Assembly (NCBI GenBank): GCA_020850415.1
Contig: JADZER010000060.1
Coordinates: 62,001-126,000, forward strand
Direction: 5' to 3'
Source of the DNA: Phycisphaerales bacterium
GTDB taxonomy: Bacteria; Planctomycetota; Phycisphaerae; Phycisphaerales; UBA1924
DNA length: 64,000 bases
The position numbers were made by a program, and so were the translations under genes. Shown piece by piece: positions 1 through 64,000 of the stretch. How positions within the stretch are numbered: the stretch's first letter is position 1; each line of letters opens with the position of its first letter. The notes beneath the pieces were generated by a model. The model was not told where the DNA came from. It did not search any database and saw only the letters and a program-made list of their open reading frames with translations.

Positions 1-645
1 CTCGACAAACGGCCCGTCCCGGCGCGGCGAGCGGTGGTGGATCGCGTGGGCGATCAGGCTCTTGCCCGTGCCGCTCTCCCCGGACATCAGCACCGTCGTG
101 CGGCTGGGCGCGACCGACTCGACCAGGTCGTAGATCCGCAGCATCCGCGCGTCGCCCCCGATGATGTTGTCCAGGCCGTACCGCTCGTCGAGCTGGTGGC
201 GCAGGCGGCAGTTCTCGGCCTTCAGCGCCTGCTGTCTCAGCGCCCGCTCCAGCGCCAGCCGCAGCTCCTCATCGACCACCGGCTTGGTCAGGTAGTCCAC
301 CGCGCCCAGACGGATCGACTCGACCGCGCCCTCCACATGCCCGTACCCCGTCAGCATGATGAACGCGGTCTCGGGGTGCTGCGCCGCGGCTTGGCGCAGC
401 AGCTCCATCCCGCTCTCGTCGGGCAGCGCCACATCGCTGATGACCACGGCAAACGGGTGCGGGGGGTGCGAGGTGTCGCCCCGGGCCGCGTCCGCCAGCG
501 CCCGCCTGGCCTCGTCGGCGTTGTACGCGGTGCTTGTCTGGTAGCCCTCGGCCGCGAGGAACTCCGAGAGCGAGTCGGCCACGATCGGGTCATCGTCGAC
601 GACGAGCACCGCGGGCGAGCGCTTCGCGGGCGTGGCGGCGCCCAT
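1..645 (-). CDS. Sigma-54-dependent response regulator, NtrC family (partial, C-terminus outside window)
   Basis: Reverse strand reads receiver domain VLVVDDDPIVAD...DVALPDESGMELL...LTGYG...YLTKPV, then AAA+ Walker A LMSGESGTGKSLIAHAIHHRSPR. Confidence 0.9.
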   Translation of the reverse strand, partial: MGAATPAKRSPAVLVVDDDPIVADSLSEFLAAEGYQTSTAYNADEARRALADAARGDTSHPPHPFAVVISDVALPDESGMELLRQAAAQHPETAFIMLTGYGHVEGAVESIRLGAVDYLTKPVVDEELRLALERALRQQALKAENCRLRHQLDERYGLDNIIGGDARMLRIYDLVESVAPSRTTVLMSGESGTGKSLIAHAIHHRSPRRDGPFVE

Positions 646-648
646 GGC

Positions 649-1515
649 TTAGGCCGCCCCCGCCGTGCCGCCCGCGACCGCGGTCGGCCGGAAGGTGACC
701 TCGAACACCGCGCCCGGCCGGCCCGTCCCCGGCCGATCCGTGCGCCCGAACAGGCGGAGCATCCCGTCGGGCATCTCCTCCACGATCGACCGCGCGATCG
801 CCAGGCCGATGCCCGACCCGCGCCGCTTGGTCGTGAACCCGAAGCGGAAGATCGTCTCGGTGGCGGCGTTGGGCAGCCCCACGCCGTCGTCGCGGATGGT
901 CAGCCGCACCCGCCCGTCCTCGGTCCACCCCGCCGAGATCTCGACCAGGCCGCCGCCGGACCCGCCCGAGCCCGCCGCCGCGCCGATCGCCTCGATCGCG
1001 TTGGTCAGCCCGTTGACGATCACCGGGTACAGCGTGCCGGCGGGTACGCCGCACAGCCCGTTGGAGACGATGGTGTTGATCTTCACCCCGTGCTCGGCCG
1101 CGGCGGGGCTGAGCACATCGACCGCGTGAAAGATCGCTTCGCCCAGCTCGATCGGGGTCGCCGGGACCGACAGGTGCGCCCCGCCGTTGCCCGCCGCCCG
1201 CATCGCCGCGTCCACCAGCTCGGCCATCCGATGCAGCGACTGGCGGACGATCTCCAGGCGCCGCCGGGCCTCGTCGGGCGTCTCGCCCGGCCGGGGCTGC
1301 TCGGCGTCGTCCAGGGCCCGCTGGGCGAGCCCGAGCGAGCGGAGCGAGCCGTCGAGGATGTTGCCCAGCTCGTGCGCCAGGATCGTCAGCCGGTCGGCGC
1401 TCTCGCCCGATGCCCCCGCCGAGCGCGGGAGGGGCCGGGAGGCCTGGCGTGCACCGGGACGGCTCTGATCGCGCTGCGGCTCGTGGGGCTGGTCCATGTT
1501 GCCTGCAATCGACAC
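649..1515 (-). CDS. Sensor histidine kinase
   Basis: LAHELGNILDGSL (H-box-like) and HATPase DDGVGLPNAATETIFRFGFTTKRRGSGIGLAIARSIVEEM; adjacent to regulator. Confidence 0.88.
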   Translation of the reverse strand: MSIAGNMDQPHEPQRDQSRPGARQASRPLPRSAGASGESADRLTILAHELGNILDGSLRSLGLAQRALDDAEQPRPGETPDEARRRLEIVRQSLHRMAELVDAAMRAAGNGGAHLSVPATPIELGEAIFHAVDVLSPAAAEHGVKINTIVSNGLCGVPAGTLYPVIVNGLTNAIEAIGAAAGSGGSGGGLVEISAGWTEDGRVRLTIRDDGVGLPNAATETIFRFGFTTKRRGSGIGLAIARSIVEEMPDGMLRLFGRTDRPGTGRPGAVFEVTFRPTAVAGGTAGAA

Positions 1516-1636
1516 GCGAGGCCCGCGCCTGAAGGCGGTGTTGCCGCGACGCCACAGGCCGTGGCCGTCGGGGGTGGCGGGCCGGATTCTCGGACCCTCG
1601 CCCGTCCTCCGGGCCGGCTCCGCTCCCGGGCGGGGC

Positions 1637-4600
1637 TCAGCTCACACCCACCGCGACCGCGTCCCGCTCGCTGAGCATCCCGCCGTCGGAGCGCTGCCTG
1701 ACGGTGCCGTCGCGCTTCCAGCTCCGCTCGCAGCGCGGCTCGCCCCGCAGGTCGAGCAGGCGAGGCTCGGACGCCGAGCCATCGAGCCCGACCCGGCTCA
1801 CGCCCAGCAGGTCCGCCAGGTCGGTCGGGTCGAACCCCGCGAGCACGCCATCCGGATCGGGCAGCACGAGGCCCGCGTCGAGCGGGTTCTCGACGCCGAC
1901 CGCCGCCTTGCCGCGCTCCATGGCCAGCAGACCCGCCTCGCGGGCCGCCATCACGCGGGACCACCGCTCGTCGGCCCCGACGCCGAACCCCGCCGGCGAG
2001 CCCGCCGTGACGAAGCACTCGAGGTGCACGCACCGCGCGCGGTCCGCGCTGTCGGCCCCGACCAGCTCCCGCCACGCCTCGTCGGCCGTGTGCGGCAGCG
2101 CGGGGGCCAGCAGCTTGCACAGCCCGTCGGTTAGGTCCCAGAGCGTCGCCTGCGTCCGCCGCCGCCGCGGGGAATCGACCGCGTCGCAGTACAGCCGGTC
2201 CTTCACGGCCGCGAGGTAGACGGCGCTGAGCGTGTCGTTGCAGAAGTCGTACAGGGAGGTCTGGACGGTGCGGAAGTCGTACCGCTGGTACGCCGCGACG
2301 ACCCGGCGTTCGAGTGCGTCGAACTCGGCGAGCACCCAGGCATCGATCGAGGTTGGCGGCATGGCCCCGCGCACTTCGTCTCTCCGTCTCTCCGTCTCTC
2401 CGTCTCTGCCCGACGCAAAGTCAGAGAGATTGCTCAGCATGAACCGCAGCGTGTTCCGCACCTTCCGATAGCTCTCGCCGGCGAGCTTGAAGAACTCGTC
2501 GTCGACCTTCATGTCGTTCTCGTAGGAGAGGCTGCACACCCACCAGCGGACGACATCGGCGCCGAAGAGCTTGAAGAGATCCTCGACGGTGTGCCCGGCG
2601 CTCTTGCTGAGCTTCTTGCCGTCCTTGTCGACCATGAACCCGTGGGTGAGGATGGCCTTGAACGGCGGGCGCCCGCGCGAGCCCAGGGCCGCGAGCAGCG
2701 ACGACTGGAACCACCCGCGGTGCTGGTCGGACCCTTCCAGATACAGCTCGACCGGGAACCCGTCGTCGCCCAGCCGCTCGCGCATGCACCCGTTCCAGGT
2801 GCTGCCCGACTCGAACCAGACATCGAGGATGTCGGGGCTCTTGGTGGAGGAAGCGACGGAGGCACGGAGCGACGAAGCGACGGAGGGGGGGCAGTCGGGG
2901 TCGGCCGCGGGGTCGTAGTACTTCAACAACTCGGCCGGCCCGCTCTTGAACCACACATCCGAGCCCTGCTCGCGCACCAGCCTCGCCACCGCCCGCACGC
3001 TCGCGGCGGTCATCAGGCACCCGCCCTCCGGGGTGAAGAACGCCGGGATCGGCAGCCCCCACGACCGCTGACGGCTGATGCACCAGTCCGGCCGGCTCTC
3101 GAGCATCCCCCGCATCCGGTTGCGCCCCCACTCGGGGACGAACCCGACACCGGTGGCACGGCTCTCCGAGCCGTGAGTCTGATTGCCTTCGGACACCTCA
3201 CACGGCTCGGAGTGCCGTCCCACCGAATCCAGCGCGAGGTGGCGGAGGGTCTTGCCCTCGCGCTTCGTCGCCATGTCCACCCCGACAAACCACTGCTCCG
3301 TGCACCGGAACACCACCGGCGTCTTGCTCCGCCAGTCGTGCGGGTAGCTGTGCGTGAACTTGTGGCTGTAGAAGAGGTGCCCGCTCGCCCGCAGCCGCTC
3401 GGCCACCTGGTCGTTCGCGGTCCAGATGTCTACGCCCCGCAGCCACTCGGGCACGGTCGTGTCGTACTTGCCGTCGTGCAGCACCGGGCAGTAGACCGGC
3501 AGGCCGACGCGCTTGCCGGTCTGGAAGTCCTCCGCGCCGTGGCCGGGCGCGGTGTGCACCAGCCCCGTGCCATCCTCCAGCGTCACATAGTCCGCATCGA
3601 CGATCGTGTAGCACACGGAGGTGTCCGCCCCCGGCTCGTGCAACGGCTTGGGCGCCTCGTCGATGAACGGGTGCTTGTAGCGCAGCCCGAGCAGGGCGGC
3701 GCCCCGCGTCGTGGCCAGCACCTCGACCTCTTCGGCCTTGGCGGCCTTGGTCACCTGCCCGACCAGCTCGGCCGCGAGAACGGTGATATTGCCGTCCACC
3801 CGCACCAGGGCGTACTCGTACCCGGTGTTGACCGCGATCGCGAGGTTCGCCGGCAGCGTCCAGGGCGTGGTCGTCCAGATCATGAAGCTGGGCGTCTGGC
3901 CGAGGTCCCGCTCCTCGCGGGCGTCCTCGTCGATCCCGAACGCCGCGTAGACCGCCGCGCCGTCCGCGGCCTCGAAGTCCACATACACCGACAGGTCCTC
4001 GCGGTCCATGTACTCCAGCTCCGCCTCCGCCAGCGCCGTCTCGTTGGCGACGCTCCAGTGGACGGGCTTGAGCGCCCGGAACACCAGCCCCTGCTCGACC
4101 AGATCGGCGAGCGTCTCCAGCACCGCCCCTTCGAATGAGGGGTGCATCGTGAGGTACGGGTGCTCGTAGTCCGCCAGCGTCAGCAGGCGCAGCATCTCGC
4201 CCGCTTGGAGCTTGACATACTTCTCGGCGTAGGTCTGGCACTCGCGCCGGACCGCGGTCTTGCGGACATCGTCCGGCAGGGCCGCCAGCTTGGCGAACTT
4301 CCCGCTCTCGACCAGCCCGGTCATCACCTTGTGCTCGATCGGCAGGCCGTGGCAGTCCCAGCCGGGGACATACGGCACATCGAAGCCCATCATCGTCCGC
4401 GAGCGCACGACCAGGTCCTTGAGCGTCTTGTTGAGCACATGCCCCAGGTGGATCGAGCCGTTGGCGTAGGGGGGCCCGTCGTGGAACACGAACCGGGGCC
4501 TGCCGGCCGAACGCTCCCGGACCATCGCGTAGAGCCCCATCTCCTCCCACCGCTTCGCGCTCGCCGGCTCGTTCTGCACGAGGTTGGCCTTCATCGCGAA

Positions 4601-4690
4601 GGCGGTCTTCGGCAGGTTGAGGGTGTCCTTGTACTTGTTGCCGGCCTTGTCCTGCTTCCCCTTGCCGGCGGGGGCCTGGGTCTCGCTCAT
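1637..4690 (-). CDS. ileS: Isoleucyl-tRNA synthetase
   Basis: HDGPPYANGSIHLGH (HIGH), KLSKSAGHTVE (KMSKS-like), DILDVWFESGSTW, SYPHDWRSKTPVVFRCTEQWF. Confidence 0.97.
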   Translation of the reverse strand: MSETQAPAGKGKQDKAGNKYKDTLNLPKTAFAMKANLVQNEPASAKRWEEMGLYAMVRERSAGRPRFVFHDGPPYANGSIHLGHVLNKTLKDLVVRSRTMMGFDVPYVPGWDCHGLPIEHKVMTGLVESGKFAKLAALPDDVRKTAVRRECQTYAEKYVKLQAGEMLRLLTLADYEHPYLTMHPSFEGAVLETLADLVEQGLVFRALKPVHWSVANETALAEAELEYMDREDLSVYVDFEAADGAAVYAAFGIDEDAREERDLGQTPSFMIWTTTPWTLPANLAIAVNTGYEYALVRVDGNITVLAAELVGQVTKAAKAEEVEVLATTRGAALLGLRYKHPFIDEAPKPLHEPGADTSVCYTIVDADYVTLEDGTGLVHTAPGHGAEDFQTGKRVGLPVYCPVLHDGKYDTTVPEWLRGVDIWTANDQVAERLRASGHLFYSHKFTHSYPHDWRSKTPVVFRCTEQWFVGVDMATKREGKTLRHLALDSVGRHSEPCEVSEGNQTHGSESRATGVGFVPEWGRNRMRGMLESRPDWCISRQRSWGLPIPAFFTPEGGCLMTAASVRAVARLVREQGSDVWFKSGPAELLKYYDPAADPDCPPSVASSLRASVASSTKSPDILDVWFESGSTWNGCMRERLGDDGFPVELYLEGSDQHRGWFQSSLLAALGSRGRPPFKAILTHGFMVDKDGKKLSKSAGHTVEDLFKLFGADVVRWWVCSLSYENDMKVDDEFFKLAGESYRKVRNTLRFMLSNLSDFASGRDGETERRRDEVRGAMPPTSIDAWVLAEFDALERRVVAAYQRYDFRTVQTSLYDFCNDTLSAVYLAAVKDRLYCDAVDSPRRRRTQATLWDLTDGLCKLLAPALPHTADEAWRELVGADSADRARCVHLECFVTAGSPAGFGVGADERWSRVMAAREAGLLAMERGKAAVGVENPLDAGLVLPDPDGVLAGFDPTDLADLLGVSRVGLDGSASEPRLLDLRGEPRCERSWKRDGTVRQRSDGGMLSERDAVAVGVS
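2376..2408. repeat. 8-bp tandem repeat (cgtctctc)n inside ileS
   Basis: cgtctctccgtctctccgtctctccgtctctg; encodes GRDGETERRRDE in frame. Confidence 0.8.
2850..2886. repeat. Low-complexity insertion in ileS
   Basis: gaagcgacggaggcacggagcgacgaagcgacggagg, encodes SVASSLRASVASST just before conserved SPDILDVWFESG. Confidence 0.7.
3152..3224. repeat. REP/BIME-like palindromic element inserted in frame in ileS
   Basis: GGTGGCACGGCTCTCCGAGCCGTGAG...CACACGGCTCGGAGTGCCGTCCCACC; outer GGTGG/CCACC inverted, paired stems; encodes VGRHSEPCEVSEGNQTHGSESRATG. Confidence 0.85.
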
Positions 4691-4979
4691 GGGTGCTGCG
4701 CTCGCTCTCGGAGTGCTCCGCCGTCCGAGCGGGGGCTCAGGACAGTTCGGGCTGGGTGTTCGGTGGATGCCAAGGGTAGCGGGGGGGTGGCGTCGGTGGG
4801 GGCCCCTGCGCGGCTCCGGGAAGGCGATAGCCCTCCCCGCCGCGCGGGGCTAGCGAATTCGCCCGCCCGGAATCAGGGGCGACGGCCGGCGGCTGACCTG
4901 GCTCACGCTCGACACCATGCGCCAATCATCGGCCGCACACCGGCGTCGGGCAAGCAGTTCCCTGGGATTTTGGGGGCGC

Positions 4980-5525
4980 CTAGCGACGCTGCTCGAAGAT
5001 CGTCTGCGTCCGCAGCACCACGCCTTGGTTGGCCAGCAGGTGGTACGCCTGCACATGCATCTCGCGGCTGTAGCGCTGGGTGTCCAGCATCGAGAGGCAG
5101 GGCCCCACCTCGTCCTCCCACTGGTGGATGACCGCCTCGCCCTCTCGCCCGAACGCGAGGAGCTCCTCAAAGGTCGAGAGGTACAGGTTCTCCGCCAGGG
5201 TCTCCGTCTGGACCGTCGTGATGTAGTTCACCGGCCCGGACTTGAAGGTGTGGTCGTAGTCCCGCTCCCCCGCGCACAGGAACGCGGCGACCACCCCGGC
5301 GTCGGGCAGCCCGCGCTCCTGGTCGGTCACCAGCTCGCACGCGCAGACCCCACCCAGCTCGAACCGGAGCACATGGCCGCCACGCATCAGCCAGGCCTCG
5401 AACTCGAACCCGTTGAGCTGGTCCACCCGGCGGGCCTTGAGATCGAAGAACTCCGGGTGCAGCGCCCGGTCGTAGAGCACCACCTGATAGGTTTGCAGAC
5501 TGTTGACTTTGGCTGGCGTTTCCAT
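4980..5525 (-). CDS. Conserved hypothetical protein
   Basis: Start METPAKVNSLQTYQVVLYDRALHPEFFDLKARR; coherent acidic protein sequence; start chosen within longer ORF. Confidence 0.7.
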   Translation of the reverse strand: METPAKVNSLQTYQVVLYDRALHPEFFDLKARRVDQLNGFEFEAWLMRGGHVLRFELGGVCACELVTDQERGLPDAGVVAAFLCAGERDYDHTFKSGPVNYITTVQTETLAENLYLSTFEELLAFGREGEAVIHQWEDEVGPCLSMLDTQRYSREMHVQAYHLLANQGVVLRTQTIFEQRR

Positions 5526-5798
5526 GCGGGCCCTCGGGCGGTGCGGCGTGCGGGCGGCGGCGGAGCGTCCAGCACCGCCTGGATGTGGGAACAAAGGCAA
5601 GCCGAGAAGGTCGCCGATGTTTGTGGCCACTCTAGCCCACCAGTCATGGCCTGACGCCCCCCCGCACACCGGTTGGGGCGATCCCACGAGCACCCACAAC
5701 ATATCTGGTCCTCCGCGGACGAGTCCAGCCTATTTTCATCAGAGGTCCGGAAAATCGGGTACCTTACCCACACCGGCCCGGAACCCGGAGCCTCTCGT

Positions 5799-7952
5799 AT
5801 GGATGCGAAGGACAACCAAGCCCGACGCCAGGAGGGACTCCTCCGGAGACTCCCTCCGGACGAGCGCTTAGCCGCCATCGTGGCGGTGTTCCCGCACGCC
5901 CCGGCGGAGGAGCGAATCACACTCACCGTGCTGCTCGCCGAACTGGCGGCACGCTCCCATTCCGAGCCGGTGGTTTGGCTGGGTCGGTCCCGGATATCAA
6001 CGGACACCCGTCTCGCCGAGGAGGCCACCCTCGCCCTCGCCGGGCTGTGGCGCGAGGTGCCCCGGCCGGTCCGACAGCTCGCCCTGGCATCCTGCCGCGG
6101 GAGGTGGGGCGAAGCCATCGTCGCCCTCGGGGAGGGCGCCGGCGCCGCCGCGGCATCGCTGGCCGAGCTGAGCCTCGACGCGGGGGATCCCGCGACCCTC
6201 GCCGTCCTGCCGGGTCTCCTGGGGACCGCAGAGCCCCGGACCTCCGCGATGATCGGGCAGACGCTGCTGGCCCACGCGCTGCGCCTCGCGGACCCGGCCG
6301 ACCCGCGACTGCTCGGGATCGACCCAACCACGCCGGCGATGCGCCCGGTGCTCGACGCCGACCCGCCCGCCTGGGCCCCGGCGGATGTCCACACGCTTTT
6401 CGAGGCGATCGCGGCGTCGGTGGACGGCTTCGAAGGACATCGGCGCAAGGAGGTGCTCTTGGCGGCCCTGCTCCTCCTCGAGGGCCCGCGCAGGACGCTG
6501 GCGGGGCGGGATGTGCTCGCCGAGATGATCCGAGACGAGAACGCCCCCGCCGGCCGGACCCTGCGATCGGCCTTCCGGCGGGCCAAGGCCCCGATCGCCA
6601 GGCAAAGGGCGTGGCTGTGGGCGCGGGAGCGGGTCCTGGCGGCGGCGTGTACCGAGCGGATCGCCCGGGCCCCGACGCTCGCGGACCACACGGTGGTGCT
6701 GGAGCTGGCGCACCTGGCGCTCGCGCCGGCGCGGGGAGTGCACCTGGCCATCGTGCCGATCGCGACCATCCCGGCCCCCGGGGCAGAGCTGCCGCCGGGG
6801 GTGACCGGCGCCCGGCGCCTGCACCCGTCGGGCCCGGTGCCGGACCGCGCGACGATGGCGCTGCTGCCGACGGCGCTGCGCCGGCAGACGCCCCGTCTTG
6901 TGCGCGCGCTGGAGGCCGACGCCCCCACACGGGCGATGGCCCTTGAGCCCCTGCTCACCGACGGCGACCCCCTCGCCCGGTTCGGCGCGCTGCGGGCCCT
7001 CTGCGCCGACGATGCCCGCGACTACTGCTTCGACGCCGACGGGCGGATCGCCCGGCACGCGGCGCTGGGGGCGTCGTCGATTGGGGTCGCCGAGAGCGGC
7101 AGGCTCCGCGCGGGGCACGGCGCCCGCCGGCGGGCGGCGTCGGTGCTCGAGCGATCACCGCACCCATGGGTCCGGGACATCGGGCGCGATGAGCGAGAGC
7201 GGGTCACGCCCGGATGGGGGTCGGCGCTCCAGCTTCTCGCGGCGCGCCGGCTGCACGCCCAGGACCCGACGGCGTTCGCCGACCTTGTGCGCACGGCGCG
7301 GGACTCCGGCAGTATCGGGGCCCTGGTCGGCTGGCTGATGGTCGCGCGCCGGATCGGGGCGGTCGGCACGATCGAGCCGCTGGTGCTGTCGCTGGTGCGG
7401 GACTCGCTGTCGGTCGGCGTGCCCGGGGAATGCCGCGCGGCGGCGACGGCGGTGGCGTGTCTGGGTGAACTGGGGGAGACGCGCGGGCGCAGCGTGCTGG
7501 TCGAGTGCCTGCGGAGTCACCCGGACGCGCGGGTGCGGGCGAACGCGGCGGAGGCCCTCGGGCGCGCGCGCGCCGGCGGCGTTGGCCTGATCGCCGGGGT
7601 CGTCGACGAGCACCACCGCGTGCGGGCGAGTCTGCTGCGGGCGATGCTCCAGCCGTGGGGCGAGCCCAAGCCGGCGGGGGCGGCCGGGGCCGCGGACCGG
7701 CTGGGGGAGATGTTGGTCGACCCGCGTCCGCCTCACCGGCTGGCGGGGGTGTGGGTGGTGCAGCGGTCGCTTCGGTCGGGTTTGGAGGGTCGGATCGGGG
7801 CGAGGTGGGAGCGCCTGGCGGGTCGGGTGCGGTGGCTGGCGGAGGAGGACACGGACGCGTCGGTGCGCGCGCGGGCGGCGGTCGTGACCACCCGGCTGGA
7901 CGCGGCGATGGCGGGCCTGGGGCCGCGTGCGGCGCAGGGGGTGGGGGCATGA
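5799..7952 (+). CDS. HEAT-repeat-like protein
   Basis: Repeated alpha-helical Arg/Ala-rich units e.g. RSVLVECLRSHPDARVRANAAEALGRARAGGV; start MDAKDNQARRQEGLLRRLPPDERL. Confidence 0.75.
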   Translation: MDAKDNQARRQEGLLRRLPPDERLAAIVAVFPHAPAEERITLTVLLAELAARSHSEPVVWLGRSRISTDTRLAEEATLALAGLWREVPRPVRQLALASCRGRWGEAIVALGEGAGAAAASLAELSLDAGDPATLAVLPGLLGTAEPRTSAMIGQTLLAHALRLADPADPRLLGIDPTTPAMRPVLDADPPAWAPADVHTLFEAIAASVDGFEGHRRKEVLLAALLLLEGPRRTLAGRDVLAEMIRDENAPAGRTLRSAFRRAKAPIARQRAWLWARERVLAAACTERIARAPTLADHTVVLELAHLALAPARGVHLAIVPIATIPAPGAELPPGVTGARRLHPSGPVPDRATMALLPTALRRQTPRLVRALEADAPTRAMALEPLLTDGDPLARFGALRALCADDARDYCFDADGRIARHAALGASSIGVAESGRLRAGHGARRRAASVLERSPHPWVRDIGRDERERVTPGWGSALQLLAARRLHAQDPTAFADLVRTARDSGSIGALVGWLMVARRIGAVGTIEPLVLSLVRDSLSVGVPGECRAAATAVACLGELGETRGRSVLVECLRSHPDARVRANAAEALGRARAGGVGLIAGVVDEHHRVRASLLRAMLQPWGEPKPAGAAGAADRLGEMLVDPRPPHRLAGVWVVQRSLRSGLEGRIGARWERLAGRVRWLAEEDTDASVRARAAVVTTRLDAAMAGLGPRAAQGVGA

Positions 7953-8413
7953 TCGGGGGCCAAATCGGCGGCATGCTCGGGCCGTTGGTGTGGGGGGTTC
8001 TCGCGCAGGCGGGTAGCGCGGGGCGGAACACGCCGATCCGCACCATCATCGAGCAGAACCGGGAGGCCGGGGTCGAGCCCCTGCGCCGCGTGGAGCTGCC
8101 CATGGGGCTGCTCGCGGTGATGCTGGGGGTGGCGTTGGCGGCGGGGCTCACGGCGTGGTGGATCAACCATCAGGCCCGGCACCGCCCGGCGCCGGAGACG
8201 CGGGCGTTCATCCGGCTGGCGCGCGGGCACGGGCTCGGGAAGCGGTCGATGCATCTGGCGGCCGAGCTCGCGGCGCAGGCGGGGCTCGCGCCGGTGGCGC
8301 TGCTGGCGAGCCCGGCGCTGCTGCGGGCGGCGGTCGAGGGGGCTGATCAATCGACATGGTCGCGCCGGCCTGGCTGGGACCGGCTGGCGCTGGCGGCGAG
8401 GGGCGGCGGCTGA
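7949..8413 (+). CDS. Small membrane protein, unknown function
   Basis: ATGA overlap with upstream gene; MGLLAVMLGVALAAGLTAWWI transmembrane segment. Confidence 0.65.
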   Translation: MIGGQIGGMLGPLVWGVLAQAGSAGRNTPIRTIIEQNREAGVEPLRRVELPMGLLAVMLGVALAAGLTAWWINHQARHRPAPETRAFIRLARGHGLGKRSMHLAAELAAQAGLAPVALLASPALLRAAVEGADQSTWSRRPGWDRLALAARGGG

Positions 8414-8419
8414 GGCCGG

Positions 8420-8983
8420 TCAGCTTCCGGCGCGGAGGGTGCGCAGGCCCTTGGCCTGGCGCTCGGCGTTGCAGCGGGTGAGCGCGGGCGGGTGGTCGCC
8501 GAGCAGGCGCACGAGCTGGGTCTGCGTGCAGCAGAGGCGCGTGGCGGCTTTGGCGGCGTCCCACGAGCAGGCGTCGAGAACATCGAGGGCCTCGGCGATG
8601 AGTGTCGGGTGGTCGCGGTGGGCGGTCGCGCAGATGATCCGGCCGGCGGCGTTGCAGCGGGAGGCCCAGAGGGCGGTGCGGGCCTCGCCGGGGGGCACGG
8701 GGGTGCGGTGCTCGACGGCGAGCAGGTAGCGCAGGCGGTGGAGGGCGACCTTGCGGTTGGTCTCGGGGCTTCGGGCCTCGCCGGCCTGGGCGGAGAGGCC
8801 GGTGGGGGTGTGGGTGAGGATGACCTGGGTGTGGACGCGGTTTCGGTGCTGGCCCCCGGGGCCGCCGGTGCGACCGCGGTCGAGTCGGCACTGGGCGAGC
8901 AGCTCCGCGTCGTCGAGCGCGGCGGGGTGGGTGCTGTCCCGCCACGCGGGGGCGCCGATCGGGTCGGGGCGTGGCGAGGTCAT
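8420..8983 (-). CDS. RF-1 domain (peptidyl-tRNA hydrolase/ArfB-like) protein
   Basis: RTGGPGGQHRNRVHTQVILTHTPTGLSAQAGEARSPETNRKVALHRLR, GGQ-type motif. Confidence 0.85.
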   Translation of the reverse strand: MTSPRPDPIGAPAWRDSTHPAALDDAELLAQCRLDRGRTGGPGGQHRNRVHTQVILTHTPTGLSAQAGEARSPETNRKVALHRLRYLLAVEHRTPVPPGEARTALWASRCNAAGRIICATAHRDHPTLIAEALDVLDACSWDAAKAATRLCCTQTQLVRLLGDHPPALTRCNAERQAKGLRTLRAGS

Positions 8984-9831
8984 GGCGGGGTGACCAGCCC
9001 GGTCTCGGTCATGCGCCGGGCGATCTCGGCGGCGGGGAGGTTCCAGAGCGTCTCGGCCATGGCGAGGCCCTCGGGGTCGAGCGTGGCGAGCTGGGCGCGG
9101 GTGTAGGGGGCGAAGTCATTGAGCGCGAGGTACGCCTCGGAGACCTCGGCGAAGTACTCGTTGGCGTTGGTGGCGGCGTAGGCCCGGACCTTCTCACCGA
9201 GGGCGACGGAGTTGCGGTCGAGCCGGTCGTAGAGCCCCGCGTCGATCGCGTGCCGGTAGGCGCTGAGGATCTCGGGGGTCTCGGCGCCGAGCATGCGGTG
9301 GTAGGCGTGGGCGAGCTCGTGGAGGAGCATGTAGGGCTGGGTGGTGCGCCAGGCGAGGTAGTCGTCGGCGTTGACGATCTCGACGCCGCCGGCCTTCGCG
9401 GCGGGCATGGCGTGGGCGACGACCCAGTCCTCGGACCAGTGGCAGCAGAGGCCTCGCCCGGACATGCCCTCGTTCTGGGCGCCCTGGAGCTCGACCCAGA
9501 TCGTGGTCTGGCGCAGGGCCGCGAGGGCGGGGGCGGGGACGAGGTGGGCGATCTCGTCCAGGTCGGCGCCGAGGTGGAGCAGGACGCGGTCGAGCCGCGC
9601 GGGATCGGCGACGAGGTCGGGGCTGATGAGGCAGGCAAAGCCGGCGATGTCCCGGGGGTCGTAGTCGGAAGCGGCCCGGGGGCCCGCGGGGGCGGGCGTG
9701 GCGCCGGATGGGGCCTGGGATGAGGGCTGGGCGCGGGCGGGGAGGGCGGCGGCGAGCGCGCCGGTGATGAGGGCGGTGAGCATGCTGGCGAGAGGGACGG
9801 TGAGCCGGGCGGCGGGCGTTCGGAGGGGCAT
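8980..9831 (-). CDS. Putative secreted zinc metallopeptidase-like protein
   Basis: Signal peptide; YMLLHELAHAYHRM (HExxH) and downstream NANEYFAEVSEAYL. Confidence 0.75.
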   Translation of the reverse strand: MPLRTPAARLTVPLASMLTALITGALAAALPARAQPSSQAPSGATPAPAGPRAASDYDPRDIAGFACLISPDLVADPARLDRVLLHLGADLDEIAHLVPAPALAALRQTTIWVELQGAQNEGMSGRGLCCHWSEDWVVAHAMPAAKAGGVEIVNADDYLAWRTTQPYMLLHELAHAYHRMLGAETPEILSAYRHAIDAGLYDRLDRNSVALGEKVRAYAATNANEYFAEVSEAYLALNDFAPYTRAQLATLDPEGLAMAETLWNLPAAEIARRMTETGLVTPP

Positions 9832-10021
9832 GGGACCCAGTGTAGTGCCCGTTGGGGGGCTCTAGGCCGGCGGGCGTGGGGGCGCAACGCCGCCCGGGCG
9901 TGGGGGCTCTACGCCGCCGGGCGCGGCCCGGGGTGGCCCCGGCCGCCGGGCTGGACATCGGCGCGGGGCGGGCGGATACTTGGGGGCTGAGACCGGCGGG
10001 CGCTGACGGCGCGCCGGCGAG

Positions 10022-10094
10022 GCCACCTTAGCTCAGTCGGTAGAGCGGAGCTTTCGTAAAGCTCAGGTCGCGAGTTCGAGTCTCGCAGGTGGCT
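10022..10094 (+). tRNA. tRNA-Thr (CGT)
   Basis: Cloverleaf GCCACCT...GAGCT-TTCGTAA-AGCTC...GCGAGTTCGAGTCTCGC-AGGTGGC; anticodon CGT. Confidence 0.95.
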
Positions 10095-10199
10095 CTTTGG
10101 GGGCGGCGGGGCGGGTCTGGCGCCGGCTGGTCCGGGGCGGGCGCCCCGATCCCGGGGCTTGCGGGGGCCGGGGGAAGCCCGTACATTGACAGCGTGGCC

Positions 10200-10533
10200 C
10201 TCCTGTCACCCCATCGCAAGCGCATGGGACACCGCGAGATCGACGCCCCGATCCTCGCCCGGATCACCGACGGGCAGGGGCGCCCGCGGTTCTGGCAGAC
10301 TGGCGGCGGGTTCGACCGCAATGTCCGCGACGAGCACGAGTTTCGGCGCCCTCAAAGCAAGCAGGGTGCGGTATATTCACCGCAACCCCGTGGAGCGGGG
10401 GCTGGCCGAGCGGCCGGAGGATTGGCGGTGGTCGAGCGTGCGCTGGTGGATGGGGCGTCGGGACGGGGAGTTCCCTTGCGACCCGCCGCCGGGGGACCCT
10501 GCCATGTGGGCGGGATGGGAGGGGTTCAAGTGA
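10200..10533 (+). pseudogene. Decayed RAYT (REP-associated tyrosine transposase, Y1 family), C-terminal half, frameshifted
   Basis: Frame 1: GRPRFWQTGGGFDRNVRDEHEFRR; then frame 2: VRYIHRNPVERGLAERPEDWRWSSVRWWMG. Both are typical RAYT motifs, joined by a frameshift; N-terminal catalytic part missing. Confidence 0.85.
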
Positions 10534-11429
10534 GCGTGCGACGAATCAGGGAGGGAGGCACCGACCTCCCAAAGCAGAGGTCGGCGGCACGAGTTCGGTA
10601 CCACCCCGCCCGATTTGCACTGCTGATCGGGATTGTGCTCGTGCATGGAGGCATCATGGGATGCTCAACGAGCGAAAGCAGTACCTCGGTCATCGGGGAA
10701 CACATCTGTGCCGATGATGTCAAGCGGAGCAGTTCAAGTGCCGCTACATGGACTATCTCGTTTGCGCCAGACCCACACGACCTAGCACATTTCAGTGAAT
10801 GGGAGTCTTTATCTGCGGTGACCGAGGCAAATCCTGACTACCTCGCGCAAGCTCGCGCAGCTGTAGAGCGAGGCTTGTGTAAGTATAGTGTAGGGCTAAG
10901 GCAGCGGATGGAACTGCGGGTGCTATGCGTGGCGACCATAGCGGTCAATGAGCGGAGGGTGTCTGGACTCAACGCTAAGGAAAGTGGGATCATACTTCTA
11001 TCGATACGCAACCAAGAGGACCAGCTCGATTCCGAACGAATCGAGCAAATACTGCATAGTGAACTTTCATCCATTCTCGTGTGGCAGAATCTGGACAAGT
11101 TTCCAGCAGAACTGTGGGCAAGTGCTAACCCTGAAGGGTTCGAGTATTCGGGACAGGAATCGCTCGACTTTGCCGGCGAGCGGGCTGTCGCAACAGTAGA
11201 AGAGTTGAAGAACGGCTTTCTCGGCAAGTATGCGCAGATTGATCCGACCCAAGATATGAATCGAGTGGCGGAGCAGCTGATGATGGAGAATCCGCGATAT
11301 GCGGCAGCAATCAGGGTGTATCCTCGTCTGAGACGCAAAGCACTGGCATACGCGATATTCTTGACGAGAGTCGATCCGCCGCTCGGTCATAGGGCAATGG
11401 CATTCGTACGAGCGGCGACGGGGAAATAG
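10530..11429 (+). CDS. Putative lipoprotein of atypically low GC
   Basis: Hydrophobic N-terminus FALLIGIVLVHGGIMGC then long open frame; base composition visibly lower GC than neighbours; start codon uncertain (GTG 10530 or ATG 10655). Confidence 0.6.
   Translation: MSVRRIREGGTDLPKQRSAARVRYHPARFALLIGIVLVHGGIMGCSTSESSTSVIGEHICADDVKRSSSSAATWTISFAPDPHDLAHFSEWESLSAVTEANPDYLAQARAAVERGLCKYSVGLRQRMELRVLCVATIAVNERRVSGLNAKESGIILLSIRNQEDQLDSERIEQILHSELSSILVWQNLDKFPAELWASANPEGFEYSGQESLDFAGERAVATVEELKNGFLGKYAQIDPTQDMNRVAEQLMMENPRYAAAIRVYPRLRRKALAYAIFLTRVDPPLGHRAMAFVRAATGK
10561..10584. repeat. REP-like hairpin adjacent to RAYT relic
   Basis: CCGACCT-cccaaagcag-AGGTCGG followed by GCGGCACGAGTTCGGTACCACCCCGCC, matching the element at 62106-62170. 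Confidence 0.8.
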
Positions 11430-11489
11430 CGTGATGGCGCGAACTACGAAAGGCCGGTTCGGCGACGTCGTGGAGGCATTACCCCCGTA

Positions 11490-11725
11490 CTATTCCACCG
11501 CTCGGCGTAGATGTTGAGGTTGGGGCTCCGAGGTGGCGTCCGGACTGGGTCTATCCCGGCCGACCGCAGGAGGGCTTGAACTGGCCGCCGAACAGCGGGT
11601 CCCGGTCGTGGATCAGGTGCCGGTGCTTCAGCAGGAACCCGTCGAAGCCGTCCACGAGGGACCCCCACGAGAGACCGCCCGACGCGCGTCACCCATTTGC
11701 CGGTCGGGTTCTCGGTGATGCGGGC
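11490..11725 (-). pseudogene. Integrase-core (rve) transposase fragment, frameshifted
   Basis: Reverse strand: ITENPTGKWVTRVGRS..., DGFLLKHRHLIHDRDP (other frame), LLRSAGIDPVRTPPRSPNLNIYAERW. Confidence 0.75.
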
Positions 11726-11827
11726 GGTCCGTCTCGCCGAGACTCGGGCAATCGGTGGGTGCGATCGGCGGAGGTGATCCGTGGGAATGATCGGTGGGAG
11801 GCCCGCCCTCTGCGCACGCGTCCGGGT

Positions 11828-12442
11828 TCAGAACGCCCCGACCCCCCGCAGCTGCCAACCGATGAGCAGCAGGCCGAGGGCGCCGATCCAGCTCGCCAGG
11901 ACGCGGACCCCGATGCGCGCCGGTCGGGCGCCGAGCCACACGCCGCCCGCCAGGAGCAGGGCCGCGAGCACCGCCGTGGAGCAGCCGTATCCCAGGAGGT
12001 GCTTCCACCCGAGGCCCGCCGCCGCGGCGTCGGCCCCGGCGATCGCGCCGCGCGACAGGCCGAGCAGCACCGCGATCACCGCCATGGGCTCCCGGTCCAT
12101 GCGGGCGTTGCTGGCCCCGCCGACGCCGAGGGCGATCAGCGCCAGCGGCCCAAACACCGCGAGCCCCGCGGGCGCGGCGCCGGCCAGGTACCCGCCCGGC
12201 GCCCCCACGCCCCACCCGGCGACGAGGGCGAGCAGGGAGGCCCGCCCCGGGCCCGGCCCGCCGAGCCCCGCGATCGCCGCGACGGCCAGGACGGTGAGCA
12301 CATCGAGCGGGGTGACGAGGGCGTGGGCGACGCCGTCGTAGAACGGCCCGAGGTCGGTCGAGACCAGGTGGGCCTCGGCCGCGGGGGTCAGGCAGGCGCA
12401 GACCGCGGCCGCCGCGACGACGGCCCGGCGTGCGTTGCTCAC
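11828..12442 (-). CDS. Membrane protein, HupE/UreJ-operon associated
   Basis: Multiple TM helices, signal peptide, AHLVSTDLGPFYDGVAHALVTPLDVL; overlaps next gene. Confidence 0.75.
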   Translation of the reverse strand: MSNARRAVVAAAAVCACLTPAAEAHLVSTDLGPFYDGVAHALVTPLDVLTVLAVAAIAGLGGPGPGRASLLALVAGWGVGAPGGYLAGAAPAGLAVFGPLALIALGVGGASNARMDREPMAVIAVLLGLSRGAIAGADAAAAGLGWKHLLGYGCSTAVLAALLLAGGVWLGARPARIGVRVLASWIGALGLLLIGWQLRGVGAF

Positions 12443-13047
12443 GCGAAGACGCCCCAGGCAAAGTAGACGCCGGCCATGGTGACGAGGCAGCCGGCGAACC
12501 GCACGGCGATCGCGCCGCGCTTCCAGTGCTGCAGCAGGCCGATGCCGATGCCGGTCGCGTGCAGGAGGCCGGTCGAGATGACAAAGCCGATGCTGTAGAG
12601 GGCGGCGCTGGCGCTCTCGGGCAGCTCGGTCCCGTGCGCGTGGCCGTGGAAGACCGCGAAGCAGCCGACGATCAGCATCGCCGCCCAGAGGGGCAGCTTC
12701 GCGTTGGCCAGCACGACCGCGCCGAGCACGATCGCGGAGAACGCGATGCCCAGCTCCACGGCGGGCAGCGGCACCCCCGCGAGTCCGAGGAAGCCGCCGA
12801 CGGCCATCATGAGCGGGAAGGTCACGGGGAGCAGCCACACGCCGGGCTTGCCGAGCTGCGCGCCCCACAGGCCGACGGCGATCATCGCGACGATGTGGTC
12901 CAGGCCCGAGACGGGGTGGTGCATGCCGCTCAGGAGCCCTCCCGCCGCGCCGGACTCGTCGTGCGCGAGCGCCGCCGCGGGCAACGCCAGCATGGCCGCG
13001 CAGGCGGGCAGGAGCATCCGAACACCGGGCCGAGTTTCCCGATTCAT
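12439..13047 (-). CDS. HupE/UreJ family protein
   Basis: GLLSGMHHPVSGLDHIVAMIAVGLWGAQLG...FAVFHGHAHGTELP characteristic HupE motifs. Confidence 0.9.
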   Translation of the reverse strand: MNRETRPGVRMLLPACAAMLALPAAALAHDESGAAGGLLSGMHHPVSGLDHIVAMIAVGLWGAQLGKPGVWLLPVTFPLMMAVGGFLGLAGVPLPAVELGIAFSAIVLGAVVLANAKLPLWAAMLIVGCFAVFHGHAHGTELPESASAALYSIGFVISTGLLHATGIGIGLLQHWKRGAIAVRFAGCLVTMAGVYFAWGVFA

Positions 13048-14054
13048 GCCAATCCTCCGATCCCGAGCAGGACGATGAGCCTGCCGACGGTCCAGCCCGC
13101 CCCCAGAGAACCGACCACATACCCGGGCGCCAGGCGCTGCCACCGGGACCACCTGAACTCTAGCACCCTCGCCGCAACCGCCAACGCCAGAAGCACCGCC
13201 ACGAACCCGAGCTGCCCCACCTCCACACCAACATTGAACGCGAGCAGGGCGGTGACCAGCTCGTCCCGCGGCACACCGATCGCAGACAGCCCGCCGGCGA
13301 ACCCGAACCCGTGCAGCAGCCCGAACGCGAACGCCACCAGCCAGGGCCGACGGATCGTCAGGCTCGTCTCCCCCCTCGCGACGCGGACGATCTCCGGCCC
13401 GAGGAACAGGATGCTCATGGCGATGAGCACATTGAGCGTGGGCCCGTCGGGGTAGATCAGGCCGAGGGTCGTTGCGCCGAGCGTCAGGCTGTGGGCGACG
13501 GTGAAGGCGGTGATGGTCTTCACCAGCGTCGCGCGCCCCCGCACGATGAAGAGCAGCCCGACGACGAACAGCAGGTGATCGACGCCGCCAAGGATGTGCT
13601 GCACCCCCAGGCGGAGGTACCCCATCGCCGTGTCGGCGAGCGTCGGCGACGCCTCCACCACGAACGACGGCCGGTAGGGCTTGAGGCTGGCGAGCTGGGT
13701 CGAGCCGTCGAGCCGGCGCACGCGCACCATCGCGTCGGTCGTGACGCCGTTGAGCCCCTCCACCCGCACCGTCCGCCCCACCAGCCCGCCCTCGCACCGC
13801 ACGCTCCACCGGTCGAACCAGGCGTCGCCGATCAGCTCGCGCGTGACGGGCCCCGCCGCCACGCACTCCGGCGGCAGGAGGACCTCGACGGGCAGACGCG
13901 CGGCGCCCTGGGCCGGCGCCTTCCACAGGATGTCGTAGGTGTCCGGGCCGGTCTGGCGGATCTCCAGGTACGCGGGCATCAGCTCGTGCCCGGAGGCGAG
14001 CCGGGGGACGAGCGCCAGCAGCAGGGCGACGCACCAGAACAGCCGGGCACGCAT
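13044..14054 (-). CDS. HupE/UreJ family (extended, periplasmic N-domain)
   Basis: GHELMPAYLEIRQTGPDTYDILWKAPAQG...LGVQHILGGVDHLLFVVGLL...FAFGLLHGFGFA. Confidence 0.88.
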   Translation of the reverse strand: MRARLFWCVALLLALVPRLASGHELMPAYLEIRQTGPDTYDILWKAPAQGAARLPVEVLLPPECVAAGPVTRELIGDAWFDRWSVRCEGGLVGRTVRVEGLNGVTTDAMVRVRRLDGSTQLASLKPYRPSFVVEASPTLADTAMGYLRLGVQHILGGVDHLLFVVGLLFIVRGRATLVKTITAFTVAHSLTLGATTLGLIYPDGPTLNVLIAMSILFLGPEIVRVARGETSLTIRRPWLVAFAFGLLHGFGFAGGLSAIGVPRDELVTALLAFNVGVEVGQLGFVAVLLALAVAARVLEFRWSRWQRLAPGYVVGSLGAGWTVGRLIVLLGIGGLA

Positions 14055-14980
14055 CACGGCGCCCCCCCGGGCGGGGTCGATTGCTGGCCCGATTGCTGAT
14101 CCGATTGCTGATCCGATTGCTGGGCCGATTCCGGCGCGGGTTGCTCGATCACGACCCGGTACTTCCCGAGCAGCTCGTCCTCGAACGCCGCCGTCGCCTC
14201 GGCCCGGCGCTGCTCCCGCCACGCGATCGCGACGCTCTCCCGCACGGTGTCCATGGGCAGCAGCTCGCCCGGGGCCCGGGCGGTGACGCGGACAAGGTGC
14301 ACGCCGTAGACCGAATCAACCGGGCCGACCCACTCGCCCAGGGGCGCGCCGCGCACCAAGGCGCCGAAGGCCGAGCCGTAGGTCCTCTCGACCACATCCT
14401 CCGCGTAGAGGTCGTAGTGGTAGGGGCGCCGGAACGGGTCGCTGTACCGCTCGGGGTCGGCGTCGGGGCCGAGGCCGCGGAGCGTCTCGAGCAGTTCTGC
14501 GCTGCGGGCGTCCACCCGCGGCCCCCACACCTTCCCGTCGAGGAACACATGATCGAATGTCGCCCGGCCGGGCGAGGTGAACATCTCCGGGTGTCCGACC
14601 CGGAATGCCTCGAGCTCGTCCTGAGTGGGGATGCTCTCGTCGGCCGCGGCGGCGCCGAGGAAGCGCATCCGCTGGGCCAGCCGCGCGCGCACGACCGTGT
14701 CCTCGCGTGCCATGCCCGTCGCCAGCGCCTCGCGGACGAGGGCCTCCTCGCGCACGAACAGGTCGATGATCGCCCCGTCCTCGGCCGGCGTGGGGTCCCG
14801 CCCCCACGCGCCGCGGAACGACGCCCGGAGCGATTCGGCCTGGGCCTCGGAGACGCGGAGCTCGTCCTGCGGGGGAGCGCCGGGCCGGCGCCCCCCGGCC
14901 GCACGCCCCAGCACGACCAGCGCCGCCCCGATGAGGACGAAGTGCACCAGCGGTTCTCGGAGGAGCGTGCGTGGGGTCAC
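14054..14980 (-). CDS. Parvulin-type peptidyl-prolyl isomerase, membrane anchored
   Basis: EPLVHFVLIGAALVVLG...PFRRPYHYDLYAEDVVERTYGSAFGALVRGAPLGEWVGPVDSVYGVHLVRV. Confidence 0.85.
   Translation of the reverse strand: MTPRTLLREPLVHFVLIGAALVVLGRAAGGRRPGAPPQDELRVSEAQAESLRASFRGAWGRDPTPAEDGAIIDLFVREEALVREALATGMAREDTVVRARLAQRMRFLGAAAADESIPTQDELEAFRVGHPEMFTSPGRATFDHVFLDGKVWGPRVDARSAELLETLRGLGPDADPERYSDPFRRPYHYDLYAEDVVERTYGSAFGALVRGAPLGEWVGPVDSVYGVHLVRVTARAPGELLPMDTVRESVAIAWREQRRAEATAAFEDELLGKYRVVIEQPAPESAQQSDQQSDQQSGQQSTPPGGAP
14079..14126. repeat. 12-bp tandem repeat (gattgctgatcc)x4 in PPIase gene
   Basis: gattgctggccc gattgctgatcc gattgctgatcc gattgctgggcc; encodes QQSDQQSDQQSGQQS. Confidence 0.9.
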
Positions 14981-15091
14981 GGTTCGGTCCGGTGGGGTGC
15001 AACGGGGCCCGCGCCGGGCCCGGCACGAAGGGTACGCACCGGCCACGCGCGGGCGTGGCCCGGGGGCGTGAACATGATCTGCACACGCGGC

Positions 15092-16780
15092 TCAGTAGAC
15101 CGGGTCCCACATGGCGGCGCGGACGGTGGCCTTGATCTCGTCGTCGCTCTGGCGTCGGCCGAGGTTGAGCCTCCTGGCCTCGCGCATCACCGAGCAGGCG
15201 ATCTCGCAGGAGACCTCGCGGAGGCGGTTCTGGGTCGGGAAGAGCGACCCGGTGCGGACATCGTCGGCCGAGACGCACCCCGCGAGGGTGCGGGCGGCGG
15301 CGAGGAACATCGAGTCGGTCACCTGCGACGCCTCGGAGAGGATCACGCCGAGCCCGACGCCCGGGAAGATGAACACATTGTTGCCCTGCCCGATGACCAT
15401 CGTGCGTCCGTTGTACTCGACGGGTGCGAAGGGGCTGCCCGTCGCGATGATCGCCCGCCCGTCGGTCCAGGCGATCGCCTCGGCGGGGGAGCACTCGCTC
15501 TTGCTGGTCGGGTTCGAGAACGGCATGATGATGGGCCGCTCGGTGTGCCTGGCCATCTCGCGGATGGCCTCCTCGTGGAAGGCGCCGGCGGTGGCGCTGG
15601 TCCCGATGAGGATCGTCGGTTTCACGGCCGAGACGACCGCCAGCAGCTCGTGCTTGGCCTCCGGGGCCAGGCCGAGCTCGGCCATGTGGTCGGGGCGCAG
15701 GGCAAACTCCCGCTTGTTCTCGTCCTCGATCGGCACGCCCTCGTGGAGGAGCCCCCGGCTGTCGAGGAAGACCAGCGAGCGCCGGATCTGGTCCTCGCCG
15801 GCGCCCTCCTCACGCATCGCGGTGCGCAGCAGCCGGCCGATGCCGATCCCCGCCGACCCGCTCCCGACGAACACGACCCGCTGGTCGCCGAGGCGCTGGC
15901 GCGAGTGCTGCATGGCCGCGAGGATGCCGCCGACCGCGACGCCGGCCGTGCCCTGGATGTCGTCGTTGAAGCAGCGGAGGCGCAGGCGGTACCGGTCGAG
16001 CAGGCGCATGGCGTTGCGCTTCGAGAAGTCCTCCCACTGCAGGAGGGCCCGCGGGAACACCTCCACCACCGCCTCGACGAACTTCTCGATGAACTGGTCG
16101 TAGGCGTCCCCGCGCAGGCGCCGGTGGCGCCAGCCCGAGTAGAAGGGGTCGTCCAGCAGGTCTGGGTTGTCGGTCCCCACATCCAGGCTGATCGGCAGGC
16201 ACATGGAGGGATGGATGCCCGCGCCGGCGGTGTAGAGCGCGAGCTTGCCGACCGGGATGCCCATGCCCCCGGCCCCCTGGTCGCCCAGGCCCAGGATGCG
16301 CTCGTTGTCGGTCACGACGATCAGCCGGACATTCGGCGCCGGCGCGTGGCGCAGGATCGCCGGGATGCAGTCGATATCCTCCGGCGTGATCCACAGCCCG
16401 TAGGGGTGGCGCACGATGTGGCTGTACCGCTGGCACGCCTGGCCCACCGTCGGCGTGTACACGATCGGCATCAGCTCCGTGATGTGGTCGATCAGCAGCC
16501 GGTAGAACAGCGTGATGTTCCGGTCACGCAGCGCCTCCAGCCCGATGAACTTCTCCAGGTCGTCACGCTTGTGCGACAGGTGCTCCAGCTCGAGCGCGAC
16601 CTGCTCCTGCAGCTTCAGCGGCGTCGCCGGCAGCAGGCCCCGGAGCCCCAGCCGGTCGCGCTCCTCGAGCGTGAACCCGCGCCCCCGGTTGAGCATCCGA
16701 TCACGCAGGATCTGGGCGCCGGTCAGCCCGGCGACGGCCGGCGCCGGGACGGCGCCGAGGTGGTTGATGGTGGCGGGCAT
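15092..16780 (-). CDS. NAD(P)-dependent malic enzyme
   Basis: [75 protein letters not shown]. Confidence 0.95.
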
Positions 16781-17003
16781 GGCTCTTCCCCGCGGGGGTC
16801 GCCCGTGGTCCGTCGCGGTCGGCCCACCGGCCGACCCCACGACCGAGGCAAACTCCGTGCCCCGCGTGGCCCAGACAACGGATCGCAAAGGCGCTCCTTC
16901 TGGATAGATATGTCTATATTAGGGGGGTGACATCCGGGGGTCGAGCCCCCGACGCCGGCCGTCTGCGCCGTCGAGCCCCGGCGCCCTTGGGCCCCGCCCG
17001 GCC

Positions 17004-18086
17004 TCATTCCCGGCGGGGCGGGTGCACGATGGTCAGCCGCCCGGCGAGCCCGCTCGACACGGATACCCCCCCGGTCTCATCCACAAACACCGCCTCAACA
17101 CCCCGCAGCGACTCTACCACCGCCATGCCTCGCTCCACGCCCAGGATCATCAGTGCCGTGGAGAGGGCGTCGGCCAGCGTTGCATCCGCACAGACCACCG
17201 ACACCGCCCGCACCCCCCGCGACGGCCTTCCCGTCCTCGGGTCCAGCACATGGTGATAGCGGACCCCGCCGACCTCGAAGTACCGCTCGTAGTCGCCCGT
17301 GGTCGAAACCCCAGAGTCGGTCAGCTCGAGTGTCGCGAAGATGTCATCCGCCCGCCCCCGTGGGTCGCGGATGCCGACCCACCAAGGTCGCCCGGCGATT
17401 CCGGCCCCCGGCCCGGCGGGTCTGGCCCCGCCGACCACGATCTGCCCCCCGGCCGACACGAGGTAGGACTCGATCCCCGCTCCCCGAAGGGCGTCGGCGG
17501 CTCGGTCCAGTGCGTACCCCTTGGCGATCCCCCCCAGGCCGATCAACATCCCCGCCTGCGGCAGGTACACGGTCCCCGCGTCGTTGTCGATCACCACCTT
17601 GCGGTAGTCGATCAGGCTGATCCGGGAGGCGATTTCCCCGTCGGTCGGGACCCGCGGCTGTGCGGCCTTGAAGTCCCATAGCCCCCACATCGCCGCCCAG
17701 GTCAGGTCAAACGCCCCGTCGGTCAACACGCCTATCTCGACCGCGCGGGCGATCACCTCTCTGAGTTCGTCGGGCACCGCCACGGGCTCGATCCCGGCGG
17801 CCCTGTTCACCCCGGAGAGCGGCGAGGTGTCCTTCCACTCGCTCATCTCGGCGTCCACGCGCCGGAAGGTCTCGAACACGATCCGGGCCGCGTCCTCGAT
17901 CCGGTCGGCGGGGGCCTCGACCGTGATCGGGGTCGCCATGATCTCCTCGGTGCGGGAGATGAAGGGCGCGGGATCGGTCGCCACGGGGGCGTTGGGGGGG
18001 TGCCTCCGCGGCCAGACCGCGCGCCCGAGGCCGGCGCCGACGAGGAGCCCGACCGCCAATGCCGCGATGAGCCGCCCACGCCTCAA
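17004..18086 (-). CDS. apbE: FAD:protein FMN transferase (ApbE)
   Basis: AEMSEWKDTSPLSGVNRAAG, DLTWAAMWGLWDF, IGLGGIAKGYALDRAADALRGAG, SAGGQ, VSTTGDYERYFEVGGVRYHHVLDPRTGRPSRGVRAVSVV. Confidence 0.93.
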   Translation of the reverse strand: MRRGRLIAALAVGLLVGAGLGRAVWPRRHPPNAPVATDPAPFISRTEEIMATPITVEAPADRIEDAARIVFETFRRVDAEMSEWKDTSPLSGVNRAAGIEPVAVPDELREVIARAVEIGVLTDGAFDLTWAAMWGLWDFKAAQPRVPTDGEIASRISLIDYRKVVIDNDAGTVYLPQAGMLIGLGGIAKGYALDRAADALRGAGIESYLVSAGGQIVVGGARPAGPGAGIAGRPWWVGIRDPRGRADDIFATLELTDSGVSTTGDYERYFEVGGVRYHHVLDPRTGRPSRGVRAVSVVCADATLADALSTALMILGVERGMAVVESLRGVEAVFVDETGGVSVSSGLAGRLTIVHPPRRE

Positions 18087-18280
18087 GAACCGGGCCCGCC
18101 GCTGTGCCGCCGCTCGTACGCGTCGATGTCGTCCGGGAGCGAGCATTTGCCCGCGGGGGCGCGGTCGCGCATGCCGGCGTCGAGGCGTGCGGCGAGGCGC
18201 TGCCAGAGCAGCCACCCGACGGTGAGGGCCGCCATCGCCACGCCTCCGACCAGGATCTGCGTCCAGTCGATCACGCCCAC
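18083..18280 (-). CDS. Small (65 aa) single-TM protein between rnfA and apbE
   Basis: MGVIDWTQILVGGVAMAALTVGWLLWQRLAARL...; overlaps apbE start (TTGA), 4-nt gap to rnfA. Confidence 0.6.
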   Translation of the reverse strand: MGVIDWTQILVGGVAMAALTVGWLLWQRLAARLDAGMRDRAPAGKCSLPDDIDAYERRHSGGPGS

Positions 18281-18283
18281 AGC

Positions 18284-18862
18284 CTACGACGCCGAGAACA
18301 TCCCCGCAAACCCCATGAACGCCATCGAGAGGATCCCCGCGATGATCATGCTCAGGGCGGTGCCCTTGATCACGGCCGGGATCGTCGCCAGTTCCAGCTC
18401 CTCGCGCAGCCCGGCCATGAGCACGAGGGCCAGGGTGAACCCGCCGCCGGCGCCGACCGCGAACGCCAGGCCCTGGATGAGGCTGTACTCCTTGCTGGTC
18501 TGCGTGAGCGCCAGGAACAGGATCGCGCAGTTGGTGGTGATGAGCGGGAGGTAGATGCCCAGCGCCCGGAAGAGCACCGGGCTGACCTTCTTGATCAGCA
18601 TCTCCACGAACTGCACCGTCGAGGCGATCACCACGATGAAGCTGATGAGCTTCAGGTACGGCGCGTAGGGGAGGACGAATGTGGTCAGCGCCCACGACGA
18701 GAGCGAGGTGATGACCATCACGAAGGTCGTCGCCATCCCCAGCCGGAACGCCACCTGCAGGCGCCCCGAGACGCCGAAGAACGGGCACAGCCCCAGGAAG
18801 TAGTACAGCGTGAAGTTGTTCACCAGCATCGCGCCGACGAAGATCCAGACCAGGTCGCTCAT
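18284..18862 (-). CDS. rnfA: Rnf electron transport complex subunit A
   Basis: VNNFTLYYFLGLCPFFGVSG...LITTNCAILFLAL. Confidence 0.95.
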   Translation of the reverse strand: MSDLVWIFVGAMLVNNFTLYYFLGLCPFFGVSGRLQVAFRLGMATTFVMVITSLSSWALTTFVLPYAPYLKLISFIVVIASTVQFVEMLIKKVSPVLFRALGIYLPLITTNCAILFLALTQTSKEYSLIQGLAFAVGAGGGFTLALVLMAGLREELELATIPAVIKGTALSMIIAGILSMAFMGFAGMFSAS

Positions 18863-19500
18863 GCCGACGCTCCCGCCCTGCGGGCGAGCTTGCGCTGCTT
18901 CACCCAATTGAACAACAGCAGGATGCCGCCGAGCACCAGGAACCCGCCGGGCGGCAGGACCATGATGACCCACGGCTCGTAGCTCGGGCCGAAAAGGGGC
19001 ACGCCGAAGATCGAGCCCGAGCCGAGGATCTCCCGCGTCGACCCGAGGCACATCAGCGCGATGAAGAACCCCACCGACATCCCCGCCGCGTCGAGCACCG
19101 CGGGCAGCGGCGGGTTCCGCCCCGCGAACGCCTCCTGCCGGCCCAGGATGATGCAGTTCACCACGATCAGCGCGATGAACGCCCCCAGCTCCTTGTGCAC
19201 CGCGGGCACGAGCGCCTCGAGCACCATGTCCGCGATCGTCACGAAGGTCGCGATGATGACGATGTAGGTGGTGATCCGCACCTGCTTGGGGATGTACTTC
19301 CGCAGCGCCGACACCAGGAAGCACGACCCGATGAGCACAAAGGCCGTCGCCGCCCCCATCGCCACGGCGTTGACCGCCGAGTTGGTCACCGCCAGCGTCG
19401 GGCACATCCCCAGCACCTGGACGAACACGGGGTTCTCTTTCCAGATGCCCTTGGTGAACTCGTCGTACATCTTCTCGGGCGTCATCTTCGGGGTGCTCAC
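18859..19500 (-). CDS. rnfE: Rnf electron transport complex subunit E
   Basis: IWKENPVFVQVLGMCPTLAVTNSAVNAVAMG...VNCIILGRQEAFA. Confidence 0.95.
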   Translation of the reverse strand: MSTPKMTPEKMYDEFTKGIWKENPVFVQVLGMCPTLAVTNSAVNAVAMGAATAFVLIGSCFLVSALRKYIPKQVRITTYIVIIATFVTIADMVLEALVPAVHKELGAFIALIVVNCIILGRQEAFAGRNPPLPAVLDAAGMSVGFFIALMCLGSTREILGSGSIFGVPLFGPSYEPWVIMVLPPGGFLVLGGILLLFNWVKQRKLARRAGASA

Positions 19501-20198
19501 GGACGGCCCCCCTCTCGGGCGCCGGGCTGCGCGGCCGGGGCCGGCGCGGGCGGCTCCTCGCCCGCCGGCGGCAGGCTGCCCAGCCAGAACGCGTTGCCCT
19601 CGTTGATGATCCTGGCGACCGCCTTGGACGAGATCGTCGCCCCCGTGATCGCGTCCACCTCGAACGGCTGGTCCCGCCCGTCCTTGACCACCGTGATCTC
19701 CGGCTCGACAGCAAGGTCGTTGAAGTTGGCCACGAACGAGTCGCTCTTGAAGATCTTGTCGCCCAGCCCGGGCGTCTCCCGGCTGGCGAGGATCCGCATC
19801 CCGATCACACGCTTGGTCGCCGGGTCGTAGCCGTAGAGCAATTGGATCTCGTCCTGGAACCCCGCCCCGGCGTTCCGGACGGCGTAACCGCGGAAGTTCC
19901 CCTCGTCGTCGTACCCGCCGTAGATCACCGGGTCGGTGGTCTTCTCATCGGGGCTGATCGGCACGAGCACCCCGGCACGGAGCGCCAGATACGACACCGC
20001 ACTCGAGCCGGGCACGACCTCCAGCACCGCCGCCTGCAGGGCCTTGGCCTTGTTGGCCGCGATAATCGGCGTCGTGACCTGGTACGCCCAGCTCAGCAGG
20101 AACCCCGAGAGCATCCCGGACAGCGCCAGCGTCGCCGTCAGGCGCACGCCGCTCGGCTCGTTGCCGCGCCCCTTGATGGTCAGTTCGACCTCACTCAT
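19497..20198 (-). CDS. rnfG: Rnf electron transport complex subunit G
   Basis: RETPGLGDKIFKSD, VDAITGATISSKAV (FMN attachment motif). Confidence 0.93.
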   Translation of the reverse strand: MSEVELTIKGRGNEPSGVRLTATLALSGMLSGFLLSWAYQVTTPIIAANKAKALQAAVLEVVPGSSAVSYLALRAGVLVPISPDEKTTDPVIYGGYDDEGNFRGYAVRNAGAGFQDEIQLLYGYDPATKRVIGMRILASRETPGLGDKIFKSDSFVANFNDLAVEPEITVVKDGRDQPFEVDAITGATISSKAVARIINEGNAFWLGSLPPAGEEPPAPAPAAQPGAREGGRP

Positions 20199-21210
20199 GC
20201 TCGATCGCCCCCCGCCCGAAGGGTCGCGGCTGGGTCACACGCTCGATCAGCGGCGTCGCCGCGTTCATCAGCAGGATCGCGTACATCACACCCTCCGGCA
20301 GCCCGCCCCACAGCCGGATCAGGACCACGATCACGCCGATCCCCGCCCCGAACGCCCACGCCCCCCGCGGCGTCACCGGGCTGGTCACCGGGTCGGTCGC
20401 CATGTACACCGCGCCGAACAGCAGCCCGCCGCTGGTCAGCATCGCCCACGGCGCAGGGAACTTCTCGGTGTTGAACGCCCAGACGACCGTGCTGAACACC
20501 GTCACCGAGAGAAGGATCGCCGCCGGGATCCGCCAGTCGAACGCCCGCCGGACCGCCATCACAACGCCGCAAAGCAGGATGACGATCGCGCAGGTCTCGC
20601 CGAGCGACCCGGCCGTGTTGCCCAGCAGCAGGTCTGTCAGCGGCGTGGTCTGGTGCTCGAACTTCATCAGGCCCAGGGGTGTCGCGGTCGCCACCGCGTC
20701 GGGCGTGGCCTGCATGAACGGCGCCGCGAAGTTCGACGCCCGGACCGTGAAAAAGCCCCCGATGTCCCCCTGCGCCGACCAGGTGGTGATCGCGCCGGGG
20801 AACGCAGCCTGCAGGAACGCCCGCCCGACCAGCGCCGGGTTGAACATGTTCTGCCCCAGCCCGCCGAACGCCAGCTTGCCCAGGCAGATCCCGGCCGCCC
20901 CGCCCAGGAACGCCATCCACAGCGGGAAGCCCGGCGGCAGGCAGAGGGCGAGGACGATGCCGGTCAGGATCGCGCTGCCGTCCTTGAGGGTCCGGCCGCG
21001 GGGCCTGGCCGGCCCGAGCAGCCACTCGGCCCCGGCCGCCCCGGCCGTCGTGGCGAGCATTACGAAAATCGCGCTGATCCCGAAGAAGTAGACCGCCGCG
21101 AGGATCACCGGCCCCATGCCGATGATCACCTCGGTCATCAGCCTCGGCGTGGTGATGCCCCGCCGCAGAAACGGCGCCGACTGCAGCAACAGACGCGGAT
21201 CGCCAGCCAT
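20191..21210 (-). CDS. rnfD: Rnf electron transport complex subunit D
   Basis: Polytopic; GLGQNMFNPALVGRAFL, ATATPLG, FGAVYMATDPVTSPVTPRG. Confidence 0.94.
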   Translation of the reverse strand: MAGDPRLLLQSAPFLRRGITTPRLMTEVIIGMGPVILAAVYFFGISAIFVMLATTAGAAGAEWLLGPARPRGRTLKDGSAILTGIVLALCLPPGFPLWMAFLGGAAGICLGKLAFGGLGQNMFNPALVGRAFLQAAFPGAITTWSAQGDIGGFFTVRASNFAAPFMQATPDAVATATPLGLMKFEHQTTPLTDLLLGNTAGSLGETCAIVILLCGVVMAVRRAFDWRIPAAILLSVTVFSTVVWAFNTEKFPAPWAMLTSGGLLFGAVYMATDPVTSPVTPRGAWAFGAGIGVIVVLIRLWGGLPEGVMYAILLMNAATPLIERVTQPRPFGRGAIEHE

Positions 21211-22544
21211 CATCCTTGCTTGGCCTTTCGCTGACGGATCGTGAGCTTCGCAGCCCGGATCAGGTGCACGATCGGGACGCTGGAGGGGCAAGTGTATGTG
21301 CACGCCCCGCACTCCATGCAGTCCATGACGAACGCCCCCTCGAGCTCCTCGTAGCGCCCGGCCCTCGCCAGCCGCGCGAGCCGCGAGGGGTTCAGGAAGT
21401 TCCCGCACGCCTCCAGGCACGACCCGCACCGCACGCACGCGTACTCGGTCGGGTGGTTGACCATGTTGTCGGTGAACGCCAGCAGACCGCTCGTCCCCTT
21501 CACCACCGGCGCGTCCAGCGTCGCCAGCGGCATCCCCATCATCGGCCCGCCCATGACCACCTGGCGGGTATCCCGGTTGATCCCGCAGTGACGCAGCACA
21601 TCCCGGATCGGTGTGCCGATCGGCACGATCAGGTTCGCCGGCCGGTCAACCCCCGGACCCGCCACCGTCAGCGCCCGCTCGATCAGCGGCTGCCCGCGGT
21701 CGAACCAGTCCGTCAGGCACGCCATCGTCGCGACATTGTTGACGACCACGCCGATATCCAGCGGCAGGTGCCCCGCCGGCACCTCCTCGTTGAACACCGC
21801 CTTGATCAGCATCTTCTCCGCGCCCTGCGGGTACTTCACTGCCAGCGGCGCGACGGTGATCTTCGAGCCCGCCGGCAGGTGGGCCCGCAGCGAGTCGATC
21901 CCGTCGGGCTTGTTCATCTCGACGCCGATCCACGCGCCCCTGGCCCCCAGCTTTTCGGCCAGGATCGACACCCCCCGCACGACCTCCGCCGGGCGCTCGA
22001 CCATCACCCGGTGGTCGCAGGTCAGGTACGGCTCGCACTCGCACCCGTTGATCACCAGCCGTTCGCACGCCTTGCCCTCGGGCAGCTTGTACTTCACATG
22101 GCTGGGGAACGCCGCCCCGCCGAGCCCGACCAGCCCCGCCCGCTGCACGCTCGCGGCGAACTCGTCCACGCCCATCGCGAAGGGGTCCACCGGGTCGCGC
22201 TCACGGAACTGCTGCGAGGAATAGGGGTCCGCCTCGATCTGGATCGCCGGGACCAGCTGCCCGTTGCCCTGCCGGTGAGGCCCCACATCCACCACCCGCC
22301 CCGTCACCGGGCTGTGCAGGCTCGTCGAGACGAACCCGCCCGGCTCGGCGATCAGTTGCCCGCGCGTGACCTTCTCCCCCGCCCGCACCACCGCCCTGCA
22401 CGGCGCCCCGATGTGCTGACCCAGCGGCAGCACATACCGCCCCACGAACGGCATCCGCTCGAGCGGCAGGTGCTCGGTCTCCTCCTTGTGCTCCAGCGGG
22501 TGCACGCCGTGCCGGAAGCTCTTTCGGTTGGGGAGCGACGACAC
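21210..22544 (-). CDS. rnfC: Rnf electron transport complex subunit C
   Basis: VGLGGAAFPSHVKY, INGCECEPYLTCDHR, CVRCGSCLEAC and CMECGACTYTCP. Confidence 0.95.
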   Translation of the reverse strand: MSSLPNRKSFRHGVHPLEHKEETEHLPLERMPFVGRYVLPLGQHIGAPCRAVVRAGEKVTRGQLIAEPGGFVSTSLHSPVTGRVVDVGPHRQGNGQLVPAIQIEADPYSSQQFRERDPVDPFAMGVDEFAASVQRAGLVGLGGAAFPSHVKYKLPEGKACERLVINGCECEPYLTCDHRVMVERPAEVVRGVSILAEKLGARGAWIGVEMNKPDGIDSLRAHLPAGSKITVAPLAVKYPQGAEKMLIKAVFNEEVPAGHLPLDIGVVVNNVATMACLTDWFDRGQPLIERALTVAGPGVDRPANLIVPIGTPIRDVLRHCGINRDTRQVVMGGPMMGMPLATLDAPVVKGTSGLLAFTDNMVNHPTEYACVRCGSCLEACGNFLNPSRLARLARAGRYEELEGAFVMDCMECGACTYTCPSSVPIVHLIRAAKLTIRQRKAKQG

Positions 22545-25500
22545 TTAGGCACGCTCCCCGCCGTACCCGGCGATCGCCATCAGGCGGCTGGTGATGTTGT
22601 CGGTCGTCTCGAGCGCGAACTGGGACCGCAGTTGGGCGAGCTGCGCCTCGTGCTGGGCCTTGAGCGCCGCGACCTCGGCCTGCCGTGCGCCCGCCACGCT
22701 CTGCTCGATTTCCTGGCGCACCTTCTCGGTGAAGGGCGTGACCTCACCGGCCAGCTCTTGGAGCGTCCGCCACAGCCGGGCCCGGTCGGCGCCGTCGCGT
22801 GCAAGCGTTGTCCCGACGGCGAACCGGGACTTCCCGCCCTCGGCCCCGAGCTCGACGAACGGCGTCTTGCTCGCCCTCGCCTCCGCGTCCAGATCCAGGT
22901 ACTCGGACATCGCGACCGGGTTGTTCGCCTCGCGCCCCATGGGCGTGAGCTGCTCGGCGAACCGCGCCTCGCTGGCCGCCCAGTGCGCCGGCGTGATCGC
23001 CGCGCCGTGCTCGCCGTACACCCACTTGTCCCGGGGCGACGGGTTCATCGAGATGTCGATGCACGAACCGAACACCCCCGCCCCCGCCGGGTCGAAGGTC
23101 GCCAGGGGCCAGGCCCGCGACGCAACGGCCAGGGCCGCCTGCTCGAACAGCCCCGCGACGCCGAACCCGTGCCGCTCCGGGCTCGGGGCGTGCACATGCA
23201 CCAGCGCCGGTCCGGCCGTCGCCAGCGCCCGCTCGACGCTCGCGGCGAAGTGCGCCGCGTGCGCCACCGAGCACTGCGTCACGAACGCCTTCCGCGACAG
23301 CATCGCCAGGAGCGCGATGTCGTACCGCTGCGCCGGCGGGTAGCTGCCCATCGAGTCCAGGCTCAGCGCCCCGTCCGCCTTGCCGCCGATGTCGCTCAGC
23401 ACCACCGCCTTGATCGGCAGCCCGCTCTCGAACAGCCACACGAGCTGGCTCAGCCCGCGAGCGCCGAGCGACTGCCCGTCGCCGACGAGCACCATCGGCG
23501 GCACGAGCTCGCGCTCGTCGGCCGTGAGGTCCGCGTAGGTGAGACCCGCCAGCCGCGCCGCCGCGTGCGGGGCCTCGTTCGGCCGGTCGATCTCCAGCCG
23601 CGCCAGCCGGATCAGCCGGAACCCGTCGATCACCTCGCGCAGGTAGCCCTCAAGCACGCCCCGCGCCAGGCCCCCCGCCTCGCCCGCGGCGTCGATCGCC
23701 ACCGGCGAGAGGAACGGGTTGTACGGGTAGGCGCCCGCCCAGGCCGCGACCGACCCGGCCGCGAGCGTGAGCCCGACCCGGGCCCGGCCGAGCCCCAGCG
23801 GCCCGCGTGTGAGCTTCCACTCCAGGTCGGCCAAGCCCCTGGCCGCGTCGACCAGCCGCGCGAGCAGCTCGCCGTCCACATGCCCGTTGACGATCGCCGA
23901 GTCGATCTTCGACGAGAGCGCGCCGAGCTCGACATCGCCCCGACCGAGCGTCTCGAGCCCCGCCGAGAGCGCCTCGAGGTCCGCCGTCGGCAGCGCCGCC
24001 GCGAGCTGCTTCTGGATCCGTTCGCTCAGCTTGCCCCGCAGCCCGTTGATCATCCCCACCAGCCTCTGCGTCCGCGGCTGGTAGTGGAACTCCGCGACCG
24101 CCAGCACCTGGCGCAGCGCCAGCTTTGCCCCCGACCCCGCCTCGGCCCCGTCGCCCGGCGCCATCGCGTGCAGGCAGTGCCGGCTGAGCATCATCGCCGC
24201 GAGCGGGCCGATGCGGTCGTCCTTGCGCACCCGCTCGATGATCTCTCCCGGGGTGTCCGGTAGCGACTGCCACAGCGCCCACCCCTTGCGGGCCCGCTCG
24301 ACCGCCTCGGGCGTGCGGGGCTTAAGCGCGATGCCGTGCCCCGCGCCCCGGGCCCCGATCAGCTCCGGGCACTTGCACGCGTCGGGGTTCACCGCCAGCG
24401 ACAGGAGCGCCCCCGTCCCCGGCGCCGCGTGCTCGGCGTCGCGGAAGAACAGATCCGTCACCGCGATCGGCAGCCCGCCGATCTGCGCCTTCACCGCCTC
24501 GAACGCCGCGCCGACCGCCGACGCCCGCGTCGCATCCAGCTTCGCCGCGATATCGCCGATCGTCGCGCCGAACAGCTCGCCCGCGGTGGTGGGGGGGTTC
24601 TCGCCCATCGCCAGCTTCGCCGCCCGCTTGACCATCTGCCCGATGACCGGGCGCAGGGCGTCGGCCTGGGCCCCGGCCCGCGTCGCCATGTCCAGCCCCG
24701 CCTCGAGCAGCGACTTGGGCGTGATCGCCAGCGCCGCCACCGACCCGTCCGGGCAGCTCGTCCACAGCGCCGGCGAGCCGTCGCACCCGCCGGGCACGAA
24801 CACGGGCAGCAGCCTGCAAGCCTGCCCTGCGTCGCGGAACACGCTCGACAGCGCCGGCGTCGAGCCCAACGCGCAGGCCGGCTCGCCCACCAGCTCGTCG
24901 AGCTCACCGCTCTTGTAGAACACCCCCGCGTGATCCCAGAACCGAGGCAGGCTCGCCAGCCCACCAGTCCGCGCCATCGCCATCACCTCCGCCGGAGGCG
25001 CAACCTCACCGCGCGCCGCACCGCGCCGAGCACCGGGCGTCGGGCTCGCGTCGAGCGCCGACTCCCCCTCGCCCCGGCTGACCCCTTCGAACCCGCCGGC
25101 GAACGCGTCCAGCAGCCGCTCACGCTCGCCCTCGGCCAGCTCGCCGAGCATCTCCGCCCGACGCGAGCGCACCTGCGCTGCGCCCGGCGTCTCCACCCCC
25201 AGCCGGATCAGCAGCGCGTGCAGCGCCCCCCCCAGCAGCCGCTCCCGGCGCACACCGGCGTCCGGTCCCTCGGGCAGCACGAGTTCGACCGCGTGCGCCT
25301 TGGCCTCGCGGGGCGCCCCCGCGCCCGCGTCGGCGAGCACCACCAGATCGGCCGCCACATCGTCGCCCGGGTCCGTGAAGGGCTCGGTCGAGAAGCTCAC
25401 CCGATCGGTGACCACCTCCCCGGCCCGCTGCCAGCTGATGCCCGGGCGCGAACGCACGAACAGCCCCGGCTTGGACCCAGCCAGCCCGAACGCCAGCGTC

Positions 25501-27053
25501 GCCAGCTCCCCCGCGAACGACTCGAACCCCCGGCCCGCGGGGCGAAGTACGACGGCGGTGGTCAGCTGGTGCGCGGTCGGGGCGCTCTCTGCCCCGCGGT
25601 CCCGCAGCCCCAGCCCCGCCGCCTCCGGATAGTCCCGGCGCACGGCGTCGAGCAACGCTTGGTGTTTGGGGTACGCGCTCTTGGCGTGCACGAGATCGAG
25701 GCCGACATAGTGGAACGCCCGCGTCGGCGACGCCAGCTCGCGCACCAGCAGCGCCAGGTCCGCCCCCCGCACCGGCAGACCGCCGAGCCCCGCCGCCGCT
25801 CCGATCAGCCGGGGCATGTCGTTGGGCGACATCGGCGGCAGGCCCCGGTGGGTCTCCGCCCCGAACCGCCCGTTCTCGCGGCACTTGTCGAGCAGCCCGC
25901 GCACCTGACGCATCAGCGGGCCCTCGTCCGCCGGCGAGCACGCGATACGCTCGAGCACGCACACCACCTCGTGCCCGCGCAGCGCCAGCGCCAGCGCCGA
26001 CCCGTGCACGGGCCACGCCCGCTGCACGCCGACAACGCCGACCTTCAGCCTCTGCGCCCGCGCCCAGTCCGCGATGCTGACCGCCTGCTCGACCAGCGAC
26101 CCCTGCGCCACCAGCACGATCTTCGCGTCCCCGGTCCTGTGCGTCCGCACCGCGAGGTGCTCGCGCCCCGTCAGCGCCCCGTACCCCTGCACCGCCCCGG
26201 CCAGCACCCGCTCGATGTCCGCGTCCAGGAACACCCGGCCCGCCGCCGCCCCCAGCGCCCACGACTCCGGCCCCTGCGGCGAACCCAGGGCCATCGGGCG
26301 CTCCAGGTCGTACACCGCCGGCACGCGCCGGCGCGTCTCGCCGAAGATCGTCCGCTGGGCCGCGCTCGCCGGCGGGATCACATCCGTCGCGCTGCCCAGG
26401 AACTCCCGCACCAGCCCGTCGCCCGGCATCGCCACGCTCTGGACCGCCAGCGCCGTCTGCTCGGCGTCCATCGCCACGACCGCCGGCACGAGCGCCAGCT
26501 CGCTCACCCGGCGGGCGATCACCGCCAGGTCCACCGCCTCCTGCACGCTCGCCGCGAGGAACCGCACCGCCCCGACGCCCTCCAGCGCGTGGTACGCCTC
26601 GTGCCCGCTCCCCAGCGCCGGCGCGTGCCCCGCCCCCGCCCGCAGCACCAGGTGCACCACCAGCGGCAAGCGCCGCCCCGCCGCCTCGGCGAGCAGGTCC
26701 CGGCACTGCAGCGCGTCGGGCCCGGAGAGAAATACCGTCGCCCGCCGCCCCGCCATCGCCGCGCCCATCGCCGCCGCGAGAGCCGCCCGCGGGCTGTCCG
26801 CGTCCACGCCCGTGATCGGCGCGTTGAGCGCGTTGAGCCGGAGCCCCGCCTCGTGCCCTCCCCAGACCCTCGCCGCCAGCGCCGCCGGGTAGCTCGCCCC
26901 CAGGCCCGCGACATCGCACACCCGCGCCTCGACCGCCGCCACCGCCGACACGCCGTCGAGCAGCTGCATCTTGCCAGCGTGCGGCGCGGGCGCGGCCTTG
27001 CCGCGGATCATCCGCCGGAGCACCCGCAGCGATTCGGACGCAAAGCTACTCAC
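22545..27053 (-). CDS. Large PFOR-like (2-oxoacid:ferredoxin oxidoreductase superfamily) protein, 1502 aa, without ferredoxin domain
   Basis: PFOR-like order of domains; TPP-type VLVGDGQSLGARGLSQLVWLFESGLPIKAVVLSD; SMNPSPRDKWVYGE; C-terminal coiled coil LWRTLQELAG...AALKAQHEAQLAQLRSQFA; no CxxCxxC cluster. Confidence 0.75.
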   Translation of the reverse strand: MSSFASESLRVLRRMIRGKAAPAPHAGKMQLLDGVSAVAAVEARVCDVAGLGASYPAALAARVWGGHEAGLRLNALNAPITGVDADSPRAALAAAMGAAMAGRRATVFLSGPDALQCRDLLAEAAGRRLPLVVHLVLRAGAGHAPALGSGHEAYHALEGVGAVRFLAASVQEAVDLAVIARRVSELALVPAVVAMDAEQTALAVQSVAMPGDGLVREFLGSATDVIPPASAAQRTIFGETRRRVPAVYDLERPMALGSPQGPESWALGAAAGRVFLDADIERVLAGAVQGYGALTGREHLAVRTHRTGDAKIVLVAQGSLVEQAVSIADWARAQRLKVGVVGVQRAWPVHGSALALALRGHEVVCVLERIACSPADEGPLMRQVRGLLDKCRENGRFGAETHRGLPPMSPNDMPRLIGAAAGLGGLPVRGADLALLVRELASPTRAFHYVGLDLVHAKSAYPKHQALLDAVRRDYPEAAGLGLRDRGAESAPTAHQLTTAVVLRPAGRGFESFAGELATLAFGLAGSKPGLFVRSRPGISWQRAGEVVTDRVSFSTEPFTDPGDDVAADLVVLADAGAGAPREAKAHAVELVLPEGPDAGVRRERLLGGALHALLIRLGVETPGAAQVRSRRAEMLGELAEGERERLLDAFAGGFEGVSRGEGESALDASPTPGARRGAARGEVAPPAEVMAMARTGGLASLPRFWDHAGVFYKSGELDELVGEPACALGSTPALSSVFRDAGQACRLLPVFVPGGCDGSPALWTSCPDGSVAALAITPKSLLEAGLDMATRAGAQADALRPVIGQMVKRAAKLAMGENPPTTAGELFGATIGDIAAKLDATRASAVGAAFEAVKAQIGGLPIAVTDLFFRDAEHAAPGTGALLSLAVNPDACKCPELIGARGAGHGIALKPRTPEAVERARKGWALWQSLPDTPGEIIERVRKDDRIGPLAAMMLSRHCLHAMAPGDGAEAGSGAKLALRQVLAVAEFHYQPRTQRLVGMINGLRGKLSERIQKQLAAALPTADLEALSAGLETLGRGDVELGALSSKIDSAIVNGHVDGELLARLVDAARGLADLEWKLTRGPLGLGRARVGLTLAAGSVAAWAGAYPYNPFLSPVAIDAAGEAGGLARGVLEGYLREVIDGFRLIRLARLEIDRPNEAPHAAARLAGLTYADLTADERELVPPMVLVGDGQSLGARGLSQLVWLFESGLPIKAVVLSDIGGKADGALSLDSMGSYPPAQRYDIALLAMLSRKAFVTQCSVAHAAHFAASVERALATAGPALVHVHAPSPERHGFGVAGLFEQAALAVASRAWPLATFDPAGAGVFGSCIDISMNPSPRDKWVYGEHGAAITPAHWAASEARFAEQLTPMGREANNPVAMSEYLDLDAEARASKTPFVELGAEGGKSRFAVGTTLARDGADRARLWRTLQELAGEVTPFTEKVRQEIEQSVAGARQAEVAALKAQHEAQLAQLRSQFALETTDNITSRLMAIAGYGGERA

Positions 27054-27055
27054 GG

Positions 27056-27910
27056 TCAGCCTTCCCTTCCGTCAGTCGTCAACTGGACGAGGCGCACCGT
27101 CTTGAACTGCTGCCCCTCGATCCACCGGATCGCCCCCGTCGGGCAGCGGAATGTCGCCTCGGGCCTGGCCGGCCCGCCCGCCGAGTAGTCCACCACCGGC
27201 AGGTTGTTTGCCATCGTGATCAGACCCGGCGCCGCGTCCTGGGCGCACCGCCCGCACGCGTCGCACGCCACCGAGCACACCGCCCGCGCCTCGTCGCCCT
27301 CCAGCGGCGCCTTGCACTGCACGACCAGGTTGTGCCCGATCGGCATCAGCTCGAACAGCCCGCGCGGGCACGCCTCCACGCAGTCCCCGCACGCCGTGCA
27401 CCGGTCCGGGTCTACCACCGGCAGCCGCTGCCCGTTCATCGTGATCGCGTCGAAATCGCACGCCGCCTCGCAGTCGGCCAGCCCCAGGCACCCCCAGCTG
27501 CACCCCTTGCCCCCGCCCCCGACCAGGTGCGCCGCCCCGCAGTTGCCCCACCCCTCATACTCGGCGATCTGCCGCGCCTGCCCGAGCCCGCCCGCGCAGT
27601 GCAGCCGCGCCACGCGCTTCTCCGCCGCTCCCGCGTCCACACCCAGGAAGTTCGCGACCCGCTCGACCCCCTCCGGGCTGTTGACCGTGCACCCGCTGGG
27701 CTTGTTCCGCCCGCCGAGCAGCGACTCGGCGAACGCGCGGCAGCCCGCCTCGCCGCACGCCCCGCAGTTGGACCCCGGCAGCATCCCCTCGATGATGTCC
27801 AGCCGGGGGTCTTCCTCGACCTTCAGGAACTTGTTCGCGATCGCCAGCCCGGCGCCGAAGAACGCGCCCAGCCCCGTCATGATCAGGATGGCTGTCAGGA
27901 TCGTGCCCAC
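27056..27910 (-). CDS. rnfB: Rnf electron transport complex subunit B (Fe-S)
   Basis: GSNCGACGEAGCRAFAESL, CTACGDCVEACP, CDACGRCAQ. Confidence 0.95.
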   Translation of the reverse strand: MGTILTAILIMTGLGAFFGAGLAIANKFLKVEEDPRLDIIEGMLPGSNCGACGEAGCRAFAESLLGGRNKPSGCTVNSPEGVERVANFLGVDAGAAEKRVARLHCAGGLGQARQIAEYEGWGNCGAAHLVGGGGKGCSWGCLGLADCEAACDFDAITMNGQRLPVVDPDRCTACGDCVEACPRGLFELMPIGHNLVVQCKAPLEGDEARAVCSVACDACGRCAQDAAPGLITMANNLPVVDYSAGGPARPEATFRCPTGAIRWIEGQQFKTVRLVQLTTDGREG

Positions 27911-27921
27911 AGCGTCCCCCG

Positions 27922-37065: not shown

Positions 37066-39081
37066 CTATGGCTCGGTGACTCCGTCAGAGGGGGCTACGC
37101 CCCACGCCCCGGAGGCCAACTCTGCCGGGGCGCTCCCCTCATTGTTCGCACCCCGACGGCCCAGGGGCAGCCACGCGAGAAATCCCCCCGCCGCCATCAC
37201 CCCGCCCCCCACCCAGACCCACACCACCAGAGGGTTGATAACCACCACAAACCCCGCCCGCTCCCCGCCCGGAGACCACCACGCGAGCACCACATACAGG
37301 TCGCCCCCGGCCCGACGCCACACCGCGACCTCGCCCATCGGGTCCATCGCCCGGTCGTAGTACCGCCGCTGAGGCCGCAGCTCGCCCACAGCCCCCCGAG
37401 CGTCCGTCGCCCGGAGTCTCGCTTCCATCGCGCTGTAGTTCGCCCCCCTCAACTCCGTGAGTTCCCCGTACGCGATCCGATAGCCGCGAACCTCCACCTC
37501 CTCCCCCCGGCCGATGGTGCAGTGCTCCCGCGCCGAATAGAGCCCGGACCCGCAGACCCCCAGGAGCAGCAGACACAGCCCCGCGTGGGCAAGCTGTCCC
37601 CCGTACCGCCGCCGGTGCGCGCAGAGCGTGCCCCAGGCCGCCCCTGGCCACCCCTCCCCGGGGCCCCGTCTCGACCGCACGGTGTCGGCGAAGCGCAGAC
37701 CGATGACCCCGGGGGTGACCGTCGCGATCGCGATGCAGACGAGCGACGCAGAGTGCGTGATCCCCTGGATGAGCGCGGCCGTCCCCGCGGCCAGCGCCAG
37801 GGCGCCCGGCAGCACCAGCACCCGGCGCACTGCACCAGCGCCACCCTCCCCATACCCAAGCGCCGGCCCGACCGCCATCACGCACGCTCCCGCAAGCCCC
37901 AAGGACCCCACGACGCGGTTGTAGTAGGGGGCCCCCAGGCTCACCTGCTGCCCCAGGAGCAGCCCGCTGACCACCGGGAACAGCGTCCCCACCAGCGTGG
38001 CCACGAGCATCGCGCACAGCAGCAGGTGCAGCACAACCACCGCCCCGTCGCGCCCCAGCAGCCCGCCGATCCCGGGCCCGGACCGCAGCGTCCCGCGCCG
38101 CGCCCAGAGCAGCCCCACCGACCCACCCCCCAGCACCACGAGCAGCCCCAGCAGGTACACCCCGACCGTTGTCGCCCCGAACGCATGCACCGACACCAGC
38201 AGGCCGCTCCGGGTCAGCGTCGTTCCTAGCACGCAGAGAGAGAAGGCCAGGCACGCCAGGCCGGCCCCCCAACCCCGCAGGCTCCCCCGCTCCCTCGTCA
38301 CCAGCAGCGCGTGCAGCAGCCCCGTCACCGCGAGCCAGGGCATGAGCGAGGCGTTCTCGACCGGGTCCCACGCCCAGTACCCGCCCCAGCCGAGTTCCAC
38401 ATACGCCCACCACGCCCCCAGCAGGATGCCCCCCGTCAGGAACACCCAAGACGCCAGCGCCCACCGGCGCATCACCGCGAACAGGCCCGGCCCCAACTCG
38501 CCCGTCACCAGGCCCCCGATCGCGAGGGCGAACGGCCCCGCGCTGCAGGCGTACCCCAGGAACAGCGTCGGCGGATGCACCACCATCGCCCAGTGCTGCA
38601 GCATGGGGTTGAGCCCCACGCCGTTCTCAATCTCGGGGCGTGGGTTTGGCGCGAAGGGGTCCGCGACCATCAGAAGGATCGCCGCGAAGAACAGCCCCAG
38701 CGCCGCGAGCACCGCCCCGGCCAGCGCCGCCGGCGCGCCGCGGCCCGGGCGGACCGCCCCGATCGCCCCGACCCCCGCCAGCAGGAACGCCCAGAGCAGC
38801 AGGCTCCCCTCCTGGCCCGCCCAGACTGCGGCGACCTTGTACGCCACGGGCAGCCCGCGCTCCGAGTGCAGCGCGACCGCCCGCATGCCCAGGTCATCGC
38901 GCACAAACGCGGACATCAGGGTTCCCAGCGCGAGCGCCAGTCCCGTGAGCTGCCCCCATGCCGCCGCACGGATGAGCCCCGCCCCTCTGCCCCGCCCCCG
39001 GGTCATCAGCCCGGCCAACACCCCGACCGCCGCCATCCCCGCCGCGAGGACCAGCCCCGACTCGCCGATCCACCGGGTCAC
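37066..39081 (-). CDS. ccmF: Cytochrome c haem lyase subunit CcmF
   Basis: WAGQEGSLLLWAFLL, GLNPMLQHWAMVVHPPTLFLGY, WWAYVELGWGGYWAWDPVENASLMPWL. Confidence 0.95.
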   Translation of the reverse strand: MTRWIGESGLVLAAGMAAVGVLAGLMTRGRGRGAGLIRAAAWGQLTGLALALGTLMSAFVRDDLGMRAVALHSERGLPVAYKVAAVWAGQEGSLLLWAFLLAGVGAIGAVRPGRGAPAALAGAVLAALGLFFAAILLMVADPFAPNPRPEIENGVGLNPMLQHWAMVVHPPTLFLGYACSAGPFALAIGGLVTGELGPGLFAVMRRWALASWVFLTGGILLGAWWAYVELGWGGYWAWDPVENASLMPWLAVTGLLHALLVTRERGSLRGWGAGLACLAFSLCVLGTTLTRSGLLVSVHAFGATTVGVYLLGLLVVLGGGSVGLLWARRGTLRSGPGIGGLLGRDGAVVVLHLLLCAMLVATLVGTLFPVVSGLLLGQQVSLGAPYYNRVVGSLGLAGACVMAVGPALGYGEGGAGAVRRVLVLPGALALAAGTAALIQGITHSASLVCIAIATVTPGVIGLRFADTVRSRRGPGEGWPGAAWGTLCAHRRRYGGQLAHAGLCLLLLGVCGSGLYSAREHCTIGRGEEVEVRGYRIAYGELTELRGANYSAMEARLRATDARGAVGELRPQRRYYDRAMDPMGEVAVWRRAGGDLYVVLAWWSPGGERAGFVVVINPLVVWVWVGGGVMAAGGFLAWLPLGRRGANNEGSAPAELASGAWGVAPSDGVTEP

Positions 39082-39473
39082 CCGCCCGCCCCGGCCGGCT
39101 CGTACTTGCTGCCGCATTTGGTGAGCAGGACATCGGCCACGAAGGTCCCGGCCTCGTCGGTGGTTCCCTCGACCACGACCTCGCGCCCTTCTGCGAAGAG
39201 GTCCGGCACCGCCCCGCGGTACTCCACCCGGATCACTCGGGCCTGACCCCGCAGGTCGAACCGGGCGCCGAACGCGATAGGGTCGGCCGTCGCCCCCGGC
39301 CCCACCGTGCCGTGCACCCTCGACCGGGCCCCCTGGGTCTCCGGCCTCGAGGCGTACTCATCAACAGAGAGGTAGTAGACCCAGCCATCCCGTGCGCCGG
39401 TGACCCCGAGGTACAGCAGGGCGGCCGCGATGGCCCCAACCCCGACCACGAGCTTGAGCCGAGCCTTGCGCAC
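39078..39473 (-). CDS. ccmE: CcmE haem chaperone, CxxxY variant
   Basis: N-terminal TM, VEYRGAVPDLFAEGREVVVEGTTDEAGTFVADVLLTKCGSKYEP; Cys replaces the usual His of HxxxY. Confidence 0.9.
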   Translation of the reverse strand: MRKARLKLVVGVGAIAAALLYLGVTGARDGWVYYLSVDEYASRPETQGARSRVHGTVGPGATADPIAFGARFDLRGQARVIRVEYRGAVPDLFAEGREVVVEGTTDEAGTFVADVLLTKCGSKYEPAGAGG

Positions 39474-39676
39474 GCGAACTCCCGCCTGTCCCGAAACAGA
39501 GAATAGGTAGGTGAATCGCGCGGCACGAGCCAGTGCAAACCACTGGATCTGAGCGGTGTCGGTCCTCGGACGGGGCGGAAGCCGGGACTCGGGGCCGGAA
39601 ACGCCGGGGGGAATTCCTCACATCTGGGATGGTAATTGGTCCGCGTTCTCAATTTTCGGAACCAAATTGTACTTCC

Positions 39677-39691
39677 GGGTATTCAATACCC
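39677..39691. promoter_or_regulatory. Perfect 15-nt palindrome, candidate operator in divergent intergenic region
   Basis: GGGTATT-C-AATACCC. Confidence 0.45.
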
Positions 39692-39731
39692 CTTTGGCGC
39701 TATCAAGGATCAGGTCATCCACATCTCCGCT

Positions 39732-39749
39732 TTGGCACGGGCGTTGCTT
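39732..39749 (+). promoter_or_regulatory. Sigma-54 (-24/-12) promoter
   Basis: TTGGCACG-ggcg-TTGCTT, exact match to YTGGCACG-N4-TTGCW; 88 nt upstream of cytochrome start codon. Confidence 0.85.
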
Positions 39750-39836
39750 CTCCGAGGGGTGCACACAACACGCGGGTGAGTTCGACGGCCGGGTACGCCG
39801 CCAGTCAGGCCCGCATGAGAAGCGAAGGAGAAGGCT

Positions 39837-40445
39837 ATGAAACGGCACCATCTGGTCGGTGCACTGGCAGTCGCGGGCCTGGCGCTCCCGGCGATGGCAC
39901 AGATTTCGGGCTCGGGCCACGACTTCAGCGGCTGGGCCTGGTCCGGCGGCGAGATCTGCAAGCCCTGCCACACCCCCCACAACGCCATGCCCGACCTGCC
40001 CCGGCTGTGGAACCACGAGTTGACCACCGCCACCTACGACATGCACGGCGGCACGGGCACCGCGGAGGATGACTTCGATGTCGTCAGCCGTCTGTGCCTC
40101 TCCTGCCACGACGGCACGGTGGCCCTCGACAGCTTCGGCGGCCAGACCGGCACGAACTTCATCAACCCGGGCAAGAGCCTCGGCACCGACCTGACCAACG
40201 ACCACCCGGTCGGCAGCGACGCCGAGTATCCCCCCGACCCGCCGCCGAGCTGGTGGAGCCACGCGTTCCGTGACGCGGCCGACCTCGATGTGCCGCTGAA
40301 GAACTGGGTCAACGACACCGGCGCTACCCGGAAGGTCGTCGGCTGCACCACCTGCCACGACGAGCACGCTACGGGCGGCTATGACCACATGCTGATCATG
40401 AGCAACGCCGCGTCGAGCCTCTGCCTCAACTGCCACATCAAGTAA
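39837..40445 (+). CDS. Tetraheme c-type cytochrome, secreted
   Basis: Signal peptide; CKPCH, CLSCH, CTTCH, CLNCH; RBS aaggag. Confidence 0.93.
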   Translation: MKRHHLVGALAVAGLALPAMAQISGSGHDFSGWAWSGGEICKPCHTPHNAMPDLPRLWNHELTTATYDMHGGTGTAEDDFDVVSRLCLSCHDGTVALDSFGGQTGTNFINPGKSLGTDLTNDHPVGSDAEYPPDPPPSWWSHAFRDAADLDVPLKNWVNDTGATRKVVGCTTCHDEHATGGYDHMLIMSNAASSLCLNCHIK

Positions 40446-40628
40446 CCCGCAGTATTCCGTCCAGGCCGGCTCGCTCGACGGGCCCGGCCTGGGCGGGACT
40501 TTCTCTCTCCGCGCCTCGGGCCCGGCGGGTGCGTGTTCCCCGGCGTGCGATGAGGCCGATCAGAAGGCCGGAACGAGCAGCGCTCCCTGCCTCCAAGGGG
40601 GAGCCAACTGAAACCGGATGGTTGCGTT

Positions 40629-40664
40629 GCGCGCCGGCGGCTTGGGGCCTTCGGCGCGTTTTTT
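40629..40664 (+). terminator. Putative Rho-independent terminator
   Basis: GCGCCG...CGGCGCG followed by TTTTTT. Confidence 0.55.
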
Positions 40665-40739
40665 CATGCGACCACAGGGATTGATCGACCGATTTCTCTA
40701 CAATCCGCCGCGAACCAAACTCCAGATGAGGGCCACGCC

Positions 40740-41987
40740 ATGCCTCCACGCGTCCGCTCGATCGCCCGTCTCGCCGCCCCGCTCGCCGTGGGCATGATCC
40801 TGCTCGCCGGCTGCGGGGGAGGCGCCCCGGCCACTTCGCGCAAGCCCTCGGTCTCGGGGCTCTACGCCTTCTGGCCCCGGCCCCCCGCCGACCCGCACAT
40901 GCAGTTTCTCCAGCCCATCGCCTCGCGGGAGGATGTCTCGCCGGAGAAGCGCAGCGCCCTGAGCAACCTGGTCTTCGGCGAGGACCAGGAGCTGCAGAGC
41001 GCGATCGAGAAGCCCTACGGCGTGGACATCCGCGACGGGTGCATGTATGTCTGCGACATCCGCAAGAACACGCTCGTCGTGCTCGACTTCGCCAAGCAGC
41101 AGATGCGGCTGGTCGGCGCGACCGGCTTCAACACGCTGGTCAACCCCGTCGATGTCCATGTCGCCGACGACGGCATGATCTATGTCGCCGACAACGAGCG
41201 GCTCGCGGTCTTCGTCTTCGGGGCCGACGAGCGGTTCCAGCGCGTCATCGGGCACGACGAGTTCCGCCCGGTCGGCGTGGTCACCGTCGGCGACAGGCTC
41301 TATGTCTGCAACATCGAGCAGCAGGTCGTCGAGATCTTCAACCGGTTCACCGGCGAGCAGATCGGCTCGATCGGCTCGGTCGGGGATCAGGACGGCCAGT
41401 TCCGGCTCCCGATCGGGATCGACGCCGACGGCGAGGGCAACCTCTATGTCGTCGACATGATGCGCTGCCGGGTCCAGAAGTTCGGCCCCGACGGGGCGTT
41501 CCTCGCCTCGGTCGGGGATGTCAGCGACAACGCCGGCTCGTTCGTGCGACCCAAGCAGATCGCCGTGGACAGCGACGGGGTCGTCTATGTGGTCGACGCG
41601 GCGTTCCAGAATGTCCAGATGTTCGACTCGGAGTTCCGCCTGCTGATGCACTTCGGCGCCGCCGGCGACTTCGCCGGAGCGATGAACCTCCCGGCCGGCA
41701 TCTGCGTCGACGACACCTCGCTGCGCTACTTCACCGACGAGCTGCACCCGGGCTTCCGCGCCAAGCGGCTCGTCCTGGTGACCAACCAGTTCGGGCTCGC
41801 CAAGGTCAACGCCTACGCCATGGGCGACCGCGACGAGGGATGGACCATCTCCGAGCTCACCATCAACGCGGCGGATGTCGGGGCGGGCGTCGGGCAGAAC
41901 CCCGAGATGACCAGGCTTCAGGACCCCGGAGAACTCCCGGACGACGAGCCGCCGGTCGAGACACCGAGCCAGGGCGGCGGCAACTAG
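40740..41987 (+). CDS. NHL-repeat beta-propeller lipoprotein
   Basis: Lipobox LLAGCGGG; repeated IDADGEGNLYVVDMMRCRVQKFGPDGAFLASVGD-type blades. Confidence 0.88.
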   Translation: MPPRVRSIARLAAPLAVGMILLAGCGGGAPATSRKPSVSGLYAFWPRPPADPHMQFLQPIASREDVSPEKRSALSNLVFGEDQELQSAIEKPYGVDIRDGCMYVCDIRKNTLVVLDFAKQQMRLVGATGFNTLVNPVDVHVADDGMIYVADNERLAVFVFGADERFQRVIGHDEFRPVGVVTVGDRLYVCNIEQQVVEIFNRFTGEQIGSIGSVGDQDGQFRLPIGIDADGEGNLYVVDMMRCRVQKFGPDGAFLASVGDVSDNAGSFVRPKQIAVDSDGVVYVVDAAFQNVQMFDSEFRLLMHFGAAGDFAGAMNLPAGICVDDTSLRYFTDELHPGFRAKRLVLVTNQFGLAKVNAYAMGDRDEGWTISELTINAADVGAGVGQNPEMTRLQDPGELPDDEPPVETPSQGGGN

Positions 41988-42008
41988 CCTGAGAACCGCG
42001 GAGGTTCC

Positions 42009-42680
42009 GTGACGGACCGGTCGCCAGCTCCCAGACGAGCCATCCGTCGCCCGGCGGCGGCGGCGCCCTGCGCCGCGATCGTCCTCGCGTTCATCGTCTG
42101 GGCCGGATGCACCGTCACCCCCGAGAACTACGAGGTTCTCAGCTACTTCTTCGACGGGGTGCCCGACCCCAACGCCCCGATCGGCTCGCCCGGCGTCCCA
42201 CTCCGCCAGAGCCCCACCTACTCCATCCACGAGCCCTACGCCGACAAGAAGTGCGTCGACTGCCACGGGCGGCGGTTCCAGATGTCGGCCGTCGAGCCCG
42301 CGGTGTGCCTCCAGTGCCACGAGACGATCACCGACGCCCAGCCCCTGATGCACGGGCCGGTCGCCGCCGTCGCCTGCCTGTGGTGCCACACCCCGCACGA
42401 GTCGCCCTACGCCGCCCTGCTGAAGGGCCCGGACCGTGAGGTCTGCGGCGCCTGCCACACCCCCGAGATGCTCGGGGCCGCCAAGACCCCCGAGCACGAG
42501 CCCGATTCGGCCGTGAGCTGCCTCGAGTGCCACTCCGGCCACGGCGGCACCTCGCGGTACTTCCTGCACGGCGAGGCGCTCCTCGACCAGGCCCGCGCCG
42601 GGCGCCCCGACCCCCAAGCCGCGCCGGACCCCACCGCAGAGCCGCGCCTCCAGAACCCCGGAGAGGAGCCCACGCCGTGA
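42009..42680 (+). CDS. Pentaheme c-type cytochrome, putative lipoprotein
   Basis: IVWAGCTVTPENYEVLSYFFDGVPDP; CVDCH, CLQCH, CLWCH, CGACH, CLECH. Confidence 0.92.
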   Translation: MTDRSPAPRRAIRRPAAAAPCAAIVLAFIVWAGCTVTPENYEVLSYFFDGVPDPNAPIGSPGVPLRQSPTYSIHEPYADKKCVDCHGRRFQMSAVEPAVCLQCHETITDAQPLMHGPVAAVACLWCHTPHESPYAALLKGPDREVCGACHTPEMLGAAKTPEHEPDSAVSCLECHSGHGGTSRYFLHGEALLDQARAGRPDPQAAPDPTAEPRLQNPGEEPTP

Positions 42681-44713
42681 GCGGCCAGCCGGTCCGGGTT
42701 GCGTTGCTCCTGGCGCTCTGCGGCTCGGTGGCCGGTCTGGCCTCGCGGGCCCGGGCCCAGCAGACGCCCCCGGCGCAGGAGGGCGAGCCCATCATCATCG
42801 GCGAGGAGGAGGTCTACGACCCCTGGAAGCTCGATTCGTTCGGCGCGGCGCTCAACACCGAGGCCCGCTACCGCCGCTTCCGCCGTTCGACCGCCGGGCA
42901 GCCCGATCAGGTCGACACCGAGCGGTACCTGCTCGGGCGCCTCGACCTCTCGGGGCGCGCGTTCATCGGGCACGAGAACCTCATCGACCTCAACGGGCGG
43001 GTGGGCATCGGGTGGGAGGAGACCGACTTTGACAGCGACACCGCCGGCGCCTCGCAGACCGACAGCGGCCTGACCTACCTGTACGATGTCTCCGCGCTGA
43101 TCCTCCGCGACGGCCCGGCGCCGGTCACGGTCTACTCGCGCCGGGAGGAGCAGCGGCTGGAGCGTGAGTTCTCCGGCTCGATCGACGGCACGACCGAAGA
43201 GCACGGGGCCATGGCCCGCATCCAGTCCGAGGACTGGCCCACCTTCATCCATGTCTACCGGCGGGAGGCCGAGCAGCAGGACCGTCTGGGCCAGATCGAC
43301 TACGGGCTCAGACAGGACTCGCTGAACATCCGCACCAGCCCCGAGCTCGGCGAGAACCAGGATCTCATGCTCGAGTACGCCCTGGACCTCGTCGACGAGC
43401 ACCAGAGCAGCTCGTTCAAGAACAGCTTCACGCGCCACGATGCCCAGGCGGTCCACACGGTCAACTTCGGCGCCGACAACCAGCACAACCTGCGGTCGAC
43501 CGCCCGCTTCTACGACGAGTCGGGCCTGGCCGATCTCCGCCGGTACCGGCTCGACGAGGTGCTCCGGCTCAAGCACACCGAGGACTTCGACACCCGGTGG
43601 GACGCCACCGCCGAGGAGAACACCCGCTCGGACCAATGGCAGCGGTTCGTCAAGGCCCAGGGCCAGGCCCGCTACAAGCTGTTCGAGAGCGTGGTCGCGA
43701 TCGCCACGCTCGGCGCGGACCGGCTCGATGTCGCCGGCGGGTTCAACTCCACCCAGTACTTCGGCGACGCCCAGCTCGAGTACACCAAGCGCGTCCCCCT
43801 CGGACGCCTCTTCGCCTCCGCCGGCGCCGGCGCCAACCGCCAGGAGAACAGCGAGCAGGGGTCACCGCTTCTCATCGCCGATCAGCGGGTCACCCTCACC
43901 GACCCCCAGCCGGCGCTCATCAACCGGCGCAATGTGGTCGACGGCTCCCTGCTCGTCACCAACGCCGACGGCACCCGCATCTATGTCGAGGGGCTCGACT
44001 ACACCGTCACCGTCTTCCCCTCCCATGTCGAGATCCGGCGCGTCGTGGGCGGCGCCATCGCCGAGGGCGAGACCGTGCTGGTCGACTATACCGTCGGTCC
44101 CGAGCCCGCGAACACGATCGACAGCGTGTCCGCCAACTTCGGCGTCCGGTATTCCCTGGAAGAAGGGGCGCTCCAGGGCCTCGGCACATTCCTCAATTAC
44201 ACCACCGTCGACCAGTCCGTGGACGCCGCCGATCCCTCCCGCTTCATCCTCGACGACAGCAGCGACCTCCGCTACGGTGTCGAGTACCACCGCGTCGGCG
44301 TCACCCTCCAGGCCGAGCGGCGCCACCACGACAGCACCATCTTCCCCTACGACACCTCCCGCCTCGAGGCCCGCTACGACACCCGGGCCGGGCCCCTCGC
44401 GTCCCTCTCGGCCGGCGTCACGCACGACATCTCCGACTACCCAGACACCGGCGATCAGCTCCAGCTCACCCGCGCGACGATCCGCATCTCCGGGCGCGTC
44501 GGCGACAGCCTCGATATCAGCGGGCGCGTCATCTACAGGGACGAGCGCTCCCGGCTCTCCAGCGACCTCGCCGGCTTCGAGCAGGCCATCGATGTGGCCT
44601 GGCGGAAGGGCCGGACCACTGTCACCGGCTCGCTGTTCAACGGGTTCCTCGACGCCGAGACCACCGACTCGCTCAGCCAGACGATCAGCATCGGCGTCCG
44701 CAGGACCTTCTGA
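42677..44713 (+). CDS. Outer-membrane beta-barrel protein (putative porin of a porin-cytochrome conduit)
   Basis: Signal peptide ...LASRARAQ; alternating amphipathic strands over ~650 aa; C-terminal TISIGVRRTF ending in Phe; ATGA/GTGA overlap with pentaheme gene. Confidence 0.75.
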   Translation: MSGQPVRVALLLALCGSVAGLASRARAQQTPPAQEGEPIIIGEEEVYDPWKLDSFGAALNTEARYRRFRRSTAGQPDQVDTERYLLGRLDLSGRAFIGHENLIDLNGRVGIGWEETDFDSDTAGASQTDSGLTYLYDVSALILRDGPAPVTVYSRREEQRLEREFSGSIDGTTEEHGAMARIQSEDWPTFIHVYRREAEQQDRLGQIDYGLRQDSLNIRTSPELGENQDLMLEYALDLVDEHQSSSFKNSFTRHDAQAVHTVNFGADNQHNLRSTARFYDESGLADLRRYRLDEVLRLKHTEDFDTRWDATAEENTRSDQWQRFVKAQGQARYKLFESVVAIATLGADRLDVAGGFNSTQYFGDAQLEYTKRVPLGRLFASAGAGANRQENSEQGSPLLIADQRVTLTDPQPALINRRNVVDGSLLVTNADGTRIYVEGLDYTVTVFPSHVEIRRVVGGAIAEGETVLVDYTVGPEPANTIDSVSANFGVRYSLEEGALQGLGTFLNYTTVDQSVDAADPSRFILDDSSDLRYGVEYHRVGVTLQAERRHHDSTIFPYDTSRLEARYDTRAGPLASLSAGVTHDISDYPDTGDQLQLTRATIRISGRVGDSLDISGRVIYRDERSRLSSDLAGFEQAIDVAWRKGRTTVTGSLFNGFLDAETTDSLSQTISIGVRRTF

Positions 44714-44734
44714 CACTCCCTCGGAGCATCCACC

Positions 44735-45880
44735 GTGCCCACCGGCAACGCCCCGAACCCGAGCCCCGCCGCGCCGCACCGCCTGCCCCGCGCGCCCCTA
44801 TGCCGCGCGGCGCTGGCCGCCCTGGCCGCCGGGCTGCTGCTGCCCGGCTGCGCCAAGCCCGCCGGCGTGCTGTTCGAGACTGCCGACACCCTGATCGTCT
44901 GGCCGCCCCCGCCGGACGCGCCCCGTGTGCGCTATGTGGGGCAGCTCCGCTCGGCGGACGACCTCCGCGCCAGCCGCAACGCGCTCCAGGAGCTCGGACG
45001 CACCGTGTTCGGCCCCGGCGAGCCGGTGGGCGTCCTGCTCGGCCCGATCGGCGTCTGCACCGACAACGCGCGGCGCGTCTTCATCGCGGACCGTGCCGCG
45101 GGCCTGGTCCATGTCTACGACCTCGACTCCCGCCGCTACGAGAGCCTGCGTCCCCCCGCCGGCGAGCACACGCTCTTCGAGCCGGTCAGCGTGGCGTATG
45201 ACCCCGCGGGGCGGCTGTTCGTATCCGACCCCGGCGCGGGCGTCGTCCATGTCTTCCAGGACGGCGGGGCCTACCTCGGCACGCTCGGCGACGGGCAGAT
45301 CGCCCGCCCCGTCGGTCTGGCGTTCGATGCCGCCCGGCAGCTCCTCTACATCGCCGACCCCGGCGACCACCGCGTGGTCGTCCTGACCATGCAGGACACG
45401 GTCGAGGCCTCGATCGGCTCGCGCGGCAGCGGGCCCGGGCAGTTCAACTTCCCCACCTTCGTCAGTCTCGGCCCGGACGGCCGGCTCTTCGTCGCCGACA
45501 CGCTCAACTGCCGCGTCCAGGTCTTCGGCCCGGACGGTGCGTTCGAGCGGTCCGTCGGCTCCCGGGGCGACCTGCCCGGCTATTTCTCCCAGCCCAAGGG
45601 CCTGGCCGTCGACGCCGAGGGGCGCCTGTTCGTCGTGGACGCGAACTTCGAGGCGGTCCAGATTTTCAACGAGCAGGGCCAGCTGCTGATGAGCTTCGGC
45701 CAGGAGGGCCACGGCCCGGGCGAGTTCTGGCTCCCGGTCGATCTCCGAATCGACGAAAGCGGTCGCCTCTGGGTGGCCGATTCGTACAATCGGCGGGTGC
45801 AGGTCTTCGAGATCATCCCGCCCGAGGCCACGCCCGCCCACGAGCCGACCGAGCCCGCCCCGGAGGAGCAGACGCCATGA
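44735..45880 (+). CDS. NHL-repeat beta-propeller lipoprotein
   Basis: Lipobox LLLPGCAKPAG; blades e.g. FVSLGPDGRLFVADTLNCRVQVFGPDGAFERSVGSRGDLPGYFSQPKGLAVDAEGRLFVVD. Confidence 0.88.
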   Translation: MPTGNAPNPSPAAPHRLPRAPLCRAALAALAAGLLLPGCAKPAGVLFETADTLIVWPPPPDAPRVRYVGQLRSADDLRASRNALQELGRTVFGPGEPVGVLLGPIGVCTDNARRVFIADRAAGLVHVYDLDSRRYESLRPPAGEHTLFEPVSVAYDPAGRLFVSDPGAGVVHVFQDGGAYLGTLGDGQIARPVGLAFDAARQLLYIADPGDHRVVVLTMQDTVEASIGSRGSGPGQFNFPTFVSLGPDGRLFVADTLNCRVQVFGPDGAFERSVGSRGDLPGYFSQPKGLAVDAEGRLFVVDANFEAVQIFNEQGQLLMSFGQEGHGPGEFWLPVDLRIDESGRLWVADSYNRRVQVFEIIPPEATPAHEPTEPAPEEQTP

Positions 45881-47493
45881 GACCGCTGCTGTGTGTGATC
45901 CCGCTGCTGGCCTCCCTCGCGACATCCGTGGCCGGCCAGCCCGAGTCCATCGTCGGCAGCCCCCACGACCTCTCTGTCGGCGGCCCGGGCCCCGTCCGGG
46001 CCACCTTTGAGGACCAGGTCTGCATCTTCTGCCACACCCCGCACAACGCGAGCCCCATCCGCCCGCTGTGGAACCGCTACCTCCCGGTCGATAACTACCG
46101 CATCTACGCCAGCCGGGCCCTCGACGCCGAGCCCGGGCAGCCCACGGGCACCTCGAAGATGTGCCTCTCCTGCCACGACGGCACCATCGCCCTCGGCGTC
46201 GTCTTCTCCCGTCAGACGCCCATCCCCATGGCCGGCGGCGTGACCGTGATGCCCGACGGGGCCGCCAACCTCGGCACCGACCTCTCCGACGATCACCCGA
46301 TCAGCTTCCGGTTCGACTCGGCGCTGTCGGCCCAGGACGAGCACCTCCTCGACCCGGCCCTGCTGCCCGACGAGCTGCGCCTCGACGCCAACGGCGAGCT
46401 GCAGTGCACCACCTGCCACGATGCCCACGACGACTCCCGCGGCAACTTCCTGGCGATGCACAACTTCGACTCGCAGCTCTGCAACGCCTGCCACCAGATC
46501 TCCACGACCACCATCGCCGAGCACGAGTCCTGCAACGCCTGCCACCAGCCGCACACCGCCCCCAGCGGGCCGTACCTGCTGCGCGGGCAGAATGTGGTCG
46601 AGACCTGCCTCGCCTGCCACGACGGCGGGTTCCACGGCGCCGCCAACATCGCCAACGACCTTGGGAAGCCCTCGATCCACGAGACCTACAGCCAGGTCGA
46701 CCCGCCCGACCCGCAGTTCATGCACACCTCCTGCACGAGCTGCCACGACCCGCACAGCATGCATGCCGGCTCGGCCGAGCCGCCGCTGGTGCACCCGAAC
46801 ATGGGCGAGATCGACGGCGTCAACGCCTCGGGGTCGCCGGTCACGGTCGCGAGCTATGAGTATGAGGTCTGCTTCAAGTGCCACGCCGACCAGCAGGCGA
46901 CCCCGCCGTTCATCCAGCGCCTCGCCCCGGCCAACAACACGAGACAGCAGTTCAGCCCCGGCGCGATCAGCTACCACCCCGTCGAAGCGCCCGGGCGCAG
47001 CTCCGATGTCCCCAGCCTCCGCCCGGGGTGGACCACCTCCAGCCTCGTCCAGTGCTCCGACTGCCACGGATCGAACTCCGGCTCGGCCGGCGGCGGCAGC
47101 GGGCCCGACGGCGTCCACGGCTCGATGTTCTCGCCCCTCCTCGTCGCCCGCTACGAGACCTCCGACTACACCACGGAGAGCGCCGGCGCCTACGCCCTCT
47201 GCTACCAGTGTCACGACCGCGCCAGCATCCTCGGCGATGAGTCCTTCCCCGGGCACGACAAGCACATCCGCGACGAGCGCACCCCCTGCTCGGCGTGCCA
47301 CACCGGCCACGGCATCGCCTCCGGCCAGGGCTCCAGCACCGGCAACTCCCACCTCATCAATTTCGACACCGCCATCGTCTTCCCCAACGGCGCGGGGCGG
47401 CTGGAGTTCCGCGACACCGGCTCCCGCAGCGGCGAGTGCTTCCTGAGCTGCCACGGCGAGAACCACGACCCCGCGAGCTACCCGGACGATTGA
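45877..47493 (+). CDS. Multiheme c-type cytochrome (11 CXXCH + 1 CX3CH)
   Basis: GSPHDLS; CIFCH, CLSCH, CTTCH, CNACH x2, CLACH, CTSCH, CFKCH, CSDCH, CYQCH, CSACH, then CFLSCH. Confidence 0.93.
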   Translation: MRPLLCVIPLLASLATSVAGQPESIVGSPHDLSVGGPGPVRATFEDQVCIFCHTPHNASPIRPLWNRYLPVDNYRIYASRALDAEPGQPTGTSKMCLSCHDGTIALGVVFSRQTPIPMAGGVTVMPDGAANLGTDLSDDHPISFRFDSALSAQDEHLLDPALLPDELRLDANGELQCTTCHDAHDDSRGNFLAMHNFDSQLCNACHQISTTTIAEHESCNACHQPHTAPSGPYLLRGQNVVETCLACHDGGFHGAANIANDLGKPSIHETYSQVDPPDPQFMHTSCTSCHDPHSMHAGSAEPPLVHPNMGEIDGVNASGSPVTVASYEYEVCFKCHADQQATPPFIQRLAPANNTRQQFSPGAISYHPVEAPGRSSDVPSLRPGWTTSSLVQCSDCHGSNSGSAGGGSGPDGVHGSMFSPLLVARYETSDYTTESAGAYALCYQCHDRASILGDESFPGHDKHIRDERTPCSACHTGHGIASGQGSSTGNSHLINFDTAIVFPNGAGRLEFRDTGSRSGECFLSCHGENHDPASYPDD

Positions 47494-47514
47494 GCCGCGG
47501 GACCACGCCATGAA

Positions 47515-47543
47515 ACAAGCCCCGCGCCGGGCGCGGGGCTTGT
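47515..47543. terminator. Bidirectional terminator hairpin between convergent operons
   Basis: ACAAGCCCCGCGCC-G-GGCGCGGGGCTTGT, 14-bp perfect inverted repeat between two convergent genes. Confidence 0.75.
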
Positions 47544-47569
47544 CGGTGCTCGGCGATGGGACCGGGCCG

Positions 47570-49777
47570 CTACTTGATGATCAGCATCTGCTGGTAGGTC
47601 GGCATCGGCCAGTGGTCCGCCGCGACATGCTGCTCGAGCTCGTCAACCGCCTGGCGCAGCGCGGCCATGGCGGGGACGACCTTGGCGCGGATCGCCGCGG
47701 CGTGCTTGGCCGGGCCCCCGTGCTCGCCCTTCAGCGCGGCCTCCAGCACCGCCAAACGGCTCTGGCAGGCCCGGGTCAGCCCGACGACCCGCTCGACCTC
47801 CTCGCGCAGCTCCGGGTTCTCGATCTCGACCGACTCGCTCGCGCCGAGGGCGTCGATGACCTCGGTCTGGTGACGCCAGGCCCCCGGCAGCACCTTCGTG
47901 CGCACGAGCGAGACCATCGTCTCGGCCTCGATGAGCAGCTGCTTGCAGTACTTCTCGAAGAAGATGGTCGACCGGCTCTCGACCTCGGCCTTGCTGAGCA
48001 CCTTGTGCCTGAGGAAGACCGCGACGCTCTCCCGGCCCGTCAGCACGCCCAGCGCGTCCACGCTGTCCCGCAGGTTGGGCAGCCCACGACGCTCGGCCTC
48101 GTCGTGCCACGCCTTGTCGTACCCGTCGCCGTTGAACAGCACCCGCTTGTGGTCCTTGACCACCTGCTTGAGCACTGTCTTCACCGCTTGCTCACGCTTG
48201 GCCGGCGTGGGGCTCTTGCCCATCGCCTTCTCGAGCCGGTCGGCCATGACCGTCAGCGCCTCGGCCACGATGGTGTTCAGCACCGTCGTCGGCCAGCTCA
48301 CCGCCGCCGACGCGCCGACCGCCCGGAACTCGAACTTGTTGCCCGTGAACGCGAACGGGCTGGTGCGGTTGCGGTCGCCGGTGTCGCGGGGGATCTGCGG
48401 CAGGCTCTTGGCGCCCAGATCCAGCTTCCCGCCCTTGATGGTCTTCTTGGTCTCGCCGCTCTCCAGCTGCTCGATAATGTCCATGAGCATGTCGCCCAGG
48501 AAGATCGAGATGATGGCCGGCGGGGCCTCGTTAGCGCCCAGGCGGTGGTCGTTGCCCGCGCTGGCCACGCTCGCCCGCAGCAGCGTCGCGTAGGTGTCCA
48601 CCGCGTAGATCACCGCGCACAGGAACACCAGGAACTGCATGTTCGTGTGCGCCTCGTCGCGGGGGTCCAGCAGGTTCACGCCCGTGTCGGTCGCCAGCGC
48701 CCAGTTGAGGTGCTTGCCCGACCCGTTGATCCCCGCGAAGGGCTTCTCGTGCAGCACCGCCCGGAGCCCGTAGCGGATGCCCACCCGACGCAGCGTCTCC
48801 ATCACCAGCATCTGGTGGTCGCACGCCAGGTTCGCCGTCTCAAAGTAGGGCGCGATCTCGAACTGCCCGGGCGCGACCTCGTTGTGGCGCGTCTTCACCG
48901 GCACCCCCAGCCGGTAGAGCTCCCCCTCGCACTCGGCCATGAACGCCAGCACACGCTGCGGGATCGACCCGAAGTAGTGGTCCTCGAGCTGCTGGCCCTT
49001 GGGCGGCTGGGCCCCCAGCAGCGTCCGGTCGCACATCACCAGGTCCGGCCGCTGGTAGTACAGCTCACGGTCGAGCAGGAAGTACTCCTGCTCGGCGCCG
49101 ACCGTCGCCAGCACCCGCCCCACGCCCTCCGCGGCGTCAAAGAGCCGGAGCACCCGCAGCGCCGCCCCGGACAGCGCGTCCATCGACCGCAGCAGCGGGG
49201 TCTTCTTGTCCAGCGCCTCGCCGTTCCACGACACGAACGCCGTCGGGATGCACAGCGTCACATGGTTGGGCCCCCGGACCAGGAACACCGGGCTCGTCGG
49301 GTCCCACGCGGTGTACCCCCGGGCCTCGAAGGTGGCCCGCAGACCGCCCGAGGGGAAGCTCGAGGCGTCCGGCTCGCCCTGCACCAGCATCTTCCCGGTG
49401 AACTCGTTGATCACCCCGCCGTGCCCGTCGGGCGTGATGAAGCTGTCGTGCTTCTCCGCCGTCGAGCCCGTCAGCGGCTGGAACCAGTGCGTGTAGTGGG
49501 TCGCCCCCTGCTCGACCGCCCACTCCTTCATCGAGGCCGCGATCACATCCGCCACCTCGTGGGCCAGCTGCGACCCGCTCTGGATCGCCCGCATGAACTG
49601 GCGGAAAGTGTCCTTGGGGAGCCGCTGCTGCATCAGCCGCTCGTTGAACACATCGCAGCCGAACTCCCCGTGTACATGGCCCTGCCGGTTGTAGACCCCG
49701 CTGGGCTGGCTCGGGGAGCGCAGCCACGGCTCCGAGCTCTGGTGGACGACCCCGACTCCGTTGTTCAGCCGATGCAT
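47570..49777 (-). CDS. glnN: Glutamine synthetase type III
   Basis: ~735 aa; [87 protein letters not shown]. Confidence 0.95.
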
Positions 49778-49928
49778 CGCGCGTGTTCCTTCCTGTGCAT
49801 ACGGGCGGATATGCACGCGGGGACCCGGCGCCCCGCGCCGCTCATCGGTGCGCATTGTGACAACCTCGGACCCGGCGGCAAGCCGGGCCCGGGCCGCGGG
49901 GCAGAAATCCCGCGATTTCGCCGAGCAA

Positions 49929-50768
49929 TCAGCCGCCCCGGGAGGGGTCCGGCGCCGCCGCCGCCCGCGTCCCGCGGGCCGCCGACGCCAGCTCGCCCAC
50001 GAAGGACCCCGCCTCGGCGATCGGGTCGGCCCCCTGCTCCACCGCCTGATCGATGCGCCGGACCAGCGCGCTGCCGACGATCGCCGCGTCGGCGTGGGCG
50101 ACCACCGCACGGACATGCTCCGGAGTCGAGACCCCAAAGCCGCACGCGATCGGCAGCTCGGTCCACTCCCGGAGCCGGGCCACCCGCCGGGCGACATCGG
50201 GGGCCTCCCCCCGCTCGCCGGTAATCCCGGTCCGGGCAATGAGATAGACGAACCCCGTGCATGCCCGGGCGATCGCTTCGGCCCTCGCGATGGAGGTCGT
50301 CGGCGCGATCAGCAGCGTCGCGGTCAGCCCCTGCTCCCGCGCCGCGCCGAGCAGCGCGTCCGACTCCTCCAGCGGCACATCCGGGTAGATCACCCCATCG
50401 AAGCCCGCCCCCGCCGCCCGGGCGGCGAACCCGTCCGGCCCGCCCGCCCTGTACACGATCGAGGCGCTGACCATCGCCACCAGCCCCAGCCCGGTCGAGC
50501 CCCGGGCCCGCGAGACCTGCTCGAACACCGACTCGGGCGTCGCGCCACGCTCGAGCGCCCTGTGCATCGCCGACGCGATCACCGGCCCGTCGGCGATCGG
50601 GTCCGAGAACGGGATCCCGATCTCCGCAATAGACCCGCCCGCCCGCTCGAGCGCCCCGAGGAGATCGGGCAGCGAGTCCGGCGCCGGGTGCCCGGCGCAC
50701 ACGAAGGGCATGAGCAGCCGTCGCTGCGACTGGCGGGCGTCCTGAAAGATCGCGTCGATGCGGTTCAT
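49929..50768 (-). CDS. trpA: Tryptophan synthase alpha subunit
   Basis: [64 protein letters not shown]. Confidence 0.95.
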
Positions 50769-51041
50769 GGCGGGAGCGTATCGCCCGTTCTTCACCGTGT
50801 GGCGCCCGACCGCCCAAACGCTATTGACCACACTGGGAAGCCGCGGTATCTTGGGGTATCAGGTATTTGGGTGTTGTTGCCTAAGAGTTCGGGTATTCGT
50901 GTTCACAACCGAGCGGCCCCGGCAGTGTTTGCCCGGGGGCCCTGAGCAGCCGGCGCCGAGCGAGCCCGGCCCCGATCGATGCGCGGCGTGGGTGTCCCCA
51001 CGGCGCGCCTGTCGCGTCCAGTCTTGAGTGAGGAGAAACAC

Positions 51042-53171
51042 ATGTTGGACCGCTGGTCTAGGAAACTGTCCGCCGTCGCCCTGCTGGTGGCGGCGATGGG
51101 TGCTTCGGCGGGTGTCGGCGCCCTCGAATCCCCGGGTGCCGCCTCCCAGCCGGAAGCCGCTCCGGCCCTGTTCGTCGAGATCCCCGGCGTCATGCTCTTC
51201 TCGGGGCAGGTGATCGCCAAGCCCCTGCAGTTCGACGACATGGCCGACCGCGGCATGAGCCAGCAGCAGATCTCCGGCGTCATCGCCCAGACCGACGCCC
51301 TGCTCGCGCAGTTCGTCGAGGTCTGGTACGAGCCGCTGGTCGACCACCATGTGCTCCGCGTCCCCGCCGGGATGACCGACGCCCAGTTCGTCGCGAGCCT
51401 CCTCTCCACCGGCCTCTTCGAGTTCGTGGAGCCCGACTGGACCCTCTTCCCCATCGCCAACTGCACCACCGACACCAACCTCCCCAGCCAGTGGCACCAC
51501 AACTCCAACCGCATGGCCTCCTGCGAGGCCTGGGGCATACACACCGGCACCCCCGCCGTCACCGTCGGCATCTGCGACACCGGCGTCCAGACCAACCACC
51601 CCGACCTCCTCCTCAACCGCAAAGAGGGCTACAACGCCGTCAACCGCGTCTGGGAGAGCAACGGCGGGCAGATCGGCCCGGTGCACTCCCACGGCACGAT
51701 GACCACCGGCTGCGCCGCCGCCAACGGCAACAACGGCAGGGGCGTCTCCGGCTCCGGCTGGAACCTCAGCCACCGCATGATGCGGGTCTCCAACAGCTCC
51801 AGCGGGAACGCCAACCTCAGCGACCTCACCCACGCGGCGCTCACCAGCATCCAGGCCGGCGACAAGGTCGCCAATGTCAGCTACTCCGGCGTCAACTCCT
51901 CCTCCGTCCGATCCACCGCCACCCAGATCAAGAACCTCGGCGGCCTGCTCACCTGGTCGGCCGGCAACGACGGCGCCAACCTCAACTGGGGCAACCGCGA
52001 CGCGGACGATGTCATCGTCGTCGGCGCCACCACCAGCGGCGACTCGAAGTCCAGCTTCAGCGCCTACGGCCCCAGCGTCGACCTCATGGCCCCCGGCAGC
52101 GGCGTGTACACCACCAACAGCAACAGCGGCTACGCCGCCGTCGACGGCACCAGCTTCTCGGCGCCCCTCACCGCAGGCCTCATCGGGCTCATCTGGTCCT
52201 ACAACCCCGGGCTCTCGCCCGACGAGGTCGAGGCCATCCTCAAGGCCGGCTGCGACGACCTCGGCTCCGCCGGCGTCGACAACACCTACGGCTACGGGCG
52301 CATCGACTCTTACGAGTCCCTGCTCCTCGCCGGCGGCTCCGCCAACACCCCGCCGGTCATCACGGTCGTCTCCCCGGGCAACGGCTCGGTGTTCACGCAG
52401 GGCGCCACCATCGTCTTCGACAGCAACACCGTCGACGCCGAGGACGGCGACCTCTCCGCCCAGGTGACCTGGACCTCCTTCACCGACGGCCTCCTCGGCA
52501 CCGGCGATTTCTCCTCGAGTTCCCTCTCGGTCGGCATCCACTTCATCACCGTCGCGGTCACCGACTCCGGCGGCCTGACCGACAGCGAGTTCCTCTCCAT
52601 CTCCGTCGAGGCCCCCGCGCTCCCCGCCGCGCCGACCCCGATCGCCACCACAGAGGGCCAGCCCGGCGCCCTGACCTTCACCTGGACCGACAACTCCAAC
52701 AACGAGACCGGCTTCACCGTCCAGCGCCAGCAGAAGGTCGGCTCCACCTGGACCAACACCACCACCGTGGGCACGCTCCCGGCCAACGCGACCTCCTCGA
52801 CCGACTCGCCCGGCTCTGGCGCCTGGCGCTACCGCGTCCGCGCCAGCAACGGCGCCGGCAACTCCTCCTGGACCGCCTTCAAGATCGCCAAGCCCGCAAC
52901 GCCCACCGGCATGACCGGCAGCGCCGCCGGCTCCACCGCCAACCTCGCCTGGAATGACAACTCCGGCATTGAGAGCGGCTACACCGTCCAGCGCCAGCAG
53001 AAGGTCGGCTCCTCGTGGACCAACACCACGACCGTCGCCACCACCGCGCAGAACGCGACCTCCTACGCCGACACCCCCGGCTCGGGCGTGTGGCGCTACC
53101 GCGTCCGTGCCGCCAACGCCGGCGCCGCCAGCTCCTGGTCCTCGTGGTCGGGCAATGTGAACATCCCGTAA
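51042..53171 (+). CDS. Secreted subtilisin-like (S8) serine protease with C-terminal Ig/FN3-type domains
   Basis: GICDTGVQTNHPDLL, HGTMTTGCAAANGNNGRGVSG, DGTSFSAPLTAGLIGL; two near-identical modules ...GFTVQRQQKVGSTWTNTTTV... Confidence 0.92.
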   Translation: MLDRWSRKLSAVALLVAAMGASAGVGALESPGAASQPEAAPALFVEIPGVMLFSGQVIAKPLQFDDMADRGMSQQQISGVIAQTDALLAQFVEVWYEPLVDHHVLRVPAGMTDAQFVASLLSTGLFEFVEPDWTLFPIANCTTDTNLPSQWHHNSNRMASCEAWGIHTGTPAVTVGICDTGVQTNHPDLLLNRKEGYNAVNRVWESNGGQIGPVHSHGTMTTGCAAANGNNGRGVSGSGWNLSHRMMRVSNSSSGNANLSDLTHAALTSIQAGDKVANVSYSGVNSSSVRSTATQIKNLGGLLTWSAGNDGANLNWGNRDADDVIVVGATTSGDSKSSFSAYGPSVDLMAPGSGVYTTNSNSGYAAVDGTSFSAPLTAGLIGLIWSYNPGLSPDEVEAILKAGCDDLGSAGVDNTYGYGRIDSYESLLLAGGSANTPPVITVVSPGNGSVFTQGATIVFDSNTVDAEDGDLSAQVTWTSFTDGLLGTGDFSSSSLSVGIHFITVAVTDSGGLTDSEFLSISVEAPALPAAPTPIATTEGQPGALTFTWTDNSNNETGFTVQRQQKVGSTWTNTTTVGTLPANATSSTDSPGSGAWRYRVRASNGAGNSSWTAFKIAKPATPTGMTGSAAGSTANLAWNDNSGIESGYTVQRQQKVGSSWTNTTTVATTAQNATSYADTPGSGVWRYRVRAANAGAASSWSSWSGNVNIP

Positions 53172-53196
53172 GCCCGCCCGCACACTGACAGCACAC

Positions 53197-53232
53197 GACG
53201 GCCGGGTCCGAGAGGGCCCGGCCGTTCCTTTT
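53197..53232 (+). terminator. Rho-independent terminator
   Basis: ACGGCCGGGTCC-gaga-GGGCCCGGCCGT then tcctttt. Confidence 0.75.
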
Positions 53233-53268
53233 ACACCGCCCCGCGTGAGAGAAAGCCCCCGCCCCGCC

Positions 53269-54093
53269 CTACCGCGTCACCACATCCGGCAACGCCTCGA
53301 GCCCCTCGGTCAGCACCCGCGGCCCGTCCTCGGTCACCAGCACATCGTGCTCGTAATGCACCGACATCGAGCCGTCGGCCGTGTGGATCGGCCACTGGCC
53401 CCGCTGCTGGGCCGTCACACCAGTCCCGATCGCGATCATCGGCTCGACCGCGATCAGCGTCCCAGGCGCCGCGTGCTGCAGCGCGTCCGGCCACTCGCCC
53501 GGGAAGCTCGGGACCACATTCGCGATGAACGGCGGCCCGTGCAGCTTGCGCCCGATCCCGTGCCCCCCGAGCCCGCGCACCATGTGGAACCCGCAATCCC
53601 CCTCGACATACCCCTGCACCGTCCTCGCCCACTGCAGATACCGGTTCTCCGGCCGGAGCGTCGCGACGCCCCGCCGGATCGTCTCTTTCCCGCAGTCCAT
53701 GAGCCGCCGGATCCCCGCCTCGGGCTCGCCGATCGCGTAGGTCCACGCCGCGTCCCCGATCCAACCCTTGTGCCATACCCCGATATCGACCTTGAGCAGG
53801 TCGCCCCGCTTGAGCGGCGCCGTGTACGACCCGGCCGTCCCGTGGACGATGCAGTCGTTCACGCTCAGGCACGCGTGCGACGGGAACGGCGGCAGTCTGG
53901 GGATCTTGTACCCGAGGAAGCACGACCGGCACTTCAGATCCGCCAGCGTCGACGCCACGAACGCGTCGATCTGCGCCATCGTCTGACCGATGCGCAGGAA
54001 CTCCGCCACCCGCCGGTGGGTCTCCACCACGCACTGCGCCGCGGCGTATGCCGCCTCGGCGTCGGTCTGGGCTCGGCCGGCCACGGGGTGCAT
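53269..54093 (-). CDS. map: Methionine aminopeptidase type I
   Basis: ACLSVNDCIVHGTAG, LKVDIGVWHKGWIGDAAWTY, GGHGIGRKLHGPPFIANV, GTLIAVEPMIAIGTG. Confidence 0.95.
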   Translation of the reverse strand: MHPVAGRAQTDAEAAYAAAQCVVETHRRVAEFLRIGQTMAQIDAFVASTLADLKCRSCFLGYKIPRLPPFPSHACLSVNDCIVHGTAGSYTAPLKRGDLLKVDIGVWHKGWIGDAAWTYAIGEPEAGIRRLMDCGKETIRRGVATLRPENRYLQWARTVQGYVEGDCGFHMVRGLGGHGIGRKLHGPPFIANVVPSFPGEWPDALQHAAPGTLIAVEPMIAIGTGVTAQQRGQWPIHTADGSMSVHYEHDVLVTEDGPRVLTEGLEALPDVVTR

Positions 54094-54177
54094 GGGCCGA
54101 TGGTAGCCCGCCCCCCGCGATGCCGCGCCCGTCCCGCCGGGCCGGGCCCGTCCCGGGGCGCGCATACGCTCCGGGCG

Positions 54178-55065
54178 ATGCCCATCCTCTTTGTCGTCAA
54201 CCGGTCCTCCGGCGTGGGACGAGCCGAACGACTCAGCCGCCACTTCGCCCGCGCCCTCGACGCCGCCGGGGAGCGATACGAGTTCTGCGACGCGAGGAAC
54301 GGCACCCCGACCGGTCAGACGCGCGAAGACTACTACCGCCGCTTCGACGCCATCGCGGCGGTGGGGGGGGACGGCACCCTCCACCACCTGCTCGGCCACG
54401 CCTGCCGCGCCGGCGTCCCCGTCTACCACATCCCCGCCGGCAACGAGAACCTCTTCGCCCGCGAGTTCGGGATGGACGGCGACCCCCAGCGACTCCTCCG
54501 CGCCCTGGAGCGGGCGCGCACCCGGTCGGTCGATGTGCCGAGCCTCGACGGCCGGCCCTTTGCCATCATGGTCTCCTTCGGGCCCGACGCGGGGGTCATC
54601 CACCGCCTCGACGAGGTACGCGCCCGGGCCACCGGCCACGCCATGTACCTGCGCCCGGTGCTCAAAGAGGCCCTCGGGCCGCGCATGGCCCATGTCAGCC
54701 TCCGCGTCGACGGGCGCGAGATCGTCGCCGACGGGCGGGGGTTGCTCGTCATCGCCAACAGCCCGCAGTACGCGACCCACCTCAACCCCGCCCCCCACGC
54801 CGATATCGCCGACGGCATGCTCGACGCCGTCTTCCTGCCCGCCCGCTCCACCGCCTCGGTCGTGCTCTGGGGCCTGCGCTGCGCCACCCGCGACCAGCTC
54901 CAGACCAGCGGCGCGATCTCCGCCCGCGGCGAGCGGATCGAGGTCCTCGCCCACGCCCCCACGCCCATCCAGTCCGACGGCGAGGCCGCCGGCTGGCTCG
55001 AGGCCGGGCAGACCGCGAGCCTGACCATCCGGCCCGGGGCCCTCCGCGTCCTCGTCGCGCGCTGA
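54178..55065 (+). CDS. Diacylglycerol/lipid kinase catalytic-domain protein
   Basis: ILFVVNRSSG, FDAIAAVGGDGTLHHLLG, VYHIPAGNENLFAREFGM. Confidence 0.88.
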   Translation: MPILFVVNRSSGVGRAERLSRHFARALDAAGERYEFCDARNGTPTGQTREDYYRRFDAIAAVGGDGTLHHLLGHACRAGVPVYHIPAGNENLFAREFGMDGDPQRLLRALERARTRSVDVPSLDGRPFAIMVSFGPDAGVIHRLDEVRARATGHAMYLRPVLKEALGPRMAHVSLRVDGREIVADGRGLLVIANSPQYATHLNPAPHADIADGMLDAVFLPARSTASVVLWGLRCATRDQLQTSGAISARGERIEVLAHAPTPIQSDGEAAGWLEAGQTASLTIRPGALRVLVAR

Positions 55066-55107
55066 GATCCGGCAACGCCAACGAACGCCCGGCGGTACAT
55101 TCCTGCG

Positions 55108-64000: not shown

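What the first reader, a model, noticed from the sequence alone, without database searches (positions are those of the whole stretch)
22545..30426. Complementary degenerate PFOR-like paralogues flanking rnfB
Seen by eye: the 841-aa protein appears to align to the C-terminal part of the 1502-aa protein (ELLLLPPVLALETHERLGGPDMVSLSRLLLSGRPVDVLV / ERELVPPMVLVGDGQSLGARGLSQLVWLFESGLPIKAVVL; GRAHPLFHYDPEAGETWAARLDFSTNPSAEEDW / SRAWPLATFDPAGAGVFGSCIDISMNPSPRDKW; YWHTLQELSG / LWRTLQELAG, each followed by a coiled coil). The GDG of the TPP motif is kept only in the 1502-aa copy (ETH in the other); the [4Fe-4S]-like ferredoxin tail (CTSCNDC...CPARC) is kept only in the 841-aa copy. The canonical PFOR DTEVYSNTGGQ after GDG is also absent (SDIGGKADG). 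Inference: an ancestral fused enzyme duplicated and subfunctionalised into a TPP-like/scaffold chain and an Fe-S chain, perhaps acting as a heterodimer, or both are pseudoenzymes.
Basis: partly seen in the sequence, partly recalled or inferred. Interest (0 to 1): 0.88.

Follow-up and report, generated by a model that had tools for sequence, protein, structure and literature searches.

The report
Inactive PFOR pair in KorAB-Rnf operon
Two large proteins on either side of a membrane electron-pump gene are worn-down descendants of one pyruvate-oxidising enzyme; both have lost the catalytic machinery, yet bacteria of several phyla keep them in the same operon, probably as wiring between 2-oxoglutarate oxidation (KorAB) and the Rnf ion pump.

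Summary
The 841-aa protein (p841) is homologous to the C-terminal half of the 1502-aa protein (p1502): BLASTP E=1e-21, profile-profile E=2e-49. AlphaFold models of both best match PFOR in the PDB. The genes lie in one tight operon: korA-korB-p841-rnfB-p1502-rnfC-D-G-E-A.

Relatives show that the ancestor was an intact PFOR of about 1650-1700 aa with a C-terminal [4Fe-4S] ferredoxin tail, a family that is still common. p1502 lost the tail. p841 lost the front half and kept the tail. Neither is TPP-competent: none of 124 p1502 relatives keeps the proximal-cluster Cys812 or the TPP-binding NTGG, and at most 2 have a Glu at the catalytic position. The lone GDG in p1502 is not conserved. In the planctomycete clade p1502 also lost both ferredoxin-type clusters. 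Purifying selection (dN/dS about 0.2) and conserved gene order across several phyla show that the pair is functional. sucCD and nuoF join the operon in many Gammaproteobacteria, which points to 2-oxoglutarate/succinyl-CoA.

Best explanation: a non-catalytic PFOR-derived pair wires KorAB to RnfB through the tethered ferredoxin. The duplication and degeneration are shown; the wiring role is inferred. I found no paper describing the pair.

The parts
22545..27053 (-). p1502: catalytically dead PFOR-like chain (POR_N 83-225, PFOR_II 310-389, degenerate POR-gamma/Fe-S/TPP domains, C-terminal coiled coil)
   Evidence: Pfam/NCBIfam; AF2+Foldseek best hits all PFOR, E 1e-26; motif counts
27922..30426 (-). 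p841: PFOR C-terminal half without Fe-S insert segments, with [4Fe-4S] ferredoxin tail (Fer4_13, residues 765-818 of the 841-aa ORF); likely ATG start at 30426
27056..27910 (-). rnfB, between the two PFOR-derived genes (11-nt and 2-nt gaps)
   Evidence: NCBIfam rnfB
21210..22544 (-). rnfC (NADH/FMN 51K-type subunit), directly abuts p1502
   Evidence: TIGR01945 499 bits
20191..21438 (-). rnfD (ORF bounds; true start internal)
   Evidence: TIGR01946 300 bits
19497..20198 (-). rnfG (FMN_bind)
18859..19500 (-). rnfE (Rnf-Nqr)
18284..18860 (-). rnfA (Rnf-Nqr; start approximate, inside a longer ORF)
   Evidence: domain at residues 290-472 of the 476-aa ORF
17004..18788 (-). apbE (flavin transferase family; ORF bounds, start approximate)
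   Evidence: ApbE domain at residues 284-568
30437..31471 (-). korB: 2-oxoacid:ferredoxin oxidoreductase beta, TPP motif GDGDCCS... and CPGCGDH present
   Evidence: TIGR02177 232 bits; sequence
31446..33392 (-). korA: fused gamma-alpha subunit (start approximate)
   Evidence: TIGR03710 508 bits, over cut-off

Best explanation
p841 and p1502 are two non-catalytic descendants of one long PFOR (PFOR core plus C-terminal tethered [4Fe-4S] ferredoxin). They work with KorAB and RnfB as one module. KorAB, which keeps its TPP site, oxidises a 2-oxoacid, most likely 2-oxoglutarate, to the acyl-CoA (or makes it by CO2 fixation in reverse). The electron leaves KorB's [4Fe-4S] cluster and passes to the ferredoxin tail of p841, which hands it to RnfB and so to RnfC/NAD+ with ion pumping. 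p1502 is the partner scaffold that holds this together, by analogy with the two halves of a PFOR dimer. In most lineages it also carries two [4Fe-4S] clusters as extra relays; in the window's planctomycete clade it lost them and can only be structural. Shown: shared descent, loss of catalytic residues, purifying selection, conserved linkage. Inferred: physical complex, electron path, direction of flow.
For: Homology and fold. Ancestor: the intact fused form keeps every checked residue in at least 128 of 133 members. Tree: p841 and p1502 each one clade (100/100), nested in the intact family when rooted on canonical PFOR. Loss: 0 of 124 p1502 keep proximal Cys812 or NTGG; at most 2 have Glu at the catalytic site. 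Fe-S retained: 50 of 53 p841 keep all four tail Cys; 76 of 124 p1502 keep both domain-V clusters. Selection: dN/dS p841 0.21, p1502 0.19-0.25, korB 0.11, rnfB 0.12. Linkage: of 44 loci with enough upstream sequence, 34 have korA, korB, p841 and rnfB next to p1502; 10 of 10 genomes with p1502 also have p841, even when unlinked. Substrate: nuoF upstream and sucCD inserted between p1502 and rnfC in Gammaproteobacteria, leaving korA-korB-p841-rnfB-p1502 unbroken; in tubeworm symbionts this block occurs without rnfC-A. The intact PFOR occupies the same rnfB-rnfC slot in second rnf operons.
Against: No physical interaction was tested; no heterodimer was modelled. The window genome also has 2-oxoglutarate dehydrogenase E1, so KorAB is not its only route and its substrate could be another 2-oxoacid. 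Some Chromatiaceae/Thiotrichaceae have rnfB-p1502 without korAB nearby (L012, L019, L025-L027). Loss of p1502's clusters in Planctomycetota shows they are dispensable. Electron flow through the p841 tail is only analogy with tethered ferredoxins.
Confidence: 0.6

Rival explanations
1. The pair is a sensor or assembly factor rather than an electron path: the dead PFOR core still binds a 2-oxoacid or CoA and gates, or helps assemble, KorAB and RnfB.
For: Substrate-binding Arg114 of domain I is kept in 87 of 124 p1502 although catalysis is lost; p1502 of the planctomycete clade has no complete cluster left but is under purifying selection.
Against: p841 keeps all four ferredoxin Cys in 50 of 53 sequences, which a pure sensor would not need; most p1502 keep eight cluster Cys.
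Confidence: 0.17
2. The module is an NADH-linked, possibly bifurcating or reverse-running, reductase: Rnf or a NuoF-like subunit drives electrons uphill into KorAB for CO2 fixation (2-oxoglutarate synthase).
For: nuoF-like gene directly upstream of korA and sucCD downstream in thiotrophic Gammaproteobacteria, several of them autotrophs; RnfC and NuoF share the 51K domain; PMC6315080 proposes Rnf feeding the rTCA carboxylase.
Against: No nuoF was seen in this gene run of the window; the window genome has OGDH E1. Direction cannot be read from sequence. Compatible with the best explanation except for direction.
Confidence: 0.15
3. p1502 (with p841) is still a TPP enzyme with a divergent active site, as its usual annotation 'pyruvate-ferredoxin/flavodoxin oxidoreductase' says.
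For: Domain I and II score as PFOR; a GDG is present in the window protein; TPP_enzyme_C weak hit E=0.008.
Against: GDG is not conserved in orthologues; catalytic Glu is Pro/Ala; NTGG absent; proximal-cluster Cys lost across the family.
Confidence: 0.04
4. The pair is decaying sequence without function.
For: Many motifs lost; some neighbours look frameshifted in draft MAGs (L014, L096).
Against: Open frames, dN/dS about 0.2, and conserved order across phyla.
Confidence: 0.01

Closest known systems
Long PFOR with C-terminal Fer4_13 tail (P0156 family, 'pyruvate-ferredoxin/flavodoxin oxidoreductase', about 1650-1700 aa)
   Same: Same domain order, split domain-V ferredoxin, coiled coil and Fd tail; often in the same rnfB-rnfC slot
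   Different: Intact TPP site, proximal cluster and all other clusters; one chain instead of two
Canonical PFOR (Desulfovibrio 1b0p/7plm, Moorella 6cin, E. coli YdbK)
   Same: Fold (Foldseek E 1e-26 for p1502, 3e-6 for p841)
   Different: 12% identity, catalytic residues lost, extra C-terminal module and coiled coil; no Fd tail in the canonical form
KorAB 2-oxoglutarate:ferredoxin oxidoreductase (Magnetococcus 6n2n)
   Same: KorA/KorB of this operon belong to this superfamily
   Different: Magnetococcus KorAB is a two-subunit enzyme (own knowledge; chains); here korAB is accompanied by dead-PFOR partners
Rnf complex
   Same: rnfBCDGEA all present and in family
   Different: Operon interrupted by a PFOR-derived gene between rnfB and rnfC and preceded by korAB-p841
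'PFOR-like' gene of Endoriftia (PMC11636981)
   Same: Reported to fall in expression together with dimeric korAB; an Endoriftia contig encodes p1502 (L077)
   Different: The passages found do not describe the pair or its loss of catalysis; gene identity not verified here

Membership tests
Functional PFOR | Domain I/II and overall PFOR fold | tested here: met
   p1502; p841 only the C-terminal part:
Functional PFOR | Catalytic Glu64 and Thr31 of domain I | tested here: not met
   Pro/Ala and Phe/Tyr in most p1502; domain absent in p841
Functional PFOR | TPP/Mg motif GDG...NTGG | tested here: not met
   NTGG absent in both; GDG in the window p1502 but not conserved, absent in p841
Functional PFOR | Proximal [4Fe-4S] ligands (C812, C815, C840, C1071) | tested here: not met
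   C812 kept in 0 of 124 p1502 and 0 of 53 p841; window p1502 has none of C812, C815, C1071
Functional PFOR | Two domain-V [4Fe-4S] clusters | tested here: not met
   Window p1502 2+1 of 8 Cys; 76 of 124 relatives keep all 8
[4Fe-4S] ferredoxin domain (Fer4_13), p841 tail | CxxCxxC...C and Pfam over cut-off | tested here: met
   28.6 bits vs 24.5; 50 of 53 keep four Cys
Rnf complex | Subunits B, C, D, G, E, A encoded together | tested here: met
2-oxoacid:ferredoxin oxidoreductase KorAB | alpha(gamma) and beta subunits with intact TPP and Fe-S motifs | tested here: met
   KorA TIGR03710 over cut-off; KorB Pfam TPP_enzyme_C and PFO_beta_C over cut-offs, TIGR02177 232 bits (cut-off 262, so below); GDG and CPGC seen in sequence
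2-oxoacid:ferredoxin oxidoreductase KorAB | Substrate is 2-oxoglutarate | tested here: inconclusive
   sucCD in the operon of some Gammaproteobacteria; nothing in the window itself decides it
KorAB-p841-RnfB-p1502 complex | Physical association | not testable with these tools
   no complex prediction or biochemistry available

The most novel reading that the evidence does not exclude
A previously undescribed respiratory module found in several bacterial phyla, in which a duplicated PFOR gave up its chemistry to become a dedicated two-protein conductor and scaffold that couples KorAB directly to Rnf (or to a NuoF-type NADH subunit), replacing free ferredoxin in the TCA cycle.
Probability: 0.5. 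Interest if true: 0.85.

Novelty: new variant of a known kind. Interest (0 to 1): 0.74.

Why it matters
It would show how ferredoxin-dependent 2-oxoglutarate oxidation is plumbed straight into an ion pump, including in thiotrophic symbionts, and it is a clear case of an enzyme turned into a structural or electron-carrying subunit by duplication. It also has a practical side: p1502 proteins are named 'pyruvate-ferredoxin oxidoreductase' in databases, including two from Kentrum (P0095, P0099) that lack the catalytic residues. Studies that infer pyruvate synthase from PFOR copies (e.g. PMC6593406) should check which copies are intact. p841 is named only 'ferredoxin' or hypothetical; no Pfam model covers its first 760 residues.

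Tried and rejected
GDG in p1502 as a TPP site: rejected, not conserved. Single pseudogene or assembly artefact: rejected. One-duplication history with p841 and p1502 as sisters: favoured in the 64-row tree (97/96) but only 73/94 in a 37-row tree, and AU tests do not reject grouping either one with the intact PFORs (p 0.38 and 0.21); both sit on long branches, so left open. A separate 95-aa ferredoxin gene in the Gemmatimonadetes genome G101: probably the tail of the PFOR cut by a contig end (L139/L140), so not counted. My Thr31/Glu64/Arg114 columns depend on a MAFFT alignment; the Arg114 column was first off by one and was recounted, and the canonical PFORs are misaligned by a few residues at Glu64. 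Promoter/terminator scan gave nothing above chance. Literature searches for the pair or for KorAB-Rnf supercomplexes found nothing (one search found only the 'PFOR-like' mention); a 2025 Rnf review has no mention of PFOR or 2-oxoglutarate. Subscription papers and preprints were not searchable.

Full report
What is there. The stretch 17,000-33,400 of the window, - strand, is one compact gene run: korA, korB, p841, rnfB, p1502, rnfC, rnfD, rnfG, rnfE, rnfA, apbE. The gaps around the two proteins in question are 10, 11, 2 and 0 nt, so the genes are almost certainly co-transcribed. The genome is a planctomycete MAG: a same-genus genome (G003) carries a 5926-bp contig of the same length as locus L005, recorded as Planctomycetota.

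The similarity is real and wider than seen by eye. BLASTP gives 29% identity over 394 aligned positions, E=1e-21. Profile-profile comparison aligns 657 columns, E=2.4e-49, from p841 residue 43 into its coiled coil, onto p1502 695-1480; p841 lacks the segments that carry the Fe-S motifs. AlphaFold models (p841 pLDDT 84.9; p1502 residues 303-1502 pLDDT 88.7, pTM 0.89) have PFOR as best PDB match: for p1502 all top 18 hits (best E about 1e-26, TM about 0.5 over about 1236 columns), for p841 all top 16 hits, nearly all Moorella PFOR chains (best E 3e-6, probability 1.0, low whole-chain TM because only part of the chain matches).

The ancestor. Searching with p1502 turned up P0156, 1666 aa, with POR_N, PFOR_II, POR, two ferredoxin-type clusters, TPP domain, coiled coil and a Fer4_13 tail. 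Its family is large (3913 hits among the 8000 candidates scored). In an alignment of 133 such proteins, 124 p1502 and 53 p841, the intact family keeps Glu64, Thr31, Arg114, NTGG, GDG and all cluster Cys in at least 128 of 133. p1502 keeps domains I, II and so on but 0 of 124 keep Cys812; Cys815 is kept in 2; the catalytic Glu position is Pro in 75 and Ala in 24 with 2 Glu; NTGG is gone. p841 keeps the four tail Cys in 50 of 53. In 76 of 124 p1502 both domain-V clusters are complete. In the window's clade they are broken (3 of 8 Cys in the window protein).

History. On an IQ-TREE phylogeny of the shared region, p841 and p1502 are each one clade with full support, inside the intact long-PFOR family, rooted by canonical PFOR. 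The sister relation (one duplication) is favoured in the larger tree but not secure. Schekmanbacteria p841 (1370 aa, L079) still matches parts of domain I/II (P0156 residues 161-225 and 280-378), an intermediate. Between a same-genus genome and the window, dN/dS is 0.21 for p841 and 0.19-0.25 for p1502, against 0.11-0.14 for korA/korB/rnfB/rnfC and 0.27-0.29 for rnfD/rnfG: the pair evolves faster than the catalytic subunits but is clearly constrained. dS is near or above 1, so these ratios are approximate.

Conservation of the operon. A scan of the species-genome collection returned 77 loci in Planctomycetota, Gammaproteobacteria (Chromatiales, Thiotrichaceae, tubeworm, lucinid and nematode symbionts, Methylophaga), Myxococcota and other 'Deltaproteobacteria', Acidobacteriota, Gemmatimonadetes and Schekmanbacteria (the Gemmatimonadetes hit, L069, is an intact PFOR). 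Of 44 loci with at least 6.5 kb upstream of p1502, 41 have rnfB, 36 p841, 35 korB, 35 korA and 34 all four; of 62 with at least 2 kb downstream, 48 have rnfC. In Thiorhodococcus and Thiosymbion p841 is elsewhere in the genome, and all 10 genomes examined that have p1502 also have p841 (these genomes were chosen for p1502). Inside Planctomycetota the pair is rare: in an even sample of 300 genomes I count only the window genome and G162 as clear p841 carriers; most other matches are long PFORs or weak (one search adds G003, G062, G075).

Two informative variants. In many Gammaproteobacteria the order is nuoF-korA-korB-p841-rnfB-p1502-sucC-sucD-rnfC-D-G-E-A, and tubeworm symbionts have nuoF-korA-korB-p841-rnfB-p1502-sucC-sucD without rnfC-A at that place. 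sucCD use succinyl-CoA, so KorAB here most likely interconverts 2-oxoglutarate and succinyl-CoA, and korA-korB-p841-rnfB-p1502 behaves as the unit that stays together. Second, intact long PFOR occupies the rnfB-rnfC slot in other rnf operons (L133-L137), one of them (L134) with korAB and a small gene between korB and rnfB (358 aa in L134, 341 aa in the Gemmatimonadetes L069) that matches the p841 profile (hhalign probability 95.9, E=5e-9). So the association of PFOR with the rnfB-rnfC slot probably predates the loss of catalysis.

How it probably works. KorAB does the chemistry. p841 offers a tethered one-cluster ferredoxin, p1502 a PFOR-shaped partner, and both sit genetically against RnfB, the electron entry of Rnf. 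The simplest reading is a fixed electron path KorB to p841 tail to RnfB (with p1502 clusters as relay where present), coupling 2-oxoacid oxidation to NAD+ reduction and ion pumping, or the reverse. Contact and direction are inference. The window genome also has OGDH E1, so the system is an alternative route there.

Literature. PMC11636981 reports a 'PFOR-like' gene and a dimeric korAB of Endoriftia falling in expression together, which fits an operon but the gene was not matched here. PMC6315080 notes korAB next to other well-expressed TCA-cycle genes in the Escarpia symbiont and proposes Rnf input to the rTCA carboxylase. PMC6593406 counts highly expressed PFOR copies as pyruvate synthase in Kentron; at least two Kentrum 'PFOR' entries are p1502-type. 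I do not know whether those are the highly expressed ones. No paper in the searchable library describes the pair.

Noticed in passing
L133, L134, L135, L136, L137: Second type of rnf operon in several of the same genomes: rnfB - intact long PFOR - rnfCDGEA, once with korAB. The PFOR-Rnf link itself seems undescribed in the papers found.
   Followed up: partly
L069:341-1366; L134 about 13213-14289 (- strand): Small gene (341-358 aa) between korB and rnfB in intact-PFOR operons is a shrunken p841/PFOR relative without an Fd tail.
   Followed up: partly
L007, L009, L021, L022, L033, L054, L056 (upstream of korA, downstream of p1502): A nuoF-like NADH-binding subunit gene precedes korA, and sucCD follow p1502 in thiotrophic and other Gammaproteobacteria.
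   Followed up: yes
P0095, P0099 and many p1502 hits: Proteins annotated 'pyruvate-ferredoxin/flavodoxin oxidoreductase' lack catalytic Glu, NTGG and the proximal cluster: likely systematic misannotation.
   Followed up: yes
L036:17926-21861, L129, L141: PFORs of about canonical length (1213-1312 aa) coexist with p1502 and p841 in some of these genomes, one of them close to the rnf operon in L036.
   Followed up: no
window 15092-16888, 33876-39117: Malic enzyme downstream of the rnf operon and cytochrome c assembly genes (Cytochrom_C_asm, CcmF) upstream of korA.
   Followed up: no
L013: Type-B operon (korAB-p841-rnfB-p1502-rnf) followed by a second rnfB and the start of an intact-type long PFOR: the two operon types seem to stand in tandem.
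   Followed up: no

Follow-up and report, generated by a model that had tools for sequence, protein, structure and literature searches.

Gene content of the locus and its relatives

The window (the whole 64-kb stretch of DNA analysed) carries an operon of six genes on the + strand, and all six ORFs were found at the positions listed. The features are:

33876..39473, - strand: cytochrome c maturation genes CcmC, CcmB, CcmA-like ABC, unknown, CcmF and CcmE (Pfam, NCBIfam)
39837-47493, + strand: six-gene operon
39837-40445, + strand: tetraheme OmcE-family cytochrome, predicted nanowire subunit; 202 aa, Sec signal, 4 CXXCH
40629..40664, + strand: terminator-like hairpin, then U6, in the gap that separates the tetraheme gene from gene 2; weak
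40740-41987, + strand: NHL beta-propeller lipoprotein 1; 415 aa, Pfam NHL 8e-12, lipobox LLAGC by eye
42009-42680, + strand: pentaheme lipoprotein cytochrome, half-length MtrA relative; 223 aa, 5 CXXCH
42677-44713, + strand: predicted outer-membrane beta-barrel; 678 aa from a GTG at 42677, C-terminal Phe
44735-45880, + strand: NHL beta-propeller lipoprotein 2; 381 aa, Pfam NHL 1e-30, lipobox LLPGC by eye
45877-47493, + strand: 12-heme secreted cytochrome; 538 aa, 11 CXXCH and one CX3CH

The initial annotation had claimed this six-gene set with a total of 20 CXXCH motifs and one CX3CH, and both were confirmed with exact counts on the + strand. A six-frame scan of the 64-kb window gave 22 CXXCH motifs, and because 20 of these fall inside the three cytochrome genes, the cluster is not a matter of chance. 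Shadow ORFs of the G+C-rich DNA were removed with a composition-based caller. Above cut-off, Pfam found Paired_CXXCH_1 in all three cytochromes and NHL repeats in both propellers; the barrel protein had no Pfam match. Genes 2-6 are closely spaced, with intergenic gaps of 21, -4, 21 and -4 bp, and the tetraheme gene lies 294 bp upstream of gene 2. The hairpin in this interval has an RNA folding energy of -24.2 kcal/mol and a shuffle z of -1.5, a weak signal. Among relatives the corresponding gap has a median of 222 bp, and the other gaps of the module are -1 to 77 bp. A promoter scan of the locus found nothing.

The divergent ccm genes are supporting machinery outside the module; ccmE-ccmF are also upstream of the module at a related locus, L052. 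At L052 and L056 the module is adjoined by genes for NapC/NirT 11+1-heme and 13+2-heme proteins, which here are on another contig (C37) of the host's draft genome (92.9% complete).

Relatives were gathered by a contig search, and the best 80 of at least 555 loci were counted, so that the numbers of phyla are minimum figures, weighted towards close relatives. Module synteny was found in ten or more phyla, including Planctomycetota, Verrucomicrobiota, Bacteroidota, Ignavibacteriota, Calditrichota and Desulfobacterota. One named carrier is Planctomycetales bacterium ZRK34 (L073). The record titled 'Leptolyngbya sp. PLA1' falls among the Planctomycetota, and since some record titles are doubtful, single MAG assignments were not relied on. 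The initial annotation called the composition unusual, which is true in comparison with the model conduits, yet this composition is conserved across many phyla. We found no published description of the six-gene module in the literature covered.

OmcE-family cytochromes and their propeller partners

The tetraheme protein matched OmcE of Geobacter sulfurreducens (7TFS; phmmer 2.6e-12) and 9YUQ (5e-19), and its family profile matched 7TFS at full length (E 7e-39, chain residues 3-232). In the alignment its four CXXCH motifs are in register with those of OmcE. The distal His residues, in HD.., CHTPH, DHP and CHxxH, are the same four in both cryo-EM proteins and are kept in 41/41, 43/45, 45/45 and 45/45 relatives, giving a bis-His capacity of 4+4. 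Previous work on OmcE showed heme ligation by His across subunits (PMC9473688). On these homologies the tetraheme protein is predicted to be an OmcE-type nanowire subunit. Homology to OmcE is no proof of polymerisation, and what cytochrome filaments do physiologically is itself contested (PMC11077965). Most genomes whose 12-heme locus lacks the tetraheme gene have a stand-alone tetraheme gene elsewhere.

The 12-heme protein consists of an OmcE-like tetraheme domain (residues ~11-207) and an eight-heme domain (7 CXXCH and the CX3CH). It matched 7TFS with a phmmer value of 2e-30 (N-domain profile, 3e-46), and 7TFS was the sole significant PDB fold match of its AlphaFold2 model (TMt 0.70; pLDDT 83.9, the lone segment below 50 being residues 50-64, the CHTPH loop). 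Thus homology to OmcE takes in the full length of the tetraheme protein and the N-terminal third of the 12-heme protein, with the same four heme motifs and four distal His; the N-domain's full ligand set, including CHTPH, is present in 49/49 relatives aligned. There are 12 proximal and 14 invariant distal His in the whole protein, and since in all three cytochromes the conserved His suffice to cap every heme, none of the hemes looks catalytic. The Pfam search gave an MtrC/MtrF-like domain match in the eight-heme half. With TIGR03507, the model for MtrC/OmcA outer decaheme cytochromes, the tetraheme protein scored far below cut-off and the 12-heme protein was not listed. Where the Geobacter conduit has an OmcB-type dodecaheme lipoprotein, the operon has the 12-heme protein, with an OmcE domain and without a lipobox.

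Each propeller gene is paired with one OmcE-type cytochrome gene. That for propeller 1 directly follows the tetraheme gene in 52/64 cases, and that for propeller 2 directly precedes the 12-heme gene in 71/82 (median gap -1 bp). Likewise, in Geobacter-like genomes a propeller gene is directly upstream of the OmcE gene. That OmcE locus differs from the present one in having no barrel or pentaheme gene of the module's kind. Nor do Geobacter-like genomes have the fused 12-heme protein as one gene; its equivalent is a pair of neighbouring genes (4 heme; 7+1 heme) immediately downstream of a propeller gene, in an operon that runs directly into type II secretion genes. Three loci encode a propeller joined to an eight-heme domain in one protein, which suggests that the propeller has a place in the electron path. 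Each propeller probably handles, exports or anchors its OmcE-type cytochrome; a role as docking or scaffold subunits is a guess.

The pentaheme lipoprotein and the barrel

The pentaheme protein matched chain A of 6R2Q (MtrA; mislabelled in the PDB file) with a phmmer value of 1e-10, and its profile matched each of the two pentaheme repeats of MtrA (E 8e-29). Its five proximal and five distal His are invariant in 24/24 relatives. With five hemes, as opposed to ten in MtrA, it is not a ten-heme membrane cytochrome; at some related loci, such as L030, L073 and L089, the membrane cytochrome does have ten hemes. Loci with barrel and 12-heme genes and no pentaheme gene between them also occur, for example L059 and L121, where small genes were possibly overlooked.

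For the barrel ORF, a reading of 728 aa reflects an over-long start. The initial annotation had let its candidate porin-cytochrome conduit stand or fall with a barrel prediction for 42677-44713, and the AlphaFold2 model is a high-confidence outer-membrane barrel (pLDDT 91.4, pTM 0.80, 54-row alignment) of 28 long strands with an insert at residues ~398-473. A Foldseek search of the PDB gave only outer-membrane barrels among the matches listed, and of the 50 listed MtrB (6R2Q_B) had the top TM-score (0.42/0.43). The likeness to MtrB is by fold only, at 9% identity and TM 0.42. The MtrB/PioB model TIGR03509 did not match the window barrel and matched 1/54 relatives, weakly (E 0.009). A phage tail-tube annotation of residues 417-483 (5.7e-5, below cut-off) was rejected as an identification and taken as a resemblance of the inserted beta domain.

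The gene that most often directly precedes the barrel gene is one for an MtrA-related multiheme lipoprotein (42 pairs), and the modelled barrel would be wide enough to hold a cytochrome. As the best model, we propose that the barrel and the pentaheme protein form an Mtr-like conduit. The predicted large barrel and its MtrA-related neighbour thus support the conduit that was first suggested, and of the model systems named with it the Mtr type is nearest; Geobacter Omb-Oma-Omc is not the closest, being set apart by heme number (an octaheme in place of the pentaheme), lipobox and domains. As in MtrCAB, MtoAB and PioAB, a multiheme MtrA relative adjoins a large barrel, for which MtrB had the best TM-score among the matches listed, and the 12-heme protein has an MtrC/F-like domain match. 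The differences are that the membrane cytochrome has five hemes, not ten, and is lipid-anchored; that 28 strands are predicted as against 26 in MtrB (PMC12133095), with which the window barrel has no detectable sequence homology; and that an OmcE fusion takes the place of MtrC as outer partner. In calling the locus an extracellular electron-transfer module, the initial annotation was largely right about the conduit but overlooked the OmcE-family nature of the first and last genes.

A proposed electron path and its alternatives

We think it likely that the operon is an extracellular electron-transfer outlet, an Mtr-like outer-membrane conduit coupled to an OmcE-type cytochrome nanowire. The proposal builds on the gene content, homologies, predicted barrel fold, heme-ligand conservation, synteny and fusion/fission described above; localisation, polymerisation, the adaptor role, propeller function and direction of flow are its predicted parts. 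In this genome, electrons would probably be delivered to the periplasmic face of the outer membrane by a 13-15-heme carrier and a multiheme quinol dehydrogenase of NapC/NirT type, both from the other contig; their route across the membrane would be the pentaheme lipoprotein, enclosed by the 28-strand barrel. On the outer side, the 12-heme protein would receive them in its eight-heme half. Its OmcE-like domain would accept the first free tetraheme via cross-subunit His ligation, as in OmcE, so that the tetraheme protein would polymerise outward from there. Each OmcE-type cytochrome would be served by its own NHL propeller lipoprotein, probably for handling, export or anchoring. More tentatively, and somewhat short of thinking it probable, we suggest that the 12-heme protein is a socket, the eight-heme half docking on the conduit and the OmcE-like half being the first nanowire subunit; an outward orientation of the eight-heme half, as a tip, would fit equally well.

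The same conduit and nanowire might be present with a 12-heme protein that is not the connector but serves as a filament tip, as another filament or as the terminal reductase at the surface; the OmcE-like domain would then be a mark of ancestry and no docking device. Members of the MtrC/MtrF family are surface terminal cytochromes, so the domain match in the eight-heme half fits this account. So does the separation of the two halves in Geobacter-like genomes, where covalent linkage is not obligatory. We nevertheless regard it as rather unlikely: the full ligand set of the OmcE domain has been retained, and the 12-heme protein is well conserved (43-49% between planctomycete families, where the barrel reaches 19-24%), unlike surface cytochromes, which have been called fast-evolving (PMC12977616).

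Electrons might instead flow inward, from Fe(II), mineral or a partner cell to the quinone pool. Mtr-like conduits can run both ways, MtoAB and PioAB having been proposed for Fe(II) oxidation (PMC6344600), and the NapC/NirT-type 11+1-heme protein leaves direction unfixed; but among the loci examined we saw no gene dedicated to Fe(II) oxidation, and we give inward flow a limited chance. It is a matter of direction, not of architecture.

An improbable alternative is that the main task of the barrel and propellers is to export or assemble the OmcE-type cytochromes, and that they form no electron conduit. The pairing of cytochrome and propeller genes is in keeping with it, and the Geobacter-like operon that runs into type II secretion genes makes handling for export a plausible shared theme. 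The MtrA-related lipoprotein gene before the barrel is, however, a conduit signature, the top TM-score among the 50 matches listed was with MtrB and no exporter, and the propeller/eight-heme fusions suggest a role in the electron path. Finally, a role for the cytochromes as soluble respiratory reductases of the periplasm, specific for some small substrate, the other reading on which the initial annotation said its proposal would fail, is rejected as very improbable on heme-ligand conservation and the barrel model, since all hemes are bis-His capable, the barrel is predicted confidently and no curated reductase model passed, the matches to NrfB/DmsE-type families being weak and sub-threshold.

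With an outlet of Mtr-like conduit and OmcE-type nanowire, one operon of conserved order unites the conduit and the wire protein with a fused candidate for the connector between them, which in Geobacter-like genomes occurs as two adjacent genes and is thus amenable to direct tests. Such an outlet also extends the OmcE-type nanowire repertoire to Planctomycetota, strain ZRK34 included, and to other phyla seldom counted electroactive. If true, the socket would be the missing physical link from outer-membrane conduits to cytochrome nanowires, and ten or more phyla would have a self-contained conduit-socket-wire system with one propeller per wire-type cytochrome.

A 2025 report is said to describe 'OmcS-companion' genes with propellers and a porin; it was not used as evidence. 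In syntrophic sulfate reducers, OetABI with OmcS/OmcX-like cytochromes similarly brings a porin, a lipoprotein cytochrome and nanowire-type cytochromes into one cassette, and the filament has been proposed to work with the conduit (PMC10553843). By its description that cassette is set apart, its filament being OmcS-type, of another sequence family than OmcE. OmcX has relatives with 11-12 heme motifs (PMC5539420), to which the 12-heme protein could be related. The Seep-SRB1 and D. ferrophilus clusters also have six-bladed propellers adjoining extracellular multiheme cytochromes, with a core of 16-heme and 26-heme cytochromes, propeller and peptidyl-prolyl isomerase (PMC5539420, PMC8322314); the present operon has neither the isomerase nor such large cytochromes. 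The putative porin-multiheme cytochrome clusters of freshwater Verrucomicrobia, also of a PVC phylum, combine a barrel of at least 20 strands with adjacent multiheme cytochromes, but, in the accessible part of that account, the periplasmic cytochrome has eight hemes and propellers or OmcE relatives go unmentioned (PMC5615132). Verrucomicrobiota also carry the six-gene module.

Layout of the operon and its neighbours

The module comprises six genes on a single strand:

39837-40445, + strand, tetraheme cytochrome
40740-41987, + strand, propeller 1 (NHL lipoprotein)
42009-42680, + strand, pentaheme cytochrome
42677-44713, + strand, barrel protein
44735-45880, + strand, propeller 2
45877-47493, + strand, 12-heme cytochrome

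The initial annotation had proposed a six-gene multiheme cytochrome operon at 39837-47493, and this proved real, with 20 CXXCH motifs and one CX3CH counted. By six-frame scan, the three cytochrome genes hold 20 of the 22 CXXCH motifs in the 64-kb window. Genes 2 to 6 are closely spaced, with a 4-bp overlap in two gene pairs, and the tetraheme gene lies 294 bp upstream of the rest. A statistically weak hairpin with a U6 tail falls between the tetraheme and propeller 1 genes. Among relatives, the median gap 3' of the tetraheme gene was 222 bp, versus -1 bp between the propeller 2 and 12-heme genes. Given this spacing and the hairpin, it is plausible that the tetraheme protein is made in excess over the other module proteins, as expected of a filament subunit.

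Cytochrome c maturation genes lie next to the module in divergent orientation, and in the related locus L052, ccmE-ccmF occupied a position equivalent to the window's. A six-heme cytochrome gene, mostly divergent, lay upstream of the module in L052 (2952-3674), L055, L057 and L079; the window has none there. Downstream, 47570-53171 encodes a glutamine synthetase relative, TrpA and a subtilisin-like secreted protease, apparently unrelated to the module.

OmcE-type cytochromes and propellers

Previous work showed that one heme of OmcE, the Geobacter tetraheme nanowire, is ligated across the subunit interface (PMC9473688; PMC12954529). The module's tetraheme protein is homologous over its full length to OmcE (7TFS), and also to the 16-chain entry 9YUQ. 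In the 12-heme protein, residues 11-207 form an OmcE-like N-terminal domain (E 3e-46), after which come eight more hemes; OmcE's four distal histidines are kept in both proteins and in both families. For the AlphaFold2 model of the 12-heme protein (pLDDT 83.9), OmcE was the sole significant PDB fold match (TM 0.70 by target length). pLDDT fell below 50 only at residues 50-64, the CHTPH loop, which in the model is suggestive at most of a loop that needs a neighbouring subunit to become ordered.

In Geobacter-like genomes, so labelled by OmcE identity and gene neighbourhood, the 12-heme counterpart is two adjacent genes, a four-heme OmcE-like gene and a 7+1-heme gene, each product with its own N-terminus and the pair preceded by a propeller gene. 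Because the OmcE-like and eight-heme parts are fused in one group and adjacent in another, the arrangement suggests that they work together. The split operon leads into type II secretion genes, and no match to the barrel family was found in the Geobacter-like genomes carrying it. At L147:85-11729, L150:7617-18998 and L152:2808-10960, genes for a propeller, an OmcE-like tetraheme, a 7+1-heme and a 3+1-heme protein run directly into type II secretion genes (F, E, PilN-like and secretin); in G. sulfurreducens the corresponding stretch may be the oxpG region.

These Geobacter-like genomes are Desulfobacterota carrying the closest OmcE relatives (60-61% identical); their OmcE gene, too, is immediately preceded by an NHL propeller gene. 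Gene order ties propellers to OmcE-type cytochromes. Three loci (L104:4322-6145, L106:3641-5122 and L120:4041-5984) encode propeller 1 fused with an eight-heme domain. Given this tie and these fusions, the propellers probably act as partners, in handling or in electron transfer, rather than as generic scaffold. The L087:1-2295 product joins a propeller to eleven hemes.

The predicted conduit and the proposed path of electrons

The 678-aa product of 42677-44713 had no match in Pfam and none by sequence in the PDB. It had been put forward as a beta-barrel, and an AlphaFold2 model built on an alignment of 54 relatives agreed, predicting 28 long strands (mean pLDDT 91.4, pTM 0.80). The 50 Foldseek matches listed were outer-membrane barrels without exception; among them MtrB had the top TM-scores (0.42/0.43) and other barrels had lower E-values. 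The strand count and these matches predict a conduit-sized barrel, its modelled likeness to MtrB being one of shape only. A small beta insert (residues about 398-473) would lie on the outer face, judging from strand parity with both termini taken as periplasmic. The insert domain (residues ~398-483) resembled a phage tail-tube model in 24 of the 54 relatives (best E 9e-10) and holds several of the family's most conserved residues.

The pentaheme protein is a lipoprotein whose family profile matched MtrA of the Shewanella Mtr complex (8e-29), aligning to it twice, one match per pentaheme half. The chain was identified as MtrA because its entry, 6R2Q, is the Mtr complex; its PDB molecule name is wrong. 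Five proximal and five distal histidines were invariant in 24 sequences. Some relatives have a ten-heme version, which in one case the pentaheme matches twice. A conserved FFFDGVPDP-type motif, possibly a docking tag, stands just after the lipid-anchor cysteine (residues ~34-52 of the product of 42009-42680).

Next after the module in L052 and L056 come two further multiheme proteins: a 13+2-heme cytochrome, and an 11+1-heme protein that includes a NapC/NirT quinol-dehydrogenase region. The present genome has such a pair on another contig, C37 (~293.5-296.5 kb; L041:9458-12462), and these are probable periplasmic and inner-membrane partners of the module. With this pair it is possible to trace a path linking quinol and filament, whichever way the electrons flow. 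Electrons would cross the outer membrane via the barrel and pentaheme and then enter the 12-heme protein through its eight-heme half; the OmcE-like half would seed a tetraheme filament. That the module as a whole is an electron outlet, conduit plus wire, we consider quite likely; that the 12-heme protein is the socket between conduit and nanowire is a more tentative proposal. The same genome also encodes an eight-heme protein fused to TPR repeats (L042:6855-9104, contig C4) and a 692-aa protein with eight CXXCH (L040:12628-14703, contig C11), with further paired CXXCH matches around C11:115-119 kb.

Distribution and relation to known systems

The components fall into established classes, the Mtr-like conduits and the OmcE nanowires. 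Earlier papers describe propellers near extracellular cytochromes in Seep-SRB1 (PMC5539420) and D. ferrophilus (PMC8322314), filament-plus-conduit cassettes in syntrophic sulfate reducers (PMC10553843) and novel porin-cytochrome clusters in Verrucomicrobia (PMC5615132). No description of the six-gene set or the OmcE fusion was found in the open-access papers searched, two key papers falling outside that search and OmcX outside the comparison.

Relatives of the 12-heme protein were sought in one genome per species, and the best 80 of at least 555 loci were kept. Record titles place them in Planctomycetota, Verrucomicrobiota, Bacteroidota, Ignavibacteria, Calditrichota, KSB1, Nitrospirae, Nitrospinota, Zixibacteria, Hydrogenedentes, Gammaproteobacteria and Desulfobacterota. 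Among relatives the genes run in the order tetraheme, propeller 1, pentaheme, barrel, propeller 2 and 12-heme, although some phyla have blocks rearranged. Adjacent same-strand pairs were propeller 2 to 12-heme (71/82), tetraheme to propeller 1 (52/64), barrel to propeller 2 (56/73) and pentaheme to barrel (42 pairs). Most of the 23 genomes without a tetraheme gene at the 12-heme locus have a stand-alone one elsewhere.

Within Planctomycetota the distribution is patchy: about 12 of 300 sampled genomes, the present one included, had a full-length 12-heme match, and the six further genomes sampled from its family all lacked one. The 12-heme protein tree groups largely by phylum. The 12-heme protein of L050 (QWIH01000001, titled Leptolyngbya sp. 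PLA1) nests within the Planctomycetota clade despite its cyanobacterial title, and the record is probably a mislabelled bin.
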